DNA of 64,000 nt from a virus (IMGVR_UViG_3300025137_000020:1-64000), one strand, 5' to 3'; positions 1 to 64,000 are shown, counted from the stretch's first letter. Program-made: numbers and translations. The notes: generated from the sequence alone by a model not told the origin.

Positions 1-562
1 TTTTAGGGTGATACACTTCGAACACCGGAGTGCCTAGTATTGAACCATGCGGGATGCAAGACTCATTGACAATTACTTCTGTTCCCTCTTTAACAAGCGA
101 TTCGCCTGAAATCGGAAGCAGAAGATTTTTGTTTAAAACGTAAGTGCCCTTCTCTAACTGATTGTTTTTATTTATAAAAAGGGTTGTCTCAACCAATGGA
201 ATATCTTTAATATTTGTTCCAGTTACTTCAGTTAATATGTTTGAAATTTCTTCGTCGGACAGTTCGGTGTGGTCTTTTATTAACCATAGGGCTGCTAAAT
301 AAGATGAGAGTGAAAGCTTACCAATTAACGGTACTTTGCGAATAAGCTTTCTTAAATTAAAAGCCAACTTATGAAACATGGTATAAACTTTTCTATCACC
401 GGAAGTTAATTCGTTTTTCGGTTTTGTAAGTTTATAATCTTTATCAATCACGCCAGCCTTATAAGCTCCAGTCTTTTCAACTGGCATAGTCATTAGCCTA
501 AGCAATCTAAGTGCGAAGGCTTGGTCTGCTATCTTAATAAACTCGTTTAATTGTTGTGTCAT
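1..562 (-). CDS. conserved T4-like phage protein, C-terminus cut by window edge
   Basis: An open frame runs from an ATG at 562 to the left edge without a stop, so at least 187 residues are present and the C-terminus is missing. The N-terminus reads MTQQLNEFIKIADQAFALRL. It is followed by a helical stretch of the type 'LTMPVEKTGAYKAGVIDKDY', then 'YTMFHKLAFNLRKLI'. I recall this block from many T4-like phages as an uncharacterised, probably virion-associated protein, but I cannot assign a function. The start overlaps the stop of the gene upstream by ATGA, which implies translational coupling in the same late transcript. Being in the head-cargo block suggests, without proving, a structural or packaged role. 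Confidence 0.7.
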   Translation of the reverse strand, partial: MTQQLNEFIKIADQAFALRLLRLMTMPVEKTGAYKAGVIDKDYKLTKPKNELTSGDRKVYTMFHKLAFNLRKLIRKVPLIGKLSLSSYLAALWLIKDHTELSDEEISNILTEVTGTNIKDIPLVETTLFINKNNQLEKGTYVLNKNLLLPISGESLVKEGTEVIVNESCIPHGSILGTPVFEVYHPK

Positions 563-924
563 AGTTTTCTTAGAATGTTAATGAGTTTTTCATCTAACGG
601 AATATTAGTATACCAACCCTGCGGAAGGTAGTTTAAATATACTAGAAAGGTTTTTAGCGACGGAAGACACTCTTCAGTCACTTTAAGGAACATCATTCTA
701 TTTGCGGCTTGAATATCAAACACGTTATAGAACGATATTAAATGGTTTAACACTAGTCTTTCTTTTATTTCTCCGTCTTTGATGTACCTTCCTAATAGTC
801 TTTTAATATATTTAATTCTGTTGAAATCATCCCAAAACTCATCGGCAGTGAGACATGCCTTATTGACATAATGCTCAACTGCGTAAGTCTTGATGTTTTT
901 TTCAGTTGGTAATAATATAGACAT
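559..924 (-). CDS. conserved hypothetical phage protein (121 aa)
   Basis: A small mostly helical protein, rich in Trp, Tyr and Phe ('ADEFWDDFNRIKYIKRLLGR', 'LVLNHLISFYNVF', 'LKTFLVYLNYLPQGWY'). I recall similar proteins in marine T4-like phages, but no function. An in-frame TTG at 927 precedes the ATG at 924. I choose the ATG because the late promoter box at 931-938 would start transcription at about 925, leaving no room for a ribosome site or an upstream start. There is no Shine-Dalgarno. The stop overlaps the next gene's ATG (ATGA at 559-562). Confidence 0.75.
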   Translation of the reverse strand: MSILLPTEKNIKTYAVEHYVNKACLTADEFWDDFNRIKYIKRLLGRYIKDGEIKERLVLNHLISFYNVFDIQAANRMMFLKVTEECLPSLKTFLVYLNYLPQGWYTNIPLDEKLINILRKL

Positions 925-930
925 CAAAAG

Positions 931-938
931 TATTTATA
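931..938 (-). promoter_or_regulatory. T4-type late promoter TATAAATA
   Basis: Perfect TATAAATA on the minus strand, six bases before the ATG at 924. If it occupies -13 to -6 as in T4, the first transcribed base is about 925, giving a leader of about one nucleotide. Confidence 0.75.
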
Positions 939-948
939 AGGGCTGGCC

Positions 949-1800
949 TTACTTCATACCTTTAATTAAAGCTGCGATTGCGTTGTATGTATCATCGGTA
1001 GCAGCGAGTCCTAATGCTTTAGCAAGCTTTTTAGGGTCCGTTTCTCCACCAGAAACCATTTGATGAAGGTCGCTCATTTTAGCTTCGTCGAGTTCAATGC
1101 CTTCAGAAATAAGCTTTCCAAGTAGAGCCAAATCAAAATATTCTTTTTGCTCTTCTTCTTCACCATCAATTGCTTTTCCAATAGCGGCCCTTTTCTTTTT
1201 AAGGTACTCGTCAGTTTCGTCTTCATCGCCATCATTGTCAATGTCGTCGTCCTCTTTACCTACTGGGTCAAGAGCTTCTTTTTTGACTTCTGGTTCTTCT
1301 GCTTCTATTTCTTCGCCATCTTCTTCTTCTTCGTCCTTGTCTTGGTGACCATCAACTCCTGTTTTAACGTCGATTGTTACTTCATCGTTCGACTTAAAAA
1401 TATTAGCTGCGATTGCTCCGCCTTCGGTCATGTCTTCTTCTTCGTCCTCGTCCTCTTCTTCCTCTTCCTCTTCATTGACGTGAGAACCCGATTTAATAGC
1501 GTCGATAAGGCTAACGATTTCTTCTTCTTCGATTTCATCTTCTGGCTCTTCATCTTCTTTAGAGTCAGCGATCTTTTTAGCAACATCTGCTGCTATTGTT
1601 ACTGGATATTCTTTTCCATCGAATACAAAGCTGTCTTTGCCTTCTTCTTTTGCGGAAGCTGCTGCTCCCATAAAACTAGCGACGTCCTCAGATGTGAGGT
1701 TTGCTACTAGCTCGTAAATACTGGTTTTGCCTTCGACAACTACTTTTGCTGCATCAGCTAGGCCAGCGATATCTTCTAATCTGTGTCCTATAAATGACAT
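949..1800 (-). CDS. acidic linker protein with C-terminal domain after an LDE|A site
   Basis: This 283-residue protein has three parts. The N-terminal part (about 1-78) contains 'IYELVANLTSEDVASFMGAA'. A very acidic region (about 79-200) is dominated by Glu and Asp runs. A C-terminal part from about 220 begins after 'GIELDEAKMSDLHQMV', with LDE at 237-239. That LDE|A matches the (I/L)xE pattern cut by T4-type prohead proteases, so the last 44 residues may be released during head maturation. The acidic composition resembles the scaffold gp22 in this window. A strong ribosome site (AAAGGAG) lies 8-10 bases before the ATG. Function is unknown; a scaffold-associated or packaged role is inference from composition and neighbours. 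Confidence 0.75.
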   Translation of the reverse strand: MSFIGHRLEDIAGLADAAKVVVEGKTSIYELVANLTSEDVASFMGAAASAKEEGKDSFVFDGKEYPVTIAADVAKKIADSKEDEEPEDEIEEEEIVSLIDAIKSGSHVNEEEEEEEDEDEEEDMTEGGAIAANIFKSNDEVTIDVKTGVDGHQDKDEEEEDGEEIEAEEPEVKKEALDPVGKEDDDIDNDGDEDETDEYLKKKRAAIGKAIDGEEEEQKEYFDLALLGKLISEGIELDEAKMSDLHQMVSGGETDPKKLAKALGLAATDDTYNAIAALIKGMK

Positions 1801-1815
1801 GTTATTATTCTCCTT

Positions 1816-2121
1816 TTAATTTACCATTAATATTGCGCCGATGCCGGCAGTTACTATTGCCCCTATGACTATTAAGCCAAGTTGAACAACACTTGAAATT
1901 GTTGCTTTTGATTTTGCTAATAGCACCTCTGCATCACGAAGGCGTTCTTCCATTTCATCAAATTTAGTGTGTAGATCATCAATCGATTGCCAGATTGTTA
2001 CTGTCTTTTCTTCAAGACTATGAATCTTCTCCTCGGCACGAGCTAGTGATACTACTGCATCACATAGCTTATCAATCTTTTCCTCGATTCTATCGAGACG
2101 TGTACCTTCGTTTTTATTCAT
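1816..2121 (-). CDS. coiled-coil protein with C-terminal membrane anchor
   Basis: A 101-residue protein. Residues about 8-75 form a charged heptad-rich coiled coil ('RLDRIEEKIDKLCDAVVSLA', 'WQSIDDLHTKFDEMEERL'). Residues about 78-100 form a single hydrophobic segment ('VVQLGLIVIGAIVTAGIGAI') ending in MVN. This layout resembles haemolysin XhlA-type or other tail-anchored phage membrane proteins. It could assist lysis or anchor something at the inner membrane, but neither is shown. It lies between the acidic protein and the FRARH-motif protein in the same late operon, separated by only a few bases from the gene upstream. Confidence 0.7.
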   Translation of the reverse strand: MNKNEGTRLDRIEEKIDKLCDAVVSLARAEEKIHSLEEKTVTIWQSIDDLHTKFDEMEERLRDAEVLLAKSKATISSVVQLGLIVIGAIVTAGIGAILMVN

Positions 2122-2122
2122 A

Positions 2123-2473
2123 TTAGTTATCTACTTTAGCAGAGCCTCTCCATTGGTAACAAGACCAGTACCGAGCTTTCCATTTCGGTCCAGGGTTATC
2201 ACAACTATGTCGTGCTCTAAAGTTTTTTCTGCGTTTGGGGTCGTCTCTTTTGATTTCCATATTGGGGTCACCAAATCGAACTACCACAACCGTACCTTTT
2301 TCGTTTTTGACGTATACTTTAAATTTCTTATTCTTATTCTCTGAAGTACGAATAGGATTATTAAGCTCTACTTTCTTACCTTGGTATTCAGCCTCAGTGA
2401 TTAGTAAGTGCTCGTAAAGACCTTCACATGCTTCATCTACCGCATCTTCAGTGTATGTTTTAAATTGCTTCAT
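2123..2473 (-). CDS. FRARH-motif virion protein with capsid-targeting-like N-terminus
   Basis: A 116-residue protein starting MKQFKTYTEDAVDEA, which resembles the T4 internal-protein capsid-targeting sequence and could be cut after VDE. The C-terminal half carries a highly distinctive block: 'VVVRFGDPNMEIKRDDPKRR', 'NFRARHSCDNPGPKWKARYW', then SCYQW. I recall this block as recurrent in head-region proteins of marine T4-like phages, alone or fused to other domains; its role is unknown. Two Cys and several His, Asp and Trp residues suggest a compact fold, perhaps metal-binding (inference). The start overlaps the upstream stop by one base (TAATG), a coupled arrangement. Confidence 0.75.
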   Translation of the reverse strand: MKQFKTYTEDAVDEACEGLYEHLLITEAEYQGKKVELNNPIRTSENKNKKFKVYVKNEKGTVVVVRFGDPNMEIKRDDPKRRKNFRARHSCDNPGPKWKARYWSCYQWRGSAKVDN

Positions 2474-4824
2474 TATTTTTTTACTTTAGCAGCGAGGTCT
2501 TTATCAGCTCCACCCCAAGTTCCTTTTGATTTAGTTACAAATGAATTGACTCGGGCGTATCCCCATTGTGTTGGATTAGTACCTGGTCTATGTCCGGTTC
2601 TCCATGCTGCGACTCCGCGGTTGAAGACTTGTTTTAGAATGCCATAGGAAATACCAGTCTTGTCAGCTTTCTTTTGTAGTGCGTCCAATTTCTTTTCTTT
2701 TACCGTCGTTTTTTCGAACATCTCGTAAGGAAGGTTTTTCTTCTTATTGTATTCTAGCTTTCTAAGTTTTTCTCTAAACGCCTTTGAACGACCATCTAAT
2801 CCTTTGGGGTCGGCTTCGTCAAATAGAGCAATCAATGCGTTTAAGAGTTTTCCTTTTTGCAGTAAATCTCTTGAAGACTTATCGCCAAGAGCTGTCATGA
2901 TCGTCTCTTGAGATGCGGTCTTAAGTTTCTTAAACATAACGGCGATTTCTTTCGGAGTATCACCGCGTTTAATCATGTAAACTACATTGCCGGCAGTCTT
3001 CTTATCAGAACCTTTGAACTTTAGTTTATCTAATGCTTTAGACTCTTTAATTTCAGCTTCTTCGCTGTTGATGCTTTGGAGTTCTTCTTCTATTGACTCA
3101 TTCTTACGAAGAAGGAGTTCTCTATTTAGCATTGATATTGTTTTCTTAGCTCGGGTAACTCCTTTAAAAGCTTTAAGTAAGTCTAATATATCTTGTTTGG
3201 AAAGTTTGACGAGCTGAGCTGCAGTAGCTTCTTCAATTGATTCTAGTTTAGTCAGTTTCTTCTTAAGCATATCGACATACTTATTACCACCATACATCTT
3301 AACCATACGAGCATCTGGATTTTTAATTAGTGCTTTAAGGTCTTTGATTAGAAGTTGCTTTTCAGAAGCTTCATCAAGACTTTCTGCAAACATGTTATAT
3401 CCACGAACGTCTTCTTCGTCTTGCATTTTCTTTATAAACTTTTCTGCGGAGGTTTGATTTGGAAAAGACTTTTTCATCTTCTTACCATTCCACAGTTCGA
3501 CTGAAGCGACTACTTTCTTTGCTTCTTCAAGGTCAGTAGATTCTCCGATTGTATCAACCTCAGGTTGTTTTTGAATATAACGAATAATAGGCTTTTCATT
3601 TGGAACAATCATACTGAGACCAGATTTGTCAATGCTTGTATCCCACGAACTAAATTTGTTTCTCAGTTTCTTTTTAAGTCTTAACGCGGCTTGCTTAGTT
3701 AAAGCTTTAACTACTACACGGCGGCCATCTTTCACACCTATGTTTTCTTCAATACTATTAGATTCTCCTAACACCGCATCAACACTACCACCTGGAACTA
3801 GTGCGGGATTGCCTTTCATTTGCTTAATCCCTTTCTTAATAGCTTCGGCTGAGTTACGTGCTTTTACATCCACTGTCTGGCCCTTGAAGAGTTTACCAGC
3901 TTTCTTAGTAATAGTTACTGTCCAAAATTTGATTGCTTCATTAACAGATTCGTTGACTTCGTCGTTCATGTCAATTTCCATCTCAGACAATCCCTTCAAG
4001 CCGGCTTTCTTACGGAGAATGTTTAGCGCTTTAATTGTTTCTCTTTGCTTTGGTGAACCAGGAATCTGTTTCAGAGCTAGAGTTGTAAGCTTAAGCATGT
4101 CTGCGTCATTATGCTCGTCAACTGCATCGACCTCAGCATCGTCTTCGGCTTCGTCGGCTTGGCCATCTGTATAATCTAAGGTGTCTTCTTCGTCTTCGTC
4201 TACATCTACAACTCTTTTTAATACAGAGCTTGATTCATAGCTATCGTTATCTTCGCACTTTTGTTTAAGCTCAGCTAAATCGTTTTCATCTTTATACCAG
4301 CTTGACTTAACCTCTTCTCCCGTACTCTTCTGTGCTATCAATTGAAATTCTGTTCTTTCTGCTAAATCCCTTTTAAACGCCGCTAAGGCGATAGTCGACT
4401 CATAAAGAGAATAGTTAGTTATGTCGATAGGACGCTTTTCTAAAAAGGCTTCTAAAACTGCTTCGGCTTCACTCGGAAATGAAGTCTTTAAAATTTCTAA
4501 ACGATAATTAATCATAGTGTTTTCCTTTGCTGGTACCCGGGTTCTTTTTCCTTTAGGTGCTTTTCGTGGTGTAAATAAATCAGTTGATGGTATTTTTTTC
4601 ATGGGTGCACCAGAGAAAAATACTAAAGAGCCATCGTCGTCAAGGGCGGGATAATATTGGTCTGGGCGCTTATCAATATCCATTTTAATACCCAGCTTAA
4701 CTCGACCGGTGAGTTTACTAGTCGCAACAGCAATATTATGCTTCTTAGATAAAGATTTCTTTCGAAACTTATTACCCAATCTCCATGTCTTTGCTAAATC
4801 AACTGCCTGCTTTTTGTTTAACAT
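2473..4824 (-). CDS. DUF5824-containing head polyprotein with repeated protease-like sites
   Basis: A 783-residue multi-segment protein. The C-terminal about 72 residues (about 712-783; 'KTGISYGILKQVFNRGVAAW', 'RTGHRPGTNPTQWGYARVNS', then a Lys-rich end) match the DUF5824 family as I remember it. An acidic linker lies at about 205-245. Between about 290 and 590 short segments are separated by sites that look like prohead-protease cuts: VNE|A at 296, IEE at 360, LEE|A at 434, LDE|A at 485, IEE|A at 532, IEE at 580, and possibly FDE|A at 670. The N-terminus is basic and lacks the classic targeting peptide. The start is an ATG nine bases after a TATAAATA box. I infer a virion-packaged polyprotein; no enzymatic motif was recognised. 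Confidence 0.8.
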   Translation of the reverse strand: MLNKKQAVDLAKTWRLGNKFRKKSLSKKHNIAVATSKLTGRVKLGIKMDIDKRPDQYYPALDDDGSLVFFSGAPMKKIPSTDLFTPRKAPKGKRTRVPAKENTMINYRLEILKTSFPSEAEAVLEAFLEKRPIDITNYSLYESTIALAAFKRDLAERTEFQLIAQKSTGEEVKSSWYKDENDLAELKQKCEDNDSYESSSVLKRVVDVDEDEEDTLDYTDGQADEAEDDAEVDAVDEHNDADMLKLTTLALKQIPGSPKQRETIKALNILRKKAGLKGLSEMEIDMNDEVNESVNEAIKFWTVTITKKAGKLFKGQTVDVKARNSAEAIKKGIKQMKGNPALVPGGSVDAVLGESNSIEENIGVKDGRRVVVKALTKQAALRLKKKLRNKFSSWDTSIDKSGLSMIVPNEKPIIRYIQKQPEVDTIGESTDLEEAKKVVASVELWNGKKMKKSFPNQTSAEKFIKKMQDEEDVRGYNMFAESLDEASEKQLLIKDLKALIKNPDARMVKMYGGNKYVDMLKKKLTKLESIEEATAAQLVKLSKQDILDLLKAFKGVTRAKKTISMLNRELLLRKNESIEEELQSINSEEAEIKESKALDKLKFKGSDKKTAGNVVYMIKRGDTPKEIAVMFKKLKTASQETIMTALGDKSSRDLLQKGKLLNALIALFDEADPKGLDGRSKAFREKLRKLEYNKKKNLPYEMFEKTTVKEKKLDALQKKADKTGISYGILKQVFNRGVAAWRTGHRPGTNPTQWGYARVNSFVTKSKGTWGGADKDLAAKVKK

Positions 4825-4833
4825 ACTAATCTC

Positions 4834-4841
4834 TATTTATA
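4834..4841 (-). promoter_or_regulatory. T4-type late promoter TATAAATA
   Basis: Perfect box on the minus strand, nine bases before the ATG at 4824. Predicted first transcribed base about 4828, so a leader of about four nucleotides. Confidence 0.8.
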
Positions 4842-4846
4842 CGATT

Positions 4847-7282
4847 TTACCCGCCAAACTCATGGCCAGCTACTCTTTTCATTTGCTTTTTAAATTCTGC
4901 GAAGTTAGGCTTAGTTTTATACAGCTTAATACTTATTTCTGCTCTTTCTTTTCCTTTGATTCTCCACTCGTAACCTTTGGCTTTGTGCTCAGGTTTAGTT
5001 GTTCGAACTACGCGTCTTTCAAATCCATTCTCCCAAGTCTCGCTCTTCTTTTCTTCTAAATCTTTTTCTTCGGGTACACAATTAGGAACATTCTTATTTC
5101 CCTTTTTCTTCATACCTACTTGCTTATAGCCATCCCAACAACCATCTGCTTCGTCTACCTCTTCGCCTGGGGTGTTCTTTTTATATTTTTTCGTTAGCTT
5201 ATCTGTTCCAAGTTCACCGTAGGTTTCTTTAAATGATTTAGTAGATTCTACTACCCATTCTTGGCCTTTTGGAACATACTTTTGAATCTTTCGTAGAATA
5301 TCTTTTTCGATATCAGTGTGTTTCATAGGTGGCTTACCTGATTCCTTAACCTTAAAGTATAAAGCATCTTTGAGAAACTGTCCGCCTTTATCGCTCTTTT
5401 TCAAATCACTATCTACACCAATCTTATTGAAGGCGAAGGTAATATCTCCGTCCATATATTTCTTTAGGCCTTTGCCCATCTTCACAATATCTAACATTGT
5501 TTGTGATGCGCCTCTATGAGTATTTACTAGAATTTCAATTGGTACTACTCTACCTCTTGTCGGATCGGTGTTCTGAGACTTAGCAACTTCTACATCGTTT
5601 ACTACCCATACGATATGAATATTCTTAGTAGGATAGCTTGCGCCTTGAAGAAGTCTAGTTATGTTGTCTAGCTTTCTTAAATCTTTTAGTGTGACATCGA
5701 ATATAACATTGGGCTTATCTTCAGGTTGCTTAGTCATTACCGATGTAAAGAATGCTGCCATCTTCTTATTAGGAAGATTCAATTCATCTGCTACTATACT
5801 GTGAAGTTTACTTACGTCGCCACTTCTAGTTAAATCGAATTTAGAAAGTTCTTGGCCAGTTTTGTCTTTAACAATCTGAGCAATCTTCGGTGCCTTGAGG
5901 ACTAATCTCTTTAATTCATCAACATCAAACTTCTTACCTTCCATGCCGATAAGATTGTCAAGTACAAATCCTTTACCGGAACCGGCTCCTCCAGCTAGAA
6001 TTAGTGCATGACCTGATTTAGGATATGCTTTTTTAGCGAAGGTAATTAGCTTCTCGTCAAGTTGAACATCCTCGACCATTGTGTATCCTAACTTAGGTAC
6101 ATTGTTATATCTTTCAAGCTCTTGTCCACTCGGTGTTTGAATTGATACTCCACCTTTAATCTTTACGATTTTAAGAGAGCTTGCTTTAGAACCGTATTCC
6201 TTCTTCAACTCCTTTTTGAGCTGAACCATGGTCATGTATTTAGTTTTTTCACCAAACATCTGTTGATACTTCTTTGTGTGTTTAGATGGTTTGGTTTTTG
6301 CAGTAGCATCACCGGGAGCGGGTTCGTATGCCGAATCATCATCGTCGTCTTTAGCTGCGCCTTTCTTAAAATGAGCGTCTCTTTTATCTTTAGTAGACTT
6401 GGACATCTCTTTACCTTTAGCATCTTTTCCATAATACTTAGCGGGTTGAGTGCCCTTTTTGTCTTTTACGTCTGGGTCTTGCTTAACTTCTGACAAATCT
6501 TGAATCCAATACTTTTTACCGATTGAAGATACAATGTAGTTTGGCTTTCTTTCTGATATAGTTACAATCTTGTTTTCTTTATTATAAACGGTGTCTCCAA
6601 CATTAAACACTTCGCCTCTAGCATATAATTCTCTTATATCTGATACTTTATCAAGTTGCACGTGTTCTCTAAAGTCGTTAACTTTCTTTAAGCCCATTGC
6701 TTTTCTTAATGCATTGAAGAGTTCGGCAGCACCAGAATAACCTTTCGGTAATCCATTTTGAAATAATTTAAAATCGCCATCTGATGCAGCAGTTCTCATC
6801 TTAGATGCTGACATGCCAGTTACGCCTTCAGCGTCTGGATCACGTTCTCCAGCCGATACTACATTAATGCCGTTGACGAAATTATAATATCCATGTCTAG
6901 CCTTTGTGTCGTTATACTTTTTCAATAAGCTATCAAAGTCTTGCACTCTATCACCACCAACAACCATAGTGATTTTATTATATCCCATATCATAAAGGTC
7001 TGAAGCGATGGCTAATGCATTATTGACCTTATTATTCATTACAATACTTCTTGCATGCTTTGGGAACATTTTGCGCATGAAGCGAATCTTATCTTTGTAT
7101 ACTAAAGGATTCTTTTTTGGGTCATTGGACGTGGATGCGTAAATCTTATAGTCTTTACTCTTTGCCACCTTAGCAATTTTGTCCATTAGCTTTTGGTGAC
7201 CGGTGGTAGGCGGGTTAAATCTGCCGAAAGTAAAAAATACTTCTTTTTCCTTTGCTTCATTAAATTGTTTAAATGACTTCAT
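4847..7282 (-). CDS. capsid-targeted nucleotidyltransferase-P-loop kinase fusion
   Basis: An 811-residue multidomain protein. It starts MKSFKQFNEA, resembling a T4 capsid-targeting peptide with a cut after E9. Residues about 14-190 form a cytidylyltransferase-like (HxGH superfamily) domain: GRFNPPTTGH at 20-29, GGDR at 109-112, SASKMR at 158-163. About 220-265 is a small domain of the 'FNVGDTVYNKENKIVTI...NYIV' type that recurs in T4-like head proteins. A charged linker follows, then LDE at 408-410. After it comes a zeta-toxin-like or nucleoside-kinase-like P-loop domain (LAGGAGSGKG at 429-438, 'FDVDELKRLV'). The tail from about 707 begins with VDE|A and has 'CWDGYKQVGMKKKG' and 'VPNCVPEE'. 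The nucleotidyltransferase-kinase order recalls NadR, but the substrate is not shown. Confidence 0.85.
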   Translation of the reverse strand: MKSFKQFNEAKEKEVFFTFGRFNPPTTGHQKLMDKIAKVAKSKDYKIYASTSNDPKKNPLVYKDKIRFMRKMFPKHARSIVMNNKVNNALAIASDLYDMGYNKITMVVGGDRVQDFDSLLKKYNDTKARHGYYNFVNGINVVSAGERDPDAEGVTGMSASKMRTAASDGDFKLFQNGLPKGYSGAAELFNALRKAMGLKKVNDFREHVQLDKVSDIRELYARGEVFNVGDTVYNKENKIVTISERKPNYIVSSIGKKYWIQDLSEVKQDPDVKDKKGTQPAKYYGKDAKGKEMSKSTKDKRDAHFKKGAAKDDDDDSAYEPAPGDATAKTKPSKHTKKYQQMFGEKTKYMTMVQLKKELKKEYGSKASSLKIVKIKGGVSIQTPSGQELERYNNVPKLGYTMVEDVQLDEKLITFAKKAYPKSGHALILAGGAGSGKGFVLDNLIGMEGKKFDVDELKRLVLKAPKIAQIVKDKTGQELSKFDLTRSGDVSKLHSIVADELNLPNKKMAAFFTSVMTKQPEDKPNVIFDVTLKDLRKLDNITRLLQGASYPTKNIHIVWVVNDVEVAKSQNTDPTRGRVVPIEILVNTHRGASQTMLDIVKMGKGLKKYMDGDITFAFNKIGVDSDLKKSDKGGQFLKDALYFKVKESGKPPMKHTDIEKDILRKIQKYVPKGQEWVVESTKSFKETYGELGTDKLTKKYKKNTPGEEVDEADGCWDGYKQVGMKKKGNKNVPNCVPEEKDLEEKKSETWENGFERRVVRTTKPEHKAKGYEWRIKGKERAEISIKLYKTKPNFAEFKKQMKRVAGHEFGG

Positions 7283-7286
7283 ACTA

Positions 7287-7661
7287 CTATTTATCTTCGT
7301 TTGAGGATGCCCTAAATCTCTTCAATCTTTCTTTTTCCGCTTTCTTAACTTTAGGCAAAAGCTTTCGTGCTATCCGGCCGATTGCCGATTGTTTCTTTTT
7401 AAGTTTCTTTTCTAATGATTCCCGTTCTGCAAATGATAAGTCGCTCGGGTTTCTGTTCTTTAAAATCTTTTTAGTCAAAATCTTTCTAGCCAGTTTTCTA
7501 GCTCGGTTTTCTAGCTTTTCGGGTGTAGCCATTTTCCGCATCGCGAGCTTTTTCTTACGAGCAATTTTCTTAGCCATCCGCCGCATCTTCTGTCCTCGCT
7601 TAATTCTTTGAGCGCGAGTAAGAGCTTCGTCGGTTTGTGTGTATTCTTTAAATGATATCAT
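7287..7661 (-). CDS. small highly basic internal head protein
   Basis: A 124-residue protein starting MISFKEYTQTDEALTRAQR, a capsid-targeting-like peptide with a likely cut after TDE. The remainder is extremely rich in Lys and Arg ('RMAKKIARKKKLAMRKMATP', 'RARKLARKILTKKILKNRN'), with helical periodicity. Composition, size and targeting peptide parallel the T4 internal proteins IPI-IPIII and the basic head proteins of marine T4-like phages. I infer a DNA-binding protein packaged with, and perhaps injected with, the genome. A TTG at 7670 is in frame, but I prefer the ATG at 7661: it overlaps the upstream stop as ATGA and puts the peptide at the true N-terminus. Confidence 0.8.
   Translation of the reverse strand: MISFKEYTQTDEALTRAQRIKRGQKMRRMAKKIARKKKLAMRKMATPEKLENRARKLARKILTKKILKNRNPSDLSFAERESLEKKLKKKQSAIGRIARKLLPKVKKAEKERLKRFRASSNEDK
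7288..7295 (-). promoter_or_regulatory. variant late promoter GATAAATA
   Basis: One mismatch from TATAAATA, but placed five bases before the ATG at 7282, the same spacing as several perfect boxes in this window. Predicted start of transcription is at the ATG itself. Confidence 0.55.
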
Positions 7662-8890
7662 TTTTCCCAACCCTTAATTACGTCTTTTGAAAAGTTATTA
7701 TAAGAAAACTCTAATCTATCTACAAGCTTAATTGCCCCGCCGCCAATCTTATCAATTGCAACAAACCCTTCTTGGCCCGTAACTTTAAATCCTTGTTTAG
7801 TTCTAACAAAAGTATTCATACTCTTAACCTTATCGAGTTTAGATATAATAAGTTCCTTTGCAACCACCAACTGCTTTTGTAGTTCGAACACTAGTTCTAA
7901 ATTCTTTTTGTTAGAAGCGGAGAAGAACTTAAGTCTTTCGTCTTTCTTCTGAACAACTTTTTCTTTTCCAGCTGCGCTCTTTCTCTTGTCAACCTCTTTA
8001 GTGTATCTTTGTTCATACCATTTGAGAAGATTGACAACATGCTTCTTTGAATCTTTAATCTTTTCTCCGGCTCTTACATATGTGTTATTGAATGTTTCGA
8101 GTTCTTGAGAAAGACTTGGGTCCTTTTCGATTTGTCTGAGTGTAGAGCCTTGAATCTTTTGGAATATCTTTCCTGCCACTGAAAGAGCTTTGGTAACCTC
8201 GTCGGTTTCTTCTTTTGACAATAGAGTACCAGACACATCTTTCAAACCAGCATCGTCAAAGAAGATTGAATCTGACTGCTTAAATGAGCCTGTGGCAACC
8301 TTATAAGTTGCTTTCATCGATTCAAAATCACTTCCGTTGTATGTGGTGTGAAAGATAATACCAATTTTAGCTTTATTAATCTTCTTGCCTAAATCAGATT
8401 TGACTGGTACTGCGTATACAATCGTGTTTGGTTGAAACGTATAATAGTTTTCCCCATCAATCGTTTCAGTATCTACATCATCAGTAAATAGTAAATCTCC
8501 CTGTACTACCCCTTTGATTCCTAACTTACTTAGTTCTGATAAAGCTACTTTGAGTTTGGATGCAAGGTCACCAGATGTATCGGCATCTACGTCTGCATTT
8601 GTTTTATAGACTTTAGGATTCTTATTGAAGATTCCTTTCTTAGCCACAAAGAATTTTCCATCGCTTGGGTCGATTCCAGCAAATACTGCAGGAGCACCAT
8701 CCCATTTAACAGTTACGTCGGTTGTCTTTGAAGATTCTCCGGCTAACATATCTCTCATACCACGAAGAGCAAAGATTGCTTCTCGAGCTCCTTTTACACC
8801 ACCATATAATACTCGGTCCTCAATATGAGTCATGTGAGTATTCTTACCGGGTGCTGATGCTTCAGCAATATATGATTTGAAATTAATCAT
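7658..8890 (-). CDS. DUF6267-like protein with polynucleotide-ligase-type motifs and capsid-targeting peptide
   Basis: A 410-residue protein. Its N-terminus MINFKSYIAEA is the best match here to the T4 internal-protein targeting peptide, including the IAE|A cut site. The body matches a T4-like phage family I know as DUF6267. Reading it for motifs gives KWDG at 62-65 (ligase motif I, KxDG, with K62 as candidate adenylated lysine), VVQGDLLF at 128-135 (motif III-like), EGFV at 374-377 (motif IV) and IKLVD at 387-391 (motif V). A Lys-rich helical insert lies at about 240-350. This order fits the ATP-dependent ligase/nucleotidyltransferase superfamily. The assignment is inference from motifs; RNA or DNA substrate is not determinable. 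Both ends overlap neighbours by ATGA, so it is co-translated with them. Confidence 0.8.
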   Translation of the reverse strand: MINFKSYIAEASAPGKNTHMTHIEDRVLYGGVKGAREAIFALRGMRDMLAGESSKTTDVTVKWDGAPAVFAGIDPSDGKFFVAKKGIFNKNPKVYKTNADVDADTSGDLASKLKVALSELSKLGIKGVVQGDLLFTDDVDTETIDGENYYTFQPNTIVYAVPVKSDLGKKINKAKIGIIFHTTYNGSDFESMKATYKVATGSFKQSDSIFFDDAGLKDVSGTLLSKEETDEVTKALSVAGKIFQKIQGSTLRQIEKDPSLSQELETFNNTYVRAGEKIKDSKKHVVNLLKWYEQRYTKEVDKRKSAAGKEKVVQKKDERLKFFSASNKKNLELVFELQKQLVVAKELIISKLDKVKSMNTFVRTKQGFKVTGQEGFVAIDKIGGGAIKLVDRLEFSYNNFSKDVIKGWEK

Positions 8891-11043
8891 GGTTTTAATA
8901 TTACCTTTGCTTGTTTAATAATACCTTTTGGTCCAACTGATTTTTTTAAATATTTCACTAAAGCTTGAACTGCTTTTTTAAACGCGCCTTTAAAAGTAAA
9001 ATCTCCATCGTCTAAAACCATATTGCCCATCGCACGAATTGGAACCTTATAGTCAAACTTCCACGTGTCATTGCCTTTAGGTCTTTGACCTCCGTGTTTA
9101 GATGACCATTTTAATATATCAATATTAAACGGAATAGAGCCAAAGATTTCTTCTAATTCCCTTTCTTGCAAACTCTGAGCGTGCTCTTTAAAAGTAGTCT
9201 GTTCTACCACGTTGAGGTCTTTAAATTTCTTTTGTACTTCTGGGTGCCACTGATATGTCGTATTAAGTTTTCCGGTTACACCCGACTTTGACCTTTGGGT
9301 TTTCATTGCAATAGGAATACGCTTGCCGTCTTTAGTTATAGCATATACAAAAATGTTTCTTCCGGTAATCGCGCCAGTCTTCGAGTTCTTAGTAACCTCT
9401 TCACCATCACCTGGTTTACCAACATCGAAGTGAGTAATAAAATCGTCGGTAGATTCTATATTAAGTGCAGCTTTGATTTGCTCAGCTTCTACTACAGTAC
9501 CGCCCATATTTAAATTAAACAGGCCTGGATATTTTCCTACGCCTTCACCATCTTCACCATCGACAACTCCAAGATGGAGCTTATCAATTATATTCTTGCC
9601 TTCAAGATAGTCTCCTAACCCTTTAGATTCTCCGTTCGGCAATTTGATTTGCGTTTGATTTAGCTTATCGTTAGTTTCTCTTTGTACGTCTAAGCTTCTT
9701 TTCTTAATCTTGCCTAAGTTGACCTTAACATCGTTTTGAGCGCCGACTCTTTGAATCAGCTTAATCATATCCGTCGAAGGCTCTTTGGTTTTATTAGGAT
9801 CAGCCATGTAATCAATAAATGCTTTAAGCTGCTCTTCTTCACTAGCATCGTCTGCAACCGAAAATCTATTCTTAGTCTTAGTTCCTGTAAAGATTGATTT
9901 CTTACCGCCGACAAATCTAGACGCAACTAAAGGGTCTGCTTTTATCTTTTCAATAGCAGCTGTCATATCTACCTTCTGTAGACCTTGCCCTAGTGGTACT
10001 CCGACATCTTTAAGTGCAGCTTCAGCTGAGATCAAAGCCTTCTGACCATCTTCGATAATTGCGATGGCTTTAGCTTTTGTTTCTTCTTTAAGTTTTAAGC
10101 CAGAAATGACATCTTTCATTTGGTCTGACTCTTTGTTAGGTGTTGAATTGGCTTGGATATCTGATGTCGAAATCTTATCCGAGTGGAATGTTACAACTCC
10201 TCGGCCTTTGTTATCAATTGCAATTGAGGAAGTATCGGACGGATTCTCTCCACCACCACTCACTCTTATAAATTCTACTAATTGGGCTCTAGGAATCTCT
10301 ACACCTTTATTAGTATAAAAAGGACCTGCACTAGCTTTGATTAATTCGACCTGTGCTTCGATTGACTGTGAATGGCCATAGAAATTTCTAATTTTAGCTG
10401 GGGGAATAACTTTGCCGTCTTCAGCAAGTGCGTCAATCGCTTTAGTCATTTTCTTATGTTTTTGCATGCCAGACTTGGCAGTAGAACCCATAAGAGCAAA
10501 TAGCTTTTTATCTAAGCCTTCTCGTTCTCCTCTTTTAAATGTCTCACCGCCTGAGTTCTGTTTACCGAGGGTAGTGTCTTTGACTTGATTGTATAAAGCT
10601 CTCTGAAGTTCTTCTTCGGTAATATCTGGTTTAAGTGTAATAATGTTGGACGCTTCACCCGACATAATTTCCTGCATCATCGACCCCGCGTTTCCAGGTG
10701 CTGGTTTAAACCCATCTACTTCATTATAGCCAATATCTAATCCTTTCTGCTTAATGGCTCCATCAGAAAATTTGTCATCTCTGTCTCCTAGCTTTCCACG
10801 AGAAGGTGCATTTGACGTCGCAGTTGATTTTTTAGAAGGTTGAGCTTTATCAGATGGCGTTGTGTCTGATTTAGGGTCTGCTTTGGCAATTGGTTCTAAC
10901 CTTTTTCCGTCGTCAGATGCTTTGAAAGACGGTTTATCGCCTTTCTTTTTTCCATATACACCTCGGCCAAAATGGACTAATCCCATTTTCTTGGCTTTGT
11001 CTGATGCTTCTGATTCGTGTAACTTAAAACTTTTAATTGACAT
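8887..11043 (-). CDS. large head-cargo protein with capsid-targeting-like N-terminus, function unknown
   Basis: A 718-residue protein that is the first gene of the left late block. It starts MSIKSFKLHESEASDKAKK, resembling a capsid-targeting peptide with a candidate LHE|S cut at 8-10. Next is 'MGLVHFGRGVYGKKKGDKP', a short motif I recall near the N-termini of other T4-like head proteins. A low-complexity linker follows at about 50-90. The rest is soluble and mixed alpha/beta with no motif I can name, ending in a basic tail. It sits downstream of a late promoter (11090-11097) and a hairpin. The leader contains GGGAACAC before the ATG, also seen before gp8. Function is unknown; a packaged protein is inferred. 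Confidence 0.8.
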   Translation of the reverse strand: MSIKSFKLHESEASDKAKKMGLVHFGRGVYGKKKGDKPSFKASDDGKRLEPIAKADPKSDTTPSDKAQPSKKSTATSNAPSRGKLGDRDDKFSDGAIKQKGLDIGYNEVDGFKPAPGNAGSMMQEIMSGEASNIITLKPDITEEELQRALYNQVKDTTLGKQNSGGETFKRGEREGLDKKLFALMGSTAKSGMQKHKKMTKAIDALAEDGKVIPPAKIRNFYGHSQSIEAQVELIKASAGPFYTNKGVEIPRAQLVEFIRVSGGGENPSDTSSIAIDNKGRGVVTFHSDKISTSDIQANSTPNKESDQMKDVISGLKLKEETKAKAIAIIEDGQKALISAEAALKDVGVPLGQGLQKVDMTAAIEKIKADPLVASRFVGGKKSIFTGTKTKNRFSVADDASEEEQLKAFIDYMADPNKTKEPSTDMIKLIQRVGAQNDVKVNLGKIKKRSLDVQRETNDKLNQTQIKLPNGESKGLGDYLEGKNIIDKLHLGVVDGEDGEGVGKYPGLFNLNMGGTVVEAEQIKAALNIESTDDFITHFDVGKPGDGEEVTKNSKTGAITGRNIFVYAITKDGKRIPIAMKTQRSKSGVTGKLNTTYQWHPEVQKKFKDLNVVEQTTFKEHAQSLQERELEEIFGSIPFNIDILKWSSKHGGQRPKGNDTWKFDYKVPIRAMGNMVLDDGDFTFKGAFKKAVQALVKYLKKSVGPKGIIKQAKVILKP

Positions 11044-11054
11044 GCAGTGTTCCC

Positions 11055-11087
11055 ATAAAAATAAAATTGTTAGGTCATTCTAACAAT
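11055..11087 (-). terminator. hairpin plus T-tract between the metallopeptidase and late cargo block
   Basis: On the minus strand an 8-bp perfect stem (11080-11087 pairing with 11066-11073, 6-nt loop) is followed by a TTTATTTTTATG tract. It should end read-through from the early/middle genes to the right. The late promoter beside it would start at about 11084, inside the 5' arm, so late transcripts would lack part of the stem. Confidence 0.6.
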
Positions 11088-11089
11088 AC

Positions 11090-11097
11090 TATTTATA
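11090..11097 (-). promoter_or_regulatory. T4-type late promoter TATAAATA
   Basis: Perfect box on the minus strand upstream of the 718-residue protein. Predicted start about 11084, giving a leader of about 41 nt. Confidence 0.8.
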
Positions 11098-11109
11098 AGA
11101 AAAACTATT

Positions 11110-11571
11110 TTAAGTGGGGTCGTTTATAAAGCCGCCTCTAATATTTTTATCGTCAATCCATTGGTTAAATAATCCTAGTTCCATACCATACGCTTCGATT
11201 TCCCATGGCAATTCCCAATACTTGTCTGTAGTACGATATCGTTTACCATACCACGCTGAATACGAAATTGACTCTGTGTGTGCCAGTTCTTTTCGTGAGA
11301 ACTGTTTGACATGAACCATCTCGTGAGCTACGGATAGCAGTTTCTTACGAAGTGACATACCTTTGTCGACTTTGATTTCGAATGTATTTAAGTCTTCGGT
11401 GTCAATGCAGTTAGCCCAATCGCCTTCTGTATCTCTAAGATTGGTTACTTGTACAATATCAACCTCTAGGTTTTTCTTTCGAGGCATCATCTTGTATACA
11501 CAATAATAAGCAAGAGACACGATTAGTTCCCGCTCGCGCTTAGGACCGGTGGTTTCTATGGTTATTGCCAT
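11110..11571 (-). CDS. putative zinc metallopeptidase (HExxH)
   Basis: A 153-residue protein with HEMVH at 83-87 followed by KQ, the zinc-binding HExxH motif with the HxxQ extension seen in small phage metallopeptidases. A Glu in 'LPWEIEAYG' (E124 or E126) is a plausible third ligand. The predicted order is an N-terminal strand-helix region, a catalytic helix and a C-terminal helix, as in SprT-like or minigluzincin proteins. The substrate is unknown; host protein turnover or late virion processing are both possible. The start overlaps the stop of the HAD gene by one base (TAATG). It is the last gene before the hairpin at 11055-11087, so probably early or middle. Confidence 0.75.
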   Translation of the reverse strand: MAITIETTGPKRERELIVSLAYYCVYKMMPRKKNLEVDIVQVTNLRDTEGDWANCIDTEDLNTFEIKVDKGMSLRKKLLSVAHEMVHVKQFSRKELAHTESISYSAWYGKRYRTTDKYWELPWEIEAYGMELGLFNQWIDDKNIRGGFINDPT

Positions 11572-11957
11572 TAATAAACGATCTCTTTAGTTTTTAGAAC
11601 ATCTTCTTTAGCGGTCGATTTGAAAAACTCATCGACGTTGTGAGCCTTGTCATCAATCCAAACATCATAGTGTGGTTTGCCAACTTTGAAGCTGCTGTAT
11701 TTTACACCCCACTTGTCTAACTGATTCTTAGTCAGCTCATGCTTAGCGTGGTAGTTGCCAGTGCTCGAACCTCGAGCTGTGTAATAATTAATTGTGTGAC
11801 CTTTATCGTGAAGGTCGTTGAAGTATTGGATTCGGTCCATGTAAGGTACCGCACGGGTTTCGTCATTGTCAATTCTCCCGTCTTTGTTGAGGTAGAGCTC
11901 AAGAGAACAAATCGTTCCGTCGATGTCTACTATGAATGTTTTTAAGTTATCTGCCAT
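11571..11957 (-). CDS. HAD-superfamily phosphatase
   Basis: A 128-residue protein with the HAD motifs in order. Motif I is VDIDGTIC (nucleophile D11, acid D13). Motif II is YYTARGSS at about 59-65. Motif III/IV is KPHYDVWIDDKA, with K94 and D102/D103. The short length and lack of a large cap suggest action on a phosphorylated nucleotide, sugar or nucleic-acid end, as in other small phage HAD enzymes. The substrate is not readable from sequence. An AAGG ribosome site precedes the ATG by about eight bases. It lies between a small unknown gene and the metallopeptidase in one transcription unit. Confidence 0.8.
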   Translation of the reverse strand: MADNLKTFIVDIDGTICSLELYLNKDGRIDNDETRAVPYMDRIQYFNDLHDKGHTINYYTARGSSTGNYHAKHELTKNQLDKWGVKYSSFKVGKPHYDVWIDDKAHNVDEFFKSTAKEDVLKTKEIVY

Positions 11958-11961
11958 ATAT

Positions 11962-12177
11962 TTACCTTTCTAAAATTACGAAATGCCCGAAGTAATTGTC
12001 GAACACGTTTATTAAATTATCATAATCACCAGATCGCATCTCTGATAATATTGTGTTTGTGTCAAATCCCAGCTGCTTTCCAAGTCGAGTAGCTGTTCCC
12101 ATTAGAGCAAATGCATTACCATCTGGTCCTGTCAAATCGATGACGGTTTCTGAGTTTTTAGTTTTTTCCCTTATCAT
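11962..12177 (-). CDS. conserved small hypothetical protein (71 aa)
   Basis: The longer frame starts at 12204, but the sigma70-like promoter at 12184-12212 overlaps it, so the usable start is the ATG at 12177, giving MIREKTKNSETVIDLTGPDG. The protein is acidic and helical, with 'NAFALMGTATRLGKQLGFD' and a C-terminal 'FDNYFGHFVILER'. I recall close relatives as short conserved genes in marine T4-like phages, without a function. The predicted transcription start coincides with the A of this ATG and there is no leader, so it may be translated as a leaderless message. The HAD gene follows four bases after its stop. Confidence 0.75.
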   Translation of the reverse strand: MIREKTKNSETVIDLTGPDGNAFALMGTATRLGKQLGFDTNTILSEMRSGDYDNLINVFDNYFGHFVILER

Positions 12178-12183
12178 AGTTAT

Positions 12184-12212
12184 ATTATACCATATTTTGG
12201 CCAAATTGTCTA
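12184..12212 (-). promoter_or_regulatory. sigma70-like promoter with extended -10
   Basis: On the minus strand: TAGACA, a 17-bp spacer ending in TGG, then TATAAT. Predicted start at 12177, the first base of the ATG. It shares the CCAAAxTATGGTATAAT core with the promoter at 13127-13155. Confidence 0.8.
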
Positions 12213-12260
12213 CCGTTTTCTTGATTCACAAGTCCTTGACTGCCAAGAGGTTCATTAAAT

Positions 12261-12283
12261 AGTTTTAAAAATCGTAAAAAACT
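12261..12283 (-). terminator. weak AT-rich hairpin after the 163-aa gene
   Basis: A 6-bp AGTTTT/AAAACT stem with an 11-nt U-rich loop, about 25 bases past the stop codon. It is a poor terminator on its own, but lies in the same position as the hairpin after gp46, behind the same conserved element. Confidence 0.3.
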
Positions 12284-12292
12284 CATAAGTGG

Positions 12293-12305
12293 TACAGCCG
12301 CAAGG
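12293..12305 (-). repeat. conserved post-stop element, copy 1
   Basis: CCTTGCGGCTGTA on the minus strand, two bases after the stop codon of the 163-aa gene. It is identical to the element after gp46 at 13236-13248. Confidence 0.6.
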
Positions 12306-12307
12306 GG

Positions 12308-12799
12308 TTATGCAGATATCGCTTCGAAGTGAGCTAGAGCCTCTTCTTCGGAGTTCGCTTCATGTCCGTCTTCAAAGACATACTGAACACTATAGTGACT
12401 CGAATCGCCTGAACGCAGTGCTTCAGCATTAGGAAATATCCAAGCATGTTTGTAACGCTTTAGTCCTTGCCGCAAGTCTTCGGTTCCGCTATGTCGCTCT
12501 CTTACGATGGTGCCATCTTCACAAATGGCCAAATATGTTCTGTCTTGCCAAGGTTCCCAAAGGGTGTTTTCATGCCATTCTGAAAAATCTTCGATGCTAA
12601 TAATACTCTCTTCTGAGTACTCACTTGAGTACGCAATGGTATTGTTGATTACTCCACTCGAAGTAGAATCGACGGAGCCATAAACCACATAGGTTTCTCC
12701 ACCCTTGTTCTTCCAGTACTGAGGACATTCCCCAGTGCCATCCCAATCGTGGGAGCCATAGTTTTCGCGATATTGTGTCTGTACGATTTTTTTTGCCAT
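12308..12799 (-). CDS. conserved hypothetical phage protein (163 aa)
   Basis: An acidic protein rich in Tyr, Trp, Ser and Glu: 'QTQYRENYGSHDWDGTGECP', 'YWKNKGGETYVVYGSVD', 'FEDGHEANSEEEALAHFE'. I recall relatives in marine phages but no function and no catalytic motif. It looks like a single globular domain without signal peptide or membrane segment. The stop of the upstream 66-aa gene lies two bases before this ATG, so the three genes 13104 to 12308 form one operon from the promoter at 13127. Immediately after its stop is a 13-base element shared with the 3' end of gp46. Confidence 0.75.
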   Translation of the reverse strand: MAKKIVQTQYRENYGSHDWDGTGECPQYWKNKGGETYVVYGSVDSTSSGVINNTIAYSSEYSEESIISIEDFSEWHENTLWEPWQDRTYLAICEDGTIVRERHSGTEDLRQGLKRYKHAWIFPNAEALRSGDSSHYSVQYVFEDGHEANSEEEALAHFEAISA

Positions 12800-12801
12800 A
12801 A

Positions 12802-13002
12802 TTATTTTACTAGGTGTTGTTCTACCGCTCGCAATTGAACATCTGCTCGGATAGAGAAAAAGGTCTTATGTTGAAGGTTTACGTTGTAATCCATAGCGAT
12901 GTCACGAGTGATTTCGTTATGCTCGCCAGTGCGAGTATTGGTGAGGTCGAATATGTTGCCATATCCTTTGTAGTCGATGATGTAGTTTATTACGTTTTCC
13001 AT
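12802..13002 (-). CDS. small hypothetical protein (66 aa)
   Basis: A 66-residue protein starting MENVINYIIDYKGYGNIFDL and ending VEQHLVK. It has a predicted short beta then helix pattern, with no known motif, signal peptide or membrane segment. The gene is tightly packed: three bases separate the upstream stop from its ATG, and two bases separate its stop from the next ATG. That supports it being real despite its size. Probably expressed early with its neighbours from the sigma70-like promoter at 13127-13155. Function unknown. Confidence 0.65.
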   Translation of the reverse strand: MENVINYIIDYKGYGNIFDLTNTRTGEHNEITRDIAMDYNVNLQHKTFFSIRADVQLRAVEQHLVK

Positions 13003-13005
13003 AGT

Positions 13006-13104
13006 TTAAGCGGGGATTGAGATTACCAAGCCATAGTAAAACATGGCTCCAAATAGTGCTCCCATTAAGGAGGCGATGAGTGTGTCTAGTATTATTTTTT
13101 TCAT
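13006..13104 (-). CDS. 32-aa single-span membrane peptide
   Basis: A short frame, MKKIILDTLIASLMGALFGA followed by MFYYGLVISIPA, forming one hydrophobic helix after a basic N-terminus. An AAAGGGAAC ribosome site lies a few bases before the ATG. The gene is first in the operon behind a clear sigma70-like promoter, with a leader of about 16 nt, and three bases separate its stop from the next ATG. These features support translation. It could be a small inner-membrane effector; no homologue is recalled. Confidence 0.6.
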   Translation of the reverse strand: MKKIILDTLIASLMGALFGAMFYYGLVISIPA

Positions 13105-13126
13105 AGTTCCCTTTCTTTCTAATACT

Positions 13127-13155
13127 ATTATACCATATTTGGGCACATTTGTATA
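13127..13155 (-). promoter_or_regulatory. sigma70-like promoter with extended -10
   Basis: On the minus strand: TATACA, a 17-bp spacer ending in TGG, then TATAAT. Predicted start about 13120, about 16 nt before the 32-aa peptide. Nearly the same core as the promoter at 12184-12212. Confidence 0.8.
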
Positions 13156-13208
13156 CTAAAATCTTCGACTAAAAGTCGTTGATAACGAACAGGTTACCGA
13201 ACATGACT

Positions 13209-13227
13209 AAAAACTCTTAAAGTTTTT
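13209..13227 (-). terminator. AT-rich hairpin after gp46
   Basis: A 7-bp perfect stem AAAAACT/AGTTTTT with a 5-nt loop, ending in a T run, about 24 bases past the gp46 stop. Weak by base composition but well placed. Confidence 0.4.
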
Positions 13228-13235
13228 GTATCTGA

Positions 13236-13248
13236 TACAGCCGCAAGG
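13236..13248 (-). repeat. conserved post-stop element, copy 2
   Basis: CCTTGCGGCTGTA on the minus strand, two bases after the gp46 stop codon. Same sequence and position as copy 1 at 12293-12305. A TGTAT/ATACA mini-stem overlaps its 3' end. Confidence 0.6.
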
Positions 13249-13250
13249 AC

Positions 13251-14954
13251 TTACGCACTTTTCATCTTTGAGAAGTTGTTGACCTTCTCAAACGTCAGTT
13301 TATTCTCGAATTTACCGTCCAAAACGTCCGCCTTGTGGGATATAATAAAGGTATTTGTGTCGTCGTCGAGTGTACCTAGTATCTTCAGTAGATTGTCTAC
13401 GCCATCTGTATCTAGGCTCGAGTCAAATGTCTCGTCCAATATCAGTAGATTTGTGTTGGTTGAGTTCTTCATACGGGCGATCTGTCGCCACGTAAACATT
13501 AAAGATAGGTCGATACGAGACTTCTCGCCTTCTGAAAAGCTCGAGTACGAAAAGTCATCTCTGTGTCTAGACCTAATAGTCTCATTGAACGATTCGTCAA
13601 TATTGAATAGTACAAAGAAGTCTAGAACCTGCAGATACTGGTTAATTAGCTTGTTAATCACCGGCAAGTATTGCTTAATAACTTTTGACTTAATTCCACC
13701 ATCTCTTAGTAGTTCATCTACTGCCTGTGAGTAACTTAGCAACTCAGTAAATTCGGCATGGTCTTTAGAATGCTGGTTTAATGACTCGTATAGTTTAGTA
13801 AGAGACTTTTCGGCATCTGATGTGTCATTAGTTTTACCGAGCTTCTCTTGAAGTGTTTGTACTCTAGATAGCAGGGTTGCGACTTTACCAGCGTTCTCGT
13901 TAATATCTTGACCTACATTTCTTATTCGAACCAGCTCTGTCTGAGTCGCATTGAATAGTTCTTCAGTCTTACCAAGCTCTGATCGTAAAGAGTCTTTGCC
14001 TTCTGCTAATGCAGTAAGTTTTGTACTAGCCTTTAATAGAGCTGCAGATTTAATTTCGTCAGATATCTGTTGAGTGCAGGTTGGACAGGTTGTATTCTTA
14101 GTAAAGAATAGTTGTTCTGCTTTATACCTTTCAGCTTTAGATTGCATTTGCCCTTCAAACTTATTGAGCTCATTCTGCTTGTTTCGCAATCTAGTAATAT
14201 CGTCTTCAGTCACCTCAGTTATAAGTTGCTCTCTGAGCACCTCATTCTTTTCATTCAATGCTTTGGCTTGGTCATTGAGCTCGGTGATTTCGTCTTCTAC
14301 TTCTTTGGTCTTAGTATCATCAATCGATTGCAGTTCTTTAATGTGAGATTCTTGAAGTGTGATCTTCTGTCTTTGGAGTTCAATCTGGCTATCACTGTAT
14401 CCAATCTCATTACGGAGTTTAGTGAGCTTCTCTTTTAGAACATGACTCATCTTTGTAAAGATACCAATGTCAAGCAAGTCTTCTATCACTTCCCGTCTAT
14501 GGTGAGAAGGTAATTGCATAAATGGTATAAAGTTAGATGAACCAAGTACTACAATCTGGTGGAATGATTTGTGGTTAAGCTTAAGAATATTGTTCTCGAG
14601 CACCTTTTGATAATCTCGGGCATGAGATTCTTGGTTGTACATTTCACCATTACGCCATATCTCAAACTTGTTAGGTTTGATTCCTCTTATCACTTTATAG
14701 TTAGTAGTGCCAATAGAGAACTCCACTGTCACTTCAGTCTTTTTTTGATTGATACTATTAACTAGCTGTGGTTTGTTAATATTGCGATGAGCCTTCCCAA
14801 ACAGTGCGAACGACAAAGCATCTAACATTGTAGATTTTCCAGAGCCATTTGCTCCTACTACCAATGTGGTTTTATGACCTGATAGATGTACTTTAGTTGC
14901 TTTATCACCGGACGAGAGAAAGTTCTTGTACTCGATAGATTCAAATTTAATCAT
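13251..14954 (-). CDS. gp46: recombination endonuclease subunit gp46 (Rad50/SbcC-like)
   Basis: A 567-residue SMC-type ATPase, close to the 560 residues of T4 gp46. Walker A is GANGSGKST at 34-42. Two coiled-coil arms flank a zinc hook, CPTC at 290-293. The signature FSEGEKSRIDLSLMF and Walker B LLILDET lie near the C-terminus. With gp47 it forms the Mre11-Rad50-like complex that resects DNA ends for recombination-dependent replication, and it may also degrade host DNA. Its start overlaps the gp47 stop by ATGA. The stop is followed by the conserved post-stop element and an AT-rich hairpin, suggesting the operon gp55-gp47-gp46 ends here. Confidence 0.95.
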   Translation of the reverse strand: MIKFESIEYKNFLSSGDKATKVHLSGHKTTLVVGANGSGKSTMLDALSFALFGKAHRNINKPQLVNSINQKKTEVTVEFSIGTTNYKVIRGIKPNKFEIWRNGEMYNQESHARDYQKVLENNILKLNHKSFHQIVVLGSSNFIPFMQLPSHHRREVIEDLLDIGIFTKMSHVLKEKLTKLRNEIGYSDSQIELQRQKITLQESHIKELQSIDDTKTKEVEDEITELNDQAKALNEKNEVLREQLITEVTEDDITRLRNKQNELNKFEGQMQSKAERYKAEQLFFTKNTTCPTCTQQISDEIKSAALLKASTKLTALAEGKDSLRSELGKTEELFNATQTELVRIRNVGQDINENAGKVATLLSRVQTLQEKLGKTNDTSDAEKSLTKLYESLNQHSKDHAEFTELLSYSQAVDELLRDGGIKSKVIKQYLPVINKLINQYLQVLDFFVLFNIDESFNETIRSRHRDDFSYSSFSEGEKSRIDLSLMFTWRQIARMKNSTNTNLLILDETFDSSLDTDGVDNLLKILGTLDDDTNTFIISHKADVLDGKFENKLTFEKVNNFSKMKSA

Positions 14955-16003
14955 ATAGCTTCTATTTCTAATGCTTCCGTATGAAGCTCACTTAGAATGG
15001 TTTTCAATTTTCTTTTACTTAATTTGGATTCAATAGCATCGACATATGTGTTGAGCAATGATTGAGTATCTTCAAGATTGATTTCTTCATCGGCGATGGT
15101 CTCTGCTGATAAGTCTCCAAAGTTTTCTACAATCTTCAAGTCTGTTGGATTAAGAGCTTGTACTCTATCTACATATTTATCAAACTCGTACGCGTTAGTT
15201 TTTTCCGATACGATAATCTTTACATACTTACCATGTACATCGGTGTAATCTGATTGTTCGTCATCAGAGTAATATAGCTTACGGAACAGTGTGTATGGAT
15301 TCCTCACCGGAGTCATCTCGCGGGTTTCAGTGTCAAAGATGTGGAAGTACTTTGGGTCGTGTGCATCAGACCAAGTCAGCTCAACTTGAGTACCAAGATA
15401 CGTAACGTTACTTTGACTTGACTTTGTGTGATAATGACCAGAATACACCGAATCAAATCGATTGAAGATTTCTGTACCCATACCATGTGAAGTGATATTG
15501 GTGTTAGCCATAAACTTAAACCCAGCTAGTTCGAAGTGGCCCATTAGAATTTGAGACTTGGTATTCTGAATAAAGTCCATACATTCTTTTTCATTCTCGG
15601 GGCATAGCCATGGTACTAAACCAATAGTAGTATCTTCAACCTCTAAGTCAGTCGGCTCCATGTGTATCTTAACACAATCGGTGTAGTGACCAAGGAGTTC
15701 TTTTAAAGAACAAAGGTCGTTAGTATTTTTATAATACACATCATGGTTACCAGGAACAATAGACATATTGATACCTTTAGACCTAATAACGTCAAGGAAC
15801 ATATGTCGATTTCGTTCAAGAGCTTTAAAATTAACAAATCTTCTATGGTCATAATAATCTCCTAAATGCAATATTTCTGTTATACCGTGTTCTTCTAGAT
15901 ACGGAAAGAATACCTTTGAGTAAAAGTCTTCTGCATTATCTAAGAACACATCACTGCCGTTCTTGACACCACAATGAGTGTCATTAATTATTGCTAGCTT
16001 CAT
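14951..16003 (-). CDS. gp47: recombination endonuclease subunit gp47 (Mre11/SbcD-like)
   Basis: A 350-residue calcineurin-like phosphoesterase (T4 gp47 is 339 residues). Metal-binding motifs in order: NDTH at 7-10, HLGDYYDHR from 46, VPGNHDVYY with GNHD at 85-88, then GHFELAG and SGHYHTK further on. It is the nuclease of the gp46-gp47 end-processing complex. The start codon overlaps the stop of gp55 by one base and the stop overlaps the gp46 start by ATGA, so the three are translationally coupled. No unusual features. Confidence 0.95.
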   Translation of the reverse strand: MKLAIINDTHCGVKNGSDVFLDNAEDFYSKVFFPYLEEHGITEILHLGDYYDHRRFVNFKALERNRHMFLDVIRSKGINMSIVPGNHDVYYKNTNDLCSLKELLGHYTDCVKIHMEPTDLEVEDTTIGLVPWLCPENEKECMDFIQNTKSQILMGHFELAGFKFMANTNITSHGMGTEIFNRFDSVYSGHYHTKSSQSNVTYLGTQVELTWSDAHDPKYFHIFDTETREMTPVRNPYTLFRKLYYSDDEQSDYTDVHGKYVKIIVSEKTNAYEFDKYVDRVQALNPTDLKIVENFGDLSAETIADEEINLEDTQSLLNTYVDAIESKLSKRKLKTILSELHTEALEIEAI

Positions 16004-16572
16004 TATTTAGTTTTACGCTTTTTGCGAGTGCTAAGACCGTGTTCATTAGCCCAGTCTCTTAAAGATTGGTCTTTGACCTTAACCGCATCAATTCGATTTT
16101 TAATTCTTTCGACAATGCTGTCACCCATATAACCACTATCACCTACATCCGCGAACGCTTCCATTCCAGAGTTTTCAATCCACTTCATCTTGATTTCCTG
16201 TTGTTTCTTCTCCTTAGCTATACGCCGCAGGAATGCGAAGTAGGATATCTGAGTGAAATACGCAAAGGCATTAGGTTTACCTGTTCGTGTTGCTGCTTCG
16301 ATGTTATAGTTATTAATAGCCTTAATACAATTCTCTACTGCATCCATTACCATTTCATCACGATAGGTGTATCGAACGAAGTTTGGTTTGTGTGATAGGC
16401 CTTCACAAATCTTTAGAAAACACGAGCCTATGTACTCAGGTATCTTTGGTTCTGTAGTTTCATTTTTAATAGCTTCGTTTGTCGCTCTCACGTGTTCTAC
16501 AACCGCTTCAGAAAAATCTCTGTTATTCACATAATGAGGTTTCTGTTTGGGTTTTAATTTCTCATTTTTCAT
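16003..16572 (-). CDS. gp55: late transcription sigma factor gp55
   Basis: A 189-residue protein (T4 gp55 has 185). The family core is visible: 'PEYIGSCFLKICEGLSHKPN', 'YRDEMVMDAVENCIKAINNY', 'NAFAYFTQISYFAFLRRIAK', a sigma region 2-like helix set that recognises TATAAATA boxes. I start it at the ATG at 16572 rather than 16587 because the promoter at 16579-16607 places the transcription start exactly there. The C-terminus is basic (RKKRKTK) and lacks the hydrophobic/acidic sliding-clamp-binding end described for T4 gp55. It heads the gp55-gp47-gp46 operon, so late transcription and recombination genes are made together from an early-type promoter. Confidence 0.9.
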   Translation of the reverse strand: MKNEKLKPKQKPHYVNNRDFSEAVVEHVRATNEAIKNETTEPKIPEYIGSCFLKICEGLSHKPNFVRYTYRDEMVMDAVENCIKAINNYNIEAATRTGKPNAFAYFTQISYFAFLRRIAKEKKQQEIKMKWIENSGMEAFADVGDSGYMGDSIVERIKNRIDAVKVKDQSLRDWANEHGLSTRKKRKTK

Positions 16573-16578
16573 ATATAT

Positions 16579-16607
16579 AATATACACTGTTTTAAGGCAA
16601 ATGTAAA
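16579..16607 (-). promoter_or_regulatory. sigma70-like promoter of gp55
   Basis: On the minus strand: TTTACA, a 17-bp spacer, then TATATT. Predicted start at 16572, the first base of the chosen gp55 ATG. Confidence 0.65.
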
Positions 16608-16650
16608 ACCTTTTTTTCTTTATCTTTGATTAAAAAATGCACTGTTTATC

Positions 16651-16679
16651 TTGACGCTTGCTGCCAGTTTTGGTATAAT
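16651..16679 (+). promoter_or_regulatory. plus-strand sigma70-like promoter pointing antisense into the 173-aa gene
   Basis: TTGACG, a 17-bp spacer ending in TGG, then TATAAT on the plus strand. Predicted start 16686. No plus-strand gene begins before 17267, so the transcript would be antisense to the whole 16687-17208 gene and could continue into the plus-strand fibre genes. Confidence 0.65.
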
Positions 16680-16686
16680 GATTAAA

Positions 16687-17208
16687 TCAATTATCAAAAG
16701 AATCCGTATCATCTCGCTTAGGTCCTTCGACCGGCTTCCATTCCATTCTATTCCTCCAAGGAGAGAGAATGTCTTCATCCTCTGTTGAATCTTTAGGTTC
16801 AAGACCATCTATTAATGATTGAAGAAACTCAAAAGGATTTGGTGTTACTTTACCATCTTCTTCTGTATCATCGTCATCAATTAACTCATCGTCTTCTTCT
16901 AGTCTATTCCGAATAAGTACTTTTGAGTAAAACTTTTTCATCTTAAACGTAGCTTCATGATATGTTATGATATTGTGCTGATCAATGAATACCTCAGTCG
17001 CGTCACAACCAAATAACCATTCATGCATACCTATTTGAGCTACGCCTCTACTAGTTTCAAGATCGATTGAATAAGGCTGCGATAGAATAAATGGTAATTC
17101 TTCTTCTGGTGGTTCTTCTACTATCCTTGCTATGATAGTCTCGCCAGTTATTAATTTAAAAACTGTAACGGGTAAAGAATCTAGGTATTCGTTTAATTCG
17201 TCGCTCAT
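16687..17208 (-). CDS. conserved hypothetical protein of marine T4-like phages (173 aa)
   Basis: The N-terminal half (about 1-100) is a beta-rich domain: 'LPVTVFKLITGETIIARIVE', 'PFILSQPYSIDLETSRGVAQ', 'HEWLFGCDATEVFIDQHNII', 'YHEATFKMKKFYSKVL'. It looks like a small Sm-like or beta-barrel fold, which is inference. The C-terminal part is acidic and probably disordered. I recall homologues in cyanophage-type genomes near gp55; function unknown. It has an AAAAGGAC ribosome site and a late promoter about 49 bases upstream. An antisense promoter begins opposite its stop codon. Confidence 0.8.
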   Translation of the reverse strand: MSDELNEYLDSLPVTVFKLITGETIIARIVEEPPEEELPFILSQPYSIDLETSRGVAQIGMHEWLFGCDATEVFIDQHNIITYHEATFKMKKFYSKVLIRNRLEEDDELIDDDDTEEDGKVTPNPFEFLQSLIDGLEPKDSTEDEDILSPWRNRMEWKPVEGPKRDDTDSFDN

Positions 17209-17224
17209 TGTAAGTCCTTTTTAT

Positions 17225-17232
17225 TATAAATA
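17225..17232 (+). promoter_or_regulatory. T4-type late promoter TATAAATA (plus strand)
   Basis: Perfect box, predicted start about 17238, 29 bases before the ATG at 17267. The only late box here that faces a plus-strand gene. Confidence 0.7.
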
Positions 17233-17256
17233 GAGTTATAATTAACCCCACATAAG

Positions 17257-17264
17257 TATTTATA
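17257..17264 (-). promoter_or_regulatory. T4-type late promoter TATAAATA
   Basis: Perfect box on the minus strand, predicted start about 17251, driving the 173-aa gene. Its transcript crosses the plus-strand late box at 17225-17232. Confidence 0.7.
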
Positions 17265-17266
17265 AG

Positions 17267-17896
17267 ATGTCAACCGTAGCAAATTTCAATATAGACCAAG
17301 GGTCGAGCTTTAGTACAACTATTAATATCGAGACTACTTCAGCCGGAGTCTTTGAGCTAGACACATATTCTGCCCGAGGCAAGATAAGAAAATCCTATAA
17401 AAGTTCTTCTTACGTGTCATTTGGATGTTCTATCAGTAATAATTCACCAGCACAAGATACCATTACAGCGTCATTAACATCAGCGCAAACAAAATCAATG
17501 AAGCCTGGTAGGTACGTATATGACATAGAAGTCTATAACACTAATAGCGACGTGATAAGAATTGTAGAGGGCCAAGTGGAGGTGCTGGCTTCGGTGACTC
17601 AATCGAATCCATTATCTGAAGGCATAGAATTTAAGTACACCGAAGAGAACTACGTATCACACAGTATGTATCACCCAACGACTGGTGCAGAAGCTGTTGT
17701 AGCTACATATGCAGACCATCTAACATATATGGCACAAGGATATGTTCATGTATATCCAATTGGTGGTGGAGGAACCGCCGCAGAAAATTCACAGAGTGCT
17801 AGTGATACGGTCACATCAAGCGCTGCAGAATCCGCCAATGACACAACATCTAATTCACCCGGCGATTCTGGCGGAGAAACGAGCAACTATTATTAA
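17267..17896 (+). CDS. baseplate/tail-associated beta-domain protein
   Basis: A 209-residue protein. Residues about 1-110 form a beta-sandwich of the type 'FNIDQGSSFSTTINIETTSA', 'YSARGKIRKSYKSSS', 'SMKPGRYVYDIEVYN', 'VEGQVEVLASVTQ'. This resembles the N-terminal domain of phage baseplate upper (BppU-like) and other tail-attachment proteins. A second part (about 120-165) is followed by a low-complexity Ser/Thr/Glu tail, probably a flexible link. It is the first of two plus-strand genes and is followed nine bases later by the fibre gene, so it may attach that fibre to the particle. There is no clear Shine-Dalgarno before the ATG. Confidence 0.75.
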   Translation: MSTVANFNIDQGSSFSTTINIETTSAGVFELDTYSARGKIRKSYKSSSYVSFGCSISNNSPAQDTITASLTSAQTKSMKPGRYVYDIEVYNTNSDVIRIVEGQVEVLASVTQSNPLSEGIEFKYTEENYVSHSMYHPTTGAEAVVATYADHLTYMAQGYVHVYPIGGGGTAAENSQSASDTVTSSAAESANDTTSNSPGDSGGETSNYY

Positions 17897-17904
17897 GTAG
17901 CACT

Positions 17905-20817
17905 ATGGCAGATATAAAAGCGACACTGACGAGTAATAATACATCTTTAACGGCTTCCATAAACCAAGATACACGGATAATTGCAAAGTCTTTTACTAAT
18001 GAATCAAGGGCTGCAATATTCGCAGATGCTAGTTTAACTGGAGTTCCTACTGCACCGACAGCAATAGCTGGAACAAATACTACTCAAATAGCTACTACAG
18101 AGTTTGTTACTAGCGCGGTTCAAGGCGAAGACACCATCGCTGAAATGAATGATGTTACACTAACTTCACTGGCCGATGGCGAAGTGTTAGTTTCAAGTTC
18201 AGGCAATTTTATAAATCAAACTTTAGCTGACGCAGGCATAAATGCAATAACTTTAACAACTGCCGCTCAACCAAATATTACGAGTGTTGGTACATTAACA
18301 TCAGCCACAATATCTGGTGACTTAACAGTTGATACCGATACCTTAAAAGTAGATTCGACTAATAATCGAGTTGGTATAAATGTTGCTGTACCAGCCGGTG
18401 ATTTACATGTTGTAGGAGAAACTGGAACAGCAGGAAGAATTTATCTGTCTGATGTAGATAACGGTATAGAAACTGTTAATTCTTTATTGATAACTAAATC
18501 AGGCACAAACGCTTATATATACAATAGAGATGGCGGAAATTTGGGACTTGGGTCTAATGACGATATCGATGCGGTAATAATTAAATCAGATGGCAATGTT
18601 GGTATAGGAACTACAACACCATCTGTAAAATTAGAAGTAGTTGGCAATGTCATTGCTGCAACACCAACCGCAGATACACACTTAACCACGAAGCTGTATG
18701 TCGATACTCAAGTTGCGGGTGTAGTTAATTCTGCTCCTGCGGCATTAGATACTTTAAATGAATTAGCAGCGGCTTTAGGTGACGACGCCAGTTTTGCTAC
18801 TACGACTGCTACATCTATTGGTGAAAAATTAGCTAAGGCAAATAACTTATCAGATTTAAATAATGTTGCTACCGCAAGAACTAATTTGGGACTAGGCACT
18901 GCAGCAACTACTGATTCAACTGCTTATGCTCCAGCGGCGGGTTCTTCTAGCATTACAACTGTTGGCACATTAACTTCATTAACAGTTACTGGACAAATTG
19001 AATTAACAAGTGGTGCGGTGTTATCTAGTCATGGTAATTTTAATATTGTAACCGGAACATGCCAAACTGCGGCTCAACCAAATATTACAAGTGTTGGAAC
19101 ATTAACAGGTTTAAGTGTAAGTGGCAATGTTGGCATAGGAACAACGAGTCCTCAAGGACATCTTGATATAAATACTGAAAATGCAGAAGCGACAGAAGTG
19201 TTTATTAATGGAGAAGCAAACCAGAGCAAGTATCTTAAAATAAGACAATATGAAGCATCAGAGGCGGGCCTGGGCAACAATTTAGTATATATAGCTTCTA
19301 AAGTTACTGGGGTAGGTGTACTTGGCTCTATTTCGGCTGCTGGCGCAGAAACGGATGCACTTCATTGGGACGAAAATGGCAATGTTGGTATAGGAACAAC
19401 GAGTCCAGCTAAGAATTTACATATAACACACTCGTCAGCACCTACTATAAGATTTGCAAGAGATTTATCATATTACTGGGATATCGGCCATACTGGTAGT
19501 GATTTTCAATTTACGTCTCAAACCCCAGGGGTTGTAATGCATATGAATCATGATGGTAACATTGGTATTGCAACAACTGACCCACAAACAAAACTTCACG
19601 TTAACGAAGGAATCATTCTTGCCGATGGTTCATCTACAAATCACGGTTTTGAATTAAGAAGAGACAGTTTTGATACTTTTCAAATGCGGCATTTGGGTGG
19701 TAATTTTACTATAAGAAATTTTACTGATAATCGCACTGACTTATCTATTGACGGGGCTGGCAATGTTGGTATAGGAACAGCAACACCGAGTGAAGCATTA
19801 GATGTTAATGGTAATATTAAAGCAAGTGGAAGTATAACTGGCAATAGTCTAACGTTAATAGATGGTCCGACATTAACTGCAGGATCGACTTCATTTTTAA
19901 CAGTCACAACTGATCATGGTTATGTAGCGGTTGGTCCTGCAAATACATCCTTTTCTCATTTTTCAACCGATAGAGCAAAATTTTACTTTAATAAGCAAAT
20001 TATTGTTGACGAAGGTATAGTAAGCGCTTATAACGAACATGATTTAATACTTACTACAGGTTCATCACCTACTACATCAAGTACAGGTGTATTCATTAAG
20101 AACAGTACGCACGAAGTTGGTATTAACAACAACGCGCCGACTGAAGCATTAGATGTTACAGGAAATATTAAAGCAAGTGGAAGTATAACTGGTGCGAACT
20201 TAGTTGCTACATCAACCGGTATTAAATTTTCTGATTACACATCTACATCAGTTGGAACGGCAACTACATCAATTGATCCAAACCAAAGTAATATTCCAGC
20301 TGATGGAGCTGGAAATGATACTACAACTGATTTAGCTGTAGATCAAACAGGTAACGTAGTAAGAACGACTCAAGAGGCAACCTGGACTTTTTCAAGAGCT
20401 GAAATTGATGGTTTAGCGGCTGGTACTGCCGGCGCTGCTACACTTATCAATGCGCCTGGTACAGATAAATTTGTTATAATAGAAAAAGCTACATTTTTGT
20501 TAAACTATGCTTATAATGGCGGGACGATGAATAGTGGACAGAGCTATGCGGTCGTCCAAGATGGTAACGCGTCTGATATTATCGCTGTAATGCCCGCGTT
20601 AAGAGTACTCAATATTACAAAAAGTGGCCAAAGTGCATCAAGCAGTGATACGTATGGAATATTTGAACACGATACTGGCTATTCTACTTTAAATAGAACC
20701 TACAAACCAAACAAAGCAACGATATTTAGAAAAGCAAGTTCTAGTACACTCGCTACAGCCGTCACCTCAATGACTATTAAAATAAGATATAGAGTTTACG
20801 ATGTAGCATCGTTTTAA
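17905..20817 (+). CDS. tail fibre-like protein with NVGIGTTSP repeats
   Basis: A 970-residue repetitive beta protein. The N-terminal part has 'AGTNTTQIATTEFVTSAV' and 'HLTTKLYVDTQV', segments common in T4-like tail fibre shafts. Then six or more copies of a G-N-V-G-I-G-T-x-x-P-x-x-x-L-x-V motif occur between about residues 225 and 755, two of them followed by GNIKASGSITG. The C-terminal about 130 residues form a distinct globular end without the S74 self-cleaving chaperone motif I would expect after such repeats. Likely a trimeric host-recognition fibre. It ends tail to tail with uvsW, six bases between stops, no terminator visible. Near-identical DNA repeats inside the gene could recombine. 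Confidence 0.8.
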   Translation: MADIKATLTSNNTSLTASINQDTRIIAKSFTNESRAAIFADASLTGVPTAPTAIAGTNTTQIATTEFVTSAVQGEDTIAEMNDVTLTSLADGEVLVSSSGNFINQTLADAGINAITLTTAAQPNITSVGTLTSATISGDLTVDTDTLKVDSTNNRVGINVAVPAGDLHVVGETGTAGRIYLSDVDNGIETVNSLLITKSGTNAYIYNRDGGNLGLGSNDDIDAVIIKSDGNVGIGTTTPSVKLEVVGNVIAATPTADTHLTTKLYVDTQVAGVVNSAPAALDTLNELAAALGDDASFATTTATSIGEKLAKANNLSDLNNVATARTNLGLGTAATTDSTAYAPAAGSSSITTVGTLTSLTVTGQIELTSGAVLSSHGNFNIVTGTCQTAAQPNITSVGTLTGLSVSGNVGIGTTSPQGHLDINTENAEATEVFINGEANQSKYLKIRQYEASEAGLGNNLVYIASKVTGVGVLGSISAAGAETDALHWDENGNVGIGTTSPAKNLHITHSSAPTIRFARDLSYYWDIGHTGSDFQFTSQTPGVVMHMNHDGNIGIATTDPQTKLHVNEGIILADGSSTNHGFELRRDSFDTFQMRHLGGNFTIRNFTDNRTDLSIDGAGNVGIGTATPSEALDVNGNIKASGSITGNSLTLIDGPTLTAGSTSFLTVTTDHGYVAVGPANTSFSHFSTDRAKFYFNKQIIVDEGIVSAYNEHDLILTTGSSPTTSSTGVFIKNSTHEVGINNNAPTEALDVTGNIKASGSITGANLVATSTGIKFSDYTSTSVGTATTSIDPNQSNIPADGAGNDTTTDLAVDQTGNVVRTTQEATWTFSRAEIDGLAAGTAGAATLINAPGTDKFVIIEKATFLLNYAYNGGTMNSGQSYAVVQDGNASDIIAVMPALRVLNITKSGQSASSSDTYGIFEHDTGYSTLNRTYKPNKATIFRKASSSTLATAVTSMTIKIRYRVYDVASF
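18592..20192 (+). repeat. direct DNA repeats inside the plus-strand fibre gene
   Basis: A 20-base unit, GGCAATGTTGGTATAGGAAC, starts at 18592, 19378 and 19759, with a one-mismatch copy at 19123. A longer 50-base repeat occurs at 19792-19841 and 20143-20192 with three mismatches. They encode the NVGIG and ALDV...GNIKASGSITG motifs. Confidence 0.85.
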
Positions 20818-20823
20818 ACAATA

Positions 20824-22296
20824 CTACATAGGTACTGGGTGAGTTTTAAAGTCTAACTCTTCTTTTTCATAGATACCGATTCGTTCTATTCCGTGACCAA
20901 GAGTATAGTTCTTTCTAGTCTTCCAACTAAAGTCATCACATATATCGTATACCTTAGCAGGTTGCCCGCTTTCTGACTTTCTTAGTGAACGACCAATAGA
21001 TTGAAGAACTCTTACCTGGCTCTTCGTAGGAGCAGCGAATACCATATTGTGAAGATTCTTTATGTTGATACCAGTTGAGAACGTTCCAAGTGAAGCTACA
21101 ATAATAGCATCCTTTTCTTTTTCTACTAAGGTTCTGATTTCTTCTCTGTCAATAGCTCCAACTTCACCCGACACATAGAATACTTTTCTATCAATCTTGG
21201 CTGCATCTCTAATCAATTTAAATAATGGTTTGCCGTGTTTCTCTACAAGATTGAATAGAACTAAGGTGTTACCCTTTTGAGCTATCGCAAGATTCTTAAT
21301 AAAGTTATTTCTTTTTTCGTGAGCTACTATGTATTGTACTTCTTCTTGGTATGTCTTTTTGCCAAAAGCTTTTTTCTCAGCATCTGGATATTGCATATGT
21401 AGTACATCGATAGACAGCGCAGAAAGAGTTTCTGATTCGATTAGCTTCTTCGTAGACGTCACATTAAAGGTAGGACCAAAGGCACCTTCTAATACAAGCT
21501 TATGCACTTTAGTTCCATCAAGAGTTCCCGTGGTTCCTATTCTTAACCACGCATTTCTTAGATGGCCCATTATAGTAGTTAATGATTTGGCTTTAAACAG
21601 GTGAGCCTCATCTCCCACAACCATTTCGTAATCTTCAAACCAATTGCGTGGCATCTTAAAGACTGATTGCCAGGTAGTGATTACAACTCTTTGGGGAAAC
21701 GAATCTTTTTCTTTTCCTGCATATATCTTATGGACTTGATCGGCCTCGAAGGTATCGTCATTAGAGGCATAGTCAGCAAAGTCTTTCCATAGTTGTTCTA
21801 CAAGAGAAGTCGTTGGAACTACAATCAGAGCATTCTTATTGGAAGCTTCGAGATACCAACGAAGTATCATATAAATCATAAGAGACTTACCAGAACCTGT
21901 AGGAGAAACCAAAAGAGAGCGTCTAAACTTTAACGCATGATTAATTGCTACAGATTGATAATCACGCAGACTGATAGGATTCCCGCTATTAGATAGGCTA
22001 AGTTCAGGTATATTACAATTTTCAGTATTCGCTTGTTGTATTTCATTAAGTATTTCGTATCCTCGTTGTGCTGCAAATTTCTCTACGTGGTATAGTAAAC
22101 CACTAGGAAGTGTGTTATTGCGGGTATCATATAGTCTTATCTTACCGTCCCACAGTTTATTACGGTATGAAGGTACAAATTTATATCCAGGTACATAGAA
22201 AGTAAAGAACTCACTTAGTTCCATTACGATACCAGAATCATTTGATTTTACGATAATATCAACTTCATCATTTTTGGTTATAACGATGTCACTCAT
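20824..22296 (-). CDS. uvsW: RNA-DNA/DNA-DNA helicase UvsW
   Basis: A 490-residue superfamily 2 helicase (T4 UvsW is about 500). An N-terminal domain (about 1-100) precedes the Q-like 'LRDYQSVAINHALKFRRS'. Walker A is SPTGSGKS at 131-138 and the DEAH box is at 229-232. The C-terminal motif VI is 'VRVLQSIGRSLRKSESGQ'. UvsW unwinds R-loops and branched DNA, shifting replication from origin-dependent to recombination-dependent mode. In T4 it is a late gene, and here too a TATAAATA box lies six bases before its ATG. It converges on the plus-strand fibre gene. Confidence 0.93.
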   Translation of the reverse strand: MSDIVITKNDEVDIIVKSNDSGIVMELSEFFTFYVPGYKFVPSYRNKLWDGKIRLYDTRNNTLPSGLLYHVEKFAAQRGYEILNEIQQANTENCNIPELSLSNSGNPISLRDYQSVAINHALKFRRSLLVSPTGSGKSLMIYMILRWYLEASNKNALIVVPTTSLVEQLWKDFADYASNDDTFEADQVHKIYAGKEKDSFPQRVVITTWQSVFKMPRNWFEDYEMVVGDEAHLFKAKSLTTIMGHLRNAWLRIGTTGTLDGTKVHKLVLEGAFGPTFNVTSTKKLIESETLSALSIDVLHMQYPDAEKKAFGKKTYQEEVQYIVAHEKRNNFIKNLAIAQKGNTLVLFNLVEKHGKPLFKLIRDAAKIDRKVFYVSGEVGAIDREEIRTLVEKEKDAIIVASLGTFSTGINIKNLHNMVFAAPTKSQVRVLQSIGRSLRKSESGQPAKVYDICDDFSWKTRKNYTLGHGIERIGIYEKEELDFKTHPVPM

Positions 22297-22302
22297 AGTA
22301 GT

Positions 22303-22310
22303 TATTTATA
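22303..22310 (-). promoter_or_regulatory. T4-type late promoter TATAAATA of uvsW
   Basis: Perfect box, six bases before the ATG at 22296; predicted leader about one nucleotide. It lies just upstream of, and nearly touching, the uvsY stop codon. Confidence 0.8.
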
Positions 22311-22757
22311 CTACCCGCCAGCTGAAAATCTGCGCCAATCAATTACGTTCTTAATCGTAGAGTGTCTCCAACGAATCACATTCATTATTTCTTCTAGTGT
22401 ATCAACTAGCGTTTGTTGGTATTCTATCTTAGCAACCAACTCTTGAATGTGTGGGTCTGAATCATAGTAATAATCCATATCACCTTTAAGTGGTTTAGTT
22501 CCACCCTTATACGGATCGTAGTCCCAACCCTTTGAATCCATATCTTCTTTAGTCATCTTGCCTGTATAATATAACCACTTGTCTTTTTTAAGTGAAGCAA
22601 TCTTTAGATTCAATCTCTTAAGTTGTAGTTTAGACACAGTTAATATTTCAAGATACTTCGAATGAAGCTTTGGTGTATCAGTAGAAGACTTGTCCAAATC
22701 GATATCATCAATCGGAGCATCTTTCTTCCACATTTCTAGTATTTGCTCAATAGTCAT
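22311..22757 (-). CDS. uvsY: recombination mediator UvsY
   Basis: A 148-residue helical protein (T4 UvsY is 137). Family features include 'IEQILEMWKKDAPIDD' near the start, a central 'KDKWLYYTGKMTKEDM', and a C-terminal helix ending 'IKNVIDWRRFSAGG', where the W-R/Q-R-F-x-A-G end is typical of marine T4-like UvsY. It loads the UvsX recombinase onto gp32-covered single-stranded DNA. Adjacent uvsW supports the call. The start overlaps the stop of the 25-aa membrane peptide by ATGA, so the two are translated together. Confidence 0.88.
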   Translation of the reverse strand: MTIEQILEMWKKDAPIDDIDLDKSSTDTPKLHSKYLEILTVSKLQLKRLNLKIASLKKDKWLYYTGKMTKEDMDSKGWDYDPYKGGTKPLKGDMDYYYDSDPHIQELVAKIEYQQTLVDTLEEIMNVIRWRHSTIKNVIDWRRFSAGG

Positions 22758-22830
22758 TTAGTCTTAGCATAGCAGAATGCAATAAATACTGCAACGGCTA
22801 GCGCAATTATCATTTCAATATCATTTTCCA
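22754..22830 (-). CDS. 25-aa single-span membrane peptide
   Basis: The frame MENDIEMIIALAVAVFIAFC followed by YAKTK is an acidic N-terminus, one hydrophobic helix and a basic end (N-out or small holin-like topology). Support for translation: a perfect late box six bases before the ATG, and an ATGA overlap with uvsY that couples the two. No ribosome site. No homologue recalled; role unknown. Confidence 0.55.
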
Positions 22831-22836
22831 TAGTAT

Positions 22837-22844
22837 TATTTATA
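22837..22844 (-). promoter_or_regulatory. T4-type late promoter TATAAATA
   Basis: Perfect box, six bases before the ATG of the 25-aa peptide; drives the peptide and uvsY. Predicted leader about one nucleotide. Confidence 0.75.
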
Positions 22845-22851
22845 ATTTTTG

Positions 22852-23442
22852 TTAAAGGGTAACTAAGATAAGAGATTTGTCACTATTGTGGTCTTTAAAG
22901 AAATCTTCGTTAATAGTTGCTGAAGCGTGTAGGTTGAATGGCTCAGCTGACATATTTAATTTTCTCCACCCAGCCTTTCTTAAATCTAAATTAACTCGCG
23001 TATTAGGAAAAGATGTAACGAGAAGATATTTTGCACCAGCTCTTTTGATATTTGCGATAGCCGTAGAAACGTCGTGGTTTGATAAATGTACAAAGCAATC
23101 ACGAACCAACACTAGATCGACCGTCGGAAGAGTGTCTGATATAACATTAAGACATCTAAAGTCTATGTCTTTATACGTAATGCGATTCTGTTCTATCAAA
23201 GGTTCTACGATATCTGCACCAATATAATCGCATGCTAAATCAATCTCTTTCATGTAATTGAAGTCGCCACAGGGAATATCCAACATAGACTTGATTTCCC
23301 ATGTCTTTATTAAAGTTGGAATTTTATTTACAATAGTTTTAGTTTGCGCGAGTTCGCTTCCTTTGCCGCTTCTACTCTCATTGCTCTGCCAGCGATTAGT
23401 TCTGTAAATTTTAGTGAATTCTTCTTTCAAATCTCTAGACAT
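22852..23442 (-). CDS. class I SAM-dependent methyltransferase
   Basis: A 196-residue protein with the Rossmann SAM motif I 'SMLDIPCGDFNYM' (LDIPCGD at 54-60). An acidic motif II follows at the end of strand 2 ('YIGADIVEP'), then 'VDLVLVRDCFVHL' as the motif IV region and 'AKYLLVTSFPNTRVN' as the next strand. No DNA-methylase NPPY or DPPY motif is present, so a small-molecule, RNA or protein substrate is more likely (inference). It has its own sigma70-like promoter inside the late gene cluster, between the gp3-like gene and uvsY, which suggests an early-expressed insert (moron). The predicted leader is one nucleotide. Confidence 0.8.
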   Translation of the reverse strand: MSRDLKEEFTKIYRTNRWQSNESRSGKGSELAQTKTIVNKIPTLIKTWEIKSMLDIPCGDFNYMKEIDLACDYIGADIVEPLIEQNRITYKDIDFRCLNVISDTLPTVDLVLVRDCFVHLSNHDVSTAIANIKRAGAKYLLVTSFPNTRVNLDLRKAGWRKLNMSAEPFNLHASATINEDFFKDHNSDKSLILVTL

Positions 23443-23449
23443 AATATAT

Positions 23450-23478
23450 ACTATAACACAAAGTGCGCTATTTGTAAA
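23450..23478 (-). promoter_or_regulatory. sigma70-like promoter of the methyltransferase
   Basis: On the minus strand: TTTACA, a 17-bp spacer, then TATAGT with TGT extension. Predicted start 23443, one base before the ATG at 23442. Confidence 0.7.
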
Positions 23479-23483
23479 GACAA

Positions 23484-23984
23484 TTATCTAATAAACTCGA
23501 ACCGGTTATACCTAAAGGTTACCGAACACGTTACATATTCAACTGAAGTATCTTGAGTTGTAAAACTTAAGTCTCCCAATGAAGTAGGAAATGTATCAAC
23601 AAATCGTATTTGTTTATTGATTGTGGCTTTATTAGTTTGAATAGATAGCGTAATATCTTTTAGCTTTTCTTCGTGGTTAAAGCTAGTCTTTTTAGTTGTG
23701 CTTACATTATGGTCAGCATTCTTTTTAATCCAACTCTGTATTTCGATATAGTTTTGCATCTCTTCATCGACAATGAAAGTAATATCAAATGTACCGTACT
23801 CTAGGGTGTCACCTGGAAAATACGAGTTTCTATTACCATATCCCTGCAATATTTCAGAAGCCGATAACGCTGGTACATTCGCCGCTGTACAGAAGAACTG
23901 TACATTAGCAAATTCTTTTGAGTCGATAGTCACCTTAAAATTGCCAGGTGAAAGCATGTTTAAATTGTCTGTTAGATTACTCAT
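23484..23984 (-). CDS. gp3: tail tube-family protein, probable tail completion protein gp3
   Basis: A 166-residue protein of the T4 tail-tube fold: 'SPGNFKVTIDSKEFANVQFF', 'ANVPALSASEILQGYGN', 'TLEYGTFDITFIVDEEMQNY', 'VTFRYNRFEFIR'. It is related to but distinct from gp19 at 29370-29897. Its position immediately downstream of gp23 matches gp3, the tail completion and sheath stabiliser protein (176 residues in T4), in marine T4-like phages. gp54 (tube initiator) is the main alternative on fold alone. A late box ends five bases before the ATG and a strong terminator lies just upstream of it, so it starts its own transcript. Confidence 0.7.
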   Translation of the reverse strand: MSNLTDNLNMLSPGNFKVTIDSKEFANVQFFCTAANVPALSASEILQGYGNRNSYFPGDTLEYGTFDITFIVDEEMQNYIEIQSWIKKNADHNVSTTKKTSFNHEEKLKDITLSIQTNKATINKQIRFVDTFPTSLGDLSFTTQDTSVEYVTCSVTFRYNRFEFIR

Positions 23985-23989
23985 ATATC

Positions 23990-23997
23990 TATTTATA
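23990..23997 (-). promoter_or_regulatory. T4-type late promoter TATAAATA
   Basis: Perfect box, five bases before the ATG at 23984; predicted start is the A of the ATG. It directly abuts the T-tract of the terminator after gp23. Confidence 0.8.
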
Positions 23998-23998
23998 C

Positions 23999-24028
23999 AA
24001 AAAAGGAGGCCCCGTTAGGAGCCCCCTT
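23999..24028 (-). terminator. intrinsic terminator after gp23
   Basis: On the minus strand an 11-bp GC-rich stem (24018-24028 with 24003-24013, two G-U pairs), a TAAC loop, then a run of six T. It ends the head-gene transcript immediately before the gp3 late promoter. Confidence 0.9.
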
Positions 24029-24054
24029 AAAAGAATCTTTAGTTTTCGTAAAGA

Positions 24055-25308
24055 TTACAGACCTGCAACGTTGAACTTCGCGAAGTACGGATTTGCACCC
24101 GGTGCGAAAGGACTGTCGTTCTTACCTGCTGTGTATGCTTGAGCAAACGGATTTGCTGTCATGCCATAACGAGTCTTGAACGCGATACGTGGCTGGAAGT
24201 CTTCCTCGCCTACAGCCTTCACCATTGTGAGTGGGACGTATGGGCAATAGAATAGACCGGCATCGTAAGGAGAAGCTCCACGATATCCAACAACCACTGT
24301 TTCAGTAGCTGCATAAGGGTCTACATAGACTTTAAGCGAACCGTTAAGTGTACCAGCAAATGTGGATACTTGAGCGTCAATGTTAAGACCATTCTTCTCA
24401 AGAGCTTCACCATACTGGAGGTATCCAGATGCGGCAAGAGCTGAACCAATATTTGGGGATACGATAACGAAGTTACCTTTACCACGACGAGTTGCAACAC
24501 CAATTGCATTAGCAGTTTTATCGATTTGATATGCTAGTGCTTGGAACTTCTCTTGAGCCCAACGAGCGCCAAGATTGTCATTAGCTGTATCGCCATCGAA
24601 TCCGGTACCTGGTGAACCAACAGCAGTATCGATCGCATCAGACTTGATTCTGTCAATCATCTCACGATTGATTTCCGAAAGGATTTCAGTTGAGAGGATA
24701 TTAGCAAGTTCAGCTTCAGCATCAAGACCATGAATTGCTTTAAGGTCTTGTGCAAGTTCCATTGTGTAACCAGCTTTAAGAGCACGAGTCTTAGCTTCAA
24801 CGCTAGACTTGCGAATCTCGAAGCCCATTGCATTCATCTTAGTGCCATCAGAGGCAGTAGAGATAAGAGCTTCACCATCAGCAGTTGAATGACCAGTACC
24901 TGGAGAATCACCAGAGAAAGCAGTTTCTGCTTCATCGAATAGCGCTTCAGCACCAGATGTTACACCAGTAGCTGTATTAGCTTTGTACTGAGATACCATA
25001 GAGAATACAAGACCAGTTGGTCCACTCATTGGCTGAACACCAGCTACGTCATACGCAATAAGCGATGGCATAGCACGACGTACAAGAGCAATCAATACTG
25101 GGTCGAAGTTCTGTGCAGAACCGGCAACTGTATCGTTAGTTTCATTGATTTGAAAACTAGAGTGCGATGCGGTTTCGCGCAGAGCTTTTTCTTGATTTTC
25201 AAGCAAAACGGCAGTAACCGCTTTACGATATGAGTCCTTAATTGGGGCGCAATCGCCATGTTCCAATAGAGGAGCCCACTTCTTTTGAGCATTTTCTGAA
25301 TTAAACAT
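24055..25308 (-). CDS. gp23: major capsid protein gp23
   Basis: A 417-residue major head protein, shorter than T4 gp23 (521). The start 'MFNSENAQKKWAPLLEHGDC' and the segment 'RRAMPSLIAYDVAGVQPMSG' are typical of the family. Later come 'PYVPLTMVKAVGEEDFQPRI' and 'FKTRYGMTANPFAQ'. The N-terminal propeptide should be removed by gp21; the best (I/L)xE site is INE at 54-56, leaving a mature start at about residue 57 (T4 cuts after residue 65). LLE at 35-37 and LRE at 43-45 are alternatives. An AAAAGGAA ribosome site precedes the ATG. A strong terminator follows the stop. Confidence 0.96.
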   Translation of the reverse strand: MFNSENAQKKWAPLLEHGDCAPIKDSYRKAVTAVLLENQEKALRETASHSSFQINETNDTVAGSAQNFDPVLIALVRRAMPSLIAYDVAGVQPMSGPTGLVFSMVSQYKANTATGVTSGAEALFDEAETAFSGDSPGTGHSTADGEALISTASDGTKMNAMGFEIRKSSVEAKTRALKAGYTMELAQDLKAIHGLDAEAELANILSTEILSEINREMIDRIKSDAIDTAVGSPGTGFDGDTANDNLGARWAQEKFQALAYQIDKTANAIGVATRRGKGNFVIVSPNIGSALAASGYLQYGEALEKNGLNIDAQVSTFAGTLNGSLKVYVDPYAATETVVVGYRGASPYDAGLFYCPYVPLTMVKAVGEEDFQPRIAFKTRYGMTANPFAQAYTAGKNDSPFAPGANPYFAKFNVAGL

Positions 25309-25361
25309 TTTTAATAATTCCTTTTCTATTTGTTGTTAGTTTAGTTAAATGTGACTATGGG

Positions 25362-26756
25362 TTAAAATGCTTCGCTATTTAATTTAGCGGTAGCATTGAC
25401 ATACCGACTCATTAGAGGTGAAAGTCCATCACTTTCTTCTTTCACTTCTTCTACCATGACTTCGGTTTTTGTATTTTTGTTTTCAGATTTTACGGTTTCT
25501 GCAACTGTACTTTTCTTCGAGAAATAAGATTCACGAACGATTTTAGCTTTCTTGGAGAACGCCTCGGCCGATTCAAATACGATATCTTTAGTAAGTTCTT
25601 TGAACTTAGCAACATCAGTATCGGCTAGACCTTCAGATAGTTCAGTGACAAGAGAAGCTTTCTTCAAAACAATTACTTCTTCAGCAAGTGCATTGATTGT
25701 TTCTTCTTTTGATTCAACATCTTCGGTTAGTTCTGCATTTTGTTGAGCTACTTCGTCGAACATATCTGTCTTACCTTCTGGCATTTCGATATAATGTTCG
25801 ATGAATGTGGATTTAAGAGAAGACATAAAGCCTTCTGCAATATCCGAGCGAAGAGTATTAGTAACAGCAACTTCGTTCTTCTCAATCCATTGTTCAGCTA
25901 CATAAGTTAAGTAGCTGTCAATCTTATCGATAAGACCTTCATGAAGTTCATTAACTTCTTCAGATACATAATCAGCATAAGATTCTTCGATCGATTGTAC
26001 GTGTTCTCTGACCTTTGAGGTTACAGCAGCTTCAAAAATAGTCGAGGCTTTAGTCTTGAATTCTTCAGTTAAAGAATCGTCTTCAGCACAGAGTGCGTCT
26101 AAGTCTTCTTTCATTGAACCATAACTAGCTTCGATTTTTTTCATTGCATGAGCTGTAGCTGCAGCGGTGATTGTTTTAGAGATTTGGTTAATAGCAGAAT
26201 CAACATCATCGCTCGGCTCTTCTGAACCTTCGATTCCGTCGTCTTCTTCTGACTCCTCTACCTCTTCTATATCGTCGTCGCCATCGTCGTCTTCGTCTTC
26301 ATCGCCATCGTCGTCACCGACAACTTCGTCTTCAACTTCGTCTTCCATGTCGTCTTCTGCATCATCTGCTTCAACTTCTACTTCATCAGTATCAACTTCG
26401 TCTTCGTCTTCGTCTTCTTGCTCTTCTTCGCCATCTTCGTCTTCTGCAACTTCATCTTCAGATACTTCGGCAGAACCTTCGATTCCGTCTTCTTCTTCAG
26501 TTTCAGTTACGTCTTCTTCTTCTTTCTCAGTTTCAGTGTCATCACCTTCTTCTGAGTCTTCAGCACCTTGATCTTCATCTTCGCCCCATACTTTAAAGAC
26601 TGCAGCCTCTTCAACAGCTTCTTCAGTAGTTTCTTCAACCACTGTTTCTGCTGCTTTGGATTCTACCTCTTCATTCTCTAGGAGTTCGGACTCAAGGCCA
26701 CCGATACCAGAAATGGTTTCTAGTATTGATTTTTGTTCTTTTTGATTTTTGGCCAT
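25362..26756 (-). CDS. gp22: prohead core scaffold protein gp22
   Basis: A 464-residue scaffold, much longer than the 269 residues of T4 gp22. A short N-terminus is followed by a very long Glu/Asp-rich region (about 30-180). Then come helical coiled segments ('KKIEASYGSMKEDLDALCAE', 'LHEGLIDKIDSYLTYVAEQW', 'GLADTDVAKFKELTKDIVFE') and the end 'SPLMSRYVNATAKLNSEAF'. The family role is to form the internal core on which gp23 assembles, after which gp21 degrades it. The acidic region would add much negative charge to the core. AGGAAA precedes the ATG. The order gp21-gp22-gp23 is as in T4. Confidence 0.92.
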   Translation of the reverse strand: MAKNQKEQKSILETISGIGGLESELLENEEVESKAAETVVEETTEEAVEEAAVFKVWGEDEDQGAEDSEEGDDTETEKEEEDVTETEEEDGIEGSAEVSEDEVAEDEDGEEEQEDEDEDEVDTDEVEVEADDAEDDMEDEVEDEVVGDDDGDEDEDDDGDDDIEEVEESEEDDGIEGSEEPSDDVDSAINQISKTITAAATAHAMKKIEASYGSMKEDLDALCAEDDSLTEEFKTKASTIFEAAVTSKVREHVQSIEESYADYVSEEVNELHEGLIDKIDSYLTYVAEQWIEKNEVAVTNTLRSDIAEGFMSSLKSTFIEHYIEMPEGKTDMFDEVAQQNAELTEDVESKEETINALAEEVIVLKKASLVTELSEGLADTDVAKFKELTKDIVFESAEAFSKKAKIVRESYFSKKSTVAETVKSENKNTKTEVMVEEVKEESDGLSPLMSRYVNATAKLNSEAF

Positions 26757-26775
26757 AATTATTTTTCCTATATTT

Positions 26776-27417
26776 TTAGAGTTTGGAGAGGAAATCCTTA
26801 AACACCTGTTCTTGTACAGAAGCTAGTTCTGCGGAAGAGGCTTTACGAATTTCAGTCTCATATTTTTCAAGTTGCTGAGCTTTCAATATTCCATTATCCC
26901 ATATCCACTCTACGCCTTCCATAATGCCATCTACGAAAGCACCTTGGGCTGAGGGGTCTTGGACAATGTCTACTGTAGAGAGTATGTAGTCACTATTGAC
27001 ATACGTAGCTCCCTGTTTATTCTCAACTGTTCCCATACCACGGCTAGAGACGCCAAGCTTAACTCCACCTTCAATAAGACCTTCAACGATCTTACCCATA
27101 GGGGTGTTAAGAATTTGCGCCTTTCCAACAACATCATCACCATTAAATTTTAATTCGGTGATTTTGTGTGAAACTTTATCGAGGTTAATTTGTGGACCTT
27201 CTGGGTGGTCTAACTCTCCCACCGCACGTCCTTGACTAACCTGTTCGGTGACGTATTTTTCAACGGCATCGAATAAAATGTCTTTAGGATAGACTCGGCC
27301 ATTTCTATTTTTCTTTGCAGCCTGCATAAAGATACCTTCAATGAAAGTATGTTTTTTGCCATCCTTTTCTTCTGTAAGATAATTTAAATTATCGTAATGT
27401 TCTGTTATTAATCTCAT
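26776..27417 (-). CDS. gp21: prohead core protease gp21
   Basis: A 213-residue serine protease (T4 gp21 is 212). Signature elements: 'KNRNGRVYPKDIL', the histidine in GELDHPEGP (H71), the serine region GVSSRGMG (S124/S125), and DIVQDPSA at about 150-157. It cleaves gp23, gp22, internal proteins and itself, typically after (I/L)xE. Many other proteins in this window carry such sites, including the cargo block at 2-11 kb. The start overlaps the upstream small gene by ATGA. Confidence 0.95.
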   Translation of the reverse strand: MRLITEHYDNLNYLTEEKDGKKHTFIEGIFMQAAKKNRNGRVYPKDILFDAVEKYVTEQVSQGRAVGELDHPEGPQINLDKVSHKITELKFNGDDVVGKAQILNTPMGKIVEGLIEGGVKLGVSSRGMGTVENKQGATYVNSDYILSTVDIVQDPSAQGAFVDGIMEGVEWIWDNGILKAQQLEKYETEIRKASSAELASVQEQVFKDFLSKL

Positions 27418-27575
27418 CGTTCTTGTGCTTGATTAAAAATGTTAGCCGATACCGCTACTCTTTTAACACTAAGCGCTTCGCTCTTTTTAGAGTTCAATGC
27501 TTTTTCAAAAGACTTAGTAGCGCCTTCGGTGTCGCCCTTATACAAAGAGCCCAATAAATTATTTATTTCTTTCAT
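27414..27575 (-). CDS. small prohead core protein (gp67/gp68-like position)
   Basis: A 53-residue helical protein: 'MKEINNLLGSLYKGDTEGAT', 'KSFEKALNSKKSEALSVKRV', then AVSANIFNQAQER. It lies between gp20 and gp21, where T4 has gp67 and gp68, and small proteins of this kind occupy the slot in marine T4-like phages. A longer frame begins at 27599, but the late box at 27601-27608 would start transcription near 27595, inside that codon region, so I choose the ATG at 27575. Likely part of the prohead core; assigned by position and composition, not by recognisable motif. Confidence 0.7.
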   Translation of the reverse strand: MKEINNLLGSLYKGDTEGATKSFEKALNSKKSEALSVKRVAVSANIFNQAQER

Positions 27576-27600
27576 GTTTTTACTTTTTTCAGTATACATA

Positions 27601-27608
27601 TATTTATA
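27601..27608 (-). promoter_or_regulatory. T4-type late promoter TATAAATA
   Basis: Perfect box upstream of the small core gene and gp21-gp22-gp23. Predicted start about 27595, leader about 20 nt to the ATG at 27575. Confidence 0.75.
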
Positions 27609-27647
27609 CGTTTAGTGATTTCAACCGTGTGTATTTAGTTGTGTCTT

Positions 27648-29279
27648 TTATTTTAGAATATCTGATTCTAATGAGCCTGATTCACTACCAAGCTCATTTT
27701 CTAATTCGCCGCGAACAGCTTCAGTGTCAGAAATCAGATCATCAATCGCCTCATCGCCTTGGCCTTCGTCTTCTGCTTTTTCATCGGCAATTTGTTTATC
27801 GATCATGTCAATCTCTTGATCATCCTGTCCTAAGATTTTCTTACGAGCCCATTCTTTTGAATAATATCCTTGCTCAACAAGAGACTCAGCCTGTGACATC
27901 ATATCAAATCTATCTCGCATAATTTCAAACTCTTTTAGTTCAGCAAAATAGTTATCTTTTAAGAAGTCAACATAAATACTTTCCGAAATACCTTGCCAGT
28001 CATCTTCATTAATAACTCCCTTTAGAATCAGTTGTGTTCTTAGAGCATCAATTAATAAGCTAGAGAATCTTTTTCTAAGCCTCTGGATAAACTTATTAAA
28101 TTTAACCTCTTCTCTATTGATTTCTGTAGCTCTTCCTACCTGAAAACCGCTTTCAGCATCAAGGCGACTTAATGGTACATTCAATGACTTGTATAGTTTC
28201 TTTTGGAAAAACAAAATATCATCAATTTGGCCAAGGTTTTCGCCGCCAGGCAATGTTGTAATTTCTGTGCCTCTACCACCTTCTCGTCTTGGCAAGAAGA
28301 AATCTTCAAGCATTGATTTATGACGTCTGTCATCTCTAACCTCACCAGATGACGCATCATACACAATTTTATTACGATACTGAGACATCATGTTTCTTAC
28401 ATACTCTTCAGCTTTACCCTTTGGCAAATTGCCAACATCAATATAAAAGATTCTCCGTTCAGGCGCTCTTGATATACGATATATAACCAACGCGTCTTCA
28501 AGCATTCTAAGCTGATTAATAATCTTAATTGACTTATGAAGGTGTGACAGTACTTTAGACCGAGAAGAATCCATTAAACCACTGGTCTGGTATAATATAG
28601 CTTCTGGTGCAACCTTAATTCCACTAATAGTATCAGCTGAAGCTGAAGACGATATGTGATTAGTAGTAGCGTCTTCGCTGTATACAAAGTATTCTTCAGC
28701 ATTTTCTTCAACCGTTACTCCAGTTAGCTTATCGACTTCTTTTTTGACTTCTCTGACTTTCCGCATATTAACGGGGTCGACATATCGCAAATCCTTTATA
28801 CCTTCTTTAGGGTTGTTACTATCGATTACAATATGAAAATAAATTCTTCCATCGACATACCATTTTCTAAAATAGTCAGAGCCAAATTCTTGTATTTTAA
28901 ATAAATTACAAACCGTGTCAAATTCATTTAAAATCTTTCTTTTGAGCTCTTCTTCAAATTCTAAGTCATCTAAATTAAGCGACATTGGTGTTCCAACATT
29001 ACTCGCGGTTATAGCTTCATTAATAATATCGTCGATAGCATTATCCGTTTCTGGCTGTTCTGCTGCAGCGCGATATTTAAAAATCATCTCACGGTCAGTA
29101 TTGCCACCGTCCATTCCATCAATATCATAATATTGTCCGAAATATCCACCTGCGGATACTGTAGTTACGCCTTCGTCTGACACCGGAGGTACAAAAGACT
29201 TTATATTAGACTCCTGCTCTTCAGTCTCGTCTTCACCACGATTGATACGTCTTTTTATTTCAAATCCGAATAATTCCAT
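27648..29279 (-). CDS. gp20: portal vertex protein gp20
   Basis: A 543-residue portal (T4 gp20 is 524). Typical segments: 'KYRAAAEQPETDNAIDDIIN', 'VDGRIYFHIVIDSNNPKEGI', 'IKIINQLRMLEDALVIYRIS', 'APERRIFYIDVGNLPKGKAE', 'RREGGRGTEITTLPGGENLG'. Twelve copies form the DNA entry and exit vertex, bind the terminase and start prohead assembly. The C-terminal about 60 residues are acidic. A late box lies five bases before the ATG, giving a predicted leaderless start. A strong hairpin separates it from gp19. Confidence 0.96.
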   Translation of the reverse strand: MELFGFEIKRRINRGEDETEEQESNIKSFVPPVSDEGVTTVSAGGYFGQYYDIDGMDGGNTDREMIFKYRAAAEQPETDNAIDDIINEAITASNVGTPMSLNLDDLEFEEELKRKILNEFDTVCNLFKIQEFGSDYFRKWYVDGRIYFHIVIDSNNPKEGIKDLRYVDPVNMRKVREVKKEVDKLTGVTVEENAEEYFVYSEDATTNHISSSASADTISGIKVAPEAILYQTSGLMDSSRSKVLSHLHKSIKIINQLRMLEDALVIYRISRAPERRIFYIDVGNLPKGKAEEYVRNMMSQYRNKIVYDASSGEVRDDRRHKSMLEDFFLPRREGGRGTEITTLPGGENLGQIDDILFFQKKLYKSLNVPLSRLDAESGFQVGRATEINREEVKFNKFIQRLRKRFSSLLIDALRTQLILKGVINEDDWQGISESIYVDFLKDNYFAELKEFEIMRDRFDMMSQAESLVEQGYYSKEWARKKILGQDDQEIDMIDKQIADEKAEDEGQGDEAIDDLISDTEAVRGELENELGSESGSLESDILK

Positions 29280-29284
29280 AATAC

Positions 29285-29292
29285 TATTTATA
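29285..29292 (-). promoter_or_regulatory. T4-type late promoter TATAAATA of gp20
   Basis: Perfect box, five bases before the ATG at 29279; predicted start is the first base of the ATG. Confidence 0.8.
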
Positions 29293-29314
29293 TGTTTTAC
29301 TCGCTCAAGTACAC

Positions 29315-29347
29315 AAGAAAAAACTCCTCTTTTTCAAGAGGAGTTTT
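29315..29347 (-). terminator. intrinsic terminator between gp19 and gp20
   Basis: A perfect 12-bp stem (29320-29331 with 29336-29347), 4-nt loop and a T tract on the minus strand. The A/T ends make it potentially active in both directions. It ends the gp18-gp19 transcript. Confidence 0.9.
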
Positions 29348-29369
29348 GTAACTTAACTTCTTAACTTAA

Positions 29370-29897
29370 TTAAGAGGTTGTATTAGATTCCCAGTACTGA
29401 TAGTTGATTTCAACTGTGAATTCTTCGATCTGGTCGTTTGTATCATAGCTCAATTCAATTTGAGAAACGTTGGTTGGAAAAGCACCGCGAATTTTATATT
29501 CTTTCGTTACTGATCCATCTTTACCTAGTTGCTCAACAATCATGTCAGCTTGATAGTCGGTTGGATTTTGAAGGCCCGTGTTATTCACGTGCTCATTGAT
29601 TCCGTTCATCCAAGTTTCAAACGCGTTGCGAACCTTCATTTCACTATCGTTAATGATAGTAATAGTCCAAGGTTCGAATGTCCTATCACCAGCAATCTTC
29701 AACTGACGACCACGGAATGGTACGTCAATATTCGCGATTGTAGATGAAGGCAATCCAGCGCCTTTAACCATAAATGAGGTGAACTCACTGTCTCCACCAG
29801 CATAAGCAGGGAAGTTAATTGTAGCTTTGAACAGATTTGGGCGTGCACCCCCACCTGTCAATTTTGCTTTGAAGTCGTCTACTCCTAAAATAGCCAT
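29370..29897 (-). CDS. gp19: tail tube protein gp19
   Basis: A 175-residue tail tube subunit (T4 gp19 is 163). Recognisable parts: 'LTGGGARPNLFKATINFPAY', 'FMVKGAGLPSSTIANIDVPF', 'RQLKIAGDRTFEPWTITIIN', 'VSQIELSYDTNDQIEEFTVE' and the end YQYWESN. It forms the inner tube through which DNA passes. An AAAGGAAAA ribosome site precedes the ATG. It follows gp18 in the same order as T4 and is closed by the terminator at 29315-29347. Confidence 0.95.
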   Translation of the reverse strand: MAILGVDDFKAKLTGGGARPNLFKATINFPAYAGGDSEFTSFMVKGAGLPSSTIANIDVPFRGRQLKIAGDRTFEPWTITIINDSEMKVRNAFETWMNGINEHVNNTGLQNPTDYQADMIVEQLGKDGSVTKEYKIRGAFPTNVSQIELSYDTNDQIEEFTVEINYQYWESNTTS

Positions 29898-29917
29898 TGT
29901 ATTTTTCCTTTCTTATG

Positions 29918-31810
29918 TTAGCCGCCTACTACTTCAGAGAACTCGACTCCTGTACGTGTTGCCACGAAGTTGAGCGTAATGAAGTTGATAGAACGTGCGG
30001 GTTTAATATAAATATCTGCAACGAAACGATTGGTATCAATCACCTGTCCAGTGTTATTTGTTTCATCACAGACGACTAAAAAGTCTGTAACTCCACGTCG
30101 ACCTTTAACATCTCTCAAGAATGGTTCCACTAGATTGCGGAATTGAGCGCGAGTAAACTCGTCATTCAATTCGAATAGTGAGAACTTAGATGCAGTAGAA
30201 ATCGCTTTTTCGAGAACGATAAACAATCTACGAACATTAATTCTGTCGAATGCTGAAGCTTTGACTTGACCAGTCTTGTCTCCAAATAGTAAGATGCCAT
30301 TACCAGGGAAAGAACAAATCGGATTGACTTGAGCTTTATAGAGGCCATCTCTTGAACTTTGATTTGGATTAAATGCTAACTTAGTAACGCCTAATAGATT
30401 ACCACGATTATATCCTGCTGGTGAGAACCAAGGGTCATTTGTACCATCTGTCCTCGCACAAAGTCCGGCCATGTGACCAGAAGCTGCGATATATTCATAA
30501 TTATCGGCGTATTTATTATAGACATATATTGGAGAACTATCCATAAATGCATAGCTATTCATATTTGTCAACGCAGTTCGTTTTGCCAATACTCGTTTCA
30601 GTTTGTCTGCTTCTGTAGTTGCATTTTCAACTGCATCTGCATCGGCTGCTGTAGATGCATCTCCTACACCAACATTTGGTGAGACGAAAGCAACACAATC
30701 TTTACGAGTTGATGCACATTGAATAAGGTCATTGTCAATCGTGATTTGAGAATCGCCATCGACTAGTCCTGCACCTGCCATCAATAGATTTACATCTACA
30801 GTATCTGCATCTTCGAATAAATCAATAGCAGCTAGATATCCAGAGCTAGATACATCGCCGTCTTGACCATTTGACAAACGGTCTACATAAAGACCATCTG
30901 CAAAGTAACCCGAATCGTCTGTACCTAAATCAGATGTAGTGTCTGTATCTGCATTACCATCAATTGCTGCTGTAGCATTACCAATAGTTCCATCAGCTCC
31001 AGTGAATAGTCCATCGGTAGCGTCACCGATTTTATTAACAAACACATATTGTGAACTTTGATTGATTACATCATAATAGTAATTCGAGCTACCGTCAGCT
31101 TCTTTAGAGTCTGATAGTAGAGAAAGACTTTGATATTTCTCAACAACGTTATTAGGTGTGCCTGTTACTAAACCATCCTCATCAATGATAAGAACATGAA
31201 TTTCATCTGCCAGCGGGGTAGATGTTCCACTAATATCTTTAGTATTGAGTGAACCTGCAGCTGCATCGAAGTTTGCTTGAACTGTAGCTAAATCCAAATT
31301 AATTGGAGTATCACTACCAGCGGTGTATGCATTAGTTCCGTGAGATATAATAACCTTCAATGAGTTACCATATTCGCCGGGACAACGCGAAACGAAAGTC
31401 ACGCCTTTATTGATTGCTGTTTGTTTGGCATAAAAATCTGTTAGATTTTTAATTTGCGTTTTATAATTGGCTTGAATCAGATCGCTTCCTCTGTTACCAG
31501 CTGTTGCTGATATCGTGTCGGATGACGCGACTGTGTCACCAGTGCTAAGGGGCGTTACTGCCCTAGAGACTTTTAAGGTATTCCCGTATTTTAAAAAACC
31601 AGCAGCTTGTAAGAAAGACTTACTTACTGTGGCATCGGGTTTACCGAAAACCTCTGATAGGTCGTTTTCGGAACTAATGTTAATTAGTTCATCAACTGGA
31701 CCCCATTTGAACTCTCCTGCAAATCCGCCGATCGATGTCGACAAAGCAGGAATTACGTTCGTTAAGTCGATTTCTTTTACCTCGACTCCGGGTGATACTA
31801 AGAATCCCAT
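29918..31810 (-). CDS. gp18: tail sheath protein gp18
   Basis: A 630-residue contractile sheath subunit (T4 gp18 is 659). The start 'MGFLVSPGVEVKEIDLTNVI' with 'TSIGGFAGEFKWGPVDE' is diagnostic. The C-terminal sheath core has 'NPICSFPGNGILLFGDKT', 'INVRRLFIVLEKAISTASKF' and 'ARSINFITLNFVATRTGVEF'. The variable middle (about 200-400) is the surface domain and differs most between phages. The leader is about 60 nt with an AGAGG ribosome site, unlike the short-leader genes, consistent with very high expression. Confidence 0.96.
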   Translation of the reverse strand: MGFLVSPGVEVKEIDLTNVIPALSTSIGGFAGEFKWGPVDELINISSENDLSEVFGKPDATVSKSFLQAAGFLKYGNTLKVSRAVTPLSTGDTVASSDTISATAGNRGSDLIQANYKTQIKNLTDFYAKQTAINKGVTFVSRCPGEYGNSLKVIISHGTNAYTAGSDTPINLDLATVQANFDAAAGSLNTKDISGTSTPLADEIHVLIIDEDGLVTGTPNNVVEKYQSLSLLSDSKEADGSSNYYYDVINQSSQYVFVNKIGDATDGLFTGADGTIGNATAAIDGNADTDTTSDLGTDDSGYFADGLYVDRLSNGQDGDVSSSGYLAAIDLFEDADTVDVNLLMAGAGLVDGDSQITIDNDLIQCASTRKDCVAFVSPNVGVGDASTAADADAVENATTEADKLKRVLAKRTALTNMNSYAFMDSSPIYVYNKYADNYEYIAASGHMAGLCARTDGTNDPWFSPAGYNRGNLLGVTKLAFNPNQSSRDGLYKAQVNPICSFPGNGILLFGDKTGQVKASAFDRINVRRLFIVLEKAISTASKFSLFELNDEFTRAQFRNLVEPFLRDVKGRRGVTDFLVVCDETNNTGQVIDTNRFVADIYIKPARSINFITLNFVATRTGVEFSEVVGG

Positions 31811-31875
31811 AATTGTTTCCTCTTGTTTTCAGTTAATTAATAAGTGTTATCATTGCAAGTTTATTTCAATATCTC

Positions 31876-31883
31876 TATTTATA
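31876..31883 (-). promoter_or_regulatory. T4-type late promoter TATAAATA of gp18
   Basis: Perfect box just before the gp17 stop region, predicted start about 31870, leader about 60 nt to the gp18 ATG. Confidence 0.8.
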
Positions 31884-31886
31884 ATA

Positions 31887-33455
31887 CTACAAATCTCTCC
31901 AAGCACGCTGCTCATCAAGCATGTCGCTGTAATCATTGTTCGTGCTGGCATTATTGTAAAAACCAAAATCTAATAAATCATCTTCCATAGCTTCTCTATC
32001 TTTGTAAAGCATATCTTTTAGACTTATTTCATCAATATCTCCAAACGCTTCTGTAGATACAAACCAGCCAAACATAACTAGGTTCATCACCATATCATCG
32101 TGAGCGCCTTTGTCTGCTTCATAGCTCGAGCCTTTTGGTACAAATGTAGATAGCTCTAAAATAGTATTACTGTCAACCAATTCTAGCCCACCCTGTTCTA
32201 TCAAATCTTTCATATTAGAACACCCCATTCGTTTAATCTTTTTAGTCATGGTAACACCAATGCCACCTTTCTTAATAGCCGATTCAACAAAAGTGTTTTC
32301 GTATTCTAATTCGTAGTAAACTCCATTGCACACCACTTGTCCAGCGTCATTACTTTCAATTACTACAATGGCTTCGTTATAGTAATTAGCTGCGTGGACA
32401 ATAATGTCTGGAAATAACAAAGGTGAGATCATGTTATCTCTATACGCTGCCACCTGTTTAAATGGTCTTGACGACATATCAATTACAGTAAATGTAGAAT
32501 AGTCTTGGCCTCGCCCCTTTGAAACGTCTACCATCATTATATACTCATGCCCCTCTTGGGGTAATTCATATAACTTAACATCTCTAATAGTTTTAATTGG
32601 TTCTTTAGCTTTTAAGCCAAGAAGACAATCCGCTGTAATAAGTGTTGAAGAACTACCGACGAACTGATTTCCAAACTCTTGAATGAATTGAGTCTCTGAT
32701 GTATTTGATATCGTTTGCTTTTTCCATGCGTCATCTCTGCCAGGCACGTCCCACCAATCAACTCTGAAGTTAGCAAAATCATTTGCCTTTTGTACCGCAC
32801 CTTCCCATATCTTATAGAACATGTTGCCTACTCCATTTGGCGTAGATGTAATAATAACTTTGGTTTCTTTACCAGATGAAATTACGGGATAGGTCGAGGT
32901 ATAGAAAGTTGTGGCATTCTCAACGAAAGCAAACTCGTCAAGGAATAGTAAATTGACTGATTGACCACGAATAGAAGATGCAGATGTAGCCGACGCAATA
33001 ATCTTTGAGTTATTGGAGAACTCAAGTGAACCTTTATTCAATACTCTACAACCGGGCTGTAAAAAGAACGGAAGATTCTCAAGAGCTAACGTAACTCGAG
33101 ATAACATTTCTCTTGCAGTAGCTCCTTTATTAGCAAGTACTGCAATAGTTTTTTCGGGGTGAAAGATCGCATACCAAAGAATATAAACGACCGACGAAAT
33201 AGATTTACCAGACTGTCGACATGCAAGAACAACACTAAACCGGTTATCGTTGAAATGCTCAAACATTTTTTCTTGGTATGGATATAAGTCAAACGGAACT
33301 AGCCCCTTATCAAGATTGATAACTTTCACATACGTTTTTGCGAAGTGCACAGGGTCACGCATACACTTTTGGTATTCGGTGATTTCTTCTTTGGTGTAGT
33401 TATGAGTTACACCGTCTCTCTTAACCAGAGAGTTTCCATTATATCCGTCAGTCAT
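31887..33455 (-). CDS. gp17: terminase large subunit gp17
   Basis: A 522-residue packaging motor (T4 gp17 is 610). ATPase: 'LYPYQEKMFEHFND', Walker A CRQSGKS at 79-85, Walker B LLFLDE at 169-174, coupling motif ITSTPNG. Nuclease: 'YIMMVDVSKGRGQDYSTFTV' with catalytic D310 and nearby D318, and a later acidic cluster 'VVIESNDAGQ'. It translocates DNA into the prohead through gp20 and cuts the concatemer. It overlaps gp16 by eight bases, so the subunits are coupled. No intron or frameshift is seen. Confidence 0.96.
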   Translation of the reverse strand: MTDGYNGNSLVKRDGVTHNYTKEEITEYQKCMRDPVHFAKTYVKVINLDKGLVPFDLYPYQEKMFEHFNDNRFSVVLACRQSGKSISSVVYILWYAIFHPEKTIAVLANKGATAREMLSRVTLALENLPFFLQPGCRVLNKGSLEFSNNSKIIASATSASSIRGQSVNLLFLDEFAFVENATTFYTSTYPVISSGKETKVIITSTPNGVGNMFYKIWEGAVQKANDFANFRVDWWDVPGRDDAWKKQTISNTSETQFIQEFGNQFVGSSSTLITADCLLGLKAKEPIKTIRDVKLYELPQEGHEYIMMVDVSKGRGQDYSTFTVIDMSSRPFKQVAAYRDNMISPLLFPDIIVHAANYYNEAIVVIESNDAGQVVCNGVYYELEYENTFVESAIKKGGIGVTMTKKIKRMGCSNMKDLIEQGGLELVDSNTILELSTFVPKGSSYEADKGAHDDMVMNLVMFGWFVSTEAFGDIDEISLKDMLYKDREAMEDDLLDFGFYNNASTNNDYSDMLDEQRAWRDL

Positions 33456-33852
33456 TATCTACCTTCTTCGCCAGCATTTTCTGAAGTTCAGAAGTCGAAC
33501 CGACAAAGAGGTTATTATTCGTGACGCCACTAGATTCAGTCGGTTCATTATTTAGTTTATCAAGTTCGTGTCTTTTCTTTTGTAAATCAATTAATTGTGT
33601 AGTTACATCAGCTGAGGTTTTAAACATTCCCGCAAGAACTTCAAAAGCTCTGGGATGCTCGGCTTCTACTGCAACCTGCATCATGTGGTCAAGAGCCTCG
33701 TCAGATTTGTCAAGTAGGCTTTTTAGATTATCTCTAGCTAAATTGTAATCTTCTTCTGCATCGTCAGTAAGATTAACTTCTTTTTGAATAGGAACTAGCG
33801 GTCTTGCGTTAGAAACCAATGCCTTATTTATTTTGTCAAGTTTATCACTCAT
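33448..33852 (-). CDS. gp16: terminase small subunit gp16
   Basis: A 134-residue protein (T4 gp16 is 164) lying between gp15 and gp17, overlapping both by eight bases. Central helices 'SLLDKSDEALDHMMQVAVEA' and 'PRAFEVLAGMFKTSADVTTQ', followed by 'LIDLQKKRHELDKL', match the coiled-coil oligomerisation core of the family. It recognises DNA to start packaging and stimulates the gp17 ATPase. The call rests on position and core motif; both are good. Confidence 0.9.
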   Translation of the reverse strand: MSDKLDKINKALVSNARPLVPIQKEVNLTDDAEEDYNLARDNLKSLLDKSDEALDHMMQVAVEAEHPRAFEVLAGMFKTSADVTTQLIDLQKKRHELDKLNNEPTESSGVTNNNLFVGSTSELQKMLAKKVDND

Positions 33853-35941
33853 TTACTGTCATATTAAATACTGTTCTAGTTACTCCAGAGGTTAGTCCCG
33901 TAAGAACTTCTTCTTCAACAAACTTAGATTCTAACTCCTTTACCACTATTACGTTATTACTTGAAGATACAATAGTCGCTCGTCCTAACGTTGCATTTCC
34001 TGTTACGATTTCGCCTATTGTAAAATTTTGGTTGTCGGATGATGAAACGTTAAGAGTTTCGCCTCTTGAGCCAATTCTTATATTCCAGCCAGCTACAACT
34101 GGATTTACCGTGTCATTTACATTATCGGCAATCAACGTGCCATTTCTAAGTAATTGCCATTCATCACCACTGTATTGAATACTTACTGCAGCGTTTGGAC
34201 TATTACTTCCGCCAGACGGTGAATTCAAATCAAATTTTGGAAGGCCATTTACTTTACCATTTCTAATAAAATTACCGGATATAATCGTATCATTTACTGA
34301 ATCGATATCTATAACCAATGGGGTTGTAGGAGAATTAGCCGGGCTATCAATTTCTCCTAATTGCTCTGCTGGAATAGTGATTTGGTCAGTAACTAAATAA
34401 TCTACACCACCGTCAATAATTGTAATATTAGAAACCGAGCCAGTCTTGTCTAAATCAATGTCTAATGATAGACCACCACCGGTTCCGCCATCAACAGTTA
34501 TGCTACGAGTAAAGGTTGGATTATAATCTGCTATTGTATCAGCATTAGCAGAATCACCTGCAGTTACAGTAAATGTATTAACACCTCCTTGAGCCACACC
34601 CGTACCAGAAATACTAGCAGCGGTTATAACTCCACTATCGATTGTAGTAACTGTAACTGTTGCATCGTTAGCTGGACTTGCGCCACCTAAAGATGTACCA
34701 AGAACTGTAATTGTTTCGTTTTCAGCGAATGCAGTTCCGCCGTCACTTATAGCACTAATGCTATATACAGTGCCATCTTTTTGTATAGATAAATCAGCGT
34801 CTGTTCCACTAATACCACCATCCAAATCTGTAATATCATATACTATAGCTTCAGTAGAATCAATAGTATCTACATTTATCGTCAAACTTGTATTATGATA
34901 AGGCGAATCAGATATTGTTAATGTATCTGCTACAGTAAATTTGAGTCCCGCGAGTGAAGTTGCCACCGCAGTAGTTATTCCTGTTCTGCCGTCTATAGTA
35001 ACATCAAATGCAGCTCCTGTGCCAGTGCCGCCTGTCGCAGATAAAGATGAAATAGCAATATTAGTATTATCCGCAGCAATTCTATCTAAGTCAGTAGTAC
35101 CACTATTAATAGAAACACTATTAATATCGTTTAACGCAGCAATACCCGATAAAACTAAACTGTTAACTGCTAAATTCGCCGAGTGCTGGTTATCTGCATC
35201 AAACAATGAAGTAAACACGTCGATTGCACCCGATGGAGAATCTTGTGATACTTGTACAGTGCTTAATGTATTTGCTAACCCAACCGCCACCGATGTAAAA
35301 TCAGCAATTTCGGTTTCAACCTTTTTGATAATTGATACCCTTGAAGTATCGGGTGCGAATCTAATTCTTACAGTAAAGTCTAATGTATAAACTATGGTTC
35401 TTCTTGTTGCAACATCTGATTCATAATCATCTGTAAATGTAACGCTGTTTAGAATAAACGGGACGTCGGTAAGAGAGCCAGGTCCTTCAATGCCTTTAAT
35501 ACTTACTGTGTATTCTGGTGAAAATGTTGGAAGAATCTGCTCTACAATTTGTAACGCGTCCTCTTGGTTTCTAGCCATAATATTCAATTGCATACCCAGA
35601 GTATAAGGAACACTCTGATACATAGAATTTCTACTATTAGGCGAGTTAGAAATAGTATGTAGAGTCTTATTCAGTCTATTCAATTTTGTACTAGAGTCGT
35701 AATCAATAGAAGTAATTTCAAAAGACATTCTTGGCAACTTAATTGCTACCCGCTGCTGCTCTAGGTTCTCTTTCATTCTATCCAAGAATTTATTTCGAGG
35801 CCCATAAGATATAGGAACCCTTTGGATATTAGATATAGTATTTCCACTGTGTCGACCGACAACAATGTTATTAAAGATTGTACCAAATACTGATACAATT
35901 CTTTTTATTGTAGCGTGATAAAAATGTACTCCGTTAAGCAT
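33845..35941 (-). CDS. gp15: tail sheath stabiliser gp15 with very long C-terminal extension
   Basis: Residues about 1-215 match gp15, the proximal tail sheath stabiliser: 'YHATIKRIVSVFGTIFNNIV', 'IQRVPISYGPRNKFL', 'IVEQILPTFSPEYTVSI', 'RRTIVYTLDFTVRIRF'. T4 gp15 ends at 272, whereas this protein has about 698 residues. The extra about 450 residues are beta-rich, with repeated 'SDGGTAFAENETITV' and 'DGGVDYLVTDQITI'-type units. A similar unit occurs in the giant protein at 52552-63585. The first ATG at 35959 lies inside gp14; I prefer 35941, which overlaps the gp14 stop by eight bases. The extension may decorate the head-tail joint. Confidence 0.85.
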   Translation of the reverse strand: MLNGVHFYHATIKRIVSVFGTIFNNIVVGRHSGNTISNIQRVPISYGPRNKFLDRMKENLEQQRVAIKLPRMSFEITSIDYDSSTKLNRLNKTLHTISNSPNSRNSMYQSVPYTLGMQLNIMARNQEDALQIVEQILPTFSPEYTVSIKGIEGPGSLTDVPFILNSVTFTDDYESDVATRRTIVYTLDFTVRIRFAPDTSRVSIIKKVETEIADFTSVAVGLANTLSTVQVSQDSPSGAIDVFTSLFDADNQHSANLAVNSLVLSGIAALNDINSVSINSGTTDLDRIAADNTNIAISSLSATGGTGTGAAFDVTIDGRTGITTAVATSLAGLKFTVADTLTISDSPYHNTSLTINVDTIDSTEAIVYDITDLDGGISGTDADLSIQKDGTVYSISAISDGGTAFAENETITVLGTSLGGASPANDATVTVTTIDSGVITAASISGTGVAQGGVNTFTVTAGDSANADTIADYNPTFTRSITVDGGTGGGLSLDIDLDKTGSVSNITIIDGGVDYLVTDQITIPAEQLGEIDSPANSPTTPLVIDIDSVNDTIISGNFIRNGKVNGLPKFDLNSPSGGSNSPNAAVSIQYSGDEWQLLRNGTLIADNVNDTVNPVVAGWNIRIGSRGETLNVSSSDNQNFTIGEIVTGNATLGRATIVSSSNNVIVVKELESKFVEEEVLTGLTSGVTRTVFNMTVNE

Positions 35942-36830
35942 TGTCGTTTGGCTCTCCAAATGGATTTAATTCACTAAAGTCTAAGTAATTGTTATTGATT
36001 GCTTCAAAGTCTGCAGCGTCGTCAAACGCGTCATTTGAATATATTTCTGATGTCAAATCTTCTTCGGCCGCAACAGTCGCAGCTGCAGCTGATTTGGTAC
36101 CAACAATAGTATCACCGATTTTAATCTTATTGACAGTACCGTCAACAACTGACAGTGTGCCAAGGTTTAATACGATTGGGGTCTGGTCTTCATCAAAGCC
36201 AAGAACTTCTGAGGTTCCAACAGAAGAATCTGCAAACGTAATGTTAACCTCTTCGCCTATCTCAAATTTAGTCGTGGACGTATAAGTAATCCCAATACTA
36301 GTTGTAGCTTCGTGAATTGTTTGAACATCATCAATTAAACCAAGTCCCGTGTCAATATCTTCGCCTCGGTATTCGAATAGTTCACATTGAAGTTTATATA
36401 CGACAAGATTGTTTAATTGATAAAAAGGCTGTTCGTGTTCAACAAATTTCAATTCAAATAACGACTTTGACAGTGGAATATAAATTAAGTCACCTTCTTT
36501 AGGTCTTATCATATCCGACCCTCGGGTGGCTCTTGAAAAGCTTCTTCTTGCTACGATAAGGCTAACTTGGTCTCTTATCTCTAATCCAAATTTACCGAGC
36601 AAATCGCCATCACCATCAAAGCCATCAGTATTTTCGATATACATTTCAACAAGGTATGAATCCGTAAATTTAGACTCGATGGTTTCATTGATTATATCAT
36701 CAGAGCTAATAATATCACGAGGAATATAATACACATCTTGACCGTAAATACCCAAAGCTTCTACGACCATATCCTCGTAGAGGTCTTTCTCTCCTACAGA
36801 GCCCTGTGAAAAATAAGTATTTCTTGCCAT
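35934..36830 (-). CDS. gp14: head completion/neck protein gp14
   Basis: A 298-residue protein (T4 gp14 is 256). The N-terminal block 'LYEDMVVEALGIYGQDVYYI', 'DSYLVEMYIENTDGFDGDGD', 'GDLIYIPLSKSLFELKFVE' and 'QPFYQLNNLVVYKLQCELFE' is typical. The remaining beta-rich region has an acidic C-terminus. With gp13 it forms the neck that seals the filled head and joins the tail. It is ordered gp13-gp14-gp15 as in T4, with 12 bases after gp13 and an overlap into gp15. Confidence 0.93.
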   Translation of the reverse strand: MARNTYFSQGSVGEKDLYEDMVVEALGIYGQDVYYIPRDIISSDDIINETIESKFTDSYLVEMYIENTDGFDGDGDLLGKFGLEIRDQVSLIVARRSFSRATRGSDMIRPKEGDLIYIPLSKSLFELKFVEHEQPFYQLNNLVVYKLQCELFEYRGEDIDTGLGLIDDVQTIHEATTSIGITYTSTTKFEIGEEVNITFADSSVGTSEVLGFDEDQTPIVLNLGTLSVVDGTVNKIKIGDTIVGTKSAAAATVAAEEDLTSEIYSNDAFDDAADFEAINNNYLDFSELNPFGEPNDNA

Positions 36831-36842
36831 AATATCATCTCG

Positions 36843-37655
36843 TTATCCTACATAGAAAGCCGGAGGCATTTCGTATTTAAGTTGAGCCTCTTCTTCGATC
36901 TTTATGATTTCTTCATTAGCTTCATCATAAATCTGTTGACCGTTCATTGTAACTCCACCGGGCAATTGCATCCCATCAAACTTTTTGATATTAGTACCCC
37001 ACTGCTTTTTAACTAATGCAGTTAAATATTTTTTTAAGAACATATCGTTATATACTTTAGTTGATGTAGCTTCTGTTGTTGCCGATACGTCTGCGCCGGA
37101 ACCATAAGTATCTCCGGTCGAATTTGTTTTTGGTACAACTGCTTCATAACCCTCAAACACTATGTATTGGTCTAATCTTAAGTCAGTGCCCCATCGGGTC
37201 TCAATATAAAGCCTATTTATGTGTCTGTTAAATCTTACTGTTTGGTCTTTGCCATCAAACATTTGATCTATCAAAGCTAGGTGTTGTTGTGTCATTGAAT
37301 ATTGCAGCATATTACCTGCCCCCTTATTCAAATCATATAAGCCATTTAACATCATTTGATATTCTATATTAAAGTCGCCGGTACCACCAGAATTAGAATT
37401 AAATGGTAACACTCTAGACACGGTAAGATAGGTATCTGGTATAGTAATATACTCGTTGTCGATATCCGCCTGGGTTATCTTATATTTTCGAAATCTTTTA
37501 ATTACAGCGTCTGAATGATACTCTTGGTAAAATTGCAGCGCTTCATCTAGACGATCACCTAGTTGGTCATCATCTACATTTATTTCAATCACTGGAGCTC
37601 CTAAAGCTCTTAAACAATAATCAACTAATGTTTGTCTAGAATATGGTTTCGACAT
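36843..37655 (-). CDS. gp13: head completion/neck protein gp13
   Basis: A 270-residue protein (T4 gp13 is 309). Recognisable parts: 'RQTLVDYCLRALGAPVIEIN', 'DDQLGDRLDEALQFYQEYHS', 'MLNGLYDLNKGAGNMLQYSM', 'TALVKKQWGTNIKKFDGMQL', 'GVTMNGQQIYDEANEEI'. A late box lies five bases before the ATG, so this gene likely begins a predicted leaderless transcript that carries gp13-gp14-gp15-gp16-gp17. Confidence 0.95.
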   Translation of the reverse strand: MSKPYSRQTLVDYCLRALGAPVIEINVDDDQLGDRLDEALQFYQEYHSDAVIKRFRKYKITQADIDNEYITIPDTYLTVSRVLPFNSNSGGTGDFNIEYQMMLNGLYDLNKGAGNMLQYSMTQQHLALIDQMFDGKDQTVRFNRHINRLYIETRWGTDLRLDQYIVFEGYEAVVPKTNSTGDTYGSGADVSATTEATSTKVYNDMFLKKYLTALVKKQWGTNIKKFDGMQLPGGVTMNGQQIYDEANEEIIKIEEEAQLKYEMPPAFYVG

Positions 37656-37660
37656 ATATC

Positions 37661-37668
37661 TATTTATA
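37661..37668 (-). promoter_or_regulatory. T4-type late promoter TATAAATA of gp13
   Basis: Perfect box, five bases before the ATG at 37655; predicted start is the first base of the ATG. Confidence 0.8.
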
Positions 37669-37701
37669 AGAAACGACTAGTCGGAATGGCAGAAACTACA
37701 T

Positions 37702-39897
37702 TTAACTATTTGGGCCACTTGATTTATACACCTGCCCCGCATCTATTAATTGAGATTCATCTATTCGAGGTGGCCAACTAGTAGTACCGTATGTTTCATA
37801 CGGTGCTCGTGATGTACTTCTAAGATCACCTTGAGGTTCTACGACAGAAGTAATATGAATCCCGCGTCTCATTCCGTAGTTCCCCTCTTTTACCCATGAA
37901 ATCTCGCCATTCTGTTTTCCTTTCCACCCAATTAAATAGTATCCGTGACCTCCATGGCCACCGCCGCCACCTCTGTTACCTCCACCCCCGGTACTACCGC
38001 TTTGCCCGCCATAAGTTCTAATAGTTGGATGACCATATAAAGTATTATATATTACGACTACACTTCCGCCGGCCCCACCTCCGCCAGATGCGCTACCACC
38101 GTCGCCAGACCGCGTTCCATTAAGAGAGTTACCATTTTGGCCTCCTCCAACGCCTTCCTCATAGCAACTCGAAGAGCCTGAGCCGGGTGTATAAGCATTA
38201 CTGTTATCACTCGACCCTCTACCTTGTCCCCGCGCGTATAAAAGGGTCGCATCTGATTGATAATATGCTGAGTTAGTACCACCACTAGCACCACTGCTTT
38301 GATCCGATCGCTTACCCATAGGAATTGGTGCTAAATAGTAACTATTGGATACGTCGCCAGCTGATTCGACTGCAACCCCGCCCGTCTTTAAGTTTGGCGC
38401 GTCTGCAAATCTTATAATAGGCGCTACTAAGACAATACAACCGGCTCCAGTAGCATTTTTGCCACCCGGCACCCCGTCATATGTAATGGTACTCCGCCGC
38501 CAGCTACTGCCGCTGGAAACCGATGTACTGACGATGCCACCCTTGCCGCCGGCACCGCTCACTCCACCATAAAGAACTGGAAAATCATCGTTGTTGGCGT
38601 AGGGATCGGCCGCTAAACCATATTTACCTTTCATAGTATACCCAAAAGATTTCATAAATGATACAGCAGTACCATCCGCGCTTCTGCCACTGACTCCGTT
38701 GGCCCCTGAGCTATTGTTTCCGCGGTAGCCTCCACCTGCGCCACTCGCGCTTTGTACTACGCTGCCTGAAACGTTAGCGCCTTCGTCTATAGTGCGCTTA
38801 TAGCTTAATGCAGTGCTCGTGCCACCGGTGGCGGTGAGGGATCTGCTATTAGCACCACCACCACCGCCGCCACCACCAGTGCTAAAAATCTGGCTATATG
38901 CTGCGGCCGACCCAAAATCTGAGGTGGTGTTCGCTCCTGTTCGCGTTCCTGTGGGGTTTGCATTTATTCTTACCCCAGCTCCGAATGTAATAGACTTAGT
39001 AGCAAATATAATAACACGACCAGGATACCCAGTAGGAACCAGTTCTGTGTTATCTCGTATGACTACATCAGTAAAATTTTTAGTGCCATTGATTTTAGCA
39101 TTTATAAATTTGCCAATCCCTGCACTTGAATAATAACTACAATTTTCATCTGTGGAGCCGCCGCTGCGCGGTCTTCCTTCAAAATAAATGTACTCGAAAA
39201 AGTTATCTGCGAATAACTTGCGGACGGCGGAGGCGGGGTCACTCGTGTAAAACGGGTCTTCATACCAAATTCCACGGTAAGAGTATTCACTAGCGACGGA
39301 CGCCGATACCCTATCTGCATAAGGATACAGATTCTGACCTGACAGATACATTCTAGTAAATGGTGTTACACCAAATGGTACTTTAGATTCTCTTGAGAGC
39401 ATCCGTCGGTAGAAGGAGGTTCCACCTGAGGTGTATAGTGTTACTAATTCCCACCCGCCCCAACGCCTTCCAGCGCTTAATACACCATTATTATAAGTGG
39501 TAGATTCATTCCAAAGAAAAAAGTAGTCCAAGCCCAAAGGCGTATTATCATAAATTGATACAGCAACCCAAGCTTTTTTACCAACAAAAAAACCAGCGCT
39601 TTCAATTTCTGAACCGTCCAAACCTGCGTGGTAAGTTGCCGTTGACATTGTACTACGGTATCCTGGTGAAGCTGTATCAGTAGCAGTTATGGTAGTTTCA
39701 ACCCATTTAACACCATCTTGAGATGCGGGGTCGAAGTGTGGAAAGCTACTTGCGATGATCCCACTTTTAGGTTGGCCAGGATTGTATGTTTGTTTTACTT
39801 CATACTCGATTGGCCCATAAACGTGAGAGCCATCAGATCCGTCACCCCAGCGATACGGCTCGGGTGTTGTTATTTCAACTTGACCGTGTCTACTCAT
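37702..39897 (-). CDS. glycine-rich virion protein, putative adhesin
   Basis: A 731-residue protein. The N-terminal part (about 1-280) is a mixed domain starting MSRHGQVEITTPEPYRWGDG. From about residue 290 onward, glycine-rich segments recur (FSTGGGGGGGGANSRS; GAGGGYRGNNSSGANG; 'GGSASGGGGAGGSVVVIYN'; 'STGGGGNRGGGGGHGGHGYY'), interleaved with short variable loops. This pattern resembles the polyglycine-II adhesins of T4-like phages (gp38 of S16/T2 type), where the glycine strands pack and the loops bind host receptor. The local DNA is more GC-rich than its neighbours because of the Gly codons. Adhesin role is inference from composition and position beside the fibre gene. Confidence 0.75.
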   Translation of the reverse strand: MSRHGQVEITTPEPYRWGDGSDGSHVYGPIEYEVKQTYNPGQPKSGIIASSFPHFDPASQDGVKWVETTITATDTASPGYRSTMSTATYHAGLDGSEIESAGFFVGKKAWVAVSIYDNTPLGLDYFFLWNESTTYNNGVLSAGRRWGGWELVTLYTSGGTSFYRRMLSRESKVPFGVTPFTRMYLSGQNLYPYADRVSASVASEYSYRGIWYEDPFYTSDPASAVRKLFADNFFEYIYFEGRPRSGGSTDENCSYYSSAGIGKFINAKINGTKNFTDVVIRDNTELVPTGYPGRVIIFATKSITFGAGVRINANPTGTRTGANTTSDFGSAAAYSQIFSTGGGGGGGGANSRSLTATGGTSTALSYKRTIDEGANVSGSVVQSASGAGGGYRGNNSSGANGVSGRSADGTAVSFMKSFGYTMKGKYGLAADPYANNDDFPVLYGGVSGAGGKGGIVSTSVSSGSSWRRSTITYDGVPGGKNATGAGCIVLVAPIIRFADAPNLKTGGVAVESAGDVSNSYYLAPIPMGKRSDQSSGASGGTNSAYYQSDATLLYARGQGRGSSDNSNAYTPGSGSSSCYEEGVGGGQNGNSLNGTRSGDGGSASGGGGAGGSVVVIYNTLYGHPTIRTYGGQSGSTGGGGNRGGGGGHGGHGYYLIGWKGKQNGEISWVKEGNYGMRRGIHITSVVEPQGDLRSTSRAPYETYGTTSWPPRIDESQLIDAGQVYKSSGPNS

Positions 39898-39903
39898 ATT
39901 TTA

Positions 39904-42900
39904 TTAGCTAGGTTGTAAATCGTATGTGATTGCTGCGTAGAAGATACCTGATACATATACACCAGATAGAATATCAACTCCGTCGGGTCCAGGTGTTAAT
40001 GTTGGATCACCGCCTGCAAAGTGCATATTGCTTGGAAAATCAATGTCGTAACTACCAGCGTTTTTGATGATCATTGTAAATGCTCCACCGGTGTCTCGAG
40101 TACTGTTCGCGGACAATGTCATAGTAGAATTACCACTTACATTAATAACATGAACATTAGAATCTCCTAGATATATTGTAAATGCACCATTAGCAGTAGT
40201 TGTCTTAATGTTATTTGTGACAGTACCTTGAAATTTTACATGATTCGAATCGTGGTGATAGCTAAACACTCTGTGCTCGGCACCACCAGAGCTATTACCA
40301 GTTTCCTCTGGTCTTGACGTACCGCTGATTTGAGTTGTGCTAGCAGATTTTCTAAAGAATGTTATTTCGTCCTCACTTCCAACAACTGAAGGGTTGTTGT
40401 CGCCGTTGTATAAGAAACCACCACCGTGAGTACCCGATTGGCCAACGTAAATTCTACCAGTTCCTTGGGAGGTACCCATAAGTCGAAGCTCTGCGACTTC
40501 GGTATCTGGTGCGACTATATCAATACCCTCGCCATTGGCGTAGTGACCACTAGGAGAAGCTGTACCAATACCAAGTCTCCGTCGTGACTGGTCGTATACC
40601 ATACCATTGGTATCAATTGTCAAATCTCCACTTGCTACAATTGGCTGGCTGAATGTAATATTACTAGAATTGAACTGCGCCACTGTAGAAGAACCACCTG
40701 GCTGTAGTTTAATATTTTTAGCCGCTGCAGCAGTTGCAGTAGTTCTAATTTCAAGACCTGAAGAGCTGGCTTTAATAGCATGAAGGGAACCACCACCAGA
40801 GCTTTCAAATCTAATATGGTCACCCACATCAGTAGTTCCAGTTTTTGTAGATTTTAAACTTAACACCGCATCTGGTGTGATGTCCATTGCGGTGGCATTG
40901 CCAGAAATGAATAGAGCATTTTCAAATATGTTCGATCCATTTCTGCTGATTTTATATCTATCTACTTTAGTTGCACTATTGGCTCTACGTGTTGTAATAG
41001 AGAAGATTCGATCGTCGGCAGTACCTACTTTAATAGTAGCTTGCATTACCCCGCTTCTATAAAAATCAAGAACCGAGGAATCGGCATTTACATTAAACCC
41101 ACCACATGCATTAGTTTTTCGCGAGAACATGAAAAATGGACTTCCGCTATTGTGATTAAACGAAAATCCTTGGTCTGTATTGTTTAAACCAGGTACGCCA
41201 GTGCTGTCAGTAAGTGCGCCAGTTGAATCAGTCTTAAACAAGATAAGCCTGGTTGTGGTCATATCAAGCGCGTAATCTGTATCAGCTGACGAGCCAGATT
41301 GGGTTTGCAAATCGTTATCGGCTAGATTTTGAGCCGTCCTTGCCATTAATCCTAACCTATTGTATGAAGTGTTAATATTGTTTCTAAAGGTAGTACCCGT
41401 TGTGTGCCTAACTACAAAGTGGTCGCCACTGCTGTTATCGCAGAGGTCTAAAACAAGACTACCGTAATCAGTGGCGTTGGTCGTCGCGGAGGAGTCTTTA
41501 CTGTTTTCAGCATATAATCTTGCGCCATCTGTACCATCTCCAGCAGCTTGCTTATCGATGGCTGGAAACTGTAAGTATTCTTTTCTATTCAGATAACTGC
41601 TACTATCACCGGAAGATGCGAAGGTCCCAGCCGTTCCGCGTATACGTACTGTCCCTTGTACATCCAATGCTTCAGCTGGTGTTGTAACACCTATACCAAT
41701 CGAATCCGATTCGATCGTGGGCACTTTGAACTTAACTAAAGATTCGACTTCAGTACTATTCCAATCCATAACCCTGGTACTATCAGAATATAGGGCGAGG
41801 TCTTCGGAGTTATTTCCATGTGTTCTAAAATAATGGCTTTTACCAGTACCAAAAGTGCCTTCTATCTTTAACGCAATATTGTTCTCGAAATCTCCTTTTA
41901 AATGAAGTTGGGCATCTGGATTAGTAAGGCCTATGCCAACCTTACCATCTGTATCGATAGCTAATCTTTCTTTGCTATCAGTTTGATCATAAATTCTAAA
42001 TACTCCAGCATCAGTAATAAGTCTAAAGTGACCTTCAGAGTTCTGTAAGTCGTAGCCAGCTTGGCCAGCGCCTGTTGTCTTAACCAAGACTTTAGCACTC
42101 CCCACAGTTGTGTCAGTTACATCTAGAAGTGCAGTAGGAGCGGTGACTCCTCCAATACCAACTTTTCCATCAGTATCAACTACGAACTTTGTTTGTGCTG
42201 GACGAGCCGTGTCAATGCCATCTGCGGCATAACCAAGCATAAAGGTAGATTGAAGATAGCCGCTTCCCGCAAACCATTCACGATCATTGGCACTAACTGC
42301 GCTATTTAAGCTATCTTTAATATAAATCCCTGCGGCTCTACCTTCGAATCCTATTAGGTTTATGACTGCAGTATCCAACGGCGCAGCGCCGTCATCGGCT
42401 ACATCTACCACTAATCCGCCATGACTAGTCGTCCTAATCGTTCCGCCGGCGACGATGGAACCTACATCAGAAATATTACCAGATGCATCAACATCAAAAT
42501 TACCATTAGCGGCCTGTATAGTTCCGTCTGCATATATGTTACCACTAATATGAAGATTGCTACCGACATAAAGCTTCTTGGTCACGGCTAATCCGCCAGA
42601 TAAAGTATTTGCTCCACCGTCTGCTGAGCTTGTTGCGTCTGTTGTTAAAGTATTAGTAAATATACCATTCATTGATATACCACCAACCTCATCCAAATCT
42701 ACTTGGTTAAACTCTACAGTAGCTGAACTTCCCGTTGATGATATTCCAGTAACATTCAAATTACCAGTGATATTAACATTACCTTTTAATTTAGCGTCTC
42801 CATCGACCTGAAATTTGTATGGTCCGTAAGTCCGGCCATCTAAATCTACAGTAGCATCAGCCGAAGTTGCGTTTATTCCTACAAAACTATTGTCGGAGTC

Positions 42901-45219
42901 GATGGTTAGAGCGGTGTGCGTCGCGTCAACTTTTCTAAAGAAGTGCTTCGACGCGTCATAATAGGCTTTATTCTGTTGAGAGGCTTCGCTCCAAGTTCCG
43001 CTGTATAATTCTATATTTGCTCCACCGACGTTCAAAGCGTCACTCTGTAATATTAACTTCCGAGCTGTATTAGTGCCAAATGCACCTATGGTTCCACTAT
43101 TTAGGAATATTCCTGCGGTCGCAAATCCGACATCGTAAGCACTAGTTGCACCAATACTCAGCCGTTGATTCGATGGGTTATAAATTAATTTATTGCTAGC
43201 GGTACTACCAATTTCTAAATTGCCGAGACCTACAATTGAACTAGTTGAAAGTAGAGAACCACCAGTGACCGCCGAGCTAGCAGTAAGCGCTCCAGTTACA
43301 GTTGTTGTTGAATCTGTAATTGTAAGTCTATTACTGTTAGCAATTTTAAATTGGTGTTCTGTAGAGCCGGTAGAATCTTTTTCTATTCGATAATCATTGG
43401 ATACAAAAGTACCATCACCATCACGGGTTTGGATTTCAAATGTATGGTCATTGCCAATAGTTAAATTAGTCTGATTATATCCAGTAGTAGTACTATCACC
43501 ACCTGTAGGTGAGTTAGACGTATCAAAAAGTTTAAACGATGGATTAGTACTTTTAGCGATGATCTGACCGATGGCAGTGATACTCCCCGTAGTACTAAGC
43601 TCTCCACTACTAGTAAGTGTCATCTTAGTAGCAGCACCGTGGATACCGCCTATGCCGAATTTAATAGAACCCGTACCAGCATTTGACATATAAAATGCTT
43701 CATCTCTATGCCCTTGGATACCGTATCCATTAAATCGAGCATTTTGGTCACCCGGGTCACCATTTGTCCCTGTACCATCGCTGAAGAAGTCATTAACGCC
43801 TTTAATTGTTCCACCGACGTGCAATGTCGAAGATGGGGTGACGCCAGTACCAAGATTAATACCAACTCTATCATTGCCGGCATCTACAAATAGTGTGTCG
43901 TCATCGACATTCAAATCTGCCCCTGTTGAAATTAATACATCTTTTCTAAAATCAAATTTTCTATCGACGATAACCGTATTACCAGCTACTCCCAGCGAAA
44001 TAGTATCGCCTTGCAGCTGGCTAAACAGAGTTCTTAAATCTTGGAAATCAGATTCCCGTGGAATCTGCATATCGAATGAACTGCTTCCAGTATATCCACT
44101 GGACAATGGGCTATTCAACCCATAAGTTAAATTCTGTTTAGATATTGAATCAACATGACCATAAGCATCAAATCCAATATTAGATAAAATCTCTACTTCT
44201 CTATGTCCGACTTCAGAATTTGCTGGAGAAGAAGACGTAAACGTCTGGTCAGATTGAACACTAACCGCAGCATGATTAAGTGTAACCGTCTGATTGACCC
44301 CATTATTAAGAAAGAAGTTTCCGCCATCAGTTAAATGATTACCAGCAGTGACTGTAACAAGTTTATTATTAGCTGAGTTGACTTCTAATTCACTGACTAC
44401 GGTCAGCTGACCATATTGATTATAAGTAATTTGTGGTACTAATACCTTTCTTATTTTACCAGATGTGTGGGTGTAAGCTTGAGCTTCTTCTTCATCTGAT
44501 ATTGCACCTTTGGTGGCTGCGGTAATTAAACTAGTAAGACCAACTTCGGCTGCACCACCATTATTAACAACACCATTTGTTACAGTAATATTTCCGCCAG
44601 AAGCACCAGCTAAAGTCTTTACGTAGTTTCCGTGAGTTTTAACTCCAAGCTCAAGTGAATAATCTTTTACCGTAACTTTACCACTAGAAGAGTCTATATC
44701 TAACGGCCCTTTCTTTTCGTTTCCTGCTCCTAGCTGGTCGTTTCCATCAGCTCCAAATGTTTGATTGGTGTTAGAAAGTATACCACCTAATTCATTATCT
44801 TTAGCTGTAAGCAGGTTGATTGTTCTATCGGCTTGCAGATTGCCCGTTCCGTCTAACCCTATTCCAGCTGTTATAACAATAGTATCCCAAGCTTTATTTG
44901 ATAAGTCAGTAGCAATAGCAGATAAGTCTTCTGCATGTTCGGTAAGATTAACATCTATTTCAGAAATATCACCATCATTCTTAGTAATTTGACTTTGATG
45001 ACTTACAATTGCAGTATTAAAGTCTGATGCCAATTGATTTAAATTCTTACGAAGTTCTTCAATCGTATTTGTATTTTTAACACCACCACTTGGGAATGCC
45101 GATAAATCAGCTGCGGAGTACGCGGCTGCATATGGACTACTTAACGCAGTCGGCGAATCAGCAGAGATTGTTCTGGCAGTATATGCTGGAGATTGGTGTG
45201 TTTGAGTTCCTGTTGGCAT
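39904..45219 (-). CDS. long tail fibre protein (1771 aa)
   Basis: A very long repetitive beta protein. The N-terminus has a Pro/Ser/Ala-rich start, then a coiled segment ('TNTIEELRKNLNQLASDFNT'), then 'WDTIVITAGIGLDGTGNLQA', a shaft repeat type known from T4 gp12/gp34 relatives. Repeats of the G-x-V-G-I-G-x-T-x-P-x-A-x-L form occur many times (for example 'GKVGIGLTNPDAQLHLKGDF' and 'RRLGIGTASPSGHYANGEGI'), as in the plus-strand fibre at 17905-20817. The C-terminal about 100 residues form a distinct tip. Likely a trimeric fibre or connector between baseplate and adhesin. The next gene (731 aa) follows six bases after its stop. Confidence 0.85.
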   Translation of the reverse strand: MPTGTQTHQSPAYTARTISADSPTALSSPYAAAYSAADLSAFPSGGVKNTNTIEELRKNLNQLASDFNTAIVSHQSQITKNDGDISEIDVNLTEHAEDLSAIATDLSNKAWDTIVITAGIGLDGTGNLQADRTINLLTAKDNELGGILSNTNQTFGADGNDQLGAGNEKKGPLDIDSSSGKVTVKDYSLELGVKTHGNYVKTLAGASGGNITVTNGVVNNGGAAEVGLTSLITAATKGAISDEEEAQAYTHTSGKIRKVLVPQITYNQYGQLTVVSELEVNSANNKLVTVTAGNHLTDGGNFFLNNGVNQTVTLNHAAVSVQSDQTFTSSSPANSEVGHREVEILSNIGFDAYGHVDSISKQNLTYGLNSPLSSGYTGSSSFDMQIPRESDFQDLRTLFSQLQGDTISLGVAGNTVIVDRKFDFRKDVLISTGADLNVDDDTLFVDAGNDRVGINLGTGVTPSSTLHVGGTIKGVNDFFSDGTGTNGDPGDQNARFNGYGIQGHRDEAFYMSNAGTGSIKFGIGGIHGAATKMTLTSSGELSTTGSITAIGQIIAKSTNPSFKLFDTSNSPTGGDSTTTGYNQTNLTIGNDHTFEIQTRDGDGTFVSNDYRIEKDSTGSTEHQFKIANSNRLTITDSTTTVTGALTASSAVTGGSLLSTSSIVGLGNLEIGSTASNKLIYNPSNQRLSIGATSAYDVGFATAGIFLNSGTIGAFGTNTARKLILQSDALNVGGANIELYSGTWSEASQQNKAYYDASKHFFRKVDATHTALTIDSDNSFVGINATSADATVDLDGRTYGPYKFQVDGDAKLKGNVNITGNLNVTGISSTGSSATVEFNQVDLDEVGGISMNGIFTNTLTTDATSSADGGANTLSGGLAVTKKLYVGSNLHISGNIYADGTIQAANGNFDVDASGNISDVGSIVAGGTIRTTSHGGLVVDVADDGAAPLDTAVINLIGFEGRAAGIYIKDSLNSAVSANDREWFAGSGYLQSTFMLGYAADGIDTARPAQTKFVVDTDGKVGIGGVTAPTALLDVTDTTVGSAKVLVKTTGAGQAGYDLQNSEGHFRLITDAGVFRIYDQTDSKERLAIDTDGKVGIGLTNPDAQLHLKGDFENNIALKIEGTFGTGKSHYFRTHGNNSEDLALYSDSTRVMDWNSTEVESLVKFKVPTIESDSIGIGVTTPAEALDVQGTVRIRGTAGTFASSGDSSSYLNRKEYLQFPAIDKQAAGDGTDGARLYAENSKDSSATTNATDYGSLVLDLCDNSSGDHFVVRHTTGTTFRNNINTSYNRLGLMARTAQNLADNDLQTQSGSSADTDYALDMTTTRLILFKTDSTGALTDSTGVPGLNNTDQGFSFNHNSGSPFFMFSRKTNACGGFNVNADSSVLDFYRSGVMQATIKVGTADDRIFSITTRRANSATKVDRYKISRNGSNIFENALFISGNATAMDITPDAVLSLKSTKTGTTDVGDHIRFESSGGGSLHAIKASSSGLEIRTTATAAAAKNIKLQPGGSSTVAQFNSSNITFSQPIVASGDLTIDTNGMVYDQSRRRLGIGTASPSGHYANGEGIDIVAPDTEVAELRLMGTSQGTGRIYVGQSGTHGGGFLYNGDNNPSVVGSEDEITFFRKSASTTQISGTSRPEETGNSSGGAEHRVFSYHHDSNHVKFQGTVTNNIKTTTANGAFTIYLGDSNVHVINVSGNSTMTLSANSTRDTGGAFTMIIKNAGSYDIDFPSNMHFAGGDPTLTPGPDGVDILSGVYVSGIFYAAITYDLQPS

Positions 45220-45225
45220 CTTTGT

Positions 45226-45441
45226 TTAACCTATTTTATTTATTAAATTTTTTACTAAATCTTTTAGTTCATTTACTTCAGCTCTTAAATTATTCATATT
45301 ATTTTTTTCTTCTAGAATCCTCTGTTTCTTTATAATATACTTTTCGTAAGCTTCACTGTCTGTATTTATAATAGCTTTAGAGTAATTATTCCTAAGCAGT
45401 TTAGGATTATCCTTAATTTGATGAAAATTACAATCGCTCAT
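45226..45441 (-). CDS. small coiled-coil protein (71 aa)
   Basis: A short gene between two giant structural genes. I start it at the ATG at 45441, one base after the upstream stop, instead of the longer frame from 45510, which would overlap that gene by 68 bases. The protein begins MSDCNFHQIKDNPKLLRNNY and has a C-terminal coiled coil ('NLRAEVNELKDLVKNLINKI'). I recall small proteins with a similar start in marine T4-like phages. A trimerisation or assembly factor for the following fibre is plausible but unproven. Confidence 0.7.
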   Translation of the reverse strand: MSDCNFHQIKDNPKLLRNNYSKAIINTDSEAYEKYIIKKQRILEEKNNMNNLRAEVNELKDLVKNLINKIG

Positions 45442-45442
45442 T

Positions 45443-48400
45443 TTATTGGGTTGCGATTGCTCTAAAGTTTTTAATCTCTGGTACAATAGCGCTATCTGCA
45501 GTTGTACCATCGGATGCCACAGACCTTAGTATAATTTTTATCTGAAATTTAGTAAATAGATTTATGTCATCAGAAGTTGATGTTCGAAAGTGTACTTCTC
45601 TGAAGTTCCCGCTGACTGGTATAGTTGCCGATTCTAATTTAACGTATGCGCTTGATCCAGTGATGTCATCAAATCTAGCATACACATCTACATTACATTG
45701 TGGCAAAGGCCTTTTAATGTCCATATATACGTCTAGCCTATCCGCCGAGTTGTCTAAAACTACTGGCTTCGTGATATATCTTGCATCTGCATTGCCATGT
45801 GTCTCTCTAGTTTCATTAGTCAAATCATTGTCAATGTTATTCTTAATTGACAATAATGATAATCTTTGAACATCTAATTGTGGAGTTACGTATTTATTGT
45901 TAGACTTTAGCGTTGCTGTTAAAGCTAATCGATTTGCATATAAATCTACTGTAGAATGTAGATTTAGAACTCTACCCGGCGATATGGAATACGTTTCACC
46001 GGCTACAGTAAGACTATATGAAATCGAAGTTCCTGGTAGTTCAACTGAGTTACCTGCATTCAGATTAATCGCGTCACACTTTACTGGATTGCCCGAAGTC
46101 GTACCTGCAGGAAAAATTTTAGTAAATGAAGAATATCCACATGTAGTAGATGTTTTAGTTACAGACGATCCGCTTTCAAAGAATTGCATATAATTGATTT
46201 TCATCTTGAAATCTTTATTTTGATCAGGCGTCCAAGTTGAAGCATTAGCTGATTTGAGAGATACACCAGTATAAGGATTCTTTGTAATTCTTTGAGAACC
46301 TGCTCCTACATCAATTCCACCAACTTCAGAATGCCATAATGTCCAATCTGGCGAGTTACTCATTACTACGATAGCATATTCACTTCCGCCTTTGAGATGT
46401 ACTGGAGAGTCAAACACAAACTTAGTGGCTAATGAAGCATTGGTTGGGTCGACTTCTGCAATTGTTTTAGTCCCCACCGCTGCAGCGGCAGCGAGAGTTG
46501 CAGAAGCTCCGGCATCAACTGCGGCTTGAGCATTTGGGTATCTTTCAACTCTACTAAATGGAATCATTTTTTGGGTTGGAATACCATTCTCTGTTGGTAC
46601 CAAGTGTATTGAAACTGGTAATTTACTATGAGATTTAGCAAAGTATAAATCAATATCTTTTAGTGTTATGCCAGCTGGGTATAAATCTCCATCTATTAAG
46701 AAGGTTTGTGCAAGAGGGTCAACGTGTCTAATTCTGCCAGTAGCTGCTACCTGAGTAGTTGTTAATGTTCTATTTGATTCAACTCGTCTTTCGTCAATTG
46801 CGACTCTTCTTGTAGTTAAAACTTGCTCTTCAACTGTCTGCAATAGGCCTCTAGCTGCGTATGTAGCTTTAGCATATGTTGTAGCAGCAGTCAAATCATT
46901 ATTAGAATCGTCTGAAAATATTACTTCTCTTTCACCAGTTCTAAATCTGAGCGCGTCGTTATTTGGAATAACCAAATAACCTGTCAATGTGCCAGCGTCA
47001 TTACTCACTAAAGTGTCTGCTGAGATATCACCTGGAGAATCGTTAGTGTGGTCTTGACGGGTCGAATCGTCTCTAAATTCGACAAACGCAGTAGATTTAA
47101 CATAACCACTAACATCAACGCCATCAAAGAACGGATATATTGTAGTGTTAGGTTTTAATCCGGTAGCTCTAAAATACACTCTCCTTGAACGGATAAATGG
47201 TACAAAAGATACATCAACAACTTTGTCTCCTAAACTTTCTCTAATTGTTTCGAGTTCAGCAAACTGTTGCATGCCGTCTCTAGTTTGAATAGTTGATGTA
47301 GTTCTCGCCTCTAGTTCAATCTGAGCGCGTCTTTGGTTTACTGCTGTTACAGTACCACCATTAAATGTTGGTACCTCTAAAGTGTTTCTATGCCCGCATC
47401 TGCAATTTCTAGTATGGGTTGTCCCGCCATGCTGCCTCATAATATTTGCGGTCGAGGTCATGTTATTCCAACCCAAACTCCTAGTTTCGGTTACTCCACT
47501 CCAAGTTGTGTTCCAATCGTTCCAACGAGTACCTTCTGATGCTAATTGTTCATTTACTAGATTTAAAATAGCTTCAGAATTACCATCTTGTGATATAATT
47601 ACTTCTGGTCTGCGATTAGTATCTCTCCATTCATCATTGTCAGGCGAGAGCTTAACTTCACCCACCCAAGATGCTACATCAAATGGATTAACACTTATTG
47701 CAACTGATGCGAATGGTTGGTCAATCAACGTACCGATTGAGCTAGAATTTAATCTAATAATATCTTCTTGGCCGATTGGTGAAGGGTCATCCACTATGCC
47801 CCCGGTGGTTTTTAGTTTGTCGTCTGCTTTATTGCCGGCTCCTGGTGTCCCAAGAGTAATTCCGATATTGGTAGTACGAAATGATGGCCTTAAGATTCCT
47901 TTTTCAGGCTCTATTGATATTCTATAACCAGGGTCACTCGGCATGCCGATTGCGTGACCTTTAAATTCATCGACCATAATTCCATGCTTAAATCTGTCAA
48001 TGATAGTATCATCGTCAAGCACTTTTTGATCTTTTGTAATCTGCTCTAAAAGGGATAATGAAGAATAGTACTCTAAGTTCTTAACGCGTCGGTCAATCTT
48101 ACCGATGTCTTTCATCGTATAACGACGATTGTCATGGTAACCTATCTCGATACCCTGTACGGAATTTGTGTAAGCTGGTACATCTAAATCATAGAGCAAC
48201 ATTGCGTTATCTGGTATAGATTGAGGACCATTTGCTTCTGTATCGCCTTCTAAATATTCAAACTCGCCATTTGTTTTTAAAACTATTCTGTCGTGTCGAG
48301 GAATAAAAAATTCAATATTACCAAACTCAATAATACCATTGGGGTCAATAGAAACATTTGAGCCTCTAAAGTCAATCATATCTAATAAATGTCGACCGCT

Positions 48401-50641
48401 GAAATGTGATACCTCAGCTCTTTGAACATTGGTAGCATCTCCGGCTGAAACGTCATCACCAATTGTATATGAGTCAACCCAAAAAGCATCATTGCCAGTT
48501 TGGGCATGTTCTAAATATCTATAAGCGACTGTCAATGTCTGTGTTGTAGTCACTGCTTTAGTGCATTTTAGTTGGCCTACACCATAATTAGTAGGTGTCT
48601 GGCCGTTCACTAAAATAAAGCTATCGGCTAAATCTCCATCAACACTACCTACAATAGTATCAATTCCAATGACATCGGTCTTTACTAAATTGGCGGTTTG
48701 ACCTCTAGTATATGTAGATGTACTAATCACTTCGCCTGATATAAATGTTTTTGTTTTTGTTTTTAGTGTAGCAGTTCGCTTAAAAGAATATGTCGCCTTG
48801 GCGGCGGCAGCATTTGCAAATCCGTGGCCAGACGCTAGAGTTAAAGTACAATCTTGGGCTGAGTTCGTAATACTTACATTACTCACCTGTTTGAAGGCGC
48901 CAGATGCATTAACTACAATATAATCATTTGGGTTATCTTGATAGTACTGACTTCCGCTCAATTGTGGTAATGCGATAGTTGCAACACTGCCAGAGACCGC
49001 TACAGTCCTGGTAGTTGAAGTTTCTCTAATAGGAATTTTAATTGTATTGAGCGAACTGGAGGGTACTTGAGTTAGACTCTTTACCACATTTTGTGGAAGT
49101 GGGAATACTAAATCACCTGAACTGATATCATTTAGCTGAAATCCGCCAGCAAATCCATTAGTACCTGTAAATGTACTAGTACCATCTGCGGCAGTACCAA
49201 AAATAAATTTAGCCGCAGATAATTTATTAGCGCCCATCGTCACAGCGCTAATATAAAGTCTAAATCTTCGTCCAGTATATTCTATACCTCGAATGGTACA
49301 TGTTCCTAGAGATGACCCGCCAGATGTTGCTGATAACGTATACGATGTAGGTGAAGAGGCATTAGCATCGCATTTGGGTAAATTAGCAATACTAGTCAAT
49401 TCAATATAGTTACCTTGTCTAGCTTGAATAAATTCACTGGTGTGAACTTCAGTGTCTCGTGCTTTATCAACAATGATTTCTTGTTTCTTTATAATTTCAA
49501 TCCGCTTACCTTTTACGTAGGCGGTAGAAGGTTCTAGAGCTGCAATAAATTTAGCGCCGTTACCTGCAGGAACCGCACCAGCAGCGTATTTTCCTCGATT
49601 GAAACCGGTGTTCAAATGTTCTCTTAATTCAAGTTGGAACGGCTGAAGAGCGTAGTCTCCACTTTCTTCGAATGTTCTTGTGGCTAAAGTTTCTCCTAAT
49701 TTATTGTACTTTGTTTGTACTGGCTGAGTAACTTGAGCCTGATTTAATGTTATGACATCAATTGCATTGGCTGTCGATGTTCCAACTACATGAGCGGGTG
49801 TACTAATTATTTGTGTGTCATCTGTAATTAAACAGAGAGTCAGGCTCATCGTAAATCTATCTGCGCCAGGAGCACTTTGATTTGTAGTTCCCGCTGCATT
49901 ATCATAAAGAGTATTATCATTGACCGCACTAACTGTGCTCTCATTGACTAAAAAGCCTACTTTACCATCTAAGAGAGTGTACGGGGTTGATTGATCAACA
50001 TCTATATATTTGGTTTGCGCGTTTGCAATAACAAAATATCCTTTAATGAAATATACGCCCTTATTATTATGCAGCTTTATTGCGAACCCACTTTTTACTA
50101 TATCAGTACCATCACCAAGTACACCATTCACTGACAAAAATATTTCACCACTATCTTGTAACTGAGTAGATATTTTAATGTCAGTTTGGATGCGAGTCCC
50201 GTTCTCAAAAGCTGTGGTTTGAGAATCATAACGGACATAGAATCTATACTTATCGCCAGATACTAATTCGTAATCCATAATGGTGGCAGAGACTGTTGCT
50301 GAGGCTAAGGCAGTCCCAACATAAATTCTTTTACCAATAAGCGGTCTATTTGCATTTGCTGCTGCGCTTGCACCACCACTAGATAATGTGATATCTACCC
50401 ATTGTACTTTATTATCAACATCAATTTCACCTTCAAGAACTCTCGTTCCGTCTACAAATATGTGCTGACCAAACTTATCAATCTGATCTTGAATAGCAGA
50501 CTGCATTTGATTCAATTCACGAACTTGGACTGACCGCCCCGCCTGAAATAGAACCTTTAAGTAGTTTTTGTCTGAATTGCCACTGGCCGTATAATCGTCG
50601 AAATACGGTTGGCCTGCAGTTGATGATGTGTCGATTGCCAT
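45443..50641 (-). CDS. DUF4815 virion structural protein (1732 aa)
   Basis: The N-terminus matches the DUF4815 family of T4-like marine phages as I remember it: 'KNYLKVLFQAGRSVQVRELN', then 'QMQSAIQDQIDKFGQHIFVD'. Later family blocks include 'VLYDLDVPAYTNSVQGIEIG'-like text, 'RYTMKDIGKIDRRVKNLEYY', 'FVPFIRSRRVYFRATGLKPN' and 'YPFFDGVDVSGYVKS'. A Cys/His cluster HTRNCRCGH near residue 1080 could bind metal. The C-terminal part is beta-rich. It lies between gp8 and the fibre genes, in the place of T4 baseplate genes 9-12, so it is probably a large baseplate or fibre-socket protein. An AAAGGAA ribosome site precedes the ATG. Confidence 0.88.
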   Translation of the reverse strand: MAIDTSSTAGQPYFDDYTASGNSDKNYLKVLFQAGRSVQVRELNQMQSAIQDQIDKFGQHIFVDGTRVLEGEIDVDNKVQWVDITLSSGGASAAANANRPLIGKRIYVGTALASATVSATIMDYELVSGDKYRFYVRYDSQTTAFENGTRIQTDIKISTQLQDSGEIFLSVNGVLGDGTDIVKSGFAIKLHNNKGVYFIKGYFVIANAQTKYIDVDQSTPYTLLDGKVGFLVNESTVSAVNDNTLYDNAAGTTNQSAPGADRFTMSLTLCLITDDTQIISTPAHVVGTSTANAIDVITLNQAQVTQPVQTKYNKLGETLATRTFEESGDYALQPFQLELREHLNTGFNRGKYAAGAVPAGNGAKFIAALEPSTAYVKGKRIEIIKKQEIIVDKARDTEVHTSEFIQARQGNYIELTSIANLPKCDANASSPTSYTLSATSGGSSLGTCTIRGIEYTGRRFRLYISAVTMGANKLSAAKFIFGTAADGTSTFTGTNGFAGGFQLNDISSGDLVFPLPQNVVKSLTQVPSSSLNTIKIPIRETSTTRTVAVSGSVATIALPQLSGSQYYQDNPNDYIVVNASGAFKQVSNVSITNSAQDCTLTLASGHGFANAAAAKATYSFKRTATLKTKTKTFISGEVISTSTYTRGQTANLVKTDVIGIDTIVGSVDGDLADSFILVNGQTPTNYGVGQLKCTKAVTTTQTLTVAYRYLEHAQTGNDAFWVDSYTIGDDVSAGDATNVQRAEVSHFSGRHLLDMIDFRGSNVSIDPNGIIEFGNIEFFIPRHDRIVLKTNGEFEYLEGDTEANGPQSIPDNAMLLYDLDVPAYTNSVQGIEIGYHDNRRYTMKDIGKIDRRVKNLEYYSSLSLLEQITKDQKVLDDDTIIDRFKHGIMVDEFKGHAIGMPSDPGYRISIEPEKGILRPSFRTTNIGITLGTPGAGNKADDKLKTTGGIVDDPSPIGQEDIIRLNSSSIGTLIDQPFASVAISVNPFDVASWVGEVKLSPDNDEWRDTNRRPEVIISQDGNSEAILNLVNEQLASEGTRWNDWNTTWSGVTETRSLGWNNMTSTANIMRQHGGTTHTRNCRCGHRNTLEVPTFNGGTVTAVNQRRAQIELEARTTSTIQTRDGMQQFAELETIRESLGDKVVDVSFVPFIRSRRVYFRATGLKPNTTIYPFFDGVDVSGYVKSTAFVEFRDDSTRQDHTNDSPGDISADTLVSNDAGTLTGYLVIPNNDALRFRTGEREVIFSDDSNNDLTAATTYAKATYAARGLLQTVEEQVLTTRRVAIDERRVESNRTLTTTQVAATGRIRHVDPLAQTFLIDGDLYPAGITLKDIDLYFAKSHSKLPVSIHLVPTENGIPTQKMIPFSRVERYPNAQAAVDAGASATLAAAAAVGTKTIAEVDPTNASLATKFVFDSPVHLKGGSEYAIVVMSNSPDWTLWHSEVGGIDVGAGSQRITKNPYTGVSLKSANASTWTPDQNKDFKMKINYMQFFESGSSVTKTSTTCGYSSFTKIFPAGTTSGNPVKCDAINLNAGNSVELPGTSISYSLTVAGETYSISPGRVLNLHSTVDLYANRLALTATLKSNNKYVTPQLDVQRLSLLSIKNNIDNDLTNETRETHGNADARYITKPVVLDNSADRLDVYMDIKRPLPQCNVDVYARFDDITGSSAYVKLESATIPVSGNFREVHFRTSTSDDINLFTKFQIKIILRSVASDGTTADSAIVPEIKNFRAIATQ

Positions 50642-50652
50642 AGTTTATTCCT

Positions 50653-52485
50653 TTAAAATTGTATAATAAGTCTTACTTCTTCTGTTTGCTGTGCGTTTCT
50701 TCTAATTGGTGCTCTGTTATCAACAAATAAAACATCGCCAGTATCTTGATTATATTCTCCTTGCTTTAAATTAACGTATCCAATCGCAGCACTGCCCTGT
50801 TGAACACCATTACTGTTAAATATTTTAACATTACCACTACTATTAAATGGTTTTTGGTTAATAGATTTATGGCTATTCTGGTGAAAGTAAATTCTGTATC
50901 CGCCGGATTGTGTGCCAGCCGTATTAGGGTCTCCGTCTATTGGGTCTAGTGCTTCGTACTCAGATACCTTATCAAGCCATGCAAGAGGATTTGTCGCAGT
51001 GCCGGCATCCATTTCTATATATGCTCCAGTTCCTAAGTTTTGAATTTCATTAGGAACTGAGTTCGCGAATACCTGAAGATACTGTAAACAGTTCATCGCT
51101 TTCTCCGCGGGAAGATTTTCTTCGTCTGGATATGTCCCGCCAGGACTATTCAAATCATCTTCAGCTGTTCTCATATCTTTTAGCGAGTCTCTAACTAATG
51201 ACACCTGTCTAAAGTCAATGCCTACTAATGATTCTGCAATATATTGAGGTGGACTATTGTTAACACTTTCTGCAGATTCATTACCCACAGTTCCAACAAA
51301 GTCAGAAGAAATACCACAATAATAACTTGGAAGGTCCAATAGCGGACTCCAGCCAAAACCATTTTCGGGTGCAATTAAAGGTTGAATATCAGCTTCAACG
51401 AAGGTCGCTGAACTAATAAATAGATTCGCGGAATCAATTACTTCAATACTGACTTCTCTCATCCCGCCGCCGTTTACTACAGATTGTGTCCAATTAGGTC
51501 CACTACTAGTACCTCCAGTTGCGGAAGATGCTGGGACAGATGCTATTCCATATCCGAGCGCTTTAGCTTTGTCTAAATCCCATACAACTTTGGTAACTTG
51601 GCCACTCGCATTAGTTTCTAAAGATATATCAATTGCGGCCGTCTCATTACCTTGAAGTATTGTTCCATCTAATCTCCGACCTGTAAGTCGTGCCGGCAAC
51701 GCATTACCATTAGCAACACTTCGATTTTCAGGATACCCAGTGCCTGGAGTCTCAGCACCAATTCTAAATCCATATACTAAACCAGCTGTAGCTCTAGCGG
51801 CTCTCTGACGACCATTTTCATACGCGCCACCTTCGCCATGTCCTGCAATATTATTTAATCTACCGTCTACTAGTGCGTTTGGAGTAACATTTACAAATGT
51901 CTTTGAATCGCCAAACAGATTTGATAAACTTTCTTTATTATAATAGTCAATATATCCCCAAATATAACCATCAGTATTTTGTACTACACCAAATGGAAAG
52001 TTTTCTCCAGCTGGCATTGTAGGAATTCGTGCGGTTGTGGCTAATCCACCATTGTTGCCTAAACAAACATAGAGCTTTGAGTGACCTAAACTATCTGTAT
52101 ACATTACATAACAAGGAAGTTCTTGTAAATTAATATCGGCATCAAAACACCCGGTATTTGTAGGATCATATACTTTATACATGGCCCCAACTTTAAATTC
52201 AATTTGTGGTACAAGTCTAAGAACATCAGTAGCATCGATCTTCATAAGAGTCATAAGATTCTTTTTGATGTCTGCCTTTTCTAAAACATTACCTTCTGGC
52301 AACGGAACAATAAATCCGGTTTCTGCCTCGGTTCGGCCGTTATCATCTCTGTCCCAAGGGTCCGTTTTACCGATACCTACATAATAATTGACCGCTGTTG
52401 AAGTCGGTGATTGACTAGAACTAACATCTTCAATAAACCTCTCAATGTTACTTTTTCTAAAATCGTCTGTGATAATTGCTGCCAT
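50653..52485 (-). CDS. gp8: baseplate wedge protein gp8 (enlarged)
   Basis: A 610-residue protein whose two ends match T4 gp8 (334 residues). The N-terminal block has 'IITDDFRKSNIERFIEDVSS', 'NYYVGIGKTDPWD' and 'TGFIVPLPEGNVLEKADIKK'. The C-terminus 'GDVLFVDNRAPIRRNAQQTE' then EVRLIIQF parallels the T4 end (ENRPPI...DQTEEINILF). About 275 extra residues lie in the middle as beta-rich insertions. gp8 is a wedge component that binds gp7 and gp10. It lies just downstream of the giant gp7-position protein, as expected. A late box is 31 bases before the ATG, and the leader carries GGGAACAC. Confidence 0.88.
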   Translation of the reverse strand: MAAIITDDFRKSNIERFIEDVSSSQSPTSTAVNYYVGIGKTDPWDRDDNGRTEAETGFIVPLPEGNVLEKADIKKNLMTLMKIDATDVLRLVPQIEFKVGAMYKVYDPTNTGCFDADINLQELPCYVMYTDSLGHSKLYVCLGNNGGLATTARIPTMPAGENFPFGVVQNTDGYIWGYIDYYNKESLSNLFGDSKTFVNVTPNALVDGRLNNIAGHGEGGAYENGRQRAARATAGLVYGFRIGAETPGTGYPENRSVANGNALPARLTGRRLDGTILQGNETAAIDISLETNASGQVTKVVWDLDKAKALGYGIASVPASSATGGTSSGPNWTQSVVNGGGMREVSIEVIDSANLFISSATFVEADIQPLIAPENGFGWSPLLDLPSYYCGISSDFVGTVGNESAESVNNSPPQYIAESLVGIDFRQVSLVRDSLKDMRTAEDDLNSPGGTYPDEENLPAEKAMNCLQYLQVFANSVPNEIQNLGTGAYIEMDAGTATNPLAWLDKVSEYEALDPIDGDPNTAGTQSGGYRIYFHQNSHKSINQKPFNSSGNVKIFNSNGVQQGSAAIGYVNLKQGEYNQDTGDVLFVDNRAPIRRNAQQTEEVRLIIQF

Positions 52486-52515
52486 AAGTGTTCCCGTTAA
52501 TTTAGATTTTAATCT

Positions 52516-52523
52516 TATTTATA
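52516..52523 (-). promoter_or_regulatory. T4-type late promoter TATAAATA of gp8
   Basis: Perfect box, predicted start about 52510, leader about 25 nt to the ATG at 52485. Confidence 0.75.
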
Positions 52524-52551
52524 TGAGTTGCTGTGTAATTTATTTAGTTAT

Positions 52552-55500
52552 TTAAAAATCAAAATCACCAGACTCAACTCCACCGTCTGTAATTTCTATT
52601 GATTTACCTCCACCCGAAACTGCTGTTACTAATAGTGTTCTGGCATTAGAAACTATGTTTGTCGGTGTAGTGTCATTAGGAGAATCATATTGTGCTCCTG
52701 CAAAATATTTTGTACTGCCCATAGTAAATTTGATGTCTGACGTATCAGTATCATTAAACGTAACAGCATTACCACTTACTGGATTCACTGCTATATCAAC
52801 AATTGGGTTTTGTTGGTCTGATGCATCAACTACTTTAAATGTGCCACTCCTGCCTGTGCCAGTTACCCGCATTCCATTTACTATAGTGCCTGTTGGTGCT
52901 CCGGCTAATCTAATTGTAGTTTCTTTAAATATAATAGATTTACCATTCCCAATGTCGCCCGTAAGAGGACTACTTAATTCAATTGCACTCTGTCCAATAC
53001 TAACAATTGTAACAGTTCCTGTTGGAAAATTAGCATTTGTTGATGTTACCACCATTCCGGTCGATAAGCTACTCATACTATTACCGCTTTTGCCAGTTAT
53101 AGTATGCACTCCCAACTTAGTATCTCCATTTATATACGGTCTTTTTATTACTACATTATTTCCTAAATTTCCTGTAGGAGCTGAACTTATAGTTATCTGA
53201 CTATTTGGTACATCAATATTGGTAATTGTAATTGTACCAGATGGCCAAGTCGATGCGGTACAGGTTAACACATCGCCGATATTTAAATCTGCAATTGTAT
53301 TTGTATAGCCATCTCTAAATCCATCGATTGCAAATGTAGCAGATGCTGCAGCAGTTTGATTTCTATCAAAGGTGAATACAGAACTTTTAGCAGTAGGTGC
53401 TACTCCAAATGTTCCAGTTGCATCTTCAATAGTACCAGTAGGTAATGTAAAGTACGCGTTATTCGCCCAAGATACATAGCATCTACTTAGTTCATCGCTA
53501 TTAAATGTGGTTCCTGCAAAATCTATTTCCGGTCCAACCGTCGCTCTACTTAAAGAACTTAGATTTAATTTATGAAATCCAATTAGCTTAACTCCACTTC
53601 CAATATTTTTAAACGCAGCATTCAATGTAGTTACATTAGTCGTATCCAAACCTCTTACATCAATATGTCTAAGACTTGAACAATTTTCAAACAGTGTTCT
53701 TAAATTAGTAAGATTTGAAGTATTACTAATTCCTTTAATAGAAATGAAGTCGGTTAGTCCGGTACAACCTTTTAGTGATAATGATGCACTAGTACTACCA
53801 CCTTGTACTAACGCCGAATTACCCAAATAGAATTTTCTTAAGTGTGTTTTGAAATTAGCTCGAGCTGCTGTTAATTGTATTGCAGTGATTCCAGTTACCG
53901 CCGCGGATGGACCTGAACTATTAATAGCCCCCACATTAAATTTGTGGTATGTACCAGCCACTTTAATTATAAATCGTTGTGGTGATGCAGTTTCAGTATA
54001 CACGTGATACAAATCGCGGTCTCTCGATGTGTCTACTTGATTTGAGGTGCCGTCACCCCAATCGATTGAGATGTTATGGCCATTCGACGACTGATCTTTT
54101 TGGAATGGCAATATAATCATATTAGTATTAGTACCACCAGAAGCTGGAATTTCAATTTCTATCAGAGTTTCGACTGGTGCGCCAGTACTTATAAGTGAGC
54201 CATTAATTTCATCTGAATATTCAATACCATTTTTAATTTCGTCAATTGTCACTGAAAAGTCTTGGCCTTCAATAATATGACTGTAATTGCTAATAGCTTC
54301 ATCTGCATTTAATATAGGTGTCTTCCAATTAATAATTTGAATTTTCTTTTCATAATCATCTGCACCTAATTTATACTTAGCTTTGCCACTAGTAAGTTCT
54401 TCAATAGATGGTTCTAAGCCATTAACTTCATCGATTCGTGGAGCATAGAATTGTACTGGGTGTTCGGCATCTAATGGATTAGCATTCTGAAGAACAGTCA
54501 GCTGAATCTTAGTCATAGCAGAATTAAATTTCCAATCTCCACGACTTGTAGAAGCTGGTAATGTACGAACTTTCAGTGGATTAGTACTTGGAAGATAGAT
54601 ACCACTATCTTCGTGGTCTGTAGTTCCTACATGCCCGAATGGTCTAATATGTCCGACTACTAAGAACCATTGATTTTCATTCAGTGGGTTTCCATCGGGC
54701 GATGAGGTTGTAGTTGAATTTAATCCAAAGTCAAAGTCATCTATAAATGTTGGTGTATTTATTTCATCACCGCTGGTAATGTTTATAGCTTCAAGTGTCG
54801 CACCAGAATCATTAAGTCCTTTCCATCTAAATACTTTAATACCACCGTCTGTAGTGTCATAAGGATTTACTCCTGCAGCGTATCTAACATCAGAAGCTTT
54901 AACCCATACTGACATTCGATATGTTTTACGTGTATCTACATCTACTTGTGGGCTTATAAATCCACCATCAGCAAAACTTATTACTTTACCGCTACTTGTA
55001 TTAATAGTACCACTTACTAAATTTGCCCTGCCTATAAATTCTGTGCCGGAGGTAGTTAATGTTTGACCGGCTTTAATCTTAACTAAAATATTTGCTGTTT
55101 CATATACACCCGCTGCAGTAGTTTTACCATAATTAACTCCACCATCCGTAATAGTAATTGATGTTGGTTTACCACCGCTTACTACAATCGTAGCTTTAGC
55201 TCCAACACCCACGGCATCTGAATCATTCGGCGAATCGGTTATTTCTACATTAGTGTATGTTCCATTAGTATATCCACTACCAGCTACATATCCTGTGCCA
55301 CTTAAAAATATACTAGAAAGTTTTGCCCAGTCACCATCTTTATTTCTGGCCTCCCATAATACATCTGTACTTCCAAATGGTGTTACACCTTCGAGCTGAA
55401 CGTTTTCTTGCGTTGTTCTAAATGGAGAGTTACTTCCACTATTAAAGGCAATTGGGTTACCTAGAGCTTCAAAATTATTATTGGTTCCGGTACCGACTGT

Positions 55501-58500
55501 AAATGGTAAATTACCAGCTAGTAGATTTGATTCTATTATCGGCAGCGCGTTTAAATCAAAGTCGCCTAAATTAGTATTCTTATCGCCTTTTACATTATAG
55601 AAATTAGTATCTGCGGGATGTTTAATATCAATTGCAACACAAGCCTCATCATTTGTTTTAAGTGTATTTAACGAAATATCATAGTCTACATTATCTTTTA
55701 AGTCAATAATAGTTTCTCTTCTTTCGTCAATCTCGTCTTTGCCTTTTACTATATCAGAATCAAAACCTTCTTTAATATTAACGTCTTTGATATAGAAATA
55801 TTCTCCGCTAGCATCACCAGTATACCCAGCATAACCACGAAGTGCATTATCCTTTAGTGTAGTAACAAATCTAACTATAGGTCTAGGGTCTTGTTGAACA
55901 GAAGGTGCAATAAATTTATGAGTAAATGGTATCCAATTGCCCTTTTCTGTCACAACTACTGGTTCAGTTCCATACGCGTCATAGCCGGCAAGATCGCCCG
56001 TCATAATCTGAAACTCGCCTGATAGATTTGAGAACAAAGGATTTCCAGTATCGTCATACACATATTGACCACTAATTTCGTCCGTAGCTCTTTGATTGAT
56101 TCCTGCCATAACATGAATCTGTTCTAGTTTAGTATTTGTTGACGGTATATAAATCTTTCCGGTGACCTCATAAATCTCGCCTGGATTATATAATTCGCCT
56201 ATTCCAAATCCACCAGACTCGTCACCGAGTGAAACATAATGTAATACTGAAGAAGACGCAATATATTTTAAAGCACCATATTTACCTTTAGGTACGCCCA
56301 AGTATGGATTTCCGCTTGAATGATATTCTTGACCAACATCCGCAGAATCTAAAGTTCTGTTCTCTAATGCAGGTACAATTAGAGTTCCGCCGTATTTAGT
56401 TGCGCCATCTGTGGCTGCAATACTGCTGAAATCTACGGGTCTGTAAAATTCTGTATAAAAATTGGGGTGTTGATTTGTTCTTCCTATAAACCCAGCATCT
56501 GGAGCATCGGCGACTATACATTGGAAATTCCCTTGGTATACCCTCTTTCTTTTCTCGCGAACTTTAAAATTCTCAAGCTTCCAATTGTATTCATACAGTC
56601 TTTCGAGATCAGCGATTGCGGTATTAATTGCTAAACTATTACCAGTCCTAGTTTGGTCTCTATCAACAATATGGTCAATTAGAATTTTAGGGTCATTCTC
56701 ATCTGCGGGAATGTAAAGCTTATGTGTATTAGCGCCTTCTACAATCAGACCATTGTCTAATGGCTCTACTTTAACAAATCCACCGCTTCCGCTGATCCCA
56801 TCGCCCGAATCTCTATTATAAAGTTGAAGTATATTTTCGCCAATAGATAGAAATTCTGATTCAAATACGAATAGGCTATAAAATTCACTCTCTGAAGTAA
56901 TATTATTCAGCTGATTATTCTGGTCAGGTACTACTCTAACTGCCGTAGTAGATTTGTAATAGTCTACTGGAGTTCTTGTCCTACTTATCGAGTCGGCGTT
57001 AGTGTCATCAACTCTTAACTGGTGACCATTATGTGCAAAAGAGTATCCACCTTCAGCGTCTCCAATGTACAGATATATTCTACATATGCCTTCTAATGAT
57101 GAGTTGAATTTAAATTCGTGAGGGCCTGTTCCGTGGTGTCCAGTACCACCCAAATCTGCATTTGGATTTCCAACACAAGAACTCGGGCTCGACCGACGTA
57201 TTGGAAAATACTTTCCAATTTTACCGGCAGACAAGAATAGATTCGCAGGAATATTTTTATCATTAATTTTAGTGGCATTAAACGAAATTTCATATGCCCG
57301 GTCTGATTCCCATCTAAAGTCATCCGATACATATGCACCGAGCTCTCCTTTATTCACCGGTTCATTCGTAGAGAACTTAACATCTCTTGTTAAGTACAAG
57401 GGTCTGTCGTGAGTATTGCTTGCAAGCGCATTATGTTCAGTATTAATTTCACCATTACCTACAGTATCAACTATCAATGTTATGTCGGATAAACCTGAAA
57501 GATTTCCAATTTCAGCATTTGGAATGACAAATCTGTCGTATTCGTCAAAACCAGTTATATCAGTCAATAAGTCAATTTGACCATAGCTTCCGCCAATGCC
57601 CGCTCGATATGCTAATTCTAAACCACTACCAAACGAGCTTGTGATATCAACGCCATCTTTATCGGTTATAGTAAATTGGCCGTCAGTAAGTAATGTGTGC
57701 TCACTTATTGTACCAACAAGCGCTGACCTGCTAGCAGCTCCAGTTCGCCTAAAGCTTCGAGGTGTTGTAGCCTTAAGAGCTTGTGCGGAGTCTCCGCCCA
57801 ATGATATAGTATTATTTAATTCCAATACTTCAATACCACCGTTATATGTGAGTGGCGTGTAGTCAGTACTGGTTTCGGTCGCAGGAATTGGATTATGAGC
57901 AGGACTGTCAGAGGTTAACCTATCAAACGAAATACCAACTTTATCTGTTTCAGTAATTAAATATTTAACTTCTTCTTCGTCGCTTTTATTGGTTGAGTAG
58001 ATATCTCTTACATCAATATTTGTAGGATATTTTGACAACTGGTGAGGCAAAACATTATTGTGTAATAATGAATGTACACTCGGCGCTTCATTATTTTCAT
58101 CTAAGTAATCAATTCTCGGTCTTGCGAATTCAATTTCATTGCCGGTAGTAATAGCTCTATACAAAAAACTTCTAATTAGAACCGCATTGGTGTCAGTGCC
58201 CAGCGAAAATTCTTGGATAGTTATACTAGAAATTTTATTTTTAGTTTCAACAGAGTATATTCCGCCATCACTGTAATCATTATAGCTTAAGCTTTCAGCT
58301 TCCGTTCTTTTAAAGAAATTTTTATTATACGTGCCGTTACTGCCATCAGCTTTAGTTATATATCCAACTGCCATATACCATTTGCCTACTTCAATCCCAT
58401 CTGGCAGAGAACTCAAATCAAAACTGAAAAAGTATGGATTATTAGTAGTAATTGTGTTATTCCGTTTCGACGCTACAGTTCCTCTTACACCACTACTTGT

Positions 58501-61500
58501 GCTGGTATATGGATAAGCGCCAAAATACAATTTGCCATCGACCGCCTCATTAATTTTAAAAAATTGAATAAATCTGTAATCTTTAATCGCGGATTGGGTA
58601 GCTATAATCGGTGACTTGTATCCGCCGTTAGACCTTATGCCCTCTACTGCATTTTTACTCGCGGCCCATACTACATCAATGTCTCCAAAGGGTCCAGTTC
58701 TAAATTCTCTAACCGACTCAGCATCATCTTTACTAACACCATTCAAGCCAGTCCGATTCCATCGCCCAGTAACGCCATTCGCAGTAGTGTTAAAGTCACC
58801 GATACCCGGTCTCCACGGCAAATAGCTGGAAGATTTGAGTAGATTGGTTTCTACTTCAGGCGCAATATCCATTGAATGAACTCCGCTCAATTTAGAATCT
58901 TTCACTAAAGTGCCGACTGCAAATGTATTAGGATATGTTTTGTTTGAATCAGTTGCTGGTGTAGGAACTACTGGAAGTGAGCTATTAGCAATTTTATTAA
59001 ATCCAAAATTTGGGTCATGTTTTAAAATCGCATTGTTATAAACTGGTTTACCGTCAGCTCTTTCAATTTTTAAATTCTTAAATAGTGTACTAGGTACGTG
59101 TCCCTCTACTTTATTGGTAGTCGCGGGGCTGTAATGTCCAATAAGAACTATTCTAAACTTAGTTGAGGTTGGGTCAAACTTTGTAGACGAACGGCCAGTT
59201 TGATTTACGGGATATTTATTATATGAATATGGTGCGGTTCCAATTCGGGTATCAGCTCTGCGTGGATTAAATCCACTAAAGTTAGCAGTAAACGTTCTCG
59301 ACTGCCCTCCAGTTAGATTGACACCACCGGCTATTCCGTAATTAAAGATCTGCTGCTCGTCAGAGAAAATTCTATTACCAGCATCATCAATACTGCTAAC
59401 GCCGGCAAAAACCCTATTAGTTTTATCTGGCAATAAATTTTCAATCTCTAATGATATATTGTATGTAGCATCTTCATCAATAGGTATTTCTAAAGGAATT
59501 TCTAACCATTGAGAATTACCATATAATACTAATCCGCCAAAGGCTTCGTCGTAATCATACCCGCCATGGTCAGCTCCGGTTTGCGCGTAATCGTTATAAG
59601 CAGTCACATATGGTGACCAGTCGTATCCAGTGAAATCAATTTTACTGAGATACTTTGGATCGCTAGCTTCTAATTCGCTTCTGTGCTCCACCCAAGCACC
59701 ATTTATATATTCTGAAACAGCTCCATTTGCATTAATTCTTAATTTTTGATAGCCTGATGTGGGGTGAGCAATAACTACCGGATTACCCGTCAATACAGGT
59801 GTGTCAATACTAATTCTTTCTGTGCCGATGAATGGATAATGTTCACATTTATCTGATGTAGTATATCTCAGTGATAATGACGGACTCACTTGCTGAGCAT
59901 TGAGTGTCGACGTTAAAGTCGAGCTCGTCACTGTTTGAGACTTTTCAAATATTCTGTTATGCCTTTTGTCGTATACGATACATTGCGCAGTTCGCTTTCT
60001 GCTCCATGTAGTAGTCGAATTGCGATACTGAACACTGCCTTTGCTCTTTAACCATTCTCTTAAAAATGGTTCTCCTTGACTATTATTTCCTAATCTACAA
60101 GAAGATGCATCCTGAGTATATACAATAGCAATCTCATTAGCTGAAATATTATCTAAGTGATTTACTAACTGCGATTCGGCGGCTTCGCTTTCAATGGTAC
60201 TGTTGCCATACGTATCGTATGCTGCAGCCGAATAAGTTTTAGTAGTTGGATTGAATACTATTATGTTATGTCCGCGATTTACTTGGCCATAATTATATGT
60301 TGTAGCCGAACTGGTGGCTACTAATGTTGCGGAGCCAGATGCATTTTGAGTGGTAAGGTCTGGAAATATACCAGTACCTAGATTTGTGCCCGATAGCAAT
60401 GTATTACCATCAGCTCTAAGACGGGCAATGTGCCAAGTTCCGTGTGTCGCTCCAGTTACCACCTCAGAAATATTTTCTTTCTTTATAACGTAAGTAGAAT
60501 CACCGTCAGTGTGTCTGTAACTACCAAGCTTATTGGCAGAATATGCTCTATCAAAATCAGAGTTTGTTGCACTGCTTATTGTAATAGCCGACAATAAATC
60601 AAAAGTAGTACTAGGTCTTGCGACAGTTCTATCTGTAAAAGTAACGCCCCTAGCATACTCATCCTTTGAATCTAATTGTGTTCCCACAACTCTGAATACT
60701 GTATCTACAGCCTTTTGTTCTGCTGTAGCTGTTACGCCATTATCTGTAACCAATACGGAAACCTGTTTCTGACCATTTGGCAAATCATCAATTTGTTTAA
60801 TTGATAATTCTCTTTCGTAGCCATCTTGACCTGTCCATTTTGTACCAGCTACATATTTATCACTACCAGATTCCTTTAATTTAAAAGACAATTCAATTTC
60901 GGAATCTTTAGTAATCCTTGCGCCAGTACGTATACCGGTTCCATTACCATCTAAAGAAATATATTTGTCTTCGTATGCTAATGAATTAATACTGTTCAAA
61001 ATAGCGTTATTGGTGTGTCCTTTTAGCGTAAAGCCGGCTGAATCACCATTAGTATCGATACCACCGTCACCGATTTGTTTTATTCTTAGTCCACTGTCGT
61101 GGTCATAGAACGTATCTTTTTTGCTATTAAAGTTAGGTTGAGTCGTTTTGTAAAATGCTGAGAATTTCTCATATAGAATAATTTCTAACAATACATTAAA
61201 GAAGTATTCCAACCAACCCGGCTGCCATTTTGGTGAGTGTTGGCCCTTTGCGACAGTCTGTTGAATAGCAGAAAGCCATACGCGTACACCATCAGCAACA
61301 TTAATTCTTAATGGATCGCTATCTTTAGCTCGTCTAGATTCTAGTTCTAAGTACAACGCAGTAAAGAACTTTAAACCAGACGGGTGAATAAGTTTATTAT
61401 AATCAGTATCCCATCTATCAACAGATAGGTTTGTTCTGATTACATATGAAAATTCTTGAAAGTAATCGCTATCGTGAAGTTTATTTACATCAGATAAAAA

Positions 61501-63585
61501 TCCTTTTGTTCCGGCCCAAGATATTTTTCTAGGGTATGAACTTCCACTGGAAGAAAGCCCAAAATTAGTTTCTACTATCGGGCTGCTAGCACTTCCAAAC
61601 CCCTTTAACGCTGACGCGATAATCAGGTTCCGTCCCTTATTTGTAAAGTTAGTACTTCCATTATTATTAAAATCAATATCAATTATCTTGTTTAAGCCTG
61701 GTAATGACTTAGCGTTAACGTAATTTTTCAGCTCGGTGTCAGTACATACTCTATCATAAAAAGCAAACTGGTAAAAATATAATTCGCCATCTGGGTTTAA
61801 ACCCTTTTCGCCACTTGTACCTGTTGAACCACTATTATGGCAATACCCAAGCATCGATGGATATAGTGACATTTGATGATCGTTACGATCAATATTTCCG
61901 TTAGTTGTTGGCGTTATAGATTGCGGGCCGTTATCGGTCACGCCCGAATTTGTCATTGCAATTTTAACTACATCAAATGTAGTCATGATTCCGTTAGCTA
62001 TTGTTGATTCTACAGTAATAGCTAATCTAATTCTCTGTCTACCTAAATTTGCGGTTTCTTGGAATGGAAATGCGCCTACTCCCGTTACATAGTTGTTAAA
62101 TGTTTTACTAAAATCATTTTGATGATTACCAAACCGGCCAGCAATATTAAGATTATTGCTACCATCGATTTTAATAGAAACCCCACCGTCTTTACCTGCG
62201 TCTAGGCTTAGCTCATTTGCGCTTGCAAAATGAAGATTGCTCGCGGCGAAAAGCGGGGAGTATTTGTGTGCATTTTGCTGGTTAGAATTATATCCAGCGG
62301 GTGGAGTAGGGTCTTTTCTATAATTATTTCCAAATTTAAAATCGATAAAGTATGTTGCTTTATTAACTTGCGAGTATGCACCCTGTTGGTAAAAAGCAAT
62401 TCGTCTGTAATCCTCAAACCCCTTCTTATACCAGTATTTTTCTAGTGTTGAAGATTCATCTGCAGTACCTTGGTATATGCCATCAGATGGTTTAAACAAT
62501 ACCTCTTTTGGATAAAATATAGAAGCAATCTCGTCAAAAAAGATTTTAAAGAAAGATTCGAGTGAAGCTTCACTACCCCGTGTATTATAATATTCTACAA
62601 CCTTTTTATATAGTGAATTTCTATCTAAATTTTTAGCTTCGGGTATGCCTTTAGCAATTTCTTTTGATATTCTTCCAAGATAGTCATCTGTAGTTTTATC
62701 GATGTCGTGCTCTTCTAAAATTCTTTTTACCACATTAGTGGGTGAAGCAATAACATCACTGACTGTAAATATAGTAGTACCAAGAATATCAATTTCAATA
62801 ACATCATCAATCCTGTATCCTTGCCCTGGTTTATTAGGAAAAACTGATACCGTTTTTCCCGTATCAACTACGATGTCTAATGTTAGGCCGGATCCGTGTC
62901 CGCCTATAGTTGGAACATTAGAAAAATTAATTAAATCAGTTTTTGTCGGTGTAATCGCGGTGGTTAATGCAATAGGATTAATTGTCCCTTTTGAATACGC
63001 AGCTGACGTTGTGATGTCTGCAGTAATAGTCGATGCACTTACGTGCTCAGACCACAATACATTTTCTAAATTGTCAATTTTACTACCAATTGGGTCAACC
63101 AACCAATCTCTATCATAAAAATCATATTTAACTTTACCATCGAGTATTGATAGCATTACCCAAGTATCATTATAAGCAGTTCGACTAGAGTCGAGCCTCA
63201 TTATAAAATACTCTGGCTGAATAAGACCTCTATAAACTATAGTTCCTTTCGCTGATTGAGGAAAATTGCTCGCTACAATTTCTTCATCTGTCAATTTACC
63301 ATATTGCTGATTATAAGTCGACGGGACAAATGATTTTACATCAAGTCCAAGTCGTGCATCAGATTCTTTTAAATCTGCATATTGAAGTTCTTCGCCAGAG
63401 CCAGTATTAATAATACTAATTCCGTTAACGACCCCATCAATATTCATATAATCGTAATACTCTGTCAAAAGAGTAATAAGATTACTTGCATTACCTCTCA
63501 ATTGCTCGGGTATGAGCGATTCTACGCGAGAAGACTCGTTATTATGTGGCTGAATTGCAAATGATTCAATGGCTTCGTGTGACAT
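52552..63585 (-). CDS. giant baseplate/tail structural protein in gp7 position (3677 aa)
   Basis: One uninterrupted 11-kb frame between gp6 and gp8, where T4 has gp7 (about 1030 residues). The N-terminal region (about 1-380) carries the block 'LITLLTEYYDYMNIDG' and 'RGSEASLESFFKIFFDEIAS' with FYPKE, which I recall from marine T4-like virion proteins. About 440-640 resembles a LamG/concanavalin-like domain (ends with FYDRVCTDTELKNYV). Many beta domains follow. Near 3170 is SIDWGDGTSN, a PKD-like motif, and about 3200-3380 has leucine-rich repeats of the BspA/DUF285 type ('FENCSSLRHIDVRGLDTTNV'). It is probably the wedge plus carbohydrate- or protein-binding domains. ATG at 63585 lies six bases after the gp6 stop. 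Confidence 0.8.
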   Translation of the reverse strand: MSHEAIESFAIQPHNNESSRVESLIPEQLRGNASNLITLLTEYYDYMNIDGVVNGISIINTGSGEELQYADLKESDARLGLDVKSFVPSTYNQQYGKLTDEEIVASNFPQSAKGTIVYRGLIQPEYFIMRLDSSRTAYNDTWVMLSILDGKVKYDFYDRDWLVDPIGSKIDNLENVLWSEHVSASTITADITTSAAYSKGTINPIALTTAITPTKTDLINFSNVPTIGGHGSGLTLDIVVDTGKTVSVFPNKPGQGYRIDDVIEIDILGTTIFTVSDVIASPTNVVKRILEEHDIDKTTDDYLGRISKEIAKGIPEAKNLDRNSLYKKVVEYYNTRGSEASLESFFKIFFDEIASIFYPKEVLFKPSDGIYQGTADESSTLEKYWYKKGFEDYRRIAFYQQGAYSQVNKATYFIDFKFGNNYRKDPTPPAGYNSNQQNAHKYSPLFAASNLHFASANELSLDAGKDGGVSIKIDGSNNLNIAGRFGNHQNDFSKTFNNYVTGVGAFPFQETANLGRQRIRLAITVESTIANGIMTTFDVVKIAMTNSGVTDNGPQSITPTTNGNIDRNDHQMSLYPSMLGYCHNSGSTGTSGEKGLNPDGELYFYQFAFYDRVCTDTELKNYVNAKSLPGLNKIIDIDFNNNGSTNFTNKGRNLIIASALKGFGSASSPIVETNFGLSSSGSSYPRKISWAGTKGFLSDVNKLHDSDYFQEFSYVIRTNLSVDRWDTDYNKLIHPSGLKFFTALYLELESRRAKDSDPLRINVADGVRVWLSAIQQTVAKGQHSPKWQPGWLEYFFNVLLEIILYEKFSAFYKTTQPNFNSKKDTFYDHDSGLRIKQIGDGGIDTNGDSAGFTLKGHTNNAILNSINSLAYEDKYISLDGNGTGIRTGARITKDSEIELSFKLKESGSDKYVAGTKWTGQDGYERELSIKQIDDLPNGQKQVSVLVTDNGVTATAEQKAVDTVFRVVGTQLDSKDEYARGVTFTDRTVARPSTTFDLLSAITISSATNSDFDRAYSANKLGSYRHTDGDSTYVIKKENISEVVTGATHGTWHIARLRADGNTLLSGTNLGTGIFPDLTTQNASGSATLVATSSATTYNYGQVNRGHNIIVFNPTTKTYSAAAYDTYGNSTIESEAAESQLVNHLDNISANEIAIVYTQDASSCRLGNNSQGEPFLREWLKSKGSVQYRNSTTTWSRKRTAQCIVYDKRHNRIFEKSQTVTSSTLTSTLNAQQVSPSLSLRYTTSDKCEHYPFIGTERISIDTPVLTGNPVVIAHPTSGYQKLRINANGAVSEYINGAWVEHRSELEASDPKYLSKIDFTGYDWSPYVTAYNDYAQTGADHGGYDYDEAFGGLVLYGNSQWLEIPLEIPIDEDATYNISLEIENLLPDKTNRVFAGVSSIDDAGNRIFSDEQQIFNYGIAGGVNLTGGQSRTFTANFSGFNPRRADTRIGTAPYSYNKYPVNQTGRSSTKFDPTSTKFRIVLIGHYSPATTNKVEGHVPSTLFKNLKIERADGKPVYNNAILKHDPNFGFNKIANSSLPVVPTPATDSNKTYPNTFAVGTLVKDSKLSGVHSMDIAPEVETNLLKSSSYLPWRPGIGDFNTTANGVTGRWNRTGLNGVSKDDAESVREFRTGPFGDIDVVWAASKNAVEGIRSNGGYKSPIIATQSAIKDYRFIQFFKINEAVDGKLYFGAYPYTSTSSGVRGTVASKRNNTITTNNPYFFSFDLSSLPDGIEVGKWYMAVGYITKADGSNGTYNKNFFKRTEAESLSYNDYSDGGIYSVETKNKISSITIQEFSLGTDTNAVLIRSFLYRAITTGNEIEFARPRIDYLDENNEAPSVHSLLHNNVLPHQLSKYPTNIDVRDIYSTNKSDEEEVKYLITETDKVGISFDRLTSDSPAHNPIPATETSTDYTPLTYNGGIEVLELNNTISLGGDSAQALKATTPRSFRRTGAASRSALVGTISEHTLLTDGQFTITDKDGVDITSSFGSGLELAYRAGIGGSYGQIDLLTDITGFDEYDRFVIPNAEIGNLSGLSDITLIVDTVGNGEINTEHNALASNTHDRPLYLTRDVKFSTNEPVNKGELGAYVSDDFRWESDRAYEISFNATKINDKNIPANLFLSAGKIGKYFPIRRSSPSSCVGNPNADLGGTGHHGTGPHEFKFNSSLEGICRIYLYIGDAEGGYSFAHNGHQLRVDDTNADSISRTRTPVDYYKSTTAVRVVPDQNNQLNNITSESEFYSLFVFESEFLSIGENILQLYNRDSGDGISGSGGFVKVEPLDNGLIVEGANTHKLYIPADENDPKILIDHIVDRDQTRTGNSLAINTAIADLERLYEYNWKLENFKVREKRKRVYQGNFQCIVADAPDAGFIGRTNQHPNFYTEFYRPVDFSSIAATDGATKYGGTLIVPALENRTLDSADVGQEYHSSGNPYLGVPKGKYGALKYIASSSVLHYVSLGDESGGFGIGELYNPGEIYEVTGKIYIPSTNTKLEQIHVMAGINQRATDEISGQYVYDDTGNPLFSNLSGEFQIMTGDLAGYDAYGTEPVVVTEKGNWIPFTHKFIAPSVQQDPRPIVRFVTTLKDNALRGYAGYTGDASGEYFYIKDVNIKEGFDSDIVKGKDEIDERRETIIDLKDNVDYDISLNTLKTNDEACVAIDIKHPADTNFYNVKGDKNTNLGDFDLNALPIIESNLLAGNLPFTVGTGTNNNFEALGNPIAFNSGSNSPFRTTQENVQLEGVTPFGSTDVLWEARNKDGDWAKLSSIFLSGTGYVAGSGYTNGTYTNVEITDSPNDSDAVGVGAKATIVVSGGKPTSITITDGGVNYGKTTAAGVYETANILVKIKAGQTLTTSGTEFIGRANLVSGTINTSSGKVISFADGGFISPQVDVDTRKTYRMSVWVKASDVRYAAGVNPYDTTDGGIKVFRWKGLNDSGATLEAINITSGDEINTPTFIDDFDFGLNSTTTSSPDGNPLNENQWFLVVGHIRPFGHVGTTDHEDSGIYLPSTNPLKVRTLPASTSRGDWKFNSAMTKIQLTVLQNANPLDAEHPVQFYAPRIDEVNGLEPSIEELTSGKAKYKLGADDYEKKIQIINWKTPILNADEAISNYSHIIEGQDFSVTIDEIKNGIEYSDEINGSLISTGAPVETLIEIEIPASGGTNTNMIILPFQKDQSSNGHNISIDWGDGTSNQVDTSRDRDLYHVYTETASPQRFIIKVAGTYHKFNVGAINSSGPSAAVTGITAIQLTAARANFKTHLRKFYLGNSALVQGGSTSASLSLKGCTGLTDFISIKGISNTSNLTNLRTLFENCSSLRHIDVRGLDTTNVTTLNAAFKNIGSGVKLIGFHKLNLSSLSRATVGPEIDFAGTTFNSDELSRCYVSWANNAYFTLPTGTIEDATGTFGVAPTAKSSVFTFDRNQTAAASATFAIDGFRDGYTNTIADLNIGDVLTCTASTWPSGTITITNIDVPNSQITISSAPTGNLGNNVVIKRPYINGDTKLGVHTITGKSGNSMSSLSTGMVVTSTNANFPTGTVTIVSIGQSAIELSSPLTGDIGNGKSIIFKETTIRLAGAPTGTIVNGMRVTGTGRSGTFKVVDASDQQNPIVDIAVNPVSGNAVTFNDTDTSDIKFTMGSTKYFAGAQYDSPNDTTPTNIVSNARTLLVTAVSGGGKSIEITDGGVESGDFDF

Positions 63586-63591
63586 ATTTTA

Positions 63592-64000
63592 TTAATCTCG
63601 TGAGACTGTAGTATAACTAGCTAAACCAGAAGAACCAGCAATACTGATATTATCAATATCCCCTTGTATATTAGTTCTTTCCACGTCTATTTGTAAAATT
63701 TTCTTTCTTTGTGAAATGATATCATCGGCTGCCGGTCTAACTTCTACTCGTAATGATTCGTTAACATCATTCTGTAAATCTGATAAATCGACTAAACCTG
63801 TATTAGGATAAAGATAACCGACATTTGCATTAATAATAACAACTCGACCAGTGGAGTCTATTTGGTACGCATAGATTTGTCGTTTTTCGCTATCACCTGG
63901 AATGTGTTTATCCGCAAGAATTGCTTCCTTTCCTCCAATTATAATTGAAGACGTTGCAATCATTGATTCAGACTGGTCTAGCTTTCCATCGATAGTAAAT
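63592..64000 (-). CDS. gp6: baseplate wedge protein gp6, C-terminal part
   Basis: The frame is open to the right edge (FTIDGKLDQSES precedes the internal Met at 63963), so the gene begins outside the window. The visible about 135 residues end a gp6-type baseplate wedge: 'VVIINANVGYLYPNTGLVDL' and 'ESLRVEVRPAADDIISQRKK' followed by ILQID match the pattern seen at gp6 C-termini in T4-like phages (a Tyr/Gly 'x-x-TG-V' turn, then R-x-x-P-x-x-D-I/V-x-x-x-R/K-x-x-I). gp6 builds the wedge ring that triggers sheath contraction. Position before the gp7-place gene and gp8 supports the call. Confidence 0.7.
   Translation of the reverse strand, partial: FTIDGKLDQSESMIATSSIIIGGKEAILADKHIPGDSEKRQIYAYQIDSTGRVVIINANVGYLYPNTGLVDLSDLQNDVNESLRVEVRPAADDIISQRKKILQIDVERTNIQGDIDNISIAGSSGLASYTTVSRD

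Follow-up and report, generated by a model that had tools for sequence, protein, structure and literature searches.

The operon analysed here occupies positions 2123-11043 on the minus strand of a 64,000-nt stretch of viral DNA (the window), itself taken from a virus record of 105,336 bases. A preliminary description of this DNA had reported five proteins with a shared short N-terminal peptide (here termed the label), contiguous or overlapping genes, late promoters, and a gp21 homologue, and each of these elements was recovered. All five labelled N-termini were located on the minus strand as claimed. The operon comprises the following genes, with arrows marking predicted cleavage positions:

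8887-11043, minus strand: predicted 718-aa cargo protein; label MSIKSFKLHESE↓A at 11043-11008
7658-8890, minus strand: 410-aa DUF6267 protein; label MINFKSYIAE↓A at 8890-8861
7287-7661, minus strand: 124-aa basic protein; label MISFKEYTQTDE↓A, with the ATG inside a slightly longer TTG ORF
4847-7282, minus strand: predicted 811-aa cargo polyprotein; label MKSFKQFNE↓A
2473-4824, minus strand: predicted 783-aa polyprotein, the sixth operon gene; no N-terminal label
2123-2473, minus strand: predicted 116-aa cargo protein; label MKQFKTYTEDAVDE↓A, and a second site LITE↓A before an EYQGKK module

Spacing was tight (overlaps of 4, 4, and 1 nt; gaps of 4 and 22 nt). Late promoters at the operon and head genes elsewhere in the window were as follows:

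11090-11097, minus strand: T4-type late promoter TATAAATA, upstream of the 718-aa gene
4834-4841, minus strand: T4-type late promoter TATAAATA, upstream of the 783-aa gene
26776-27417, minus strand: gp21-type prohead maturation protease (PHROG 207, 5e-76; GELDHP and LGVSSRG motifs), the predicted processing enzyme
25362-26756, minus strand: gp22-type scaffold/core protein (PHROG 237, 7e-60), the predicted docking partner of the label
24055-25308, minus strand: gp23-type major capsid protein (PHROG 138, 8e-136), with a propeptide site, INE↓T, that conforms to the [IL]xE rule

The late-promoter motif TATAAATA occurred 17 times in the window, compared with 7.6 expected, and its presence upstream of two operon genes is as expected for late expression. 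A portal homologue was also encoded in the window, alongside the gp21-, gp22-, and gp23-type genes. Two tail-tube homologues were present in this one genome (23484-23984 and 29370-29897), as well as an ORF of 3,677 aa (52552-63585) that neighbours two others, each above 1,700 aa (39904-45219 and 45443-50641), all three presumably encoding tail or baseplate proteins. A 283-aa acidic protein (949-1800), probably another head protein, has no F..Y label and contains DPVGKEDDDIDNDGDEDETDEYL, an EF-hand-like motif that also occurs in S-SCSM1_92 (annotated as a virion protein) and S-SM1_191; in its relatives, a different, helix-like N-terminus (..IAxAYxxMYEA) is common.

The first ten residues of T4 IPIII suffice, positions 4 and 7 governing targeting and positions 8 and 10 processing (work of Mullaney and Black, reviewed in PMC9026906). 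The preliminary description had treated the five labels of the operon as alike. This applied to those of the 116-, 811-, and 410-aa proteins, which were canonical, whereas the other two had looser spacing and a non-canonical P3: in the 124-aa protein, F4/Y7 were present and the spacing to E was extended (QTDE), and in the 718-aa protein the label was shifted (HESE). These two labels resemble that of T4 IPI rather than those of IPII and IPIII. Labelled homologues of the 124-aa protein were found in C48C1 (MLSFKQFVSE↓V) and L098 (MKSFKEYTE↓A), and the second site of the 116-aa protein occurred at the same place in C48C1 and HTVC008M. Residues 1-26 of the 410-aa protein had a pLDDT below 50 in its predicted structure.

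Of the 1,907 possible starts in the 105-kb record, a pattern built from the five labels matched exactly these five, plus one start within a giant ORF. Since this pattern was post hoc, orthologue conservation and held-out phages provided the independent tests. Alignment of N-termini across related phages, which the preliminary description had named as a check, was performed with 80 viral contigs encoding DUF6267 relatives and showed conservation of the label at F4, Y/F/H7, I/L8, and E10. Among 41 distinct canonical labels, selected by E10 and a hydrophobic residue 4, F4 and I/L8 were present in all 41 and Y/F/H7 in 39, with more variation at positions 2, 3, 5, 6, and 9. This agrees with the earlier reading of IAE↓A in the 410-aa protein as a T4-type gp21 site, with [IL]xE at positions 8-10. 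In the unselected DUF6267 alignment, M1 and F4 were invariant and E10 reached at least 90%, a conservation similar to that of the catalytic core.

A loose N-terminal pattern gave too many chance matches and was replaced by a label profile. Its training set comprised 16 labels, drawn from the window, C48C1, DLP6, and Melnitz (a cultured Methylophilales phage with 52% DUF6267 identity), and the profile was applied to phages outside this set. By this profile, 63/80 members of the DUF6267 family and 67/101 of the 811-aa family were scored as labelled, as were 11/35, 27/54, and 19/31 members of the 116-, 124-, and 783-aa families, respectively; fused or partial matches are probably one reason for the lower fractions in these last three. 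The label was scarce in two neighbouring families (0/27 and 1/20 scored as labelled). In T4, used as a positive control, IPIII and IPII ranked second and third of 263 genes, and the known gp21 substrates gp24, gp22, IPI, and Alt were also among the 13 best of these 263, entries that we take to be gp22 and gp24 being recognised by length and N-terminus. The top label score in the T4 genome, above those of IPII and IPIII, belonged to gp61.1 (NC_000866 18966-19130; 54 aa, hypothetical), which starts MKTFKEFIKED. Two annotated starts in C48C1 (OQ984149 63448-64857 and 66817-68091) seem too far downstream, and upstream GTG starts restore the labels MIKNFSQYLLE↓E and MKDFFELRE↓A.

Read from sequence, major capsid propeptides end in INE↓T in this phage, LSE↓A in Melnitz, LGE↓A in DLP6, and LTE↓A in both S-SZBM1 and S-CREM2; the T4 site is known to be LTE↓A. 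Since labels and major capsid propeptides end alike, they look like substrates of one protease. This common site rule supports the previously proposed removal of the label by gp21.

Evidence on virion content was available from other phages. In S-CREM2, the five best-scoring of 203 genes all encoded virion proteins detected by mass spectrometry (PMC10665884): a cytidylyltransferase, an APH-like kinase, a SAM hydrolase, and two hypothetical proteins. All five came from the class of non-structural or hypothetical virion proteins (P = 3e-5). A score of at least 8 was reached by 5/27 members of this class, 0/153 undetected proteins, and 0/23 structural proteins (P = 5e-5); a rank test over the whole distribution was weak (P = 0.04), the signal being confined to the top scores. 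Labels were also found on nucleotidyltransferases that three further reports list as virion proteins: cytidylyltransferase T4-GC190 of S-SM1 (PMC3037559), which starts MKKFSAFLNE↓A and has the top label score of its genome, and the nucleotidyltransferases of S-SZBM1 (PMC9146016; MRFRQFIIE↓A) and S-SCSM1 (PMC9602691; MKSFLQFLKE↓A). The S-SZBM1 homologue of the DUF6267 protein was absent from the list of proteins detected in S-SZBM1 virions. Retention of the four IPIII determinants, together with virion detection of a labelled nucleotidyltransferase, kinase, SAM hydrolase, and other proteins in other phages, strongly supports capsid targeting of the labelled operon proteins, which the preliminary description had claimed.

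It is very improbable that the similarity of the labels reflects chance or a translation-initiation preference, the proteins being ordinary cytoplasmic late enzymes and the virion detections contamination. The label comprises only about 10 residues, and the authors of the proteomes themselves state that detections in CsCl preparations could partly reflect carry-over. However, conservation falls exactly at positions 4, 7, 8, and 10, the T4 control recovers known gp21 substrates, the five top scores in S-CREM2 are all virion proteins, and the neighbouring families are virtually unlabelled. A different alternative, that the proteins are accessory core or scaffold parts, which for the most part leave the head once gp21 has cut them and do not reach a host, has precedents in T4 gp22, gp67, and gp68, which are cut and cleared (PMC5694885). 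The linker density of the 783-aa protein is closest to that of gp22 scaffolds, and S-SCSM1_30, a strongly labelled protein of 106 aa, has no virion-protein annotation. Persistence of labelled enzymes in mature virions of four other phages, and mature parts that are predicted folded enzymes rather than acidic coils, make this alternative quite improbable.

The virion-detected Cas9-like nuclease of S-CREM2 (OR473000 7704-10313) has its label after a short N-terminal extension (..LRFASFMAE↓A). A small conserved protein encoded near terL in S-SCSM1 (44215-44535) and S-SZBM1 (122311-122628) has a perfect label (MKTFKQFMSES in S-SCSM1) and no virion annotation, and is possibly a core protein cleared after cleavage.

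The preliminary description had included a nucleotidyltransferase-kinase and a ligase-like enzyme in the operon. For the former, assignment could be extended. The N-terminal domain of the 811-aa protein contains a conserved HIGH-type GRFNPPTTGH motif, matches Pfam CTP_transf_like (9e-5), and has a predicted NMNAT fold (match to 1m8j, probability 1.0, E 6.5e-4), by which it is an NMNAT-like nucleotidyltransferase; the kinase matches Pfam Zeta_toxin and has stand-alone relatives in many Klebsiella and other T4-like phages. The 410-aa protein matches Pfam DUF6267 (6e-107), in the alignment of which K62, D64, and G65 (KxDG), E374 and G375 (EG), and K388 (K) are invariant, and its best-probability fold matches are ligases, with weak scores (probability at most 0.47, E above 0.1). 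With these conserved motifs and weak fold matches, "ligase-like" is a fair, putative name, and the protein is probably a ligase-like nucleotidyltransferase. DUF6267 and 811-aa profiles found no meaningful relatives among PDB sequences, and PADLOC returned no matches. Labelled neighbours of relatives were mostly without Pfam or PHROG assignment, apart from one weak AAA ATPase; a labelled HAD phosphatase of RNA-repair type, scoring just under the curated cut-off, adjoins one relative. Phage NAD salvage acts as counter-defence (PMC9503650) and, by analogy, a role of the cargo in RNA repair or NAD restoration is a plausible hypothesis.

An aspect missed by the preliminary description is the architecture of the large proteins: the 811-aa protein looks like a cargo polyprotein, and the same probably holds for those of 783 and 718 aa. 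The 811-aa protein consists of the label, the NMNAT-like domain with an SKST module, module B, the zeta-toxin-like kinase, a CW module, and a C-terminal module. Predicted sites lie at residues 345 (MFGE↓K, before module B) and 404/410 (QLDE↓K, before the kinase) and, downstream of the kinase, at 690 (TYGE↓L), 711 (EVDE↓A, before the CW module), and 744 (DLEE↓K, before the C-terminal module). Several of these modules exist elsewhere as single labelled proteins, and the end of their label corresponds to an [ILVMFY]xE site in the 811-aa protein:

RB43 ORF241c SLDE↓ALITF; 811-aa protein QLDE↓KLITF
L110 FLNE↓KVKYM; 811-aa protein MFGE↓KTKYM
L127 YISE↓AGGAGDEGTDKL; 811-aa protein TYGE↓LGTDKL
L150 FISE↓EKDGNPCWKGYK; 811-aa protein EVDE↓ADGCWDGYK
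L140 YISE↓AESWEVGYERR; 811-aa protein DLEE↓KKSETWENGFERR

In the predicted structure, pLDDT was below 50 at residues 344-348, 395-400, 402-408, 665-714, and 740-751, stretches that cover or flank sites 345, 404/410, 690/711, and 744; the sites are thus predicted to lie in linkers. The RB43 gene (NC_007023 144917-145750) encodes a stand-alone labelled zeta-toxin-like kinase (MKSFKDFVSLDEA↓LITF) that is predicted to be packaged and has relatives in Klebsiella, Cronobacter, and Aeromonas phages.

The 783-aa protein is composed of small modules split by repeated ES..[LIV][DE]EA linkers, with a C-terminal DUF5824 module (Pfam, 1.3e-16) that is found at more than 12 loci as a separate protein with its own label. 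Cuts are predicted after residues 296, 360, 434, 485, 532, 580, and 670. Its six linkers were unmatched by any other protein in ten genomes, in which only gp22-type scaffolds reached three. The 718-aa protein, previously described as an unknown, indeed had no Pfam or PHROG match. It carries, at about residue 632 (about position 9148), the remnant of a label, TTFKEHAQSLQERELEE↓IFGSIPFN, followed by a C-terminal module; L109/L110 encode this module as a labelled protein of its own (80-85% identical). Its N-terminal part has a second shared segment directly after the label, approximately KAKxLGLxxxGxGxWxDxxGxxxxxxxxGxL, and similar segments occur in S-CREM2 gp12 and gp14, S-SCSM1_91, and S-SM1_190, which are otherwise unrelated cargo proteins.

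Full internal labels were considered as evidence for polyproteins and dropped, their density being 0.32 per 1,000 aa in labelled and 0.49 in unlabelled proteins. Since they were not denser than background, the polyprotein case rests on homology-defined junctions. Among 81 non-redundant module junctions (SKST excluded), 74 had an [ILVMFY]xE site within 15 residues upstream, compared with a mean of 38.5 and a maximum of 52 in 2,000 composition-preserving shuffles. Composition was thereby controlled, although the motif is a short one that acidic linkers often contain. Forward-only junctions outnumbered reversed-only ones 40:1. Exclusion of SKST was data-guided, and with SKST included a site was present at 123/157 unique junctions. 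The SKST module itself was rejected as a cut junction: upstream sites occurred in only 13/41 cases, so that NMNAT-SKST behaves as one unit and not every module border would be cut.

These data also bear on a reading in which labels target the proteins and are trimmed, but the internal sites are fossils of gene fusion, each large protein remaining a single uncut effector of several domains in the manner of polyvalent proteins. A fusion origin is clear, label remnants being present at 25/81 junctions, and cleavage at internal sites is a prediction. Most junctions, however, have lost the label yet retain the site. In every fused DUF6267 protein found, a site directly precedes the DUF6267 domain, and four of these proteins, from related contigs, have lost the aromatic label and kept ILE↓A (e.g., VDICDSILE↓A and VDIDETILE↓A). 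The directionality of the site, its placement in predicted linkers, and its absence from most NMNAT-SKST junctions, these being one apparent unit, also argue against intact effectors, which we consider rather unlikely.

We propose, with a probability of about 0.8, that the operon encodes head cargo of a T4-like phage, with core-docking labels, release by the gp21-type protease after [IL]xE, and cargo polyproteins split in trans. This proposal rests on the label, its conservation, the junction sites, and the homologues in virions of other phages; from these we infer cleavage, delivery, and cargo function in this phage. The label, through its aromatic residues at positions 4 and 7, would dock the five proteins on the gp22-type core. 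After closure of the shell, the gp21-type protease would cut labels, capsid propeptides, and polyprotein junctions, and the mature modules would remain with the packaged DNA and enter the next host along with it. The polyproteins would be fusions of separate cargo proteins; as the fused junctions keep a gp21-type site, one targeting event could load several products that are separated in trans by the same protease. The NMNAT-like and zeta-toxin-like kinase modules, the probable ligase-like enzyme, and the basic protein may then, most simply, target host nucleotides or RNA ends ahead of phage gene expression. A broader view, to which we give slightly better than even odds, is that marine T4-like phages build an injected proteome from interchangeable labelled modules whose genes fuse and split freely. 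With a prohead-protease site retained at the junctions, the capsid would serve as a processing compartment that converts polyproteins into a mixed set of enzymes (NAD/nucleotide transfer, kinase, ligase), which would enter the host along with the genome, plausibly for RNA repair or NAD restoration ahead of host defences.

Proteomic studies of cyanophages have time and again detected virion enzymes and left undecided whether these are packaged or contaminants. With a short label proven in T4, packaged cargo becomes predictable from sequence in hundreds of phage genomes; DUF6267 relatives alone occur in 465 phage records. The virus probably packs a ready-made toolkit, which it may deliver to the host with its DNA. 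Serial, trans-processed cargo polyproteins, if confirmed, would represent a new use of the prohead protease.

T4 capsid targeting, the gp21 rules, double processing of Alt, and polyvalent proteins were already known. T4 IPI-III and Alt have the same label as found here, with aromatics at positions 4 and 7 and [IL]xE at 8-10, and T4 has the same types of gp21, gp22, gp23, and late promoters as the window; Alt, which has two gp21 sites, is an enzyme that T4 injects. The mature proteins encoded here are, however, unrelated to those of T4 and include NMNAT-like, kinase, and ligase-like enzymes from a contiguous cargo operon, as well as multi-module proteins with serial internal sites, and the relatives are mostly from marine phages of the Kyanoviridae type. 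Polyvalent proteins (Iyer et al. 2017, PMC5512222) carry several effector-like domains per chain, are thought to be packaged and delivered, and have been likened to viral polyproteins. They resemble the 811-aa protein, with its NMNAT-like, kinase, and further modules, in combining different domains in one chain. Embedded peptidases were proposed for them, whereas the sites found here fit a prohead protease acting in trans, the modules also occur as single labelled genes, and Pfam and PHROG searches found no peptidase domain in the 718-, 783-, or 811-aa proteins.

In phiKZ and SPN3US, as proposed here, head-internal proteins are cut after glutamate by a gp21 relative (gp175/gp245), sometimes at several sites (PMC5694885, PMC9026906); the multiple cuts described there lie in propeptide regions, whereas those predicted here fall between folded modules. 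Homologous nucleotidyltransferases and other labelled enzymes, including cytidylyltransferase/NMNAT and kinases, are found in cyanophage virions (PMC3037559, PMC9146016, PMC9602691, PMC10665884), for which the accessible parts of these reports propose no targeting mechanism and the label found here supplies one. In the open-access papers retrieved, we found no link between capsid targeting and cyanophages beyond an incidental mention in one review, nor any description of cargo polyproteins processed in trans for T4-like phages, which is no proof of absence. Targeting to the core, in-head cleavage, and packaging are the T4-type mechanism, while marine multi-enzyme cargo and trans-processed polyproteins look new.
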